DNA of 64,000 nt from Paraescarpia echinospica (taxonomy: Eukaryota; Annelida; Polychaeta; Sabellida; Siboglinidae): contig CM034531.1 of assembly GCA_020002185.1 (NCBI GenBank), positions 80,159,738 to 80,223,737 on the forward strand, read 5' to 3'. The notes under the pieces are model-generated. The model was given only the letters and a program-made list of their open reading frames with translations. It was not told the origin of the DNA and did no database searches. The position numbers and the translations under genes are program-made. Numbering within the stretch: position 1 is the first letter of the stretch; each line of letters begins with the position of its first letter. Shown piece after piece: positions 1 through 64,000 of the stretch.

Positions 1-1757
1 ATTGACGCAGTTAATTGCCGCCCCCAGGTTCACAATGCAAGGGTACCTTGCGTTATCGCCCACTCTGTATGGTCAGCGGGCGCAATGTTAATAGAGTTCT
101 ATTGTCCTCGATACCTCCAGATAGCCTGACCAGACGAGGCAAGAAACAATTGAAGAACAATATCTTGATTATGCGATAAGTTGACCTTACAGATGAACGT
201 CGTTTCACTCACTTCACAAATATGGATAGCTGCCAGGGAATATCTCCATTCATAATTATTTTTTTGCTTCATGTTTTTTAAATTAACTTTTACACGAAAC
301 CACAGTTTTCCAACTAATAAACCCAAATTGTAAAAAAAACTTCATGAAACTTAACTCAGTACAGAACATTTATTTGTAACAATTTGCTTGCTGTATCTGA
401 GTCGAACTGATTTTGTTTCCCATCTCCACCACATTAACCAGAAAATCAACTTCATTACAATAATACAACGTTAACCTACTGTTGTGCAGTGTCTTCATTT
501 TGGTCTCAAATATTAAAGATGCTGAATACTGCTGATCCTACACATTGCAAGAACATCCAATGATGTACTCCAAATGATGTACTCCAAACGCTTCATTAGA
601 GTACATTATGTCCCATGTGTTGCAGTGTAATTTTCCATGAAACAGCTGGAGTTGACAGCTGTTACTAAATCAAGAAAGCGAGAGTTGTGCAAAAAGTACT
701 CAATAAACATGATTTCAAAAGATCTTTTAGCAGTTTCTTTCTACGACTATTTCACTAAGTGTGATATCATAACTAGAAAGTCATCAACATGCTGAAATGA
801 CTCAACATTTCCAATTATATTTCCGGACACGGGCGTTCGTGTTCTTGTTATAAAAATAACGTTATATAATGGTGATCGATGATGATTGTGGAGAACAAAG
901 TCGGCCTGCATTTATTTTAGTCCGAAATTGTCGGTTTTGTAATGTATTTTAATGTACTTATATTACAAATTGCTTCGTACTATGCCAGGTAATTTCCCTG
1001 TCTCAATAAATCGCTTGGTATAACTTTAAATATAGAGCACAGACACAACTAACAATCGGGACACCAACTTACACATAGTTACGTGGGGTGGAAACCGCTG
1101 TCATTACATACGAGTATAAACAGGTAGAGCCATATAGCCCACACGTCATTGGCGACAGAAGAAGCTGCAGATGTTATGGTGCCATTAACTCGATCTGTTC
1201 TATTTAGAGAGTTGTTAAACGAGGCAAAACGAATAATGCAATAGCAAGCCAGCAGCTTCGTTCGCTATGTCGTGTCAGCAAACAAACTTCGTGGACGACT
1301 GGAAACAGACATACGAAACGTGGCTAATGAAATGGCAAGGTGACGAGCGCTAATCTTCTTTACTGCCTCAAGGGCTATTGTCACTACGGTCTATACAACA
1401 GGTGCTTGACGTCTAGTAATGCGACCAGTCACACGGCGCAAGTAGCACCTGGGGAATTAACAGCGGGGAAATTACAAAATTACGATTTGAATCAGATGCG
1501 CAGTCAGAGAACAGGTCACACTGCGGTCAACGAGGATGTAGACACGCAGCTCTCAATGGACTATACCATCACGCCTTGTGTATGAAGTACCGTGTACGTA
1601 CGTGCACCTTCCAACTACCTGATATTGTTTTATCATCACCAGTCTGCTCAACAGATAACGTTGTTATACAGTCATGAAATGTCGTCTTCGGTTTGTGGCA
1701 TAGGTACGTAGATAAACGTGAATCTATGGGAAATTGTGAATACAGTTAACGAATCAA
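1..1757. other. A+T-rich intergenic DNA, nothing recognised
   Basis: Only short, compositionally unremarkable open frames are present. I see no protein family motif, RNA gene or ordered repeat. Confidence 0.5.
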
Positions 1758-2150
1758 TTATTGACATGACTCAGTTACGAGATTGTTACTACAACTGACC
1801 ACATACGTTGGATCGAACCATGTGGGGAGATTGTCACTACACCAGTTGGGTCAAACACTGACATGAACAAAAGAAGAGATTGTGACTACAACCAACGATT
1901 CAAACAATGACATGAACCAACAGGGAGATTGTGACTACGCAACAGGTGTACCAAACTTTGACATGAACCAACGGGAAGATTGTTACTACATCCGATCAAC
2001 CAAACATCAACTTGAACAAAGTTGGATTATGACTATATCCGACTGACCAAATAGTAACATGAACCAAAGGTGAGAGTGTTACTACACCCGACCAACCAAA
2101 TATTGACATAAACCAACAGGGGCATTGCGAGTGACCTGATGAACCAAGCA
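1758..2150. repeat. Degenerate minisatellite, about 60-bp unit
   Basis: About seven imperfect tandem units share a core of GAGATTGTGACTAC, then a CCAACCAAA-like stretch, then TGACATGAACCAA. Units differ by many substitutions and small indels, so the array is old. No open frame runs through it. Confidence 0.7.
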
Positions 2151-2864
2151 ATAATAACAAAATAACTGTGCACGAACTCAGTGACACAAGAACACTACAA
2201 GGGCTTTACATGGACTTATTGACACGGACAATATAATGACTTTTGAATCGAACGCAGCCAACCGTGTCGGGGGACAGACGAGGGACGGGTGACAGTGAAA
2301 GCCTCCACACTCGACCGTGACGCCAGTCCAAACTCATTATGTAAACAACATTGCCTTCACCCTATCGTACCAAAACCGCGATATAAACAAAATATAACAA
2401 CCGATGATGCAAACAATGTTCAACTGAACTACTTACCAATAATAGTCTGGCTTGACACCCTTCTAGGCGTGTCAGGCCAAACGTTTGGCAGCATTAAATG
2501 CAAGGGACATGTCAAAGTCGGAATTAACATATCACCATACGGAGCAGTTGTGGCGTTACCTGCAGTTATAAAGATGTTGTATATAGGCAGACTGTTACGA
2601 CTAAACAAACATGTGCAACATTGACACCGTCTACGTTCAGAATGTTTTTCGTGGTAACACAAAGACAGAGAATATGTTTTATTACAGCACTTAGACGAGT
2701 ACTAGAAATCTCACATCGGCTTTGTTGTGGAAAAAACACTATTTAGTAGCCCTACCTAATTTAACTGCTCAGAGCATGCAAGTATAATGCGTGTGTGTCC
2801 ATATGACGCAATGTTTTCTGTTTAACCCATGACCATTTTAATAAAGTCTGACTAGTTGCTATGG

Positions 2865-3035
2865 GTAATAGAAAGAGGCAGACCAAAAAACAAGTTGGCG
2901 ACGAACAATAGAAGACGAAATTAAGATTGTTAGGCTGACCTGGAGCACAGCAGCAAGGAGAGTCCAAGACAGAGGGGTCTGGCGAGATATTGTGCTAGCC
3001 TTATACGCCACACGAAGAGGATAAGTAAGTAAATC
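2865..3035 (+). mobile_element. 3' tail of a non-LTR retrotransposon
   Basis: Frame 2890-3024 encodes a Trp/Arg-rich tail (TSWRRTIEDE, then RRVQDRGVWRDIV) ending at TAA. This matches the C-terminus of RTE/Jockey-type LINE polyproteins, where a GRPxxxWRR motif is followed by RxxWRxxV. The stop is followed by TAAGTAAGTAA, a typical short-repeat LINE 3' end. The upstream GRP part is in another frame, so the copy is 5'-truncated and frameshifted. 2151-2864 before it and 3036-3414 after it show nothing I recognise. Confidence 0.6.
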
Positions 3036-3414
3036 GCCATGGGCGACAGATATATACGTAAGATGTTGACAAACTTGTGAGCATAATGAGACAGTCAGTC
3101 CTAGGCCGTCATTAGGACAACAAAGGGAGCAAGTCCGACCCGGGGCGATCCATTGACGAGGGCACCACCCGGTCTATTAGAGTAAACATACCACTTCATG
3201 ACACCATTTATATAAACTGGATTTAACAGTCAACCGTTGACGTTTGACCTGTGGCATACTCCCGAAACAACCACATCACCGGCTCAGTGCTAATTTAAAA
3301 GGTTGTATATCAAGCGCAAAGAAGGCCACCATTTCGCTATGCTGATGTATTGTATGCTACATTAGGGTTATGTATGGAGTCCAGCGCTCCGTGACTTTGC
3401 CATTGCAATAGTGC

Positions 3415-3553
3415 CCACCGGTCGCTCTGCCATCGTCGTTATGACGTCATACGCCCCTACGCTCATTTATATATACAATAGGGCGTTTTAGATATATATA
3501 AATGTGCGTAGGAGCGTATGAAGTCATGACGATGATGGCAGAGCGACCGGTGG
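3415..3553. repeat. 60-bp-arm inverted repeat carrying mirrored TATA and ATG
   Basis: Arms 3415-3475 and about 3493-3553 are inverted copies with roughly six mismatches, separated by under 20 bp. Each arm contains TATATAAAT, a GCGTAGG(G/A)GCGTATGA stretch and an ATGGCAGAGCGACC start region. The right-arm ATG (3535) opens the deaminase pseudogene. The left-arm ATG (minus strand, 3433) opens a frame sharing the first six codons. The left arm keeps TGACGTCA (CRE); the right arm has a mutated version. It is either a head-to-head duplication of a promoter/start region or the terminal repeats of a foldback element. Confidence 0.75.
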
Positions 3554-4093
3554 ACAATAAACTAATAAGTGATTTTGTAGACATTATACACAAATTCACG
3601 AGGCTCTTGTGTGTCGTACAAAGAAAAAACTACGTTTTGTGAGCTATATGACAGCGTACCGAAACTGGCCAAAGAAAAGGCTGGGTTACATGCAGAGGAA
3701 GTTTTTCTGCAAAAGGGCAGAAAATTGCAGTCTCTAGAAGACGGCACAAAGCTGACAATATATATTAACCACTCTCCTTGTCACGAGTGCGCAGAAAAGC
3801 TATTGTATTTTTTCAAACCGTTGGCCGTCAACGTTTTTATTAAATGTATGTATCGTTAGCACACTAAGGGGAATAAATACCCCAATGATAGAAAGGATGC
3901 AAATAAACAAGGACTATGCCGTCTGAACAAAGCTACTAACATTACTGTAACGATTATCTCCATCCATGACTGGTTGGAGTTGCTGGACTTACTTGACGTT
4001 CTAGTTGGGCAGGAGTATTGCTATAAAAATATGATCCTGCTACAAAAAAGTACTGCTTACGTGTGTGTTGGACCGGCCGAATATTCCATATAA
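3535..4093 (+). pseudogene. AID/APOBEC-like cytidine deaminase pseudogene
   Basis: This is an intronless relic of a polynucleotide cytidine deaminase, the zinc-dependent enzymes that deaminate cytosine in DNA or RNA. Seen: ATG at 3535 with a frame reading DFVDIIHKFTR; a one-base shift inside TTGTGTGTC near 3610; then VSYKEK, the zinc motif HAEEVF and, about 28 residues on, SPCHECA (HAE...PCxxC). After an in-frame TAG at 3857-3859 the same frame continues with a GLCRL segment and an HDWLELLDLL segment, matching the C-terminal half of AID/APOBEC folds, to TAA at 4091. Total about 185 codons, near family length. A TATA-like TATATAAAT lies about 35 bp before the ATG in the inverted repeat. With one frameshift and one stop it is probably dead, although either could be a sequence error. 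Plain CDA or dCMP deaminase is less likely given the C-terminal DW segment. Confidence 0.75.
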
Positions 4094-4119
4094 AACATGC
4101 TCGATGAGGAGGTATGCAA

Positions 4120-4404
4120 ACAACAAATGCGTCTTTTGAATGAATATATCAAGGGCTAAACTCTCTAAAGGTCTCTTTGCTTGTGCCGGGATATTGATTG
4201 TGAAAAGAGCCCAGAAAATCGTCGGCAACAGCCTAACACCAGTAGACGATATCTGCGCTCGAATTGTCCTGGCTAAAGCAAAATCATCCATTGTCCAAGG
4301 GTTCAAGCTCCTGCCATAGGGAAGGCGACTGCGTGCTTACAAGGCAAGGACGAGCCGAATGGGGTGTTCCTTTGTGCCAACGGCCATAGCAGCCATTAAC
4401 TCTT
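4120..4404 (+). mobile_element. Degenerate LINE reverse-transcriptase tail
   Basis: The frame from about 4203 reads KRAQKIVGNSLTPVDD, then LLP, a stop, GRRLRAYKARTSR and CSFVPTAIAAIN. This is the usual end of many animal LINE polyproteins (RAExIVG, LPSGRRxR, KNSFxPxAIxxLN). The in-frame TAG replaces the Ser of LPSGRR. It lies directly downstream of the deaminase relic. Confidence 0.6.
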
Positions 4405-6889
4405 GAGATAATCTGACTCAAACAATATTAAATAAATTATGATTTGTGTATATGAAGTTTTGTATCGAACTGCCCATGAAGTGTATATCCAATTCCTTGT
4501 TAAAGTATAATAAACTATCTTATCATATTTTCCATGATCGCAGAAAAGGGGTGGAATTCGCGGAATGTGGGCTTTGAAACGGAATTGACCTTTTGGAACG
4601 GAATGTATTGCACCTCCAACAAAATAATTAACTTAAAATTTGTGCCATTTTAAAAGTTTAACTCGCGTTTATGTTGGACTATTTTGTTTCGATCTGGACC
4701 AATTCCAGGGCTCGGTTGCGTCATCTGACGTAAATATTGCTGTCCCCATGGCGAAAGGAATACTGCTAACACGTCCTAAGGAAACCTAGTTTCATGGACT
4801 TTCTGTTTCTTACACGTCGCGAATTGCACCACCCGGCCGAGTACACCTCATACATGGAGTATACAGGCGTCGCGAATTCATCGGTCAACCCTTCGGGCCG
4901 CTCGGCACCCAATCCCCGTCGAGCCGCTATTATTCGGAAAAAAAACAAGAGATAATTTGTTTTGGATTGTACACTTATGTCCCGTTATCCGCTCTTAGAT
5001 AATCCGGTTTTTCCGTGATCCGCACATTTTTGTGTAGGAACCATCTTGATAACATGTTAATTGCTCCGTTAATCTGTGTATTCATGTTTCCGGTTCCGCA
5101 CGCTGTTTTGGGGAACCGACCGGCCGTTTAACACTGTATTGTGCTTCAGATAACCGGTCGCTATAGATCTCTTATGTTATAACATCAGCAAGTTGTGACA
5201 CTGAGAACTTAGCAGATCCTTTTAAAATAGAAAATTATATTTTATTAAAACCTTTATAGTTAACCAGAGGGATGACCAATCAGATGACTGGAAACAATGG
5301 TAGTCATTTTTGTAAATAAAACATTCAAAATATATTTATGGTTCTTTGTGTGTTTGATTGAACTCAGAATCAATTTATTTGACCTGTTTAAATATATTGT
5401 TATTTATGTTATGTTCGATTGTGTATTTCATCATGTCTATTCGGACGTGTTCGTTGCGGTGTCCCCGGTTGGAATAGAGCGTTGTGAGATACTGGCATAA
5501 CCCCCTGTACACCGTAACCGTTGATGGCACTAACCAAATCATGGGGTAATGTTATCTGGGTGACTCAACTGGATTGAGTCGTGGTTTAATCAGTTGTGGG
5601 AGTACAAACTTGCACAGCAGCGGGTATGTGATCCGACCGCTGAACAAAGTTCATTTGTGGCGACCTCGTTTTGGCGACACGGAATTATTCACGTCAGATG
5701 TTTATACTTGAGATGCCGTCATTGTGTCCTATAATGACTCCTGACGTAAGGAACCTAGTTTAAAGGGAACAACTTAAAATCGGTGCTAAAACGTATGGCC
5801 GATAATTGTCAAGGTGAGTGGACTATCTAAGTGAGAGTATTCAGCAATACATCTCGGAATAAACATTGCAACTCATAACGATCATAAAGAATGCCGCGGG
5901 AGACAACACTGGTGTTGGTTTACGTGTCTGAGCCGGATATTTGTGTTTCGGAGCCGATCTGTACTAAACAACTCTGTTGACAATGTTTCGTACACAAAGG
6001 CAACATGATGAAGAGGTCACAGCAACGATCTCTCATACAGGACGGGGGATAACATCTCAACAGCAATGGCATAATCAACAGTAGTAATATGTATGCATAT
6101 ATATTACTACTATCAATATGCAGGCTTATGTTCTATTGGCCAGGTCAGTAAGATCTTACAAACCAATCTTGAATGTCGGTGCTCTTGTTGTTTGCTTGAT
6201 TACATGGACATATTTGGCATGTAATAAATATATTATTCATAACCCAGTACACATTCCACATGAGTCGATTTATTCCTGAAGAATTTGAGGTGTTCACATC
6301 CACGCTCACTGGCCTCTTGGGAACGTCTGTTACCATCTGCTTTCGCTAACGAAATCGGATTCAGTATCTCTTTCTGCCAAACAGCCCAAATGCGGGTATT
6401 AAATTTAAACTAACACGAAGACACTGCTCCGTGGGCCCTTTCCCGTCCGCCCCCACCTATCAAGCCACCAATCCCCTAAGCCGACAACATAACCAAAGGC
6501 GACCCTACCGCACGAGATCTAGCCACAATAAGTGTTTACACCAGCATCACAGCTAATTATATCGATGCGTACGTGTCAGGTTTTATACACTCGTAAATTA
6601 GGTCAGGTGTTTCATCTGACGACGGAGATCAGTTACCAAACGCTGAATGTATAACCCTGAATTACCGAGGACCGTCAGCCCCAAACAAACTAAACCTACC
6701 TTCGATAGTTGTCAGAACGCACCTGTTACCTGGCCGCTCCGCACACTGCGTCAAACAGCAGATTGAGCGACGCCACGTCCATTATGAATTACGTCGTGCG
6801 TTGTCTACCTGTGTTTTATGTTGTGCATCGTATTGACGTGCCAAGGCAGTTGTGTAGATTTGAAACAGTCCAGGTGTCGCGGCGTTTCG

Positions 6890-7190
6890 AGGTGAGCTAG
6901 CACGGTTCGAAACGTCACTGTCACTGCGAGCCGAGCAGTTCGCCGGAATCCATCCCGAGGTCACTCGTTATCTGTGTCATCGGCGCGCTTGCGCATGGAA
7001 TGCCGCGGTTTAGTTTGAATGGAGTCGTTGAAATGCACTGGGCGTCTTGTCGGCGCGACGCTAAGCTCAAAACACCGACGCGGGCGGGGTTTGTGAATCG
7101 CTCCACGCTTGAGCAACTCGGAGGGACGTGGGGAGAAAACTCTGACCGATAACAACAGCGGCGGGTCGCATGTTGCTAAGCAACAGGTAT
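6890..7190. promoter_or_regulatory. G+C-rich island with X-box-like palindrome
   Basis: This stretch is clearly richer in CpG than its surroundings (CGGCGCGC, GCGGGCGGGG, CCGCGG). At 7172-7184 it holds GTTGCTAAGCAAC, a near-perfect RFX X-box palindrome. CpG-rich DNA plus an X-box is typical of promoters of ciliary genes, but no adjoining coding exon is visible, so promoter function is only inferred. Confidence 0.25.
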
Positions 7191-10100
7191 ATTTAGTTGT
7201 GTGTTACACCAAGTACGAATTTAGAGGGGGTGTTAATTGCTATGAAGACACCAAGTTCACGTGAGCACTTAATTAAGTGGGACATATAATCATATTTTAA
7301 TTAATTTATAAACCGCATACATGTCAATTAAATATGGATGCCAACAAGAGAGCCTTTGACATTCGTAATACCACAACTAAGCCGCTAGTAGGGTAAACCG
7401 CTAGCAGGGGTTCTATGTTTTTTGGTATACATTTCATTCTGGGGCAAGTTCGTGAAATGAACCTTTCTGTGGTCAGCTAGGAATAGGATACACGTTGATG
7501 TGATGTCATGTTAAAACGTACAGCTTCTGGTGACATTCACTTTGAGTTCTCTAAAAAAAGTACTTCTATTTCTTGTTGCTTCCCTCGTCGCTTCCATTTT
7601 AAACGTATGCCTGGTCTCACTCACGCATCCACCTATTTCACGCGAGGTATGTTTTCTTCCTTTTACCGTCACTCGTTGCGATCACTAATGACTTTTCCAA
7701 CTGTTTCCTGAATATGCAAGAGAACACACGGACGGATATACATTAAAAAACAACAATTCGAATATTTGTATGCTAGGTATGCACAAAGTCCCCTTTTCTG
7801 GACCAAAGTGTGACTAACATAGTAGTTATATACGCATTGTTGGGTAAATTATCCCATGCCTACTTAGACTACTTTCAGCGCAGCTGACTAGTTTCGCTTA
7901 GCCGACTATCGCCTGGCTGCGTGACTCCGCCAGAACGATAGTTTGGCTCTGAATGGCCCTTTTGAATGTTATGCCATGAGAGCTGTCACCTTGTGAATAT
8001 GCACGTGATTAAAATACATTAAACTACGAAAAACGTTTAATGTCGGTTTATTTTGTGTGTGACATAGTTCAGCATAAGTTTAATGTTGGATAGTTGTTAT
8101 AGTATAGAATTATCTGATAAAAGTGTATCCTTATTGAATTTGTTATTTCATAGTTGGCCTGAGAGCCAATCATTGTCTCTACCCGAATCTGGGGTAAAGC
8201 CCCTTACCGGTAACAATGGCTGGAGCTTAATATTCCAGTCCGTTGTGACGGGCCAATGTTGCCACCTCACGGCGGCTGGATAATCGAGTCTAAGAGCTGA
8301 CACCTACGTTGTCGTGTGCAACTCATGTGTATTGGTGAAGCGTATCTTAACTAATGACCACGATAATTTATGTCTGTCTCGCACACACTTATCTATTTGT
8401 GGACTCTGCCTAGTGGTCAATAACACAAACAGGTGTTGATGACCAGGACCACTGTAGCGAGAGGATTGTCTTCAAGTTAACTACCGCTGACTCTCTTCAA
8501 AGAAGATATACACCTAAAAGTAAATTTAGTGTTCTTCTACAGCGCGGTATCCAGTCATTAGGACTGCTCAAAGCGCTTTGTACACCTTACTCCCTGGCAG
8601 ACCTGTTCAATCAAACACCATCTCGACTTCTATGGGAAGCATTCAGCCACGCTGCAATTACTGCGCGATGATTATTCGCACACATATACCCACCCTATCT
8701 ATTGCTAGTATGTCTTATTATAACTGAGTAATTTGGAGCAACGTAGAGTGAACGAACTTGCCCAGTTTACGAAAAGGCAGCAAGATGATTAGGAATCTCT
8801 CGATTGAGAGTCCGACGCTCCGACACTACGCCGCCCCGCTCCTGAATGCCGGATCAACACAAAGAGTAACATTTTATGTAATTAACATTAAAATTTAACT
8901 GGGAATGTACATTATGGATGTGTCGATTTATTATCCAGGGACCAGGGCAATACCCTTTTCTTAATCGTGTTAATAGTATAATATCTAGAGGTGTAACAAC
9001 ACTTCGAGCTACTGATGCATCGCAACAGTCTTAGTGGCGACATACTAGGCTTACTATCGATAGTAAATCTAAGTAGGCCTATTGATATTTATCGTCGATA
9101 ATACACAGAAGTATCGGTAGCAAAGATAGTTGCCAAAACAATTCAGCAAGGCTACTTGTGCCACAATTGTTTACTTTCACAAAAGTGTTTTTTTCTAGTT
9201 TCTTTATGCAATTGTACTTATTTATCGACTTAACAGAACAACGGTATTATAAGCTGCAGGTTTGTGAGAACTATATAGTTCGAATAATCACAAGAAGAAC
9301 GAGGATGGAAGGAATGACCTGAAGAAAGTGTGTATTGTACTAGACCCTTATTCTTATACAGCAGGGAACAAGGAGGAAGAATAAGCATCAATCGCCTACC
9401 ATAGCAGCGTCATTCATTCGTTCATAATTTGATATCAACTGCCTCCAACGTCCCGCGATGACACCACTTATTATTGTGTTTAGTGACTGTTTTGTGTGTA
9501 TTAATGTCCCAATACAATCCAAATGGTTATGAAACTGCATATATCGCAATTGTATTGCAATAGTAATAAAGGTACCACAATAGTAAAACTATCCCCGATA
9601 GTTTCTAAAAAAAAGTAAAAGTTTGGGTGCAGCCCAAGGAATTGTCTGAATCAAATGTCCATCCCATCACATGATAACAAAGACGTGCAGTCGTTATGTA
9701 GGCCAACCACTGAAATGTTTGTTAGAAGACATAAACAGGAAGGATACCATGTCTGACAGGTAGGCCTACACTATTACCACGGATTTCGTATGTATATGAT
9801 ATACAGTAATAAATGCAACAAAGTACCGAGCAGAATAATAGCGGGTGCAAATGTCCGAGCCATAATTGTGTCGCCATCTGCCGATCACAATTGTCGGCAG
9901 AATATATGTAGTCCCGATTATCAAGGCTTCGTGGTGTGGCGCCACCATCGCACACACGGAAGCTTGGACTCAGAAGTGGTTTCACGTTATAACGAGAATG
10001 ATTGGTTACCCCGAATCAAGTTAACAATGACGTCCAAGATTTCTCATAAAGTAAGCATTTTGTGTCAGTTTATACGAAGCAATCGAAATAACTTTAAGCA

Positions 10101-10774
10101 TCGATTACATCGACTCAAGTCATACAGTGACATGGTATCGGAATAGCACTCGCCAGCATTGAGGCGTAGCGGTAAATTAAATATAGTCAGCATTTATATA
10201 GTATATCACGTGTGGTGTTTTGCGCGTGCCCGAACAAAACCGGAAAAGACGGGCAAACATTGACGTTTCAGCATTGTTTATATGTTGGATCGTTGGCGAT
10301 AAACGCTATTGTATTCATGCATGTATTCTAGGTCGCCAGTATAACACTGATAGTCCAGCAGGGTTAACAAGCATTACAGTTATGGGACTACAAACAATGA
10401 CTCAAGATACGCTCATTGACAGCACCCGCAGGGTGTTTATTTCTCCCCTTTTCCTAAACCTAGCTAAGCCTAAAGCTAAACGTCTTGACTTAACTTAAGT
10501 ATGCACGCCTCACGACACCATACAACTTGTACCTCTTTAGTAGCAGTTGGTCCGAGGGAAGACTTCACCAATTTACAACCAATGCCGGGCTCCTGAAGCC
10601 TGAAGCCTAGGGCTAGGGAGTATTTATTGACCTTACTGCAGCTAGGGATGTCGATGAAAATTTCAGACTGCATATCCATTGTGTTTTATAGTTGCGCGTC
10701 CTAAATTCGTGCACCGTCCAATTCGGTACCCCTTTGGATGTTGTCTCGTTTGACTGCTCCGGTGAAAGCGTATG

Positions 10775-10850
10775 TTAAACTGACAGCTACAGTCTTATTA
10801 AACCTGGTTGGTGTGCCATCATTCTGTGCAAGTTTTAGTTATGAGAATAT
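10775..10850. repeat. Dispersed repeat, copy 1
   Basis: About 75 bp reading GTTAAACTGACAGCTACAGT, then TTATTAAACCTGGTTGG and CATCATTC, is matched at roughly 80% by eye to 52406-52480 in the same orientation. It probably belongs to a noncoding interspersed repeat family. Confidence 0.5.
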
Positions 10851-12419
10851 TTTGCTATCGAATTAATATTATTATAGGGGTTATACAAAGTTACTGTTGA
10901 CAACACTAATTATTGTGAACTTACAATAAAGTAACTGTTTGGTATTGACAGCCTTATTATATATACTTAATTCACAATTGCACATAATACCAGAACTATT
11001 ACACCTTTCAACTGAATATGAACAACTTTTCTTTGTATTAGGTAATGTTAATTATTTTACAATTAAGACAACTTTTTAACAATCGATGACATAAATAAAT
11101 AATTACTAATTTAAAATATTGATTCTTCACACGAAGGTTTCCTCAGATTTGTATAAAAACACATGTATCAATGTAATTTAAGAGAGTAAGCCTACACGCA
11201 CACGCACACGCACACACACACAATCACACACATAATAATAATAATAAACTGCTAATTGTATAATTCCGAGTATCCGGATAAAAAACAGTCCATATTAAAA
11301 TACATCATTAGTAAAACATTATCACCATCATAACAATTTAAGAAAGAATGAAATGAGAATATAATATGTGATATAAAATATACCTTTGTAAAGAAATAAC
11401 TTACGTTATGTGAAATAAAGTATGGGACACATAAGTGTATACAGATGTACTGACTAAAGTGTGTATTTAACTAGTATAATATATTTTTTTTTTTTTATGC
11501 AGCACCATATCCATCAATGTTTATTGTGGTGTACATAAAACTAATAGATAACAATTAGTCACTGCTTTAATAAATAATACAAATACATAATTGAAATGCA
11601 AAAACATCACGTCAGTGGGTGACAGTATGTATTATATAAGTATCGGGCATAATTATTGAAAATACAAATTGCTGGTCATATCGTTGTTGCAAGCATAACC
11701 AAACTAGACGACCACTTTTCTGCCAGTTTCAAACAAGCTTCGCTCGAAGGAAGGCCGCCATTTTCTAATATCTTATTTTTTGGAAAAGGCGCGGTTCCGC
11801 TGTGTTTACTGTTGTACGATGCATTTGTTTTCCCGTGCTTTCGGCGTTGCGGCGCGCGTGCTAAAATAGAATGATGTCCTGCAGATGTGGCGCGTTACTG
11901 CCTCAATTCTGGCGAGTGCTATTGCAAACTACAACGTTTTTGCCATATTATGTTTAAATCCCATAATAAAAAAAACATGTCTAATGCGTCGGAACTCCAA
12001 TATTTTTAGTGGGGGTTGGAAATAGGATTAGTCCCCTAATAATAAACAAGGTGGTGTACATTTTGATGTTTCTCGAGAGTGTGGAAGTGAGTGTAGTTAT
12101 GATTTTTTTTGCCTCGGGGCCTCTAATTTACCAATTAACGATGTATTTCAGAAATCACGACTATAGTTATTTCGAGATATTTGCTGTGATTTTCTAGACA
12201 GTTTTTCTCCTACCTTCGGTACTTGAGTAACGATCTTCAGAAGGCGATATCGTCATGCTGAAAATTGATGTCCTTGGTTTGTTGGTGGGTGTTTTTTTAA
12301 TCACACATAGTAACACAAATGTATCCTGATTAGGTAGGGAGGGAGGGAGGGACTGTTGACAGTGGGGCAGGTTGCATCTATTTTAACTAGATTCGCAGGG
12401 GGGACTCACAGAAAAGCCT

Positions 12420-15266
12420 GAAACTGGAGGCATAAATAAAGACAACACAAATAAATCAGCAAAGAACAGTCTGGAAAACTCTTCTGGATATAAATGTGTT
12501 TGTTTAAATGCAAGGAGTATAGTAAACAAAAGAAATGAACTAAACATTATGGTAGAAGATATTAACCCTCACATAATAGGTATAACCGAATCCTGGACCA
12601 CCACCGATATATCAGATGACGAATTGGGACTGACAGGATATGTAATGTTTAGGAAAGATAGAATAGGAAGAAAGGGAGGTGGAGTTATTTTATATATTAA
12701 AGAATCTATCCAGGCTGATGAAATAAAATTAGAAAGAGAAGCAGATTGCGAAGAAGCTGTTTGGTGTAACATAGTTACAGGAAACTTAACGTTAACAGTT
12801 GGGTTAGTTTATCGAAGTCCAAACATAAATGTAGAAGACAATGAAAAAATACAAACGCTATAAGGGAAGTAAACAAACGGGACTGTAATATTATGGGGGA
12901 TTTTAACCACGGGCATGTGCAATGGAATTCTCTATAGATTATGGGGAGTGAGGACCACAAGTTTTTAGTTTTAGTTCAAGATACTTTCCTTTCTCAACAT
13001 GTGCTAGAACCAACCAGGGGTGAGAATGTGTTAGACATAGTTTTGTCCTCACAGAATGAATTAGTTGACAATGTCAAGATATGTGAGCCACTGGGGAGTA
13101 GTGATCACAACCAGATACATTTTACCATCAAAGTAAAATCAGAAAGGAATAGTAAAAAGCAGTGTAGGAGACATTTCAAAAAAGGAAGGTATAAGGACAT
13201 GAGGAAATATTTAGCAAAGATAGACTGGAATAAGACACTGACAAATAAGACAGCAACAGAATGCTGGAATACATTAATGAGTGAAATTAAGTGCATAGTC
13301 GATAAATTTGTACCCTTCAAAAACAAGGGAAACGGTCCAAAAAGAAACACTTATCGAAAGAAGCCATTAGAAAAATTAAGTATAAACAAATGATGTGGAA
13401 GTCATATAGATGCACTGGAAATGATGAAGACTATAACAGTTATAAAGAAGCACTTAACCAAGCTACAGCTGAAATTAGAAATTCAAAGAGAAGCTATGAA
13501 CAACAATTAGCTAGTAATATAAAACACGACAGCAAGAGTTTTTATGCGTATGTTCGAAGTAAACAGAAAGTTCAAGATAAGGTCGGTCCTCTAGAAGATA
13601 GTGCTGGAAATATAATACCAGAGGGATTCTTAATGGCAGAAGACCTGAATGAGTACTTTAGTTCAGTGTTTACCAGAGAATATATTAATTCACTGCCAGT
13701 ATCAGAGGCTAAGTTCAAGGGGGCAGATTTCGGACTATTTAGGACAATTCATTGTAGCCCGGGAAATTGTAGCTAAGAAAATAAGTGTTATGAAGGATAA
13801 GGATAATAAATCACCTGGAGTGGATGGGGTTCCGCCCAAACTACTATTGGAAATTGTAGAACAAATTAGCGTACCGCTTGCAACAGTTTTCAATTTGTCA
13901 TTAGAAGAGGGAGTGGTTCCTTTAGAATGGAGGTTCGAGAAGGTTCGATAAACAAGTCAGAGAACTATACACCAGTGAGTTTAACATTAGTGATTTGCAA
14001 ATTATTAGAAAGACTAATTAAAAATCACATGGTGGATTTTCTTCTTAAACATAACTTGATAAACCCATCTCAAAATGTTTTTTTTTAAAGCGAGGTCATG
14101 CTTAACAAATATGTTATGTTTTTTTGGAAGACATCACTAAGTGGGTAGATGAGGGATCACCAGTAGATATCGTCTACTTAGATTTTCAAAACGCTTTCCA
14201 CAAAGTACCACATCAAAGATTACTGCTTAAACTAAAGGCCCATGGCATAGGAAATGGTACAATAAACTGGATAGAAAAATGGCTGATTGACAGAAGACAA
14301 CGTGTAGTAGTTGATGGGAAGGCTTCAAACTGGAATTCGGTATTGAGTGGGGTACCACAGGGATCAGTACTAGGACCTATATTATTCTTAATATATATCA
14401 ACGATTTGGATGATGAAATAACAAGCAAGGTGTTGAAATTTGCGGATAATACAAAGGTGTTTAGAAGGATTAAAAGTGATGGAGATAGACAACATTTACA
14501 AGATGATCTTGACAAGTTGATCAAATGGTATGAAAAGTGGCAAATGCTGTTCAATTTTAGGAAATGTAAATGCCTCCAGGCAGGACATGGGAATGAAGAG
14601 GTAGAATATACAATGGTGGGGTACTGTACAAAGTACTACTGTAAAAGAAAAGGACTTGGGGTTAACCATTAGTGCTGATATGAAGGTTTTAGAGCAGTGC
14701 GGAATTGCAGCTTCAAAGGGAAATCAAATCCTTGGATTAATTAGGCGAAAAATAGCGTATAAGGAAAAAGAACTAATAATACCGCTGTACAAAGCAATAG
14801 TGAGGCCTCATTTAGAATATTGTATACAAGCGTGGAGGCCATATCGCATAGATATGCTAGAAAGAGTACAGAGGAGAGCGACTAAATTGATACAAAAACT
14901 GAGGGATCTTAGTTATGAAATTCGCCTAAAAGAATGTGGTTTAACAACACTAGAGACCAGGACATTGAGAGGAGATCAGATAGAAGTGTTTAAAATAATG
15001 AATGGTTATGAAAATATTGATAGAAATATTTTTTTCGCAGTTAAGAAAGATAGAAGGACTAGAGGACATGAAGTTACATTAACAAAGGAGCAGTGTAGAT
15101 TAGATATAAGAAAGTTCTCATTTTCACAAAGGACTTTAAATGAATGGAACAGATTATCTGCTGATTGTGTGGGTGGCTAGTAGCGTGAATATGTTTTAAA
15201 ATAAAATCGACACATACCTCAGAAGGGCGGGATACACATAGATAAAAAGATCGGACTCTCGATAAG
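12420..15266 (+). mobile_element. CR1/Jockey-superfamily LINE, copy 1, degenerate
   Basis: A nearly full ORF2 in several frames. The apurinic-type endonuclease runs about 12490-13110, with LNARS, GITESW, MGDFNHG and GSSDHNQIHF retaining the usual N, E, D/N and SDH residues. The reverse transcriptase runs about 13790-14600, with DNKSPGVDG, VYLDFQNAF and GVPQGSVLGPILF, then FADN in place of the catalytic (F/Y)ADD. The C-terminal tail (14656-15180) has LEYCIQAWRPY and RRATKLI. Frames break near 12862, 13393, 13776, 13951 and 14650. The 3' end, with CTCTCGATAAGCGAAAGGG, matches that of copy 2 at 24243. With the changed catalytic Asp and frameshifts it is inactive. Confidence 0.85.
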
Positions 15267-22432
<7,166 letters not shown>

Positions 22433-22636
22433 TACACATGTATATCATTATATACATATATGTGTAAAATTATATATATATACATATTTAAAATTATATA
22501 TATAATTATATATAACATTGCCAACCAACATATCGTCACACATGTTTGTACCCCAGTGATATACCTTTTTGTGTAGCTAAGAGACAGCGCGATCCGAATT
22601 CTTGTTTATTTACACTGATGACCAATTGCAAGCACA

Positions 22637-22640
<4 letters not shown>

Positions 22641-22705
<65 letters not shown>
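22641..22705. repeat. (CA)n microsatellite
   Basis: A pure CA tract flanked by interrupted CACA-rich sequence to about 22745. From 22746 to about 23500 nothing else is recognised. Confidence 0.95.
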
Positions 22706-22707
<2 letters not shown>

Positions 22708-23519
22708 ACACCCCCCACACATACACACAAACACACACACATGCTCACACCCATACGCACATGCACGGCACAAATGACATTCTTGTTTAATGTTGTTGAA
22801 TAAACGAGTGATGTTATAACTTGTTCTTACATATATTAGATAACCTTGATTACAACTTCAACGCGTGAATGAAATATTTTCTTACAAACATCATGTTAAA
22901 ACGTTATAAAAAAATTATGGATAGCCTACACACTACAGTTAATGCATTGACCAAATTCGGCTACTGGACACTTCCTATGTGTAGAAGCCGACATCTCCCT
23001 GACAGAAATGTCGTGGTGTCCGGAGCAGTTTGAATGCTGCCCTGACTAAGAACACGTACGCAGCATGCGACGGTATTCTAACAAAACTGATATAATCGTA
23101 AGAGAGCATCCATTGCCAGATATAATTATGTCTGGCACACATCGTTGTTTTTCACGAATTTTTAGTAGGTCATTCGGTGGCTGAATGACTACTAAATGTG
23201 CCACCACGAATGTATATAACATCAAAGAGCTCAATCAGTGGCAAGCCATTTCTGACTGTTATTATCTGACGACAATTCAGGCCTAGAGGCAGTTCATTTG
23301 CCATTGATTTCTTTCGTGATACACCACAAATCAGCCAGTCAGTCAGTGAAACCAATACTTGTCTCATGTATAGTGGAAAACATATCATGTATCGTCTTGC
23401 GCAAGTTCAACTGGTGATGTATGTCCCTATCCTGCGAATCATCGCGCCTTCGCGGTGCAAATGCCTGGCACCTAAGCGAATGATCAATAAGTTGACTTCT
23501 ACTACTTTAGAAACCAAGG

Positions 23520-24235
23520 AAGAGGGATTCACCTTTCAGTGCGTGGGGTGTTGGAAGGTGAAATGTCTGGAGAAAGAGGTAGCTAGGTTGGTAGATATTG
23601 TGAAGGGGATGGAGATGAGAATCAGCAAGGAGCCAGATGGAATGAAGAGAGACGACAGGGATAAAGTTGGGAATACTGTGAAACTGAAGGAGCAGAGTAG
23701 TGGCAACAAGACCGAGGAAAGGAGACTGAGAGGAGGGAAGGTGATCGGAGGGGAAGAAAGTGGAGGATCGACGGCAGGAAATGTGACAGGTGTGAAGGTG
23801 GCAGGAGAGAAAGAGGTAGGAGGGGAAAAGAGACGGGAGAGGAGAGAAGGAAATGCAATGGGAGGAAAGATGACGGGAAGAAAGGAAGTGAGAGTACATG
23901 TGACAGAAGAGAAGTCGGGAGGGACGATGACAGGAAGAAAGGTGACAAGAGAAACAGCGTCAGGAAAGAATGGAACGGACGAGATTGTGACGGGAGAGCA
24001 GAAGACAGGGGAACAAGATTACAACCAGACAGATGCAAACCGTAGAAAGAGCTACACTGAGGCAGTGATTGAGGGGGCAATGAGGAAAGGGAGGGTGTTT
24101 ATGGGCGATTCGATTATGAGAAAGACAGATAAGACTCTAAGCGAGGGGGAGGACGTCGTTGTTTGTCTACCGGGGGCTAGGATAGAACATTTAACAAGAT
24201 TTAACAAGATTGCCATCCAGAAAATTACTCTGGAT
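23520..24235 (+). mobile_element. CR1-like LINE ORF1 fragment
   Basis: The 304-codon frame 23366-24280 carries a CVGCWKVKCLEKEV motif (about 23538), a long charged, repetitive linker rich in TG(R/E)K units, and then GRVFMGDSIMRKTD and GEDVVVCLPGARIEHLT. The last two match the start of the SGNH/GDSL-type esterase domain found in ORF1 of CR1-group LINEs. The esterase is cut off just after this motif where the antisense LINE copy begins. The linker is a degenerate short tandem repeat. The upstream part of the open frame (23366-23510) has no similarity I recognise. Confidence 0.65.
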
Positions 24236-24242
24236 GGCAGGT

Positions 24243-25410
24243 GGACAAGGAAGCCTTTTGGCTTATCGAGAGTCCAATAGTTTTTATCTACATGTATCCC
24301 GCCCTTTTAAGGTGTGTGTCGATTTTATTTTTAAACATATTCACGTTACTAGCACCAACACAATCAGGAGATAATCTGTTCCATTCATTTACAGTCCTTT
24401 GTGAGAATGAGAACTTTCTTATATCTAATCTACACTGCTCCTTTACTAATGTAGCTTCATGTCCTCTGGTCCTTCTATCTTTCTTAACTGAGAAAAAAAT
24501 GTTTCTATCAATATTTTCATAACCATTCAATATTTTAAACACTTCTATGTGATCTCCTCTCAATCTCCTGGTCTCTAGTGTTGTTAAACCACATTCTTTT
24601 AGGCGTATTTCGTAACTAAGATCCCTCAGATTTGGTATCATTTTAGTCGCTCTCCTCTGTACTCTTTCTAGCATATCTATGTCCTTCTTGCGATATGGCC
24701 TCCATGCTTGTATACAATATTCTAAATGAGGCCTCACTATTGTTTTGTACAGCGGTACTATTAATTCTTTTTTCTTATACGCTATATTTCGCCTAATTAA
24801 TCCAAGGATTTGATTTGACGCTGCAATTCCGCACTGCTCTGAAACCTTCATATCAGCACTAATGGTTAACCCTAAGTCCTTTCTTTTACAGTAGTACTTA
24901 GAACAGTACCCCCCATTTTATATTTTACCTCTTCATTCCCATGACCTGTGTGGAGGCATTTACATTTCCCAAAATTGAACAGCATTTGCCACTCTTCAGA
25001 CCATTTGATCAACCTATCAAGATCATCTTGTAAATGCTGTCTGTCTCCATCACTTTTAATCCTTCTAAACACTTTTGTAATTTCATCCGCAAATTTCAAC
25101 ACCTTGCTTTTTATTTCATCATCCAAATCGTTGATATATATTAAGAATAATATAGGTCCTAATACTGATCCCTGTGGTACCCCACTCAATACCGATTTCC
25201 AGTTTGAAGCCTCCTCATCAACTACTACACGTTGTCTTCTGTCAATCAGCCATTGTTCTATCCAGTTTATTATACCATTTCCTATGCCATGGGCCTTTAG
25301 TTTAAGCAGTAGTCTTTGATGTGGTAATTTGTCGAAAGCTTTTTAAAAATCTAAGTAGACGATATCTACTGGTGATCCCTCATCTTCCCACTTAGTGATG
25401 TCTTCCAAAA
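24243..25410 (-). mobile_element. CR1/Jockey-superfamily LINE, copy 2, cut by gap
   Basis: The reverse strand encodes the 3' half of the same LINE as copy 1. From the gap edge it reads the VDIVYLDF region, GVPQGSVLGPILF, FADEITKVF where copy 1 has FADNTKVF, then WRPYRKKDIDMLERVQRRA and a 187-residue open tail (24288-24851). The 3' end lies at about 24243 beyond CTCTCGATAAGCC. The catalytic ADD is again altered, here by a 3-base change, and a frame break lies near 24870. The 5' part is lost in the scaffold gap. Confidence 0.85.
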
Positions 25411-26410
25411 NNNNNNNNNNNNNNNNNNNNNNNNNNNNNNNNNNNNNNNNNNNNNNNNNNNNNNNNNNNNNNNNNNNNNNNNNNNNNNNNNNNNNNNNNN
25501 NNNNNNNNNNNNNNNNNNNNNNNNNNNNNNNNNNNNNNNNNNNNNNNNNNNNNNNNNNNNNNNNNNNNNNNNNNNNNNNNNNNNNNNNNNNNNNNNNNNN
25601 NNNNNNNNNNNNNNNNNNNNNNNNNNNNNNNNNNNNNNNNNNNNNNNNNNNNNNNNNNNNNNNNNNNNNNNNNNNNNNNNNNNNNNNNNNNNNNNNNNNN
25701 NNNNNNNNNNNNNNNNNNNNNNNNNNNNNNNNNNNNNNNNNNNNNNNNNNNNNNNNNNNNNNNNNNNNNNNNNNNNNNNNNNNNNNNNNNNNNNNNNNNN
25801 NNNNNNNNNNNNNNNNNNNNNNNNNNNNNNNNNNNNNNNNNNNNNNNNNNNNNNNNNNNNNNNNNNNNNNNNNNNNNNNNNNNNNNNNNNNNNNNNNNNN
25901 NNNNNNNNNNNNNNNNNNNNNNNNNNNNNNNNNNNNNNNNNNNNNNNNNNNNNNNNNNNNNNNNNNNNNNNNNNNNNNNNNNNNNNNNNNNNNNNNNNNN
26001 NNNNNNNNNNNNNNNNNNNNNNNNNNNNNNNNNNNNNNNNNNNNNNNNNNNNNNNNNNNNNNNNNNNNNNNNNNNNNNNNNNNNNNNNNNNNNNNNNNNN
26101 NNNNNNNNNNNNNNNNNNNNNNNNNNNNNNNNNNNNNNNNNNNNNNNNNNNNNNNNNNNNNNNNNNNNNNNNNNNNNNNNNNNNNNNNNNNNNNNNNNNN
26201 NNNNNNNNNNNNNNNNNNNNNNNNNNNNNNNNNNNNNNNNNNNNNNNNNNNNNNNNNNNNNNNNNNNNNNNNNNNNNNNNNNNNNNNNNNNNNNNNNNNN
26301 NNNNNNNNNNNNNNNNNNNNNNNNNNNNNNNNNNNNNNNNNNNNNNNNNNNNNNNNNNNNNNNNNNNNNNNNNNNNNNNNNNNNNNNNNNNNNNNNNNNN
26401 NNNNNNNNNN
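25411..26410. other. Assembly gap (1000 N)
   Basis: Exactly 1000 undetermined bases, most likely a gap of unknown true size. Open frames across it are meaningless. The bases from 26411 to about 26680 after it hold no recognised feature and may be part of an LTR. Confidence 0.99.
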
Positions 26411-26680
26411 CGTTCAATACACAGTTGATGCCCCCATACACAGCGGATGACCCTCCGTACACAGCTGTTCGCCTTCTAAATACAGTTTTGTGTCCGTCTG
26501 TTGTTGGCCTAATCGGCTACCTAACAGTAAACTGTTATGCTCCTTAAAGATCACCGTACTCGCACCACGTTGGGTGGGGGGGGGCTTCCGGTTGTACTAG
26601 TAGGCTAGTAAACACGCTGTTCAATTATAATTGTTGTCTGTGTCCGTTCCCAGCACAGTCATACGCTTACGTACACAACA

Positions 26681-27181
26681 TGGTGACAGAAATGGCTAAC
26701 GAACTCAGTAGGCTGCCACATTCTGCAAGGTGAGGACCCAGTCGTCCCGGTTTTTAAGAATTTCGAGCAATTTATCAGATTCGGACACGCTACGCTTGAA
26801 AATTTAGCAAGCTAAATATGACATAAACGAAAAAAATTCGATTGCGATTCGTCGCAGCTGTAGCGCAAACCAAAGTGTGACTGAACGAGAATACATACGA
26901 ACATGGCGCAGCCTAAAAGACCAGAGTTTAAACTAGGAAGGAACATAGTTGAGAATGTCAAGAATTTTGAAGTCCGCTTTAATGACTATTTTATTCAGGC
27001 GGATTATAGAGACTTGGAAAAAGACCCATCACTCCCAGATCAGATTTCAAGAAACCCCAGCTGGATATATCTGCATTGAGGTCAGCCATGCCAGACGAGG
27101 CTCTGTCAATAATTCGATATACAATTGAACCACAAATAGCCGCGGCAGACAAACTGAAGCTTTGGATATGGATGGAGCGTC
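26681..27181 (+). pseudogene. Ty3/Gypsy gag relic, left part, split by the Polinton
   Basis: TGGTGACAGA at 26681 follows a CA dinucleotide and looks like a primer-binding site after a 5' LTR, although LTR borders could not be fixed. ATG at 26903 opens a gag-like frame (MAQPKRPEFKLGRN, FEVRFNDYF) that stops at 27077. The matching continuation, ALRSAMPDEALSIIR, is in another frame. The sequence stops at AGCGTC (27176-27181), which is duplicated at 44076, and gag similarity resumes there. Confidence 0.65.
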
Positions 27182-27580
27182 AGTAGTATGCTCGCACATT
27201 TGGAGGGGCATCCTGCGGTGTTTAAGCGATATTAGGGAGGTTTCGAAAGCCTCCCCCCTGAGCAAAGTGAGTAGTCACGTGACCTGCGCCTCCTAGCGGA
27301 AAGAAGTGTACCTAAGCGTCCGTAGTGCCATCTAGCGACTCGGACTTTAAAACATGTGATGTATGTATGTATGAAGAATTAGTACTAAGGGAATAACTAT
27401 TAAAAACCACAGTTTGAAAGTTGATTAGGTTGTTAATGATAACGAGGAGTGTAGAGAGGTATTAGTTGTGTATGAATGCACGTGTATGTGAGGGGAGTGT
27501 ATGAATGTGCGTATATGAAAGAAATAACGAAACACAAGAGTATACGAGTGCACACGTATTTTATTGACGAATGATACAAG
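27182..27580 (+). repeat. Polinton terminal inverted repeat, left
   Basis: A 399-bp repeat matching 43608-44075 in inverse. Differences are scattered substitutions, small indels near 27490-27520, and the absence of three short duplications found on the right. An AATAAA signal for minus-strand transcripts lies inside at 27560-27565. Confidence 0.95.
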
Positions 27581-27845
27581 CATATAATATGAAACCGTGT
27601 TTTATTAAGCGAAGTACACGAACATCAAGACTTGTGGGTGAGTGAACACCACGACAGAGGTCGTGAGCTTAGGGGTCAATACGACCACGCCAGTGGCTCG
27701 TGGGATGACGATGATGGTACGACTTACGGGTGAGTGAACACCGCGTCAGAGGTCGTGAGCTTAATGGGTGTGTGACCACCGCGCCATAGGCTCGAATCGT
27801 TAATGACGATGATGATGATGATATCTGTTCGTTAATGAAACACGG
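27581..27845 (-). repeat. Two imperfect 90-bp repeats after the protease gene
   Basis: Units beginning near 27630 and 27720 share GGGTGAGTGAACACC, AGAGGTCGTGAGCTTA and GACGATGATG. They lie between the protease stop and the terminal repeat, so they would be in its 3' untranslated region. A second AATAAA (minus strand) is at about 27601-27606. Confidence 0.7.
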
Positions 27846-28298
27846 TTATTGCAGTTGTTTAAGCCAATCGAATACGCGGCAATCGTTTGCTACCAGATCA
27901 GTGCCGAAACCTTTTACGAAATCCTTCATGACAAGTCCACGACATCGAAACATGAGATAAGCAACACAGTATCGTCCACAAACGTTAGACACGGGACTCT
28001 GCAGTCTCTTAGAATTATGAGTCCACGTTACACAATGTTTATTCAAGAAACGTCGAAACTCGACGTGTCGTGGCGGCAAGCCGTAAGAGCAGAAGTATTC
28101 GCCGCAACCGTTGGCATCTACGTAGATAGCTATCCAATGTTCTCCGGGTTTACCCGTGTCGTGCGTGTTGCACACGAAGGCGACGGGGTAAGCGTCTATC
28201 TGGAGTTCGAGGAGTACGTCTTTGGGTACGATCCCGCGCATGACGACACGGGCGTGCGTATCGCGGGTGAGTAGACGGACGAGCTGCATGGTTTCCAT
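27846..28298 (-). CDS. PRO: Adenain-like (Ulp1-fold) cysteine protease
   Basis: A 150-residue protein of the adenovirus-protease/Ulp1 clan that in Polintons is expected to process virion proteins. Seen: EHWIAIYV with His54, LQSP with Gln100 (oxyanion) and NVCGRYC with Cys107; the Gln-Cys spacing is seven, as in adenain. The catalytic acid is expected in the YF(D/E)SYG segment, but residue 70 reads Cys (EYFCSYGLPP). The codon is TGC, so two changes from Asp. This may mean a weakened enzyme or another residue filling the role. Its ATG overlaps the capsid-gene stop by one base (TGATG), suggesting coupled translation or a shared transcript. Length is normal for the family. Confidence 0.9.
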   Translation of the reverse strand: METMQLVRLLTRDTHARVVMRGIVPKDVLLELQIDAYPVAFVCNTHDTGKPGEHWIAIYVDANGCGEYFCSYGLPPRHVEFRRFLNKHCVTWTHNSKRLQSPVSNVCGRYCVAYLMFRCRGLVMKDFVKGFGTDLVANDCRVFDWLKQLQ

Positions 28299-29617
28299 CA
28301 GTTGTCGTAGATGACGTTACGATTCCTGTCGATCTCCAGCACCTTCTCGAACTCGGCGTAGGCGACGACGTTCACAGTGGTTGTCAGCGCGTTGCGGAAA
28401 TGAATCTCGACGCGCAAGTTGCCCTTTTGTACCAGATGGAAGCAGCAGTCGTCGCACGCATCGGGGGTGAGGTCCACGCCGAAGAAGGTGTAGCCGTGTC
28501 GGAAGTCGTAGCGAGTCAAGCCGTTCCCTTCGTCCTGCCACGCCTTACCCGTCGAGGTGAACAGGTTATGGTAGCATCTGACAAAGAGGTTGTTGTCGAA
28601 GTCGGGCTGGAAAGGTTTGGCGGGTATCTGTCGCCCGTCGACGTACACGGCGAAGAAGTTGATGTGGTTGTTTTTAGCGTGAAAGGGATTTTTGTCGTAG
28701 CATCCGTTGTAGGCGTCGTTATCGATGCAGCATATCACAAGACGTTTCGGAATAGTACCAAGAAAGAGGTTCTCGCGCGTGTACGAATGGGTACCTGTGG
28801 GAATAGAGTAGACCTTGCATTCGACAGGTCGCAGCGGATACTTGGCGGTGGCCTTTTCGAGGGCTTTGATGTGTGCCATCTGCACACTCGGGTTCAGGGT
28901 GACTTTCTTGACGAACAGTGTAGCGTTGACGATCTGTATCTTGTAGTCGGGGTTGGCTCCACCAGCAATGAGCGCGAACGCATCCTTGCTGCGTACGAAA
29001 CGCATCTTGAGCTCGACACCGTTGATGAGGAGTTTATCCTGAAGCAAGAGGTCGACGTGGACACGACCTATCATGTCGACCACACGACTCTGGGCGATCA
29101 TGTGGCGTCTGGCAACGAACCCCGCGTTGGCTGTCGGATCGGCACCATCAATGACGACGGCGTCCATACGACCGGCCGTGTTCTTGTACCACATCTGACT
29201 CGTCAGTTGCGTCTCCTTGGCATCGTCACCGTAACTGAGCAGCGTCTCTATGTAGGCACGGTATGGATACGTGTTGGTCGAGGGAGTCACGAGCGTTCCG
29301 TTCAGGTAGAAATCGACCTGACCGAACAGCGAATGGAGCCAGTTATTCACGGGAGCGACGGGATCGGCGGGATCGAGATCACTTCCGTCGGCACGCGTCA
29401 CCTTCGCCCGAACGTGTAGTTTCGTGTCGGCGAGATCCAAGTAATCGTCTCCCGAACCGGGTACGACGAATTCGATCGGTCCACCCGAGTCGAGCGAGGA
29501 CACCGGCTGGTGATGGACCGTGTGACTGTCGATGATGGCGGTCTGAGTCAGAGGTACGGTGAAGAGATCGAGTTCGCTCTTGAGTCCCTCACACGATAGT
29601 TTATGAACGAACGCCAT
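28298..29617 (-). CDS. MCP: Major capsid protein (double jelly roll)
   Basis: About 439 residues, intact. It matches the Polinton major capsid family (often annotated 'F54H12.2-like'): SCEGLKSELDLF near the start, IEFVVPGSGDDYLDL, the hallmark LFGQVDFYLNGTLV and STNTYPYRAYIETLLSYG. Members are predicted to form hexon-like trimers with two jelly rolls. I place the start at ATG 29617 (MAFVHKL), the usual family start; the frame is open a further seven codons upstream but begins with GTG. The start overlaps the preceding gene's end by 17 bases, and the stop overlaps the protease ATG by one. No frameshift or missing block is visible. Confidence 0.93.
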   Translation of the reverse strand: MAFVHKLSCEGLKSELDLFTVPLTQTAIIDSHTVHHQPVSSLDSGGPIEFVVPGSGDDYLDLADTKLHVRAKVTRADGSDLDPADPVAPVNNWLHSLFGQVDFYLNGTLVTPSTNTYPYRAYIETLLSYGDDAKETQLTSQMWYKNTAGRMDAVVIDGADPTANAGFVARRHMIAQSRVVDMIGRVHVDLLLQDKLLINGVELKMRFVRSKDAFALIAGGANPDYKIQIVNATLFVKKVTLNPSVQMAHIKALEKATAKYPLRPVECKVYSIPTGTHSYTRENLFLGTIPKRLVICCIDNDAYNGCYDKNPFHAKNNHINFFAVYVDGRQIPAKPFQPDFDNNLFVRCYHNLFTSTGKAWQDEGNGLTRYDFRHGYTFFGVDLTPDACDDCCFHLVQKGNLRVEIHFRNALTTTVNVVAYAEFEKVLEIDRNRNVIYDN

Positions 29618-30020
29618 CGTCGAATATATCGGGTTCACGACGTACCTTCGGTTTCTGCTGTTTCCTCCGACGTCTCGCTGGTGTACTGACTCGTTTCGCA
29701 GGGTGTGTGCGTCTTATACGCTTACGTGGTCGCACGCCAGGGGTCAAGAGATCACTCATCATATCTCTACCGGCAGTGGTGACGCGACGTTTGGCGGCCG
29801 TTCTGATGTTCTGTCCCGACAGGACGTCGTCGGCTATGCGTGCGCCGGTCGACAGAGCTCTCTTTCCCAACGCCACGGCTCCTCTCTTGACGAGTGGCAT
29901 GACGCTACGCAGTAGACTTCCGAATAGACTTCCCAGGCCGTGTCCCCGTTGGTGTCGGGCACCCACGAAATAAGGAATCGCGCCTCCCGCTTGACGATCG
30001 TAGTAGTCGGTGTAATTCAT
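29601..30020 (-). CDS. Basic virion protein with GG cleavage site
   Basis: A 139-residue protein, strongly basic toward its C-terminus (RPRKRIRR, PARRRRKQQK). Near the N-terminus RQAGGAIPYF contains a Gly-Gly that fits the adenain cleavage pattern. It is followed by GHGLGSLFGSLLRSVMPLV, a potential amphipathic helix. Similar small proteins sit next to the capsid gene in many Polintons. The layout (short propeptide, GG site, amphipathic segment, basic tail) recalls adenovirus core or lytic minor proteins, so a role in genome packing or membrane penetration is inferred, not shown. It lies between minor and major capsid genes and overlaps the latter by 17 bases. Confidence 0.75.
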   Translation of the reverse strand: MNYTDYYDRQAGGAIPYFVGARHQRGHGLGSLFGSLLRSVMPLVKRGAVALGKRALSTGARIADDVLSGQNIRTAAKRRVTTAGRDMMSDLLTPGVRPRKRIRRTHPAKRVSTPARRRRKQQKPKVRREPDIFDDGVRS

Positions 30021-30110
30021 CTCCGAACAGTGCCGTCCGTTGCCGTTGGAAATGAAGTGTCACCGTCACCTTACCAACCTCGAATGGCACGCGATTTCCG
30101 GTGTCGTCTC

Positions 30111-30785
30111 TTATGAAATGTAGGGTCTTCTTATCGAAGGTACGATGTCGCCATGGCGACCGCTCACTGGGATGATGCGCAGCAGCGGCACGAGACTGTC
30201 ACCAACAACTCGTGGTTCCACGACATCCGTATAGATGTAGAGTGAGTCGAGCCCTCGTTCCATGGTGATCACGGTGTCGGCTTCCGTGATCAATACCTTG
30301 AACTCGGGTGCATCGGGATCCTTCGGGAGATACTCCAGCGTAGTGGTACGAAAGCCGAGAACGGCGGTCAGTATAGCAGCACGGAAGACGGTATTCGGTG
30401 CCATGTGCACCGATACCTTATGCGTAATGATGTTGTAGCTCAGTTTCACTCGTCCCTCTCCCACCACACGACGTAGAGAGGCGTTAATGGAGAGGATCAG
30501 TGACCACGGATCTTTATAGTATCCGGTTCCGATTCGGATAGTCTTCGTGTGCAGGGACCGTGGGTGCTCTTCGTCTATCGGTAGTGTCACAGCGAACCCC
30601 GCGTCATCGTCTACGATGTTGTACCAACTGTGTGGGTACTGTACCTCCACCAGACCGCATTCCCATTGTCCCCGTAGTAGGATACGTTTCGGTAGCGTCG
30701 TGATGTAGTGGGTCAGCGTGTTGTCGGGGTGCGTGTGCATGGAAGCATTGCTGGGCAACGTGAGATAGAAATCACTCCGTTCCAT
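30111..30785 (-). pseudogene. mCP: Minor capsid (penton-like) protein, C-terminus frameshifted
   Basis: A 224-residue frame beginning SDFYLTLPSNASMHTHPDN and continuing WECGLVEVQYPHSWYN, as in the single-jelly-roll minor capsid proteins expected to form vertices. The N-terminal 210 residues look normal, through VEPRVVGDSLVPLLRIIPV. The frame then stops after SIRRPYIS. Family members continue with a final strand containing a DDTG..VPFE.G.V.V.LHF pattern. That pattern is present here just downstream (about 30030-30118) in a different frame, and roughly a dozen residues before it appear missing. A small deletion with frameshift is the simplest reading. ATG 30785 overlaps the preceding membrane-protein gene by 14 bases. 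Confidence 0.8.
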
Positions 30786-31089
30786 GTTGTTGTTGTTGTT
30801 TCAACGTCGGACTGGGTAGCAGGTAACCCAACGAACTGCTCAACAGGGCCGTCCACAGAGTCGGATCGTGGTGGCCAAACGTCAGGTTGTAGATGCTGAC
30901 CAAGATGACCGTGTACAAGACGAAGACCTGACACAGAAAGACGATCTCCTCTTTGGGACACGCGGTACCGAATATGTGCCATATAGTCCTCTCTTTCTTT
31001 AGTGGTGGTGGCGGTAGAGCGTCGACGTCGTCTTCTTCTTCTTCTTCTTCGTCGCTAACGGTCATACGTGATGTTGTCTCGTCTGCCAT
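30772..31089 (-). CDS. Polinton membrane protein
   Basis: About 105 residues from ATG 31089; the open frame extends upstream only to TTG. An acidic N-terminal stretch (SDEEEEEEDDVD), a proline run and a KKER cluster precede IWHIFGTACPKEEIVFLCQV, a motif I associate with a conserved membrane protein next to the minor capsid gene in animal Polintons. One strong hydrophobic segment (about FLCQVFVLYTVILVSIYNL) and a weaker one (LWTALLSSSLGYLL) follow. Function is unknown; virion membrane or assembly is a guess. A TATAAA (minus strand) overlaps the integrase stop about 40 bases upstream and could be its promoter. Confidence 0.75.
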   Translation of the reverse strand: MADETTSRMTVSDEEEEEEDDVDALPPPPLKKERTIWHIFGTACPKEEIVFLCQVFVLYTVILVSIYNLTFGHHDPTLWTALLSSSLGYLLPSPTLKQQQQHGTE

Positions 31090-31129
31090 ACGTGGACGAC
31101 TGACATCGCGACGGACGCACAATTAGTCT

Positions 31130-32196
31130 TTATAACCCGACGAGACCCTTGGCATCGATCCAGCTGTTGAACTTCGAAGGATATCCGACCCATTTCACCA
31201 ACACCTCCCGTCGCCTGCCTACCTTGCGGCGCTGTACTATCGATTCCACACGGTACAGTTTATCGACCGGAACCGTCACCTTCTGCATCTCCGGTTCGTA
31301 GAAGGTACCGTCCAGTATCTCGCCGAGATCGTCCGTTAGACGATAGACGGGTGGATCGGACGGATGGACTTCGGGTATCGTGAATAGTTCCTCTGTCCAA
31401 TTTATCGTGTAACCTTTATCGAACCGTCTCTTAGCCTTGCTGATACGTATGCGATCCCCCACGTGGTACTTGGGTACACCCTTACCGTGATGACCACCGT
31501 ACAGACGCTGCCACACCTCTTCCTGATTAGTCGCATCCACCTGTGACGGAGACATCCCGATACTGCGGTGAGGTGTGTCGTTGTACGTGCGCACCAGATC
31601 CGGAAGGATATCGATGTACCGCCACGCTTTTTTTGTGTCAGGTATCGCCACATACGCGACATTAGTGTGCGATTGAAGCGTTCCACGATGCTCGCCTTGA
31701 TCTCTGCGTTGAAGGTGGAGAAGAGGTGGATACCGTATCTGTCCAATACACCCCGAACGCTACGGTTATAGAATTCCAGACCTCTATCGGTCTGCAACGA
31801 CAGCGGTTGAATGTCGGTGAAGAGACCGTTCAGTGCCTTCGACACAGACGTCGCCGACTTGTTCTTCAGTGGAACGCATCAGGCGACTTTCGAGAAGACG
31901 TCGATCACCGTGAGCGGGAACGTTGTACCGTCGTTTTCTTTTTTCAGACTGGACACGTCAACGAGATCGGCCTGCCACTGTTGATCCCGTCCTCCGACGA
32001 TCGTGCGCCGACGCTTGAAACGAACTCTGACCGGTTTATGTAGTGTATAGGCGTTCTGTTCCGATAGCCATTGTTCGACGATTTTTCTCGGTACGCGTGG
32101 TATGGCGGTTCGTCGCAAAGACGCGATTCCTCCGTAACTACCCACCTTGGCGGGGTTGAAGTAGACGTCCTCCAGCTGTTTACGACGGCGCACCAT
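31130..32196 (-). pseudogene. INT: Retroviral-type integrase with chromodomain, disrupted
   Basis: An RVE-fold DDE integrase that would insert the element. ATG 32196 (MVRRRKQLEDVYFNP) is the likely start. Seen in order: TLHKPVRVRFKRRR and QWQADLVDVS (first Asp), LQTDRGLEFYN (second Asp), KASIVERFNRTL (Glu), then a C-terminal chromodomain (LYRVESIVQRRK, EVLVKWVGYPSKFNSWI). Two breaks exist. An in-frame TGA (31879-31881) stands where the family has Trp after FSK.A. A -1 shift occurs at an A7 run (31628-31634); the last third lies in that frame and ends at 31130. Apart from these breaks the spacing looks normal. Catalytic residues are all present, so the damage may be recent or partly sequencing error. 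Confidence 0.88.
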
Positions 32197-32334
32197 GATG
32201 ACGTACGTATGATATAATCGATGGTAATCCCGCACACGATGGGAAGTCCGCTGTAAGAAACACCGGTAAACAGACGTGTTAGACTGTCCCGTAGATCACA
32301 CATTATGTCGGTGAATCGAGATGATGCGTCTCTT

Positions 32335-33108
32335 TTATTCGAGACGCTCCCATGTCTTACTAGTCGACGTCGGTGGTGTAGGTAGAGTAGACGGACTCAT
32401 TCGAGATCGTCTCCGCGAGAGGGGTGTCCACTGCAGCGTTCGACGTGCTCTACCGAGCGATCGTGTGGCCGCCGCTTCTATGGTACGCTTCCTTTGTTCC
32501 TGTCGAATGGCCAGTCTCCTGGCCTCGTTACCCACCAACTCCATAGGCAGATTCATGTCGCCGAGTTGATGTGCAAACACCTGCCACCCCGTTGGAGAAC
32601 CGATGGTCTTGCGCTGACGCAACAAATCGTTCACGAGGTCCACCACGTTACTTCCGGGTACCGCTACGCCTTTGTTCATGAGCTCTCCACGCGCATTCCA
32701 CGCGACGTCTCGTTTCAGACGTTCCATCAGTCGTCTGGCTTTGGCCTGGAGGCGTTTGGGAACACAGTCGATGACTTCCGCTTCCACCCCCACCTCCGGA
32801 GGGGTCGGATCCGTATTAGCTCCCGCCACCACCGCCGCCGCCGTGACCACCGGGGACGTGTCCTTGTTGACCGTTATCACGCGCATCGGTTCGCGCGTGC
32901 GTCGATCGGACAACGCGTTGTAGCGTTGCAACACTTGATTATACATGACGACCTTGTCACCGTCGGTGAGATCTTGTCTGTCGAGTATGACGTTCATCTC
33001 GTCGTCGAGTACCTGTACTTTGCGTCCTAGGGTATCCGTCGGTGCCGGTGCGCGTAGACTGTCCAACAGTCGCGGATCTACCAAGGCCATCTTCCGTGCG
33101 TGTTCCAT
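32335..33108 (-). CDS. Conserved Polinton protein, unknown role
   Basis: 257 residues from ATG 33108. The middle (DCVPKRLQAKARRLMERLKRD, then WNARGELMNKG and VPGSNVVDLVNDLLRQR) resembles a protein widely conserved between integrase and ATPase genes in animal Polintons; I know no function. A long N-terminal half contains VMYNQVLQRYNAL. The C-terminus is Arg/Ser/Pro-rich and could be out of frame for its last 40 residues, as it looks unlike the ordered part. The start overlaps the upstream gene by 31 bases. Confidence 0.65.
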   Translation of the reverse strand: MEHARKMALVDPRLLDSLRAPAPTDTLGRKVQVLDDEMNVILDRQDLTDGDKVVMYNQVLQRYNALSDRRTREPMRVITVNKDTSPVVTAAAVVAGANTDPTPPEVGVEAEVIDCVPKRLQAKARRLMERLKRDVAWNARGELMNKGVAVPGSNVVDLVNDLLRQRKTIGSPTGWQVFAHQLGDMNLPMELVGNEARRLAIRQEQRKRTIEAAATRSLGRARRTLQWTPLSRRRSRMSPSTLPTPPTSTSKTWERLE

Positions 33109-33473
33109 CGTTGTCTACTTGAGTAGCACCTGTTTAGCAAGGGTAGCAAGACCGCACCTGCCAAAGGTGCCAGCAGTGCCGACAGGAAACCACCGGTCTG
33201 TCCTCTTCCGCCCTGGTTGTTACCCCGTAGCAAGATGCGACGTCTCCTCGCTGCAGGTGCGTCTCTCTGTGCCAAAGCACGTAGGTTTGTTTTGTACACG
33301 TTCAGAGCACGTCTCTGCACGTCGGTCAAGGGCAAGTTCTTCTTCAATATGTTGTAGGCACACTCGGCTAGTGCACACAACAGATCGGCGTCGGCGTTTC
33401 TGATGATGGCTCGTCTCAATTTCGTGCTCTTGTATCTGTTTAGCGTCTGTATGCAGAGGATGTGTTTCTTCAC
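33078..33473 (-). CDS. Conserved small Polinton virion-type protein; start changed to GTG
   Basis: A 131-codon frame. KLRRAIIRNADADLLCALAE and NILKKNLPLT, then a basic patch, resemble a short conserved protein found near the ATPase in many animal Polintons. QTGGFLSALL followed by hydrophobic LLAPLAGAVLLPLL suggests a GG protease site before a hydrophobic tail. No ATG is in frame between the ATPase stop and this region. The codon at the position where relatives seem to begin is GTG (33471-33473), so the start was probably lost by mutation, or initiation is non-ATG. The last ~15 residues overlap the next gene. Confidence 0.6.
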   Translation of the reverse strand: MKKHILCIQTLNRYKSTKLRRAIIRNADADLLCALAECAYNILKKNLPLTDVQRRALNVYKTNLRALAQRDAPAARRRRILLRGNNQGGRGQTGGFLSALLAPLAGAVLLPLLNRCYSSRQRWNTHGRWPW

Positions 33474-33541
33474 GAGTTCGGATATGCTGTTGTCTTCACG
33501 AGCATGCTGCGACTGAAGGAACGAGGTGCTGCGCGGACGTC

Positions 33542-34159
33542 TTATTCCTTGGGTTGGTACACGTACTGGACACTGTCGTCCGGAAGGACACCCGTGCGCA
33601 GACGCATATCGTATAGCGTGCCCTGTTTCAGATCGACGAGGAGAATACCGTACGGGAGTGACGTGGCGTCTCGGAACGCTTCTTGTACAAACTTCAGGCG
33701 ACCCGGATACATCTGTCGTGCCAAGTGTCCGATCTGTGACGCGTCGCGAGGATTCTTGAAGATCACCATGTAGTGTGCGTTCAGACTGATCGTACGACTC
33801 TCCTTGTTCTTCGGAAACAGGTTCTGCACGAGATACAGTACGGACGTGTTCTGGTGATGACTCTTTTTTGTGAACAAGGTCGTGACCCGTTCGTCCGTTT
33901 CTGCCATCAGATCATCGATGACCACGAGGTTACGCGTCGATGCGTCGAACGCACCGCTCGGTAAGCCTTCCTCGAATCGTACCAGGTCGTTGTCAACGTA
34001 GGCACTCTGCCATACACCGTAACACCACGTGATCTTCTCTGGAGGTGGATCGATCATCGTTGCGGCGTGACGTAGCAGACGCATCACGAACGTGGTCTTA
34101 CCGCATCCCGTCGGTCCCGCAACGATACAGGTGAAGGGGTGTTTCCTTCGCGTGTCCAT
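33542..34159 (-). CDS. ATP: Genome-packaging ATPase (FtsK/HerA-type)
   Basis: 205 residues, intact. Walker A GPTGCGKT at residues 15-22 and Walker B LVVIDD at 78-83, then HHQNTSVLYLVQNLFPKNK and FKNPRDASQIGHLARQ, match the Polinton/adenovirus-like packaging ATPases that would pump the genome into the capsid. Length is normal. ATG 34159 abuts the stop of the small membrane-protein gene with no spacer (TAG then ATG). Confidence 0.93.
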   Translation of the reverse strand: MDTRRKHPFTCIVAGPTGCGKTTFVMRLLRHAATMIDPPPEKITWCYGVWQSAYVDNDLVRFEEGLPSGAFDASTRNLVVIDDLMAETDERVTTLFTKKSHHQNTSVLYLVQNLFPKNKESRTISLNAHYMVIFKNPRDASQIGHLARQMYPGRLKFVQEAFRDATSLPYGILLVDLKQGTLYDMRLRTGVLPDDSVQYVYQPKE

Positions 34160-34339
34160 CTAGTAGTCACCGGTGGTGTTCGACAATGTCGCGTTGACCA
34201 CTGTGCTGTTAGTTGCGACGACGACACCTCCACCACACCAACGAAGGAAGGGATCGCGGAACAAGACGTACAAGACGTACAGATACAGACCGAGTATTCC
34301 CACTAGTGCTACAGCTACAAGCGTTCCCGTCCGTGACAT
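34160..34339 (-). CDS. 59-residue single-pass membrane protein
   Basis: A short frame from ATG 34339 to TAG 34160. It begins MSRTGTLVAVALVGILGLYL and has a hydrophobic helix over residues 7-27 ending in FRD, then a Gly/Val stretch and a polar tail with Asn-X-Ser/Thr sites (NST, NAT, NTT). The stop is directly followed by the ATPase ATG, which supports it being real. Small membrane proteins occur in other Polintons, but I cannot assign a role. Confidence 0.65.
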   Translation of the reverse strand: MSRTGTLVAVALVGILGLYLYVLYVLFRDPFLRWCGGGVVVATNSTVVNATLSNTTGDY

Positions 34340-34440
34340 GCTACGTTATGACTATCGATTGTGTGGCATCTGGCTAAATAGTGTTATCTTTTTTTTTTCT
34401 TTTTCGTGTGTCTCCGCCTACTAACCGCGTGACAGCTAGA

Positions 34441-34480
34441 GGCGCCTATAACCCCAACTGACGTAGGGGCGCATTTCCTC
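34441..34480. promoter_or_regulatory. 40-bp repeated element, copy after POLB
   Basis: GGCGCCTATAACCCCA, then a variable loop, then GTAGGGGCGCATTTCCTC. The same element is at 39152-39193 in the same orientation. On the minus strand it can form a CCCC/GGGG hairpin with a 10-base loop and carries GGGGTTATA. It begins 24 bases after the POLB stop and lies about 100 bases before the 59-residue gene, so it could be a 3' RNA signal or a promoter. Confidence 0.6.
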
Positions 34481-34503
34481 ATCGTGTCAGCAGTGGTTCG
34501 GCA

Positions 34504-37500
34504 TTACACGTCCACCGGCCCCGTGGTGATTCCGTCTTCGTTGACCACGCGCTTGGCATAGAAGTAGGTCAACGCCGCACGTTCCTGGATGCACGTCAGC
34601 ACGGACGAGTGATTGACCCGGAACCCGCGGTTCTTCCCACTTCCACTGCAACGATTGGTCAACATGTCCAGGAACGACTGCTTGTCGATGGTGTTGAGTC
34701 GTTTGTTCAGACCTTTGGTGCTGTATTTATCGACCGTACCCGAACAATAGTAGGTCTTGCTGCACAGACCCAGGAAACAGTCACCGGACCATTCGACCTT
34801 CAAGAGTCCCGGTGTTCTCTTGTCGTACGCCTTGCGCTCCTTGCAACACGTCTCGGTGCCGTTCCACGGACTTCCGGCCAGGCGACAGAGCACGTAGTCG
34901 TTCTGATGATCGTCGCAACATTCGGACGGTAGCCATTCGGAGCGGTGATGATAGTAGTGGTCGCGCAGTGCCGGGGTCACGAGGTCGTCGACGGACTCAC
35001 CGGCCAGAGCCAAATAGGCGCTGTCCGTATCGGTTTCGCAGTACTCGAACAGCGGACGATCCACGTACCTGACCATGAAGTCGTAGTAGAACTCCAACAT
35101 ACGCAGTTTGGCCCACTGCAACACGAAGAATCCCACGTGTGTGGGCAGTGCGTATTTGACGGTGCGTTTGTGCATTTCGATCTCGTATGCATCGGCAGCG
35201 ACGACGTCGAGTTGACGGAAGCGACGATTGTTGATCGCGGTCGATGCACTCTTCTCCGTGCAGTAGGTGACCTCGCGGTGCTTATCGACGTTGGTGATAA
35301 ATTTCCCGTAGGACGAATTGCCCATAAGTTTGTAGGTATCCGCGATCATGGCCTTGTCGGGATGGGCGTCTCCTTCGCGACGTGCGGTGGACACCGCCTC
35401 GCCGAATCGTCGGAAGCAGGCGACCGGTGTGTACTCGATGACCTGGTAGACGTGCGTCACCTCGAGTCCGTGCGCGAGGTACCATCGCAAGAGTGGTGTG
35501 GCGAGCAAGATCTTATCCCCTCGATAACTCCCGACGAGCATGCGTCGCGGAGTTGCCATGATGTTGTGTTCTTCGGCGTAGCGACGCATGAACGGTCCGA
35601 GATCATCGCGGGTCAGGTGAATGTTCTTGAAGATGGGCTGCATCTCGGCAAAGTGTGCGCGCAGGTCCTCCGGTACACGTATGTCGCACTGAATCATACC
35701 GAACACGCTACCGTTGCACACACCTGTCAGGATCTGTTGTGACGTCATTTTCCAGCGCACGTGTCGACGACGTTGGCGAACGTCCAGAAACTTTTGTACG
35801 CACGGATCGCGTCTCGTGACCTTCCACTCGCATTCCCACAATTCGACGACCCTCACAAAGTGTCGAAGATAGGCTGTGTTCTTTCGTGTTTCGGCGAGCA
35901 GTTGCATCATGGGTTTCCCGCTGACCTCGTTGAACTCGCGTCCGGTGCACGGACACCCGTGGTAGTAGCATCCGTGAAACTGATAGGCCGTCTTCGTTTC
36001 ACTGCACCAACCGTCCACCAACAGTTTACCGATGCGCTTCTCTCGACCGTTGGACTGATGACGTATGGTGAGTCCCGTGCTTTCGGACTCCCACGTAAGC
36101 CAATCGACAGCCATCTGACCTGTGGGCTGTGCCACTTCGGGACGGAACTCCTTCTCTTCCCGTCGCCGCGTGTACCATCCAGTCGGCATCTCTTGTGATA
36201 TCGACCACAGATACAATGCATTCGCATCGTAGCCCACAATGGACTGACACGTTCGAGCCGCATCACCGTAGTCGTTACGACGTATCTTCGTGACCCTCTT
36301 CTCGTGATGTCTGGTGAAGATGAGTGACGGTCCTCCGACGATGTTCTCTCTGATGAGCTGGTGGACGTCCTTGTTCGTCTCGTTGAAGAGCGTAAAGAAC
36401 GTCCTCTCCGGTACATAGGTGAACAGGTAGGACAAGGTCAAACCAGGTATACTGATCCCTTGTTTGAACATGTCGAGTCCGCGGTGTTGGTAGAAGTCGA
36501 ACTGTTTGGCGATGGCTTCCAAGAACGGTACGACGTCTCTGTTGTTATACCAGACGAGAAAGTCTCGCAAAGTCTCCATGTCGTTGTCTCGCCACACCTT
36601 CCGACATCGTGTGTAGTCGTCGTCGGATATACCTTCGTTTTTCAGACAACAGAAGAAGGCCTCTTTGGGAGGTAGAACGGTGTCGTCGAGTCTCTCCAAG
36701 CTGTCCATGTATTCGTACGGGAAGTGACCTTTCGTGACTGTACAACCGTACGCTTTCAGGTACTTGTCGTACGAGAATCCCGGGGCAATGTAATGAGTCA
36801 TGTCGAGGAATTTGAGGTTGTCCGTCGATAGACACATAAACGTGTTGCCACGTTTGATCACGTGAAACGTCTCCTCCTCCTCCTTCTCCTCCTCCTCTCC
36901 GTCCTCTGTTGCTTTCTTTTCGGACAGGAAGTAGGGTACCAGGAACTGTTTGACGACGTTCAGATCGTACCTGCCCGAGTTGAAACCGATGACGGGCAAC
37001 TGATGAAGCCAACCGTACAATTGCCCCATGAGAGTTTTGTAGGGATTGGTCGGTTGTCGCTGTGACTCGTTGTCCCCCGCCTCCTCCACGGCGGACGCTT
37101 CCTGTTCGTTCCACTTCCTGATAGCCTCTGTGAGCTCGTGTAGGATGCCCTCGTACCTGTCTACGATGACTTCGTAGGCTGCTTCGCTCATGTTCTGAAG
37201 GATGGTCATCATGTCGGATACCAACTTGTTGCTGTCACCATCCGTGATGAGACATTGCACCTGTTCGAATCCGGGTACGTTACTCGCCAGGGACACACTC
37301 AACGGTACGTGACGAGCCACCCAGTGGACCTTGGCACTGTCCGACGGAAGCTGCGATGTATCGAACCAGGACTCGAAGTCGAAGGTGGCGCGATACGGAT
37401 AGTAGCGCAACCATTCGGCAACGTGAATGTTTTCGTCGTCCAATCGCTGGAAGACTGTCGGCGACGGATGGTAGACGCCACCGGAATAGATCTTTCGCAC

Positions 37501-38880
37501 GCCTCCCGTACACCCGCGCTCGTGTCGTTCTAGTTCGGATACGCGGCTCCATAGTGCATCGCCACACTTCCTACATCGATACGAATGACAGTACATGTTC
37601 ACGTCTTGTATGTAGGAAAAGTGTGTCTCGTGAAGATTGATGTACATCGTTTCAGGATAATGACACAAGGAACGGCGTACGAGTTCAGCAGTCACCTTTC
37701 CACCTTCTTCCGGTTCGACGAGTGTGTAGACGCACACGTTGGTCTCAAAGGTGGTCTCGACGCGATAGAGATCGTCCATCGTCATCCCGTCAAAGTCTTT
37801 CATTGCCACCCCGTCACGGTCGTACTTCGCGTAGAGTACCCGCACAGCGGGTTCCAGGTGGTATCGGTCGCATCCGCGATGCAGAGCCAGACATCGGAAG
37901 AGACACAGATTGTCGGTGTACTTTTTCTTGTGGACCGAGTCTCTTTCCAATCCGATGACGGCTTTGATTCGTTTGATGTACCTCGGCAGTGTGATGTCCA
38001 CACATCCTATCGGATGATGTACGATGTGATTGACGAAGAAGGTAACATTCGTGACCACCTCACATACCCATTGACTGTCCGGACGCTGATTGATGACCCA
38101 CTGCAGCACGTCTGTTTCTCGGATACGTTCCAGAAAGGCATCAAAGTCTGCAGTGTTTGTGATCAGACACGGTTCGTCAAGGTAACGACCACAACAGTTA
38201 CAGGACGAATGATAATACCTGTACCTGTTCGTGGTCTTGTTCCTTAACACAAACCCGTAACTAAGATTAATCTTAAACGCGTGCGTCTGTTCGCGGAACA
38301 TGCGTTTCAGTGACGGTTCTAGGGCACTCGTGTCCGGTGTCGACACTCTGTAATTGTACCTGGATTGCACAGGTCCTCTAGCCGTGTGGGTTCGGATGGT
38401 CGACCAGTGATCTCGGACGACGTCTTGTAGTTCCCTCGATAGAGTATCGGTGAAGGGAAGTCGGGGTGGTGGTTGTATCGGGTCGTCGTCGTCGTAGTCG
38501 TCAGCAACACTCACACGGGATCGCTCTGTGCGTCTCGCTCGTTTGCATAGGGGTGGGTCGTTCGCTTCCATACATACCGACTTCGCGACACTCACACGTG
38601 GTCGCTCTGTGCGTCTCGCTCGTTTGCGTAGGGGTGGGTCGTTCGCTTCCATACATACCGACTTCATATGACGTAACAGGCTGTCACGTCTCGTGAACTC
38701 ACGTGCACATCTCTCACAACGATGCAGTGTAGCACTAGATGGCGCCACTCGTGACGGTGATTTACTGTAGGCATGATCGTCGTGTGTTGTTGATGATGAA
38801 TGTGTTTGGTCTATATGACGTTGTATGTCGGCGTGTGTATCGAGCACGAGACCGCAGTGACGACACGTGTGCTGTTTCAT
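34504..38880 (-). CDS. POLB: Protein-primed family B DNA polymerase
   Basis: 1458 residues, intact. It should replicate the element from a protein-linked terminus. Exonuclease motifs: FDFE (500-503), IGFNSGRYDL (631-640), YNNRD (778-782). Polymerase motifs: YDANALYLW (884-892), KLMGNSSYG (1184-1192), DTDS (1284-1287), KTY (1375-1377). Between A and B, FHGCYYHGCP (968-977) is the embedded VSR-like segment typical of Polinton polymerases. N-terminal extras: two C2H2 zinc fingers (6-27 and 55-76), a tandem duplication of a 26-residue basic segment (KRARRTER, about 73-126), a DNLCLFRCLA segment (323-332) reminiscent of OTU-type cysteine proteases, and a zinc-finger-like CRKCG..H..GC (436-457). 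An acidic run (EEEEKEEEE, 662-670) interrupts the exonuclease domain. A TATA tract lies about 40 bases before the ATG. Confidence 0.96.
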   Translation of the reverse strand: MKQHTCRHCGLVLDTHADIQRHIDQTHSSSTTHDDHAYSKSPSRVAPSSATLHRCERCAREFTRRDSLLRHMKSVCMEANDPPLRKRARRTERPRVSVAKSVCMEANDPPLCKRARRTERSRVSVADDYDDDDPIQPPPRLPFTDTLSRELQDVVRDHWSTIRTHTARGPVQSRYNYRVSTPDTSALEPSLKRMFREQTHAFKINLSYGFVLRNKTTNRYRYYHSSCNCCGRYLDEPCLITNTADFDAFLERIRETDVLQWVINQRPDSQWVCEVVTNVTFFVNHIVHHPIGCVDITLPRYIKRIKAVIGLERDSVHKKKYTDNLCLFRCLALHRGCDRYHLEPAVRVLYAKYDRDGVAMKDFDGMTMDDLYRVETTFETNVCVYTLVEPEEGGKVTAELVRRSLCHYPETMYINLHETHFSYIQDVNMYCHSYRCRKCGDALWSRVSELERHERGCTGGVRKIYSGGVYHPSPTVFQRLDDENIHVAEWLRYYPYRATFDFESWFDTSQLPSDSAKVHWVARHVPLSVSLASNVPGFEQVQCLITDGDSNKLVSDMMTILQNMSEAAYEVIVDRYEGILHELTEAIRKWNEQEASAVEEAGDNESQRQPTNPYKTLMGQLYGWLHQLPVIGFNSGRYDLNVVKQFLVPYFLSEKKATEDGEEEEKEEEETFHVIKRGNTFMCLSTDNLKFLDMTHYIAPGFSYDKYLKAYGCTVTKGHFPYEYMDSLERLDDTVLPPKEAFFCCLKNEGISDDDYTRCRKVWRDNDMETLRDFLVWYNNRDVVPFLEAIAKQFDFYQHRGLDMFKQGISIPGLTLSYLFTYVPERTFFTLFNETNKDVHQLIRENIVGGPSLIFTRHHEKRVTKIRRNDYGDAARTCQSIVGYDANALYLWSISQEMPTGWYTRRREEKEFRPEVAQPTGQMAVDWLTWESESTGLTIRHQSNGREKRIGKLLVDGWCSETKTAYQFHGCYYHGCPCTGREFNEVSGKPMMQLLAETRKNTAYLRHFVRVVELWECEWKVTRRDPCVQKFLDVRQRRRHVRWKMTSQQILTGVCNGSVFGMIQCDIRVPEDLRAHFAEMQPIFKNIHLTRDDLGPFMRRYAEEHNIMATPRRMLVGSYRGDKILLATPLLRWYLAHGLEVTHVYQVIEYTPVACFRRFGEAVSTARREGDAHPDKAMIADTYKLMGNSSYGKFITNVDKHREVTYCTEKSASTAINNRRFRQLDVVAADAYEIEMHKRTVKYALPTHVGFFVLQWAKLRMLEFYYDFMVRYVDRPLFEYCETDTDSAYLALAGESVDDLVTPALRDHYYHHRSEWLPSECCDDHQNDYVLCRLAGSPWNGTETCCKERKAYDKRTPGLLKVEWSGDCFLGLCSKTYYCSGTVDKYSTKGLNKRLNTIDKQSFLDMLTNRCSGSGKNRGFRVNHSSVLTCIQERAALTYFYAKRVVNEDGITTGPVDV

Positions 38881-38920
38881 CGTACCTACAACTGAAGGAT
38901 GGGAGATCCTTGCAGGTGTC

Positions 38921-38954
38921 TATATATATATATATCCTACACTGTGTGACGTCA
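38921..38954 (-). promoter_or_regulatory. POLB promoter: TATA tract and CRE
   Basis: (TA)n at 38921-38935, about 40-55 bases upstream of the POLB ATG, and a perfect TGACGTCA (CREB/ATF site) at 38947-38954 just upstream of it. Spacing fits a TATA promoter with a proximal CRE. Confidence 0.6.
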
Positions 38955-39060
38955 TAAGAGGTGTGACTTGTATGAGTGTGCGTGTATGTATTCACCGATC
39001 GCAACGAGCTATGAAGGTAACAAGAACAACAGACACCAGAATCCTGGATTACATACCATC

Positions 39061-39066
39061 TTTATT
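39061..39066 (-). terminator. AATAAA polyadenylation signal
   Basis: Minus-strand AATAAA about 250 bases after the stop of the 118-codon gene and upstream of the POLB promoter, so it could end the accessory transcript. A nearby direct repeat (AAAGCGAGTATATGAAAGC, twice, 39083-39123) has no known role. Confidence 0.4.
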
Positions 39067-39151
39067 CATGGAATTATACAATCAAAGCGAGTATATGAAA
39101 GCTCAAAGCGAGTATATGAAAGCAAAGCAAGCCCTACAGTGACAGACAAGC

Positions 39152-39193
39152 GGCGCCTATAACCCCAGCTATAGCGTAGGGGCGCATTTCCTC
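39152..39193. promoter_or_regulatory. 40-bp repeated element, copy before POLB
   Basis: The same GGCGCCTATAACCCCAGCT...GTAGGGGCGCATTTCCTC block as at 34441-34480, with a different loop. It lies about 120 bases after the stop of the 118-codon frame. The two copies bracket the polymerase gene. Confidence 0.6.
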
Positions 39194-39313
39194 TTGTCGT
39201 CACTGCAGGCGCTTCTCAAGGTTATTTGCTATGTATGCGACGTGTTCGTCGCGCACAACATTTCGAGCGATCTCCTCGCACATCGTACGCACGGCCCCGT
39301 GTAGACTACATGG

Positions 39314-39670
39314 CTACGTTGCAAATAGAGTCCCCGCTAGGGACTCTATATTGAGTTCCAGATGTCGAACACTGTCAAACGGCGCCGAATAGGCCCACGG
39401 GATCGACGTATCAGTTTTGGACCATACGATATGGCCGTCGTACGCCAGGTCGAGCGTTGACGCGTCCCTCCTGAGCGTCTCATAATCAGAGGTGGTCATG
39501 GTGACGTCGTAGTCGTCGTCGTTCGCGCATGCCATGTCCAGGGTGAACGATGTGGACACTTCGGTAGAGGTTGAGGGTGACGCGGCTTCACATGTCATCT
39601 CCAATAGTGGAGATGAGTTGTGCTGCTGCTGCTCGTGCTGTTGGATCAGTAGCGCCTGTCGCAGCGGCAT
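39314..39670 (-). CDS. Unrecognised accessory protein
   Basis: 118 residues from ATG 39670; the frame stays open upstream to TAA near 39777, through a basic QKRRRHH stretch. A minus-strand TTGCTAACAG at 39773-39780 looks like a 3' splice site, so this may be a last exon whose true start is elsewhere. Residues are Ser/Thr/Asp-rich (SPSTSTEVSTSFT, NDDDYDVTMTTSDYE). No domain is recognised. Confidence 0.4.
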   Translation of the reverse strand: MPLRQALLIQQHEQQQHNSSPLLEMTCEAASPSTSTEVSTSFTLDMACANDDDYDVTMTTSDYETLRRDASTLDLAYDGHIVWSKTDTSIPWAYSAPFDSVRHLELNIESLAGTLFAT

Positions 39671-39861
39671 GGGAGTGTGGTGACGGCGACGTTTTTGTGG
39701 CGCCCACTCTATCGGGTTCTGGGTGTATGACTGGCGAATCAGCTCCAGACCGCTAGAGGGAGCATCGGTGGCCTGTTAGCAACACAACAACAACAACATT
39801 AGCAGGGTGTTTTTACGTCCGCCATTGGTATACCACGTGTACGCAGGATGGCTTGTACACG

Positions 39862-40623
39862 TTATACGATGTCACGTGACCACTCCGGTGTGCTCGCCAT
39901 AAACCTGTAATGCTGCACTGCATATCTCAAATTGTCGTGGATCAGGTCACTACGCACCAGGTAGATGACGTTTGACTCACCTTCGAACAGGCGCCACAGT
40001 TCGTTGCTTATAAAACGAACGATAGCATCGAGTGCTACTGCACACAGCTCGGTGTACCAGATCTGCCTGTCGTCCCCCGTGTCGTCTTGTTCGTCCCAGG
40101 GCAGTGACTCCTTCGGTGTGAGTGGTTCGTCTTCCTTCGCATCCGACACGGTTATACCGCGGGCATGGAGACTCGCTTTCACCCGTACTATGACATTACG
40201 AGCAAACCACGGTGTGCGCGCTACGCATACCAGCTCGGTTACTACCATATCAAAGCTATTATATATACGTATGGGATCTACTTTGTACATGTCTTCGTGA
40301 ACGTTCGCATAGTGACGACTCAGTGATTCGGCCGCCTGGCGAGAGCAAGCAGCGGTTATAGTGGCCATAAATAGACCGTCATCTATCATTTGGTCTGCAC
40401 GCTTCTGAATGCCATTCACCTTCTCTACCGCTTCCTGTAATTCACTACGTCTCCTATCCTCGGCATGGTCAATATCAGTGGTCCAATCAGTATCAATATC
40501 ACCATCATTAGCAATCTCCTCATCATCATCATCACTAGACCACGCACACGACCCCACATAGATGACACTTGCCTTATCATCATCATCGCCGTCTTCGAAC
40601 AGGCGACGTTTCACCCCGCGCAT
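39862..40623 (-). CDS. Accessory protein with cyclin-docking-like N-terminus
   Basis: 253 residues from ATG 40623. It begins MRGVKRRLFEDGDDDD: KRRLF fits the Cy (RxL-F) cyclin-binding motif and the basic run could be a nuclear signal. Two acidic tracts follow (DDDD, SSDDDDEE). The rest is mostly helical-looking and unrecognised (QKRADQMIDDGLFMATI, RTPWFARNVIVRVKA, ALDAIVRFISNELWRLF). A perfect 5' splice-site sequence AAG/GTGAGT (39975-39980 as GTGAGT on the minus strand) lies inside the frame near its end, and an acceptor-like CTAACAG lies 208 bases on, so the 3' end may be spliced. Joining those two sites reaches a stop after six codons rather than entering the next frame. Confidence 0.55.
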   Translation of the reverse strand: MRGVKRRLFEDGDDDDKASVIYVGSCAWSSDDDDEEIANDGDIDTDWTTDIDHAEDRRRSELQEAVEKVNGIQKRADQMIDDGLFMATITAACSRQAAESLSRHYANVHEDMYKVDPIRIYNSFDMVVTELVCVARTPWFARNVIVRVKASLHARGITVSDAKEDEPLTPKESLPWDEQDDTGDDRQIWYTELCAVALDAIVRFISNELWRLFEGESNVIYLVRSDLIHDNLRYAVQHYRFMASTPEWSRDIV

Positions 40624-40724
40624 GCTAGGTGTTGACCAAGGAGGAGGAGTCTACAACACACGAAAGAAGCAAGTGTCAAATACATCATTCATTCATTCAT
40701 CGCTGGCAGGTGGCGCCACATCAT

Positions 40725-41384
40725 TCATTCGACACTGTCAGGTGGTGCCTCTTCCGACTGGAATATTTCCAGTACGTCACTGTCAGGTGCCGCCACCTCC
40801 GACTGGAATATTTCCAGTACGTCATTGTCAGGTGCCGCCACCTCCGACTGGAATATTTCCAGTAAGTCACTGTCAGGTACCGCCTTGTCCGACTGGATTA
40901 TTTCCAGTGCAATCAAGGTGTAGTTTCGATAGCCCTCCTTTGTCTCCTTTCTAATTGTCACCCTAGCCCGTTTGCCGCGTAGGACATTCAGTGCCTCGTA
41001 GCGTTCTTGGCCGGGTTTAAGCGCCATATAGTCGCTTGCTGTCATTCCCCCCACGGCCCCCTGAACTATACGATCAAATCCTGTGACCCACACTTCATTC
41101 CCCTTGCGATCGGCAAAAAGTATACCCATAGCATACTTGTAAACGGGGTTACCCGTCTGACGGCCGTGTACAGCACATGTACTGACGCTATGGCGGTTCC
41201 CCTTCGTCATTTCAAGACGAAGGACTTTCCGATTACATATACGGCATGCCGGGTAGCATACATATTTATCTGTCAGAGCACATGTTACTAGTGTCAGTGG
41301 GCGAACAAATGCGTACGTTCCGTCACTTACTTGTTCGAGTTCTGAGAGCAGCATTTCCTCGGATTTGATATTGGGCGTCGCCAT
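40725..41384 (-). CDS. RPA70 C-terminal-domain-like single-strand DNA-binding protein
   Basis: 219 residues. The core resembles the Rep_fac-A_C domain, the OB fold with zinc ribbon that binds single-stranded DNA in RPA1: YPACRICNRKV, then CAVHG (Cys47, Cys50, Cys70, His73 as possible ligands), VYKYAMGILFADRKGNEVWVT, FDRIVQG and LRGKRARVTIRKETKEGYRN. It could coat strands displaced by the protein-primed polymerase. The C-terminus is four tandem 15-residue repeats (LEIFQSEVAAPDSDV type, residues about 160-219), acidic, matching 45-bp DNA repeats at 40730-40915. I choose ATG 41384 (strong context, AAGATGG) because a TATA box at 41488-41494 lies downstream of the earlier in-frame ATG at 41516. 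The order, a lone RPA-C fold with an acidic tail, is unlike cellular RPA1, which has four OB folds. Confidence 0.75.
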   Translation of the reverse strand: MATPNIKSEEMLLSELEQVSDGTYAFVRPLTLVTCALTDKYVCYPACRICNRKVLRLEMTKGNRHSVSTCAVHGRQTGNPVYKYAMGILFADRKGNEVWVTGFDRIVQGAVGGMTASDYMALKPGQERYEALNVLRGKRARVTIRKETKEGYRNYTLIALEIIQSDKAVPDSDLLEIFQSEVAAPDNDVLEIFQSEVAAPDSDVLEIFQSEEAPPDSVE

Positions 41385-41487
41385 CTTGTTGAGCAGTGAA
41401 GTCGAGAGTGGCAGAGCAGTGAAGTAGTCGAGAGCGGCAGCAGCGAGTCGGAGAGAGAATGTTTGTCCTGTTGGATTTACCCTGGGT

Positions 41488-41580
41488 TTATATACATAAT
41501 CATTCCCTCCAGGCATCGATCACGTGTACCGTAGACAATGACATCACGCGCCCCTGGGTGTTCGCGTCTTATCAGGCGCG
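41488..41580 (-). promoter_or_regulatory. Promoter of the RPA-like gene, with shared upstream element
   Basis: Minus-strand TATATAA at 41488-41494, placing transcription start near 41460 and the ATG at 41384. Directly upstream, 41513-41580 contains GCATCGATCACGTG (E-box CACGTG), TGACATCA and CCCCTGGGT. These same parts occur in the same order in the two 85-bp repeats at 42299-42468. Confidence 0.6.
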
Positions 41581-41652
41581 TGACTTTATCTCTCTCTCTC
41601 CCGTACTCTGTCACCGTGTGGCTGACTGTCTGTTTTTTGTGTAATGGACGCC

Positions 41653-42126
41653 TTAGCACTGCCTAACGAAGTCTCTCACCTGCATAAGAATCACACCGAG
41701 TATATTCTTACCTGCTTCGTTACGCTTTGAACTCTTACCCCAATACCCTTCCGCACTGGGTACATTCTCAATAAGTCGTGCGTCACATGTAGCCAGCAAG
41801 CGTTGCCGTAGTTTAGAGGCACGAAACTTCACGGCTACTATAGCGCCCATTACGGCTCGACGTTGTGATAGCCATGTAGCAGTTCGATCCGGTGTCCACC
41901 GAATGTTTTTACTCCAGTATTTCGCCTGTATTCCACTGCGTGCAGTCTGAATCTTTCTCGCTGTGTTCTCATCGTGAAAATGTCTGGCTTTTTTAAACTG
42001 ATAGGCTGCTTCTGCACAAGAAAAGTCTTCGCCCCATATGTGTATATTACATGGATAGAAATTAGATAGGAAGTGACCAGCACCCCTGAATTGTATATCC
42101 AAGCTCTTGACCCCCATATGTTTCAT
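41653..42126 (-). CDS. NADAR/YbiA-family protein
   Basis: 157 residues, a single compact domain. It fits the NADAR superfamily (YbiA, DUF1768): GHFLSNFYPC (17-26), FSCAEAAYQFKKA (35-47, with the conserved Glu39 before AAYQ), RTATWLSQRRAVM (81-93), KFRASKLRQRLLAT (100-113), LIENV, GYWG (127-130) and GKNILGVILMQVR (139-151). Family members act on ADP-ribose-type adducts: YbiA on N-glycosides of riboflavin biosynthesis, and some bacterial NADARs remove ADP-ribose from guanine in DNA. In a mobile element a counter-defence role against ADP-ribosylation is an inference. ATG 42126 is used; Met4 is an alternative. It is transcribed divergently from the spliced plus-strand gene. Confidence 0.85.
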   Translation of the reverse strand: MKHMGVKSLDIQFRGAGHFLSNFYPCNIHIWGEDFSCAEAAYQFKKARHFHDENTARKIQTARSGIQAKYWSKNIRWTPDRTATWLSQRRAVMGAIVAVKFRASKLRQRLLATCDARLIENVPSAEGYWGKSSKRNEAGKNILGVILMQVRDFVRQC

Positions 42127-42298
42127 CGCTGACCACTCACAGAGTTCTTTTCTCCCGTCTGTATTGTTAGCGTTCTGATAAGACGCATTGTCCTAGTCGC
42201 ACTTCGTACATCATGCGCTTATCGCAGGGTCCTATGACTGATATCGGTTTACTACAGTGAAATTTTCCATAACGTCACATGGCTGGCTACATACCCAG

Positions 42299-42468
42299 GC
42301 ATCGGTCACGTGCCATCCCTAGATGATGATGTCATACGTCCCTGGGTCTTCAGCTTTTCATACACCGGTATTTTTCCACGCTAGCATCGGTCACGTGACA
42401 TCCCTAGATGATGATGTCATACGTCCCTGGGTCTTCAGCTTTTCATACACCGGTATTTTTCCATGCTA
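42299..42468. repeat. Two 85-bp tandem repeats, likely enhancer
   Basis: 42299-42383 and 42384-42468 differ at only a few positions. Each contains GCATCGGTCACGTG, TGATGTCAT (CRE-like) and CCTGGGTCTTC. They lie between the divergent NADAR and spliced genes, and a related copy sits upstream of the RPA-like gene. Confidence 0.85.
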
Positions 42469-42517
42469 CAGTGTGTCTTACAAGTTGCCTTCCTATCTGC
42501 GTGCATATGCTCTATCC

Positions 42518-42525
42518 TATATATA
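42518..42525 (+). promoter_or_regulatory. TATA box of the spliced gene
   Basis: TATATATA 44 bases upstream of the exon-1 ATG at 42569, just after the 85-bp repeats. Confidence 0.6.
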
Positions 42526-42568
42526 CTAGCTCGTTTGTTACATTCTTCACATCATCTCATTCGCAACT

Positions 42569-43605
42569 ATGTCGTCGATACCTTGGGCCCAACTGTGCGC
42601 TGAATGGCGTGACCTCGAAATGTAAGTACTTTTATTATTATTATTATTATTATTATTAATATCATTCTTTGTTTCATTCGATAGATATCCTATACAACAT
42701 ACTATAATCATCACAGTGTTCTTCACGTAAACTACCTGTGACGTCTCACCTCTATTATTCCTTATGCTTACGATCGTTATGTGTCACGGTTATCTATATT
42801 ACCTTTCAGGTCTGCCTGTATCACCGATGCTGCTGCTGCCTTATTATGGCGTGATCTCGAAATGTAAGTACTTTTATTATTCTTTGTTTCATTCGATAGA
42901 TATCCTATACATATCATACTATAATCATCATAGTGTTCTTCACGTAAACTACCTGTGACGTCTCACCTCTATTATTCCTTATGCTTACGTTCGTTATGTG
43001 TCACGGTTATCTATATTACCTTTCAGGTCTGCCTGTACCACCGATGCTGCTGCTACCTGGAGTCTGACAGGAAGTGTCAGTGACTCCAGTATTGAGGATG
43101 ATGAGGAGTGCACGTGAGTGTTCAATGATTACAACAATATTTTACTACCTTATTTATGTGTTCTCTTACCTCGTTTCTCATTCTCTCCAATGTATACACA
43201 GTCTTTCTTTATGCTGATCTCACTTGATCTCTTGTCGTTTCGACTAGGTATGCGGTGTTTGGTTACCGATTACGTCAGCAGACGTCTCCATTACGTATTG
43301 TATCATAGTCCGTTGATCTAGCTTGCCCTTTTATCGTATGTCGATTCCCTATGCGGTGTCTGGTTACATCACTGGCTTATTCCACCCGGCTGTACTTTGC
43401 ATAATATAATTCATATATATATATATATATATATATACAAAAATTTCATATATGTTTCAGAGAGGAGGAGTACCGCGATAATCATTCGTTCCTATTCTGT
43501 CACGTGCTACGCGAACTCCTGGCGACACGGCCTCCCTTTGACGCCGACCCTGTTCCTTCCCTGGTGGAGGTTGTCGAAGACTGGGATGCCGAGATCGATC
43601 GTTAA
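42569..43605 (+). CDS. Four-exon accessory gene, acidic 112-residue product
   Basis: Exons 42569-42621, 42810-42863, 43027-43113 and 43461-43605. Donors are GTAAGT, GTAAGT and GTGAGT; acceptors are TTTCAG three times. All introns are phase 2 and the joined frame stays open to TAA. Exons 1 and 2 both end in WRDLE plus a split Met codon. Exons 2 and 3 both begin SAC(I/T)TDAAA; the intron1-exon2 and intron2-exon3 blocks (about 215 bp) are near-identical, so an exon was recently duplicated. The product is acidic (SDSSIEDDEE, VEVVEDWDAE) with a hydrophobic patch in exon 4 (FLFCHVLRELL). No family is recognised. It is the only plus-strand gene of the element; AATAAA at 43623-43628 inside the terminal repeat would end its transcript. 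Confidence 0.8.
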
Positions 43606-43607
43606 TT

Positions 43608-44075
43608 CTTGTATCATTCGTTAATAAAATACGTGTGCACTCGTATATACTCTTGTGTTTCGTTAGTTCTTTCACACACGCACATCCTCTCTCTCCTCCC
43701 ATACACGTACATTCATACACAACTAATACCTCTCTACACTCCTCGTTATCATTAACAACCTAATCAACTTTCAAACTGTGGTTGTTACTAGTTATTCCCT
43801 TAGTACTAATTCTTCATACATACATACATACATCACATGTTTTAAAGACCGAGTATGTTTTAAAGTCCGAGTCGCTAGATAGCACTACGGCCGCTTAGCG
43901 CTAGATGGCACTACGGACGCTTAGGTACACTTCTTTCCGCTAGGAGGCGCAGGTCACGTGACTACTCACTTTGCTCAGGGGGAGGCTCACTTTGCTCAGG
44001 GGGGAGGCTTTCGAAACCTCCCTAATATCGCTTAAACACCGCAGGATGCCCCTCCAAATGTGCGAGCATACTACT
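43608..44075 (-). repeat. Polinton terminal inverted repeat, right
   Basis: 468 bp, inverse of 27182-27580. It is longer because of three short tandem duplications: around AGACCGAGTATGTTTTAA, around CGCTAGAT(A/G)GCACTACGG, and around GGAGGCTCACTTTGCTCAGG. It ends CATACTACT, followed by the AGCGTC target duplication. Confidence 0.95.
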
Positions 44076-45558
44076 AGCGTCTACGTTGGCTCAGTTGGCA
44101 ATACCGTGTTATCAGACCGATTCACTTTTTGGAATCTACGCCAGAATGCACAGGACACTATACTGGGAAGTCTGTGTGAATACGATGCTATGGCAGATGA
44201 ACTAATCAGGGACAAATTCATATTCGGGCTGCTAAGCCAGGCTACAAGAACCGACCTTTTGAAAGCTGATGGGTTCAAGAGAACACTGTCAGACGAAGCA
44301 AAAACCCGTGAATCAGCCAACCAGGCCAACAAACTAATAGTCGACACCTCCAGAAACATAGAGGAGCACGTCCAATGGACCAGTCACCGACACATGAGTC
44401 TGAAATGAGACGCCGGTACATGCCATTTGTGTGGGGACAAAAGAGGCCCCCGCCCTTGGAAATCCTGCCCAGCTAATGGAAGCCAAAGTCACAGGTTTGG
44501 AAATGTCAGACTTCGATTGGAGATGGATGATCGACAACGCAACGCACGGCTGATGTCAGCCACAGAGTTACGTCTACGTAAAGAAACCCAGAATGACTCC
44601 ATCATGTCCAAGTTGGACAATGTTATCACCCGAAGCTGACCTAGCGACAAAGCTTATATTGATGCTGACCTACATGCATTCTGGAGTTACAGAGATGAAC
44701 TGTCGATACAGAATGGCATAATATACAAGGATCTCCAAGCATTTATTCTACAATCAATGCACGCAGAGCTACTTCGCAGCATTCACTCCAATCACAGTGG
44801 AGCTGAATCAAACATACGCATGGCAAGAGAAGCTCTCGTCGGGCCTGGCATGAGAAGTGCAATTCTAGACACATGCCAAATATGTACCACCTGTGCTCAA
44901 CACGGACAGTCGGCGCCCAAGGAACTGATGAAATCCTCAACACTGCCTACATTACCTTGGCAACTTGTCAGCCAGCACCTGTTCTCACTGAATGGCAAGA
45001 ATTACTTGGTGACTGTCTGCCACTATTCGGACTTGATCGAAACCGACGAACTGGAAAACACACTTTCATCAACTGTGGTGAACGTGACAAAGCGTCATTT
45101 CGCAAGATTTGGCGTGCCTGAAGTTAGCCACATAGATAATTGGCCACAATTCACCAGCAAGGAGTATCAGGACGATAATGTTGACACTTACGTCTATGCC
45201 AAGCCTCCACCACACCAGCGCGGCAATCCATGGTAATATGGCAAAGTCGTGCACGATGCTGGCTGTAGATCAGATATCATACAAACTGGAAATGGTATCG
45301 AGTTACGTCGTAACAGAGGACACTTGCGACCAGCACTTGCGACCAGCAGCCACGCTAACAATTGGTCCGACACCTGCCTGTCCCTCTGTAGATGAAGCCC
45401 CAGCGGATTCGTCGGATGTAGTACAACCGGCAAACGAAATCACGCCTACCACGCCAAGTCCAGAAGGCGATGTTGATCAGGGCCAGTGCGAAAATGAGAA
45501 TACTTATCGTACTCGAGCCGGCCGTTCAATAAAGCCAAGAGACATACTGGACTTATAA
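44076..45558 (+). pseudogene. Ty3/Gypsy gag-integrase relic, right part
   Basis: Continues the element split at 27181. A gag-like segment with SDRFTFWNLRQNAQDTILGS and LIRDKFIFGLLSQATR runs to about 44400, followed by a decayed zinc knuckle (CHLCGDKRG...CPANG). The sequence then jumps to the post-RNase H/integrase region: SYRDELSIQNGIIY, the integrase HHCC finger (HSNHSG, CQICTTC), and a catalytic core with HIDNWPQFTS. The first catalytic Asp reads His (SQHLF) and the Glu block is missing. The end GRSIKPRDILDL then stop (45558) is a typical Gypsy Pol terminus. Protease, reverse transcriptase and RNase H are deleted. A 3' LTR is expected next but its borders could not be recognised. Confidence 0.75.
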
Positions 45559-46109
45559 AACCATAAGAAATATCGGACTTATGCGTATTCTATTTTCGTA
45601 ATGGTTCGGTTAGCTATACGTGCTATCGTGTGACATTTGTTTGTTGTTAGTGATAATTACCTACTGCTGAGTTGCAGGGTTTTGTTATGATGCCGTTATT
45701 TTTATCAATCGAATCGATTGATACTGCGCCGAACTTGAATCATGAATGGACTGAACCAACGAGAGCGAAAGAGTCGTGACGCGTACATAATTATAATCGT
45801 GCTGTGTATTTTTGGCCGTCACGAGACCCCCGCCCTAGGGTATTGAACCTAGTTCGGTTATGCGACCTTAGATGCAGGTAAAGTAGGCTGTCTTGAAATG
45901 CGTACATCGTGGCGGTGTTGCCCTCCAACCACTTGTATAGCTGCTTCGTCGCCAGATGTCAAGATAGTGAGGATGGACTGGTTGGCTCTTCGGGCGATAG
46001 ATCGTGTAGTGTGGGGAAGCCTGTACAATGACTGGCGCATCCGACAAAAGTGGAGAAAATCGAGCTTAGAGAGGGGGAGAGACCGGATTACATGCTCAAT
46101 GTTTTACAT
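45559..46109. other. Possible 3' LTR and flank, unresolved
   Basis: No gene seen. The stretch after the Gypsy stop should include an LTR, but the matching 5' LTR is partly lost in the gap and no clear pair was found. Confidence 0.35.
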
Positions 46110-46116
46110 TATTAAA

Positions 46117-46126
46117 TGTGTGTGTG

Positions 46127-46158
<32 letters not shown>

Positions 46159-46180
46159 TGCGTGCGTGTGTGTGTGTGTT
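46117..46180. repeat. (GT)n/(CGTG)n microsatellite
   Basis: GT repeats pass into GCGT repeats and back. The flanking 46181-46600 is A+T-rich without recognised features. Confidence 0.9.
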
Positions 46181-46614
46181 TTACCAGCAGACTGTTACAC
46201 CGATCACTGTCGTGGGCGTTGGTGCTGGTACACGATTGACTGATAAAACGCGATTGAGGCAATGTTTGTGTCTGCTCTAAACAGCAGTGTGCAAATACAA
46301 ACACAGAAAAAAAGAGGCAACGCATGGCATTCGGTTGACGTTCACGGTACAGATCCTATCAAATTATCCTATCAAATTAAACCTGTTTTTGTTTTCAATA
46401 TAATGATATTTACATTGAAATATACCAAAGGGAGTATAACATTATTTAATGTTCTTCCCTTGTTGTGCTCATTATGTTATTATATAGGATTTGTCTTAAT
46501 TTGATTTGTATTGTATTGTAATGAGTTACAATAAATTTGATTTGATTTGAAAAAACCCGCCACACATGACACTGTTGAACTGGATTTGTCGCAGTTTAGC
46601 AGTCGCAGCTGAGA

Positions 46615-46725
46615 CCGACTGGCGGTCGTGAACAATCGTGAACAGTTGCGACAGTTCGCGAACAATTGTGAACAGTCCTAAACAATCGAGAACAATTGTG
46701 AACAGTTATGAACAATCAAGCGGTG
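46615..46725. repeat. Degenerate GAACAATTGTGAACAGT repeat
   Basis: Seven or so imperfect 14-18-base units around GTGAACA(A/G)T. The following 46726-47426 contains a short alternating GT/GC tract near 46825-46900 and nothing else recognised. Confidence 0.65.
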
Positions 46726-47426
46726 TTCCTCGCCTTTCCAGCTATTATTAAATGTTGTTATAGCTTTATAGCAATACTAGCCACATCTAAATCACTTAAA
46801 TTATTTGCCATTTAAGCTGAGTGTGGTTATGTGTGTGTTCGTGTGTGCGCGCCTGTGTGTGTGGTGTGTGCGTGTGCACGCGTGTGCGCATGTGCCTGTG
46901 TCTGGGTCTTCTTTGGGAGAATCTGTCATACGCACACATAGACACATCACGGCATCGCATCGACGTCAAGGCGACGTATTTGGCAGCACCTGTAGATACC
47001 TTATTGTCTGGTCTATTATTATTGCGGATTCGAGTAACTGCAATAAGCAAACTAGGCGGCGCGCACTCCGTCTGCTCAACGTCGGGTCATTTACGTCAGG
47101 TTAGAGGTTGGTTCAACGTCACTGAAGTAACGATGACTGGACGTCATTAGCTCATTGATCAACGTCGTGACTAGTTTAAAATAACCGGCACTCTTCCTCG
47201 GGTCGCGTCGACCTACTGCCAGTTGCAATCTCATTGATTTGTCTATTATCCAGAGTGCCGTTTAACACACGCTCTAAGATGTCTTGGATCTATATTTATC
47301 TCACAATAATTGTGCTCAAACTGTCGTAGAACGGGCGTATTGAATGTGTTCCTCATGTCTTGATTAACAAGGCCGACAATGCTTGTCATCTATTTATATA
47401 CTCACTACAGTTATGTGTTCTGCTAA

Positions 47427-48038
47427 TCAATGTTTCTGTTCGCATTGCTAAGTAGAATGACTAGGTAAGATGTATCACTGATCATGTAGCAACCAATATA
47501 CAACGGACAAAGAGCTAACGGGAGGTGTTGATGGAAAAAAATATACCAAACAACTGCCAATGTTGTGCGAATTCTACGTTGTAGCATTTTCTTTAGTTTG
47601 TTTTTTGTTCGTTTCAGAGAGTTAATAATAGCTATGATGTTAATGTAATACAATTCCACGCAACATGGTTTGGAAGAATCAGGCATGTTCAATTTGTGAA
47701 AATATCTTATGGATTCTTCTTCCACTTTAACGATCTTTGTTTTATTCTACTCCAAGCTGATTTTCTTTCAGCGGTTTGGTTTGTTCCAAAAAAATAGCAT
47801 CATTTATATTTGATTAACCTGACACGCATGGTTACAGTTGTCGACTGCACCAATAAGCATTAACGTATTAATCGTCGCTTGACTAATTAAGCGGCCTTTC
47901 AATTGTGTTCAGTTAATCAATGTTTCTGTACGCATTGCTACGTAGAATGACTAGGTAAGATGTACCACTGATTATGTAGCAACCAATATACAACGGACAA
48001 AGTGCTTACGGGAGGTATTGATGGAAAGAAATATACCA
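47427..48038. repeat. Direct repeat pair of about 125 bp
   Basis: 47427-47552 and 47913-48038 share TCAATGTTTCTGT, AGAATGACTAGGTAAGATGTA, and GTAGCAACCAATATACAACG at about 90% by eye. The spacer holds no gene. Confidence 0.8.
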
Positions 48039-48039
48039 G

Positions 48040-48260
48040 AACTCAAATACAGTGTATTCAAGCCACAAACATACGTATTCGAACAACAAACACAATAGTC
48101 GTACCACAAATACTAATGTTCGAAGCACATATACAAATACGCTGAGCAGAAACACAATAGTATCAGAAGCACTAATACGAGTATTCCGAACTGATATATA
48201 TATATATATATATATATGAGTAACTACAGCATTAACCTGTGTATCCGGAGCATAAACACG
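48040..48260. repeat. Degenerate short tandem repeat with (TA)n
   Basis: Imperfect units around CACAAATAC..(A/G)TATTCG(A/G)A recur about eight times, interrupted by a (TA) tract at about 48195-48218. Confidence 0.5.
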
Positions 48261-48499
48261 GGTGTTATTTTATGAAAGTTGAACAACGATTACGTTTCCC
48301 TATTTGTTTAACGAGGCCAGTCAAACGTTCCTATTGTTTACGCTTAAGGACGATGCGATAAGAATGCATTAGAAAACCCGTCGCATGTACACCGCATTTG
48401 TTGCTGTTCCCACAGGTTCGGTGAGACTATCATAGCCATAGCTTGCACTGCAGTACAGGTAGATATATGGCTCGCTGACACTGACTTGTTGTCGCGTCG

Positions 48500-49805
48500 G
48501 GTCAACAAATGGGCCTCTTGTGGCGACAGGTGGGCAACTCAATCACCTAGAAATATCGCTGTAGGATCAAGATCTGGGACACATGGTGCATGATCACAAG
48601 ACTGTTGCTGGACCACGTGGCTATATGGTCGTGTCGCGTGTTTCTACATTCTCGGCACACTCTGTGAGACGAGGTGTAGATAACTTCAAGTAAAGAGGAA
48701 ATGGTGTAGTTCGTACAAAAATAGAACACTGGTTGGCCTTAGCACAAATATAACCGGATGGTATTTCACTCAAACTTTCCAAGAAATAGCAAGTCACGTC
48801 ACCAGTTAATTTGCATATATAACTCATTTGTACAAATGCATCAAAGAATATTATTACGTTGTTACCTACAAACACATACACACATACATGGGCGCGGGCA
48901 CATGTGACAGTGTAAAGGTAAATTTAAATTCTTATACAACGCAATAAACAGTCCTTGAAACTCCTAAAGACGCTTTACATATCATTGCCTGGCAGAAGTG
49001 AACAATAGAACACCACTTTGACTTTTCTGGGAAACGAAAGCCAGAGACTGTAATATGTTAGGTCGGTCGATCAGGCAACTCTAAATAAAATATAATTCTT
49101 ACTTCCAAAAAGTCGTGAGGCCACAATGTTATACAAGCAAAAGCAAGAATAAAACACAATTCATGACGCTAGCTATCTGAAATACCAATGATCGTTAAAT
49201 AACTCAAATATGTAGGGTCTAAGAGTAAAAGTGACAAAACAAGCAAGTGTAAAATAACAATAAAATATGCAGTCAATTTTCGCCGATTGATCGTCTGAGG
49301 TTTGCTTCGTAATTTCCATTGATGGAAATCGAAGAAAATATTTAAGTTGTTGCTAAATAAAAGAACATCATTGAGACAAAGGTAAATGTTGCATAATGAT
49401 GTGTACGACTACGAAATTCACACAGTTTATAGTCAAATGGATCACCAACGTTTCAGCTCAGGTGTAGAACGCAGTTCGCCACTCATTTTGTGCGACAACC
49501 ATGACCACAGTTCGCGCAGATCTCTTGCACGCGGATGCTGTCACGTCATGTTGGGTCAATAACTAGGACACTGGTGTCGACAGGTAGGACTGTAGAGGTC
49601 AACATCTGGGACTCGTGGTTAATGGTCGGTCACCAGACTGTTACTGAATGACGTGGATGTGTGTTCATGTTGGACGTTGCTGTTTCTATGGTCGAAGGTG
49701 ACGCACATACGTAAGGATAAAAAGAAGGTGTAGTTCGTACATTGATATCTTCTTGTCGTAAGGGAAGCGGTTGATTCTTCACTCAGAGTTTCCCTGAAAT
49801 ATTCT
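48500..49805. repeat. Diverged direct repeat pair, about 250 bp each
   Basis: 48500-48785 and 49550-49805 share, in order, GACAGGT(G/A)GG, ATCTGGGAC, CACAAGACTGTT or CACCAGACTGTT, GGTGTAGTTCGTAC and TTTCACTCA..(A/G)TTTCC. Identity is low, so the duplication is old. No gene is seen in 48786-49549. Confidence 0.55.
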
Positions 49806-49857
49806 ATGACGCTGCAATTGATATTTTTCTATAATACACACTTGCGTGGGGCGTACG

Positions 49858-50273
49858 TACATACACGTGTACATAGAAATACACGTTATGCGCATGCACA
49901 TATATACCTACGTACATACATACATATATACATACATACACACATACACGTACGTACATAAATGCATGCATACATGCATGCATACATACATACACACACA
50001 TACTTTCGTACGTACGTTCGTGCATACGTGCATAAACGCCAAAACACATATACGCATACATACATGCATACATTTCCACGCACACACACGTACGTACGTA
50101 CGTACATACGTACATACATACATATATACATACATAAATGCATACATACATACATACACACACATACTTTCGTTCGTACGTACGTACGTTCGTGCGTCCA
50201 TGCATAAACGCGTATACACATGTATGCATAAATACATGCATACATTCCCACGCACACTCACGTACATACGTAC

Positions 50274-50352
<79 letters not shown>
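49858..50352. repeat. CATA/CGTA tetranucleotide and (CA)n array
   Basis: Degenerate CATA, CGTA and CATG tetramers (49858-50275) lead into an uninterrupted (CA)n (50276-50352). Tyr/Cys/Val-rich open frames over 100 codons long on both strands are repeat artefacts. Confidence 0.9.
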
Positions 50353-50356
<4 letters not shown>

Positions 50357-50562
50357 ATAAACAACTTTATACGATAAGAAGCCTTATCGGCATACAGCCC
50401 GCTGGTATAGTTCGGGTGCGGAAGCACGCAACCAAAATCGAAATCCATTTTCTTCTTTTAATCAATAGTTTTGTACTAGCTTGCTCAACTAATCTGCCAA
50501 TAATAATATGCACACACATGTGCAGCACCGATAAAATAAATGATGGAAATGCAGTTGCAGTA

Positions 50563-50616
50563 AGTGTGTGTGTGTGTGTGTGTGCGTGTGTGTGTGTGTG
50601 TGCGTGTGTGCGTGTG

Positions 50617-50656
<40 letters not shown>

Positions 50657-50660
50657 TGTG
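50563..50660. repeat. (GT)n to (GCGT)n microsatellite
   Basis: TGTG repeats followed by twelve or so CGTG/CGTG-type units. Confidence 0.9.
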
Positions 50661-53600
50661 CATCTACTTGTGCCTGTGCATGTGTCGGCGCTTCCGTTGT
50701 ATTATACACAAATAAAATCATATTGTGATTTTATTTTTCTGACATTTTCCTAACAAAAACGCTGACATTATTTCAAACCGCCGTTTAAACAGAGTTTGGC
50801 CCGCACCTATTGCTTACTACATGGCTGGCCGTGAGTGTAAGTTTCCGAGGTTAATGAACAGTTTCAGCCTTACGCTTCTCGCTCTTATTTCCTTTTCTTA
50901 TTGGCCGATCACATGTTCAGCGTAAAATTCATGCGTAGGATGGCACCCATTAGTGAATTGACCTATCCATCACGTGACCAATTGCCTAGCAAAACCTCCG
51001 TCAAGACATCAGAAAAACACTTGGTGGGTTCGGACATTTCGTCGTATATTTTGATGAAATTCTGGTCACAAAAGTGTTTCTTTATGACAAAAACATAAGG
51101 CAAAGTTTTTAACGTGACAGCTGTATGCGGGAATGTTTGATTTATGAGCTGTCATGCAATAATAGTAAAGTAATTCACGTTTATAACCTTTATCAACAAA
51201 GTTGGCAAAGGTAAAGCTTGACGGAGGTCAAGCGCAACAATTTTATTGTGACGTAGGCAAACATCGACAGGGTTTTTACGTTGTTTCACTACAGCCATGC
51301 GTACGTTTTACAGACGATGCCATACATTCCATCGTTGGTAATGTATGGATATGTAAGAACAAATATATAACTTAACAGGATAGGAGAAACACTAGTAATT
51401 TTACAATGGTTGACGTTTATGAACGAGTCAACAAACCCTCTAGTGGAAAATAACTCGGACATAAAATGGTGGAAGACCAAGAAGCACAGTGCACTTAATG
51501 GGCAATGTCGTACTGCTTCAAACTTACAGCTGAAACAGCATTACGGCTGCATGTGATAAGTTAATGTTACAGGCAATATGTTGAATGTTGCAATACGTTC
51601 GGAGCTACGGACGTATTGCTGAAACTGTCTATTAGCTTTGCAGATCGTTGCAGTAAACACAGGAGGATTGTGCTGGAAAACCACTTTACACAGCACGTCG
51701 CCCAGAACCAATAAACAACGACACCTTCGGATCTCCCATGACGATGGAGTGGACACTTTCTGGCACAAAGTGTCACTGCCTCTCGATCTGCGAAGTGAGA
51801 ATCACCAAAAATAGACGAGGTTTGACGTCCCCAAAACAACGAAGCGAGCTGCGAAGGCGAAGCAATTTGGTTTTTAGTCGAGGTAAGCCAAATCCAAGAA
51901 GCGTAGCTGCGATTTATTTGCTACACCTCATTTGTATTTATTAGTTGTACTTCATATATATGTTATACGTTGCTAACCGTATACAAAATTACTTAGAATA
52001 TTTCAATACTAGCAATGAACTCTCAGTTTTTGGAGCGCACATCTGCGAATGGAAAGGGATCGTACGTTAACTGAAGCTGAGCACTTCGCCTTCGCTTCAA
52101 AGAATGTCGTTCAACTCCTCGGTTCGACTGTTGTTAATTACTGGCTTGGCAGTTCGCGAACATGTCTTTCCAGCGTGTATACAATATTATAACATTTGAC
52201 CATGTTGTTGGATATTTATATTTTCTATAACCTGGACTGTTACTTCTTGTTTTGTTTGATATTTGGAGTGTGGGTATATTATAAATGTGAAGAACTGTGC
52301 GGGTCATAATATCGCGTCCAATGGCAGTGTTTAATTCAGTGGCACCTTTGTATTGTATTGTGTCGTTTTTTCTTCCGTCTAGCTCCTTCGGTAAATATCT
52401 ATGTTGAACTGGCAGCTACCATTCTTAATAAACCTGGTTGGAATGTCATCATTCAGTGTAAAATTGTTATAGGAATATATGTTTTGACTATATTCACTAC
52501 ATTGTCGTAATTACATAAATAACAAGGTGCAATAGGACTGTACACGGAATAATTACTTTCTGCGCTGCAATTAAACTATCAAATGATATTAAGATATATT
52601 TATTTTAATTGTGTATTTCTTGACTGCAACGTAGTACGGTAAGGGGATACTTATTTCAATCCAACAGCTATTATTATGTAGTATACCTCTGTGTGCTCAG
52701 ATTTTCGTAATACCAACAAATAGATCAGGTTAATTTAATTATCTGTTTTTGTTATCTTTCACATTCTCCATTGTGCATAGAACAATGTGCATCAGACAGT
52801 GCTGAATGGGAATTTGGAGACACTTGCTGTGAGAGAGCAGTCAAGCATACATGATTATGTATCAACAAGAAAATGAAAAGGAAAATGATAACATGCCTGA
52901 TAATATTGCATGCTTCATTGGACTGCAATATTGCAAAATGCCTTGTATATATTGTATAGTAAAAAAGCTGTTGTGTTTACACGATTCTATGAATAATATT
53001 GTAGTCAAGTAAGTCAAGAAACATTTGAAATAACCTCTAATTCTGTTCCATCATACATTATACATTAAATATCATGATGTATAGTTGGTATGAAAATCGT
53101 GGGTCTTTTGAGAATTGTTCTTGATCAAACGTAACTGCACTGACATCATGTATATTTTGGATTTTTTATATAAATCATCACATGTGACTTGTAAACAACC
53201 TAGCACATTTACGAACCTTTTTGATAGATATAGCCATTGATGAGCAAATTGATGTGAATAATTACACAGAAATTGGAAATTTCACAAGTGTACTACGGAT
53301 TATGAATATATACAAATAACAGTCGGACAAAAGCTATGCCTGTTCCCGAAGCTGTCAGCGGCGAAATGTCGACTCGAGCGTGTCGGTCCCGCTTGTCAAA
53401 ATACACGTTGCACTGCGGCTATTATGATGAATATAGGTTCCTGTTATCGAACATGGGGTCGCTTTATTATCTCTGGATGACATCATCGCAGCAGCCAAAC
53501 CAAATTATTTAGTGTTTTAAAAAATAGAGCCCCCTTGTCGTCGGAAGTAACTGAAATCACTGAATCACTCAATGACATTGACAGCGACAGCGTCAGTGAA

Positions 53601-53899
53601 ATAACTAAATCAGTGAATGGCTGGCTTGCACAATTCTGTTAGTTGTGCGCATCATATTAATACTATTACAATATTATACAGTTATACGTATAGCCGTTGT
53701 ATTTGACATTGAAAATAATCCGTGCGATTATGTATAATGTCATGAATGTATTGTCCGTTTCCAATAAAACTCGATTATTTAACATTACACGTCACAATAT
53801 AACAAATACAATGTTGTATGTGGAAAGGGTGTGAACAGAAGTACAGTACTTATCAATGGTTCACCCCAACCATTTTAGGTTTTTAATTTTTCCGGCGAA
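50661..53899. other. Intergenic DNA, no gene recognised
   Basis: A+T-rich with short frames only. It contains the second copy of the dispersed repeat (52406-52480, partner of 10775-10850). Confidence 0.5.
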
Positions 53900-54885
53900 A
53901 CCATGTACCGAGAAAGATGGCATTGGTGACACTGAGATGGATGGGGGTCCCCGATGCAGAGGTCAGGATGGTGGAAGGGACATATGAAGAAACGAAGGAC
54001 AGAGTGGTGTGTGGACCTGTGAGCCCAATACTGTTAATTGCAGTGATGGAACTGATAAGTAGAAAGACCAGTACCAAAGATATTCTCCAGAAACTACTGT
54101 ATGCAGACGATCTATCTGTGGTAGCGGATGGGAAGCGGATTTACAGGAACAACTGATAGAGTGGAAGGATATCTTCAGCAAACACGGACTGAAGGTGAAT
54201 CTGGAGAAGACAGAGGCGATATTGGCTGGGCAACAAAGCAGAGAACTGGAAATACACCTGGAGGGGAAGAAACTAAAACAAAGAGACAGTTTTGTATACC
54301 TGGGCGGAGCGGCATGTGGGGTTGGCTCCTCGGAGACAGAAATTCGCAGGAGAATACAAGCAGGGGCGAAATCATGGAGGAAAGTAGAAGGTGTGATGGG
54401 AGACAGGCACATATCGCGAAAACTCAAGGGAAAGGTACTATGCGCATGTGTGACACCAGCCTACATGTAAGGCCTCGAAATTATAGCAATGACAGAGAAA
54501 TAACAGGAGAGGGTACAAGGGTGCGAAAACAACTGGGTCAGGAGAATTACGGGGGTAAAGAGAATAGATAAGCGAAGAGTGGAAGAGCTGAGGGTGGATG
54601 TTGGTGTGAAAGATGGTTTCAAGAAGAAGTTGGTGAGAAGTCGGTTGAACTGGTGAAGCGAATGGGAGAAGAACGGATGTCAAAGAAAGCAGATGCCCGG
54701 AGAGTGGAGGGAAAAGAAGACGAGGGCGACCGAGACTGAGGTAGGAGGATTGCGTGAAGAGAGGCCTGGAGGGATGAAAAGGGGAATTGAGAAAAAACAA
54801 AAGACCGAGGAGAATGGAGAAGGGTTGTAGAGAAAGTGGTGCAAGCACAATGAGGAGGAAGAGAAAGAAAAACGAAAATGAGAAC
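53900..54885 (+). mobile_element. RTE-like LINE reverse-transcriptase fragment
   Basis: Frames 53917-54156 and 54195-54470 encode the palm to thumb of a LINE reverse transcriptase: GPVSPILLIAVMELI, KLLYADDLSVVADG (YADD intact), LKVNLEKTEAILAGQ, RDSFVYLGGAAC, ETEIRRRIQAGAKSWRKVEG and ISRKLKGKVLCACVTPAYM. Downstream, scattered frames show ENNWVRRI.GVKRIDKRR, RRRGRPRLR and KDRGEWRRVVEK, the usual tail. Several frameshifts and stops; 5'-truncated. Confidence 0.8.
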
Positions 54886-55334
54886 AACAACATGTTCAAT
54901 GCATTTATAGATAGTGGACAGTTCCAGCTATAAGCGTCAAGCTCCGAATGTATTGCAACGCTTATAATTGCATTCTGAGTTAATTTACCATAAAATCACA
55001 TGGTATTATATTATTGTGTCACTTTGACAGACATATAAAAATATGTTTTTTTTTAAATTATCAATCGTCAGGTCCGGCCATAGGAAATAGTAAACGTGAG
55101 CATGCGGACATAATAAGGATGCGAGTGAGCGTAGAAAGCGGTGAGTGGCTCAAGGCGCCTGTCAGGAGATACACTTACAATGCTCAAGAGTTAGCGTATT
55201 AATATATCGATGCAACAGCGGTACGTCGTTGAACTGTCAAATACGCCTTTTGGGACTAATTGTAAAATTGGTTGATTTCATTACAAAAACTGAGTGCGGT
55301 GCCCTTCTTTAATGATCTCTATCAGAGGTGTGCT

Positions 55335-55945
55335 TGTGACTTCTCATCACCTCTCCTCTCCTAGGCCCTTGGGTTTCCAGGATAGCGCTTTACGGGCTTA
55401 GAACTTGTGAGAGAGTACGATAGTGAGTACTTGTTCAAATCTTTGAGGGATCAGCCAGGCATCGGGGACAAGTAATTGCATAAGCCGTCGAGCACAGAGC
55501 AAGCGCGCAGAAGCGACGAGAACAACGTCGTCATTACTGACCGGCTGACGCTACGCCGGAAAGTACTGTCGGACGCAGCGATGCGTGACACGTTATGATA
55601 CGGGTGGCCGCGCGCACAGTTGGGAAGTAGTATTCGTCGGGAGCGGTCGCACGTTGCTGCAGCGGCACGAAAATCTAGCGCATAGTTTCATCCGGCGAGA
55701 CATCGGTGTGGTTCACATCAGTTGGCAGGTTGATTCGACGTCAAGGTAAGTGTTTGTCGATGCTCCAAAGAACTTATTCGTTGTTTTGTATTCGTGACCT
55801 CTCCTCTCCTAGATCCATTGAGTTTCCTTGGGAGGGAATACGATTGTGAGTACGTATTCAAATCTTGAAACACTTTGAGGGGTCAGCCATGATCCGGGAT
55901 CAAACAATTGCTTAAGCCGTCGAGCACAGAGCAAGCAGAAGCGAC
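55335..55945. repeat. Direct repeat pair of about 160 bp
   Basis: 55340-55520 and 55795-55945 share CCTCTCCTCTCCTAG, GAGTAC, TTCAAATCTT, GGGGTCAGCCA-type and AAGCCGTCGAGCACAGAGCAAGC. They bracket the G+C-rich segment that ends in a splice-donor sequence at 55745. Confidence 0.75.
55600..55745 (+). other. Possible noncoding first exon ending in a splice donor
   Basis: A CpG-rich stretch in A+T-rich DNA (GGCCGCGCGCAC, GAGCGGTCGCACG) ends in TCAAG/GTAAGTG, a near-ideal 5' splice site at 55745/55746. No coding exon is visible in the window downstream, so this rests on composition and one motif. Confidence 0.25.
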
Positions 55946-56211
55946 GAGAACTCGTGCAGTCGCGGTAGAACGTGACTCGCCGTACACATGCGGAGGCTGC
56001 ATGTTGCCGTGTCTTGGCCGGAAGGTCTTTCCGACCATGACATTGATTTTTCCGCCGACATACGCCGGCTTGTCAACAACGCTAGGACGTTACGTTGAAG
56101 CGGCCTTCGAATAGCCCCGTGGCAACTTAAAACCGAATGCGGCGGGCAGCGAGCATTTTGAGTTTGTTCTTTCTTATATGCCACGCCCACTCTTTCTTTT
56201 ATTTACACCCC

Positions 56212-56259
56212 CCCCACACACACACACACACACGCACACGCACACGCACACGCACACGC

Positions 56260-56304
<45 letters not shown>
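56212..56304. repeat. (CA)n/(CACG)n microsatellite
   Basis: A CA tract interrupted by five CACG-type units. 56305-58008 after it holds nothing recognised beyond short TAGATAGACTCACG repeats near 56915-56960. Confidence 0.9.
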
Positions 56305-56305
<1 letters not shown>

Positions 56306-58008
56306 TACCCTGTGTTGCGTGGGAATCGGTCTATCCCATAGCGTTCACGTGAAGGGGCGTGGGAACATGCTTAACCATGTTTGCTTGTTTAAGAAAGGAA
56401 CATTTTGTTTACTGTGCTATGTTGGTGCGATAATTGGGATAAGGGCGGAAGCCATACGGTTGTTCCCTGTCTCGTCATGAAGCAAATATTCCGCAGTAAA
56501 GCAGATCAGTACTCTCTGTTATGTCACACTACATCTAGATGTGATCTTGGTCCGTGCGGTGCGTATGTATGGTTCCGGCGTGATTTGTATACATACGGAC
56601 TATAGATGATTCGTGTATGGTTCGTATCTGGTTTGTGTATGTGTAGTCTATTCCTTCACAATTTTGAAATTGCCTATCAGAAAACATAACACTCAAACAA
56701 AGTTCGTCTTCTCTTTCAGAGCTGTTGAATGAGCACATTAATGATCGGTCCGCACTAGTTTTCCCAGTATAAATTAGGACAAGATTTCACCTGAGTACCT
56801 TTGCATTGAGAACCCTGATGTAGTACATATCTCTTGCGTTGTGGCGGCAGTAAATAGTACTAGTGACAGGGGTATAACCTATATTCACAACCTATGAAAT
56901 TCTGTAATCTAGATAGACTCGCGTTTAGATAGACTCACGTCTAGATAGACTCACGTCTTTTGACCGTGTTAGTAGTCCTGTACCAGTTAATCCATACAAT
57001 AGTACAATGGAAGTGTAGGTTAATGTAACAAGTACTTGTTCTATTTATACTGGACGTGGGCTATATAATATGTGCAACATTATGTTGGACTCTTATTGTC
57101 ATTGTTTGCGCGCATTTTCCTGAAGGTTTACATAAATCGCCACTGTCTTCATTTTCGATTATATATAATTTTAGTAATGTTGATATTCTATTCCGCTGTG
57201 TCGAGCACCGTTTTCTGTAAGAGGCAGCTCGTTGAGAAAGAAGGATGCATAACAAGACGTTATAGACTCCGGTGGGCAATCTGGACTGTGATTGAATGTG
57301 ATGTGGCACAGATCCTCAGGTTGCAAACATGTACCGAATACATTCAAGTTGACACGGTGGTGCAGCAGTATTACGTATGTACAAAGCGACTGTATTACGT
57401 GTGTAAAAAGCGACTGATGCTGAACACATTCGTGGTAGACCTATCTGCTTAAGGTATTCTGTGTATCTCGGCAAATGGTTCCCGGCTGGATCATTTAGAT
57501 GCGACATAAAGTGGACATGATATTCATAATGTATAAGCTATCAGTGTGAAATGCATCGTCCTACATTGGGTTATTTATGTGCATGTCATTGCCGGGGTCA
57601 GCAAATATAAAGGAAGCAATGAAGCATGACAACAGCAATTCACGAGGGCCACCGTAATAACCCATTCGATTGTTCGCGCAACCGCGGTCAAAGGCGCGTT
57701 CCAGCTTAAGTGTTCATTCCACACACGTGCACAAATTTGTATCATATATGAATTGCTGAAGTCAACGCCACGGTGCTAGTTGTTGCTGATCGCCTAAATG
57801 TCTCCGTCACCAATACGCCGCTCTTCTGCAAAACTGAGTGTATACAAGGAAGGTCAAACACAGCCTAGACTTCCAAGTATGGAAACAAGAGCCATCTTAA
57901 CGGGTTATTTCGCGACAGCCCGAGTAGTTTCCCTCTCGAAACCAACACCTTCGAGAATGAATCGAAGATCCGACTCCACATGGATGATGCGAACACACGA
58001 TGCACAAC

Positions 58009-58438
58009 AAGGCGTATCAGCGCCACAGCTAGATGCAAATACGACCACGACAAGGCGTATCAGCGCCACAGCTAGATGCAAATACGACCACGATAAGGCG
58101 TATCAGCGCCACAGCTAGATGCAAATACGACCACGATAAGGCGTATCAGCGCCACAGCTAGATGCAAATACGACCACGATAAGGCGTATCAGCGCCACAG
58201 CTAGATGCAAATACGACCACGATAAGGCGTATCAGCGCCACAGCTAGATGCAAATACGACCACGATAAGGCGTATCAGCGCCACAGCTAGATGCAAATAC
58301 GACCACGATAAGGCGTATCAGCGCCACAGCTAGATGCAAATACGACCACGATAAGGCGTATCAGCGCCACAGCTAGATGCAAATACGACCACGATAAGGC
58401 GTATCAGCGCCACAGCTAGATGCAAATACGACCACGAT
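58009..58438. repeat. 43-bp minisatellite, ten copies, octamer motif in each
   Basis: Ten units of AAGGCGTATCAGCGCCACAG plus CTAGATGCAAATACGACCACGA(T/C), nearly identical. Every unit contains ATGCAAAT, the POU/Oct octamer. Since 43 is not a multiple of three, no long frame runs through. Confidence 0.95.
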
Positions 58439-59869
58439 AAGCAAACGTCTAACAATAAATGATTGTCAAACTGTGTCGCTTATTAGCTTTCGTAGAAGAA
58501 TGTCCGAGGTCAGCACAGCGTTCCATAAACGCTAACGCAATCGAGTGGATCAGCAACCTCAAAACACAACTGTTAAACTCTCTTCTATCTATACGGCACA
58601 CGAGCGATACATGACCAGTTGTTACAACGGGTGGTATAGTGTATGGCGTTCGACTGGTGGCAGTAATCACGTCACAACATCAACTGGCCGCAGTTTACCA
58701 TGGTACTCGTTTAGATTAGATTCACTTAATAGTGAGAACGCATATAATAACACAAGTGCCTTACTGGGCAGTACAGGGCAGAAATCGTGCATCCAACTAG
58801 GACAAGATCATGTTTTGAGAAGAAGAACATTGTATGTACAAATTACTGAAGAATAACTTAGTATGTTCATTTAAAAGACACGGAAGTTACCAATAATCAT
58901 CATCCGAACGTTATGTGACAAATACACCTACTTATCAATCATTGGTGTGGATTTCAATATATTCCTGTAGCTGGTCATCATTGTTAAAGTAGACAGTTCC
59001 TAACTGTGTAATAATAATACCGTTTTATTAAGAGCCTTTTAGCGTTCAGCGCAAGTGCTTGATTGAGAGCACTTTGGGAAGAGGAGTACAATATAACAGT
59101 ATGTACGCATATCCAATTATATTGGTCGTTGATTTCTGTTCTAGTCAATGATATCCTTGCATTGCAGCCATGCAGTTCGGACGTGATCATACGCCTACTA
59201 GCAGTTCCGAAGGCCCGTTGTTTCCCACAAAAAATGTTTTCATCCATTGTCTTGCGAACGGCATTAATATTATTCAATTTAACTGATTATCATGCAGCGC
59301 AAGCTGAACTCAACCAAACAGCATGCTAGATTGCAACAATAATAATAACTCTTAAGTGCGCTTAATTATAGTGCGGAACACTCGTGGGCAACTTGTTCAG
59401 GCGCACATACCAGGCGTCGGTGTGTATTTGTTAAGACGTAGTTAATTTGAGTCACATTGTATTCTAGCGGTGCAAATCGGCCAAAGTACCGTGGTTGTCA
59501 ATACCGATGTCATATAAACTCGCATTTCTTCGTATCCCATTATCAAACGTCCAGACGGGAGTCGGTCGCGTAATTCACATGGGTTCTACAAGTACGGCGT
59601 CCAAGAATACCAAAAGAAAAGGCAGACACCAATCAAATTTAATAATTTGTTGTTGGAATAGATACATCGCCAAGTAACTCAATAGTTCTTCCCGTTAAGC
59701 AATTTGAAACACACCTAAGAGGAAACTATCCCGTAATTTTGTCATGCAAACCATACAGACAATAGAAATAATTGTACGAAAACTTAAAAACTAAATGCAC
59801 CGAAGGTTTCGACGGTCTATTCACTAAACTAACCACTGCAAGCGAATAGCAAATACCAGGTAAATAACT
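58439..59869. other. Intergenic DNA, no gene recognised
   Basis: Short frames only, none with a family motif. Confidence 0.5.
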
Positions 59870-60300
59870 GTATTAAAATAAACAGTGAAATTATTAATTA
59901 TGTTGGAAAGGATAACAAAGAAGAATCGGTCAAGTTTTTACGAATACGTATTGATAAACATTTAACATGGAAAAAACATATCAACATAATCAGTTCTAAA
60001 ATATCTAGAGCAATTTTTGCAATTAATAGAATGAAACATTGTTTGTCACACACTGCTTTGAAAACTCTTTATTATACCTTAATTCAAAGTCCATAACTTA
60101 CGGTGTACAATCATGGGGCAATGGAAAGACTATACGAAAGATAGAAATGTTACAAAAAACGCCCTATACGAATAATTAACAAAACATATATAGAAGTCAC
60201 ACCGATCCTATTTTTAAATCTGAAAATAAACTTAAAATCGCTGATATTCACAGGTTGCATGTCTCACTATTTATGTGTGACTATCACCATAATACACTGA
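59870..60300 (+). mobile_element. Degenerate LINE reverse-transcriptase C-terminal fragment
   Basis: Frames around 59890-60180 read ESVKFLRIRIDKHLTWKKHI, SSKISRAIFAINRMKHCLS, ALKTLYYTLIQS and YGVQSWGN, the usual thumb/tail of animal LINE polyproteins (FLGIxIDxxLTWKxHI, LYYxLIxSxLxYG). Multiple stops; strongly A+T-rich. Confidence 0.65.
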
Positions 60301-61559
60301 TAATATAATCTTGATTATAAGATACAAAACATCAAATCCAGACAAAAATTCAAATTGTTATTATCCAATCAATATCTATACAACTATCTTAGCCACGTAC
60401 ATTGCCTAAATCCCCGATGTGCGGAGTGCAATTACATATTTGTTTACTTTTTATATCTATGTTTGGATCCGCACAAATTTGTTATCATTGTCTTCTAACA
60501 GTAATTTCTTACAATAATTCGTTTTTTTCTCCATTGCAATCCCAGTCCGTTGTCATACAGAAAATATAATACACTCGTGATAATCATCGTATACGTACAT
60601 TATGTAAATATATTTCAAAACTTATGTTTATGGGGTCACAGGAAGACGGCATATAACAATCCATGTGACCACCATGCAACACAACTTTATTTTTTAAACG
60701 GCAATGTAGTCATTTGATTGTTACAACTTTGAGAAATAACACTTGTTAATTAGGTAAATTAGTGTCTAGTGGAATTACATACGATACGTCATGTGACTTC
60801 TGCAGTCAGCTAAAGCGTCATATCAATGACATATCGTATTAGAACTTTGAGTTGCATAGGTGCGTTTAGTTGTATGACATCAATAACCTGCAATGCATTT
60901 CGGGTAATACGCAGGTCAACGGTAGCTGTCTTTCTGCCGACGTCTTATGGGTGTATGCTTCGCATCGAAATAATCAAATGCCCGTATAATGACTGCCCTT
61001 TCATGTAGATTCGCGTCCCCGCGTGACCATTGACTACGAACGGCCGTCTCTACGGCGACGCACCCACCACGTGACGTCTTTATTGTTATACACCTGCATT
61101 TATTGATGGGCTAACTACTTAAACGGTGTGCACTCGTTAATCCGATATATAATTATGGAGGCGATATTGTCAGAGAGTATTCAGTGAGATAATATCACAC
61201 ATGTCACGCCGTACGCATGGGACACTTATGCAAAACAAGTCAGTGTTAACGGATGAAACGAAACAACTCATCTAAGCAAAAGGGTGTCGTGTGAACGACC
61301 TCAACATTTGTGATTAAGTTAATAATAGAAAGAATGACACAGGAAATGCAAAATTGTAATTATTTTAATGTAGATGAGAACAAATCCCATGCAATGAATT
61401 CGTACGTACATTTAAATTAAGTAATAATAATAATAAGATAACTTCTGTTGTGCCTAAATCCTTGGAAACCAAGCTCAGAAGCGCACCAAAACAAAAGGAT
61501 TGGTCAATCTCAAAATCCATAAGTAGTATTCCAGTTGTCAATATGGGTCAAGGCGCTAG

Positions 61560-62345
61560 GGAGCTACGGTGGATAAGCAAGGTTGTAAAGATACGTTTTT
61601 AAATGACGACAGAATTGTGTAATATTTTCTAAGAGGGAGTATATTCCAAAGAGTTGGTGCAGCAACAGAAAAAGCCCTAGTTCCAATGTTAGTGTTGACT
61701 ATAGGAACAAAAAGTAGGTCAGAACTAGATGTCGTAGCTGGATAGATTTTCTTAAGGAGTAAGCAATGAATGCAAATAAGATGGTTGCTTACTGGTCAGT
61801 GCCTGGTATGTAATGGTACAGATCTTAAATAGTATACGATATCTTACAGGAAGCCAATGCAAAGACTTCAAAAGTGGTACAGAGCGAGAAAAACGAGGAG
61901 ATCTTGTAACTACTCTTGCTAGACAATTTGAACACGCTGAAGTTTTGTGATATCCTTGCTAACGATATTATAAAGGAGGGAATTGCAATAGTCAAGCCTG
62001 CTGCTAACAAGCGCTGTTGCAATAGTTTTAGCAACAGAAAATGTCATATACCGGCGAATACGGCGAAGATCACGAATATGATCAAAACAGCAGCGACATG
62101 TTTGAGATATGTTTTGTCGGAAATTGAAGTTACTATCAAAGATCACTCCTAGATTCCGCACCGAAGTTGCTGGCGTGATATACTGATTCAAAATACGCGT
62201 AGGGAAAAAACATCCAGTTTACTACGCTGCATTGGAGTACCAATAATTATCAATTCAGTTTTATTTGCATTTAATTTCAACTTGCTGTCAGTCATCCTGT
62301 GGAAGATATCTTGAAGGCAATCACTAAGTTGGTTAAGTAGTAAGC
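61560..62345 (-). mobile_element. LINE reverse-transcriptase C-terminal fragment, antisense
   Basis: The minus strand reads LNANKTELIIIGTPMQ, then SVRNLGVIFDSNFNFRQNIS, CCFDHIRDLRRIRRY, LVSSRLDYCNSLLYNI, SVPLLKSLHWLPVRYRI and GTRAFSVAAPTLWN, a well-known LINE polyprotein tail. The frame is open over 61919-62191 and broken on both sides. 60301-61559 holds no recognised gene. Confidence 0.8.
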
Positions 62346-63502
62346 ATATTCCCAAAATAATTATTGTTTAAATGTATCAAACACGTATATGAGATGCAAA
62401 GATATGTGAATATGACGCTGACACTGTATTTATACGAAAATATGTTTAATGGAATATATGCGTGTCTGTGACTGTTTTTTTTAAGCAGGAAGGTAGTTTT
62501 TGAGTTCAGCAAACAACTAATGACCAGTAATTATTGCTTGCTAAATAACAGCCACCGTGCTTCATATTTTGTGGATTAAACGTTCTGTGTACCGGCACAC
62601 ACACGCTGCAGCATTCGGGTAGTTATGCTGCCATTTTGGGTGAAAAGAAATAAATCCTGGCTTCGCAAACGCATCATACTCGACGTCATTATTGGTCGGC
62701 TAGAAGAAAGGAAGCTTGCACTCAGACTCGCGTTCTAGGTAATTTACCCACGTCTAATGACGAAAGGCGAGCACGTCGGCTCGTTGGCAGTTCATTAAGG
62801 TGGTATATCAGGTGTAATTAATCGGACGAACGCTGTAGTGACCGCGATTGGAATATCTGGCGACCACAATACCAGCTTCGACAAACGACTGAATTTTGAG
62901 ATATGAGTGATAATACAATAACGCTTCTTGAAATACGACCTCATTTTACCAGGTTGTATATTAGAAAATGTTGATGGAGTCGTCTCGCATCAAACGTACA
63001 GAGCAAAAATGTTACGCTTTTTTGATGTATCACGGGACCGTTTCACTAACATTCTTATTAAGAGCTCTTAAGCTCGATTTTGCTCCATAAATTTGAGTGT
63101 TCTCCTTACCTAGCCTAGGAGATAAAAAATACGGATACGGTCCATAAAAACGGTCCTAAAATGCAAATTTCTAAGACAACGTTACACCACGCTTTAGCTA
63201 TCATCAACAGCTAGATTTTACTAACTGCGTTTTAATTTGAGTCCACTTTCACGCAGAGAACCAGTTGTTCACAGCCAAATAAGTATTTCTAATGATAGCG
63301 ATTAAAAGTTTGTTAACGCATGATTTGTTTACACGACTTTAGCGTCGTGACCCGTTGACGAATGCGTAACGGTTTGCGGCTTCGCGAAGATCAAGGTTGT
63401 TGTGACATTTGTTAATAAATTATGAGCAACGTTTAAGCTGTATCTAATTTAACTTGCGCACCATTGTCCTTCATGTTACTGTACTCAACGGCACAATTCC
63501 CT

Positions 63503-63505
<3 letters not shown>
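62346..63505. other. Intergenic DNA, no gene recognised
   Basis: No motif, repeat array or RNA gene seen. Confidence 0.5.
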
Positions 63506-63556
<51 letters not shown>

Positions 63557-63652
63557 AGACTCACTCACCTTTCACTTACTCACTCATTCGTCCACCCACT
63601 CACTCACTCACTCACTCACTTACTCACTCACTCATCCCCCCACTCTCACAAG
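63506..63652. repeat. (CT)n and (CTCA)n microsatellites
   Basis: CT repeats to about 63553, then CTCA/CTTA tetramers. The last 350 bases of the window show nothing else. Confidence 0.9.
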
Positions 63653-64000
63653 TTTACGTGAATCTGTGGTTGTTGCCTTCGTTTCGTGTCAACGCAGTTG
63701 TAATGGACGACACAAAACAAAGATTCAATTGTTGCTTTATTCCCTTTCAGTAGAAGCTAGGCCTTTTTTAAACATTCATGTCGATCTTCGTGTTAAACAT
63801 CAGCTAGTGATTATTCAATCAATACTTCCGTGAGTTGACGCAATGGTGTTTAGGGTGTGATTTATCGACCCCCTCCACTTGATAACTTATGGGAGATTCT
63901 ACGACCTAGAAAATGTCAATATTGTGAATTAGTAATCGCGCTGAATAAGGGTGCTTAATCCCATGTTCTCGCTGATCCACTAAGTACCTACATTACCGTA

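Follow-up and report, generated by a model that had tools for sequence, protein, structure and literature searches.

Whether a NADAR/YbiA-family gene belongs to the regular gene content of a Polinton, and what it might do there, is the question raised by a locus of the siboglinid annelid Paraescarpia echinospica. We analyzed a 64,000-nucleotide stretch of its genome (the window), for which a sequence-only reading had proposed that an intact NADAR gene is carried by such an element. Polintons usually have a 6-bp target duplication and ends starting with AG. The placement proves correct: the gene lies inside terminal inverted repeats flanked by a 6-bp AGCGTC duplication, beside genes for family B DNA polymerase (PolB) and a packaging ATPase, features found in Polintons (Table 1).

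Table 1. Coordinates of the Polinton, its genes and adjoining sequence elements in the window.
Feature	Position	Strand	Basis or remark
Target-site duplication AGCGTC, left copy	27176..27181		directly outside the element
Polinton, both ends complete, 16,894 bp	27182..44075		inverted terminal repeats, 6-bp target-site duplication, ends beginning AGTAGTATGC
Left terminal inverted repeat, arms I1-I7	27182..27583	+	repeat search
Adenovirus-type protease candidate	27846..28298	minus	Peptidase_C5 E 0.0025, 18 bits, below cut-off 21.3
Presumed major capsid candidate	28298..29638	minus	Pfam scan without match
Presumed minor capsid (penton) candidate	30111..30785	minus	Pfam scan without match
Integrase region, spread over several ORFs, chromodomain at C-terminal end	31130..32235	minus	ORFs and Pfam
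Packaging-type ATPase	33542..34159	minus	Pox_A32 25.5 bits (cut-off 22.8), Adeno_IVa2 22.7 (cut-off 21)
Family B DNA polymerase (DNA_pol_B_2), 1458 aa, zinc-finger-like N-terminal stretch	34504..38880	minus	Pfam 37.1 bits, cut-off 25.8
Gene D, 118 aa, function unassigned	39314..39670	minus	also in Escarpia contig, there longer
Gene C, 253 aa, function unassigned	39862..40623	minus	also in Escarpia contig
RPA-like gene (Rep_fac-A_C), 219 aa, downstream of NADAR, same strand	40725..41384	minus	Pfam E 1.3e-8
TATATAA box ahead of RPA-like gene	41488..41494	minus	also in Escarpia contig
NADAR/YbiA-family gene	41653..42126	minus	ATG start, 157 aa, intact
NADAR leader, directly upstream of ATG	42127..42181	minus	54/55 nt identical to Escarpia contig
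Tandem pair of 85-bp units, 98% alike, containing CACGTG and TGATGTCA, between NADAR and rightmost gene	42299..42468	+	repeat comparison
Right terminal inverted repeat, arms I1-I7, collinear only in part	43605..44075	minus	repeat search
Target-site duplication AGCGTC, right copy	44076..44081		directly outside the element

The family assignment is confirmed by profile and structure. The protein matches the Pfam NADAR model PF08719 at 84.4 bits (cut-off 35.1; E 1.3e-23), and its PDB sequence matches at E <=0.001 comprise only 2b3w (YbiA, 1e-8) and 8bau (NADAR, 9.8e-6). A structure model, in which residues 1-18 are poorly modelled, agrees with the YbiA fold in structural alignment, at 27-28% identity to these two chains. 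By tblastn, the 64-kb window contains one NADAR-coding place, the remaining matches listed having E >=2.3, and the reading frame is intact as had been claimed. The best NCBIfam model is TIGR02464 (87.5 bits, cut-off 73.7), which represents the riboflavin biosynthesis intermediates N-glycosidase. Its score, above the cut-off, favours the view that the element captured a house-cleaning N-glycosidase acting on riboflavin intermediates, comparable to YbiA of E. coli and its plant relatives, without any antiviral role. Animals make no riboflavin, and a host cell would therefore not contain the substrate. Members of the YbiA type also take ADP-ribose off guanine (PMC11125620), and we regard capture of a riboflavin enzyme as decidedly improbable.

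The single NADAR copy in the window would also fit a host exon or unrelated gene that entered this element by chance or misassembly. A second, diverged element bears on this directly. The best protein relatives of the window NADAR (P0001, 85% identity) and of the RPA-like protein (P0007, 77% identity) carry neighbouring locus tags and are assigned in their records to a bacterium living as an endosymbiont in Escarpia laminata. A scan of genome contigs with P0001 as query found contig QGON01000011.1 (4,088 bp; our locus L001), which carries NADAR, the RPA-like gene, gene C, gene D and the start of PolB in the same order as the window. The two align by blastn at 79% over contig positions 34-1384 (NADAR, spacer, RPA-like gene) and at 72% over 1686-4088 (genes C and D, PolB start). 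This shared gene order in two elements speaks against a host exon, as do the intact Polinton ends and target-site duplication, and we rejected the host-exon or misassembly explanation as most improbable. Since the second copy keeps the same gene at the same place, NADAR seems to be a durable component of this Polinton, with one second element as the basis for the conserved neighbourhood. In the GTDB collection the contig is filed with the genome of a bacterial symbiont. Genes of this kind can hardly be bacterial in origin, so the contig most probably represents tubeworm DNA that stayed in the symbiont bin, and its Polinton genes mean that this bin seems to contain host sequence.

Comparison of the two copies also informs on the limits and constraint of the gene. 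Upstream of the NADAR ATG in the window, an in-frame stop is reached without any ATG, GTG or TTG, which makes the longer start annotated for the Escarpia protein doubtful. Without gaps, the coding parts share 412/471 nucleotides. The 55-nt leader differs from that of the Escarpia contig at 1/55 positions versus 59/471 in the coding part (two-sided Fisher p 0.013), and this low divergence hints at a leader or regulatory function. Pairwise Nei-Gojobori estimates for NADAR give dN 0.091 and dS 0.352, a ratio of 0.26, compared with 0.33 for the RPA-like gene, 0.37 for PolB (N-terminal 203 codons only) and 0.66 for gene C; the ratio of gene D (0.10) was left unused because its dS is saturated (2.68). 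The per-site excess of silent changes is significant for NADAR (Fisher p 7e-7, from rounded counts) and likewise for the RPA-like gene (5e-6), the PolB part (1e-4) and gene C (0.017). Judged by these substitution counts, NADAR has been under purifying selection between the two copies. As the tests compare two elements, the selection may date from an ancestral virus and not from the time after integration.

The residues expected of an active hydrolase are in place. Glu39, Lys46 and Glu120 align with E43, K50 and E125 of the Phytophthora enzyme, provided that chain numbers equal those of the paper plus two. In that enzyme E43 and E125 hold the distal ribose and K50 the diphosphate (PMC11543638). 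Hydrolysis by the E. coli C7 enzyme suffers when the counterparts of K50 or E125 are changed (K95R stays active in vitro); at the E43 counterpart, Gln inactivates while Ala has a minor effect in vitro (PMC11543638). The catalytic position is Glu (E125) in Phytophthora, Asp in the BC4488 group and His in phage NADARs (PMC11543638); Glu120, present in both Polinton copies, aligns with the catalytic Glu of the YbiA subfamily. By sequence placement, the catalytic Asp of the DarT1 group (D171 in E. coli C7) would fall two residues before the aligned Glu, at Leu118, and the Polinton NADAR is therefore of YbiA type. In a comparison of 197 relatives, weighted toward those ranked best by the profile, Glu39 and Lys46 are retained in 197/197 and Glu120 in 195/197; position 126 is Glu in both Polinton copies versus Asp in 197/197, and position 40 is Ala in both versus His in 180/197. 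Position 126 aligns with D130, which contacts the diphosphate via water in the Phytophthora enzyme. Loop 121-134 differs in both copies from the compared relatives, and extra residues near 78-84 set the Polinton protein apart from the compared set; E. coli YbiA likewise does not have the common loop.

Such pocket changes could alter the substrate. The Glu at 126 and the changed loop, both occurring in each copy, would further suit a NADAR that has lost or changed its catalysis and serves as a reader or shield by binding ADP-ribose or nucleic acid carrying it. We find this improbable, given that the three main active-site positions are retained, that Glu in place of Asp preserves charge and that the gene is under purifying selection. 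We read the Polinton NADAR as an active hydrolase whose substrate may have shifted.

The gene stands among putative replication genes. The RPA-like product contains a domain of the RPA large-subunit C-terminal type and is perhaps a single-strand-binding replication protein. Its start was set at a conserved Met-Ala aligned with relatives P0007 and P0008, the ORF extending to 41516; a protein search yielded 2 matches of 829 candidates, at 77% and 56% identity, both on short public contigs. Its C-terminus (40725-40890, minus strand) contains about three in-frame 15-residue repeats, ahead of which the Escarpia copy ends. Diverged and shorter matches to the 85-bp repeat occur ahead of the RPA-like gene (41509-41563), and these together with the repeat between the two divergent genes are perhaps shared promoter elements. 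The rightmost gene (42569-43605, plus strand), opposite to the others, looks spliced by eye, with small exons and GT-AG borders; one exon-intron unit is tandemly duplicated, with GTAAGT donors at 42622 and 42864, and the gene ends beside the right inverted repeat. The stop of gene D (39314-39316, minus strand) precedes that of its Escarpia counterpart by ~38 codons, and similarity continues behind it; the window copy may be cut short.

The structural genes and integrase of the element are less clear. A single-sequence structure model of the major capsid candidate reaches a pLDDT of 30.5, too poor to show a double jelly-roll. The integrase had been described as damaged. Its region is split over ORFs in different frames (31130-31651, 31402-31845 and 31879-32235). 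As for its identity, the chromodomain is the sole domain there above its cut-off (34.9 bits against 25.1, E 1.5e-8), and one piece gives a weak rve match (14.9 bits against 32.6, E 0.033). The third piece is presumably integrase. Right of the Polinton, an ORF at 44757-45236 (plus strand) gives an Integrase_H2C2 match of 28.2 bits (cut-off 25.5) and a weak rve match, and the Polinton may therefore sit in or beside a Gypsy-like retroelement. A single frame running through the rejoined empty site, which would have spoken for insertion in a gag gene, is not upheld: the coding-like frames on the left and right differ at the junction, and the empty site is thus no proof of insertion in a retroelement.

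We propose that NADAR is lasting Polinton cargo, made with the replication genes, that would remove ADP-ribose from nucleic-acid bases, most likely guanine; we put the probability of this reading at about 0.5. De-ADP-ribosylation of guanine, and with it the countering of host ADP-ribosylation, is suggested by the conserved residues and the published activity of other NADARs. Guanine-ADP-ribose is the target of NADARs from E. coli strains, a phage and an oomycete (PMC11125620, PMC11543638). Activity on model DNA did not always mean rescue from toxicity (PMC11125620), so activity in vitro would not prove the role. The NADAR protein would be expressed together with the adjoining replication genes. 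Protein-primed polymerases generally give rise to single-stranded intermediates. Polinton PolB is such a protein-primed enzyme (PMC4028283), and its strand-displacement replication would leave single-stranded DNA that the RPA-like neighbour could coat. ADP-ribosyltransferases of the host, a symbiont or a toxin would place ADP-ribose on the single-stranded Polinton DNA and block its copying, and NADAR would hydrolyse the N-glycosidic bond between ADP-ribose and base, most likely guanine, to remove the block. Pfam scans of 10 + 8 window ORFs, a part of those present, with general Pfam models showed no ADP-ribosyltransferase. To our knowledge, base ADP-ribosylation has not been reported in annelids. 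Guanine-DNA ADP-ribosylating activity is present in six edible clams (PMC11209040).

The same cargo gene may instead act on small soluble derivatives of ADP-ribose, cyclic or linear, that arise from host immunity, so that the element quenches a signal. Soluble derivatives have been proposed as targets of viral NADARs, above all those of phages (PMC9503650), and the small size of the protein (157 aa) and its Polinton-specific pocket changes are compatible with a soluble target. An extension of the type found in DarT1-linked NADARs (PMC11543638) is likewise not evident in the Polinton protein, owing to its length of only 157 aa and to the poor modelling of the first 18 residues. Against this, the RPA-like and PolB neighbours fit a nucleic-acid substrate at least as well, macromolecular targets are favoured for the NADARs of eukaryotic RNA viruses (PMC9503650), and YbiA-type enzymes of E. 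coli cleave guanine-ADP-ribose DNA (PMC11125620). A soluble target thus appears to us unlikely, if worth keeping in view. Returning to removal of ADP-ribose from nucleic acid, the Polinton NADAR may help to resist host defences. A tentative and rather doubtful extension is that an annelid Polinton lineage carries its own nucleic-acid de-ADP-ribosylase as a counter-defence beside a single-strand-binding protein, with base ADP-ribosylation of DNA or RNA serving these animals as a weapon against viruses. Activity of the enzyme on nucleic acid, if real, would point to base ADP-ribosylation as an invertebrate defence.

In protein searches for relatives, the window NADAR gave 6 matches of 23 candidates, and a 7-row NADAR alignment gave at least 444 relatives, none of the best 80 exceeding 40% identity. 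With the NADAR profile, 4898 of 7994 scored candidates matched, and P0001 was the only one among the best 120 above 41% identity. No close relatives were found in IMG/VR with the NADAR, the capsid candidate, PolB or the RPA-like alignment as query, and an IMG/VR scan with the ATPase returned 3 loci, each matching query residues 10-31 only. The tree and column counts draw on 78 loci, 120 proteins and the window (199 in all), 2/80 loci having been dropped for want of a usable ORF. In the tree a long stem leads to the two Polinton copies; their grouping with P0002 and L075 into a four-member set has an SH-aLRT of 93, below the 95 mark, and may reflect long-branch attraction.

Phages, large DNA viruses and RNA viruses are all known to carry NADARs (PMC9503650), and the invertebrate viruses carrying them include nidoviruses, ascoviruses, iridoviruses and picornaviruses of annelids and bivalves (PMC9503650). 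The terms Maverick, transposon, adintovirus and virophage are absent from PMC9503650, and the term NADAR from PMC11071296 and PMC11071308. We found no report of a NADAR in a Polinton in the literature searched, which covered few subscription papers, so an earlier report is possible. The new element here, for which we found no precedent, is a NADAR gene as a conserved Polinton part, the presence of NADAR in viruses being already known.

In fold and in its Glu/Lys/Glu set the Polinton protein resembles the YbiA-subfamily hydrolases (E. coli YbiA, 2b3w; Phytophthora nicotianae, 8bau), but it is 27-28% identical to them, has Glu for Asp at 126, a different 121-134 loop and the extra residues at 78-84. 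The DarT1-NADAR toxin-antitoxin system (DarTG1) and NADAR anti-phage families belong to the same family, with weak matches to NF053876 (45.2 bits, cut-off 240) and PADLOC PDC-M42C (44.4 bits); DarTG1 uses a catalytic Asp, whereas the Polinton NADAR has Leu118 there and no toxin partner among the ORFs scanned. Foldseek relates the NADAR model to proteins of yellow head and gill-associated virus (E 1.2e-3 to 2.6e-3) and of Ingleside virus (E 4.6e-6). In invertebrate RNA viruses the domain lies within a polyprotein, whereas here it is a stand-alone Polinton gene, and the NADAR-carrying DNA viruses named in PMC9503650 belong to another class than Polintons. Polinton genes named in PMC4028283 are PolB, integrase, ATPase, protease and capsid genes, besides several uncharacterized proteins. 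The present element resembles Polintons/Mavericks (Polintoviricetes, adintovirus-like) in size, PolB, ATPase, chromodomain, protease candidate, inverted repeats and 6-bp duplication, and differs from those described in that its stretch from PolB to the right end includes a NADAR and an RPA-like gene.
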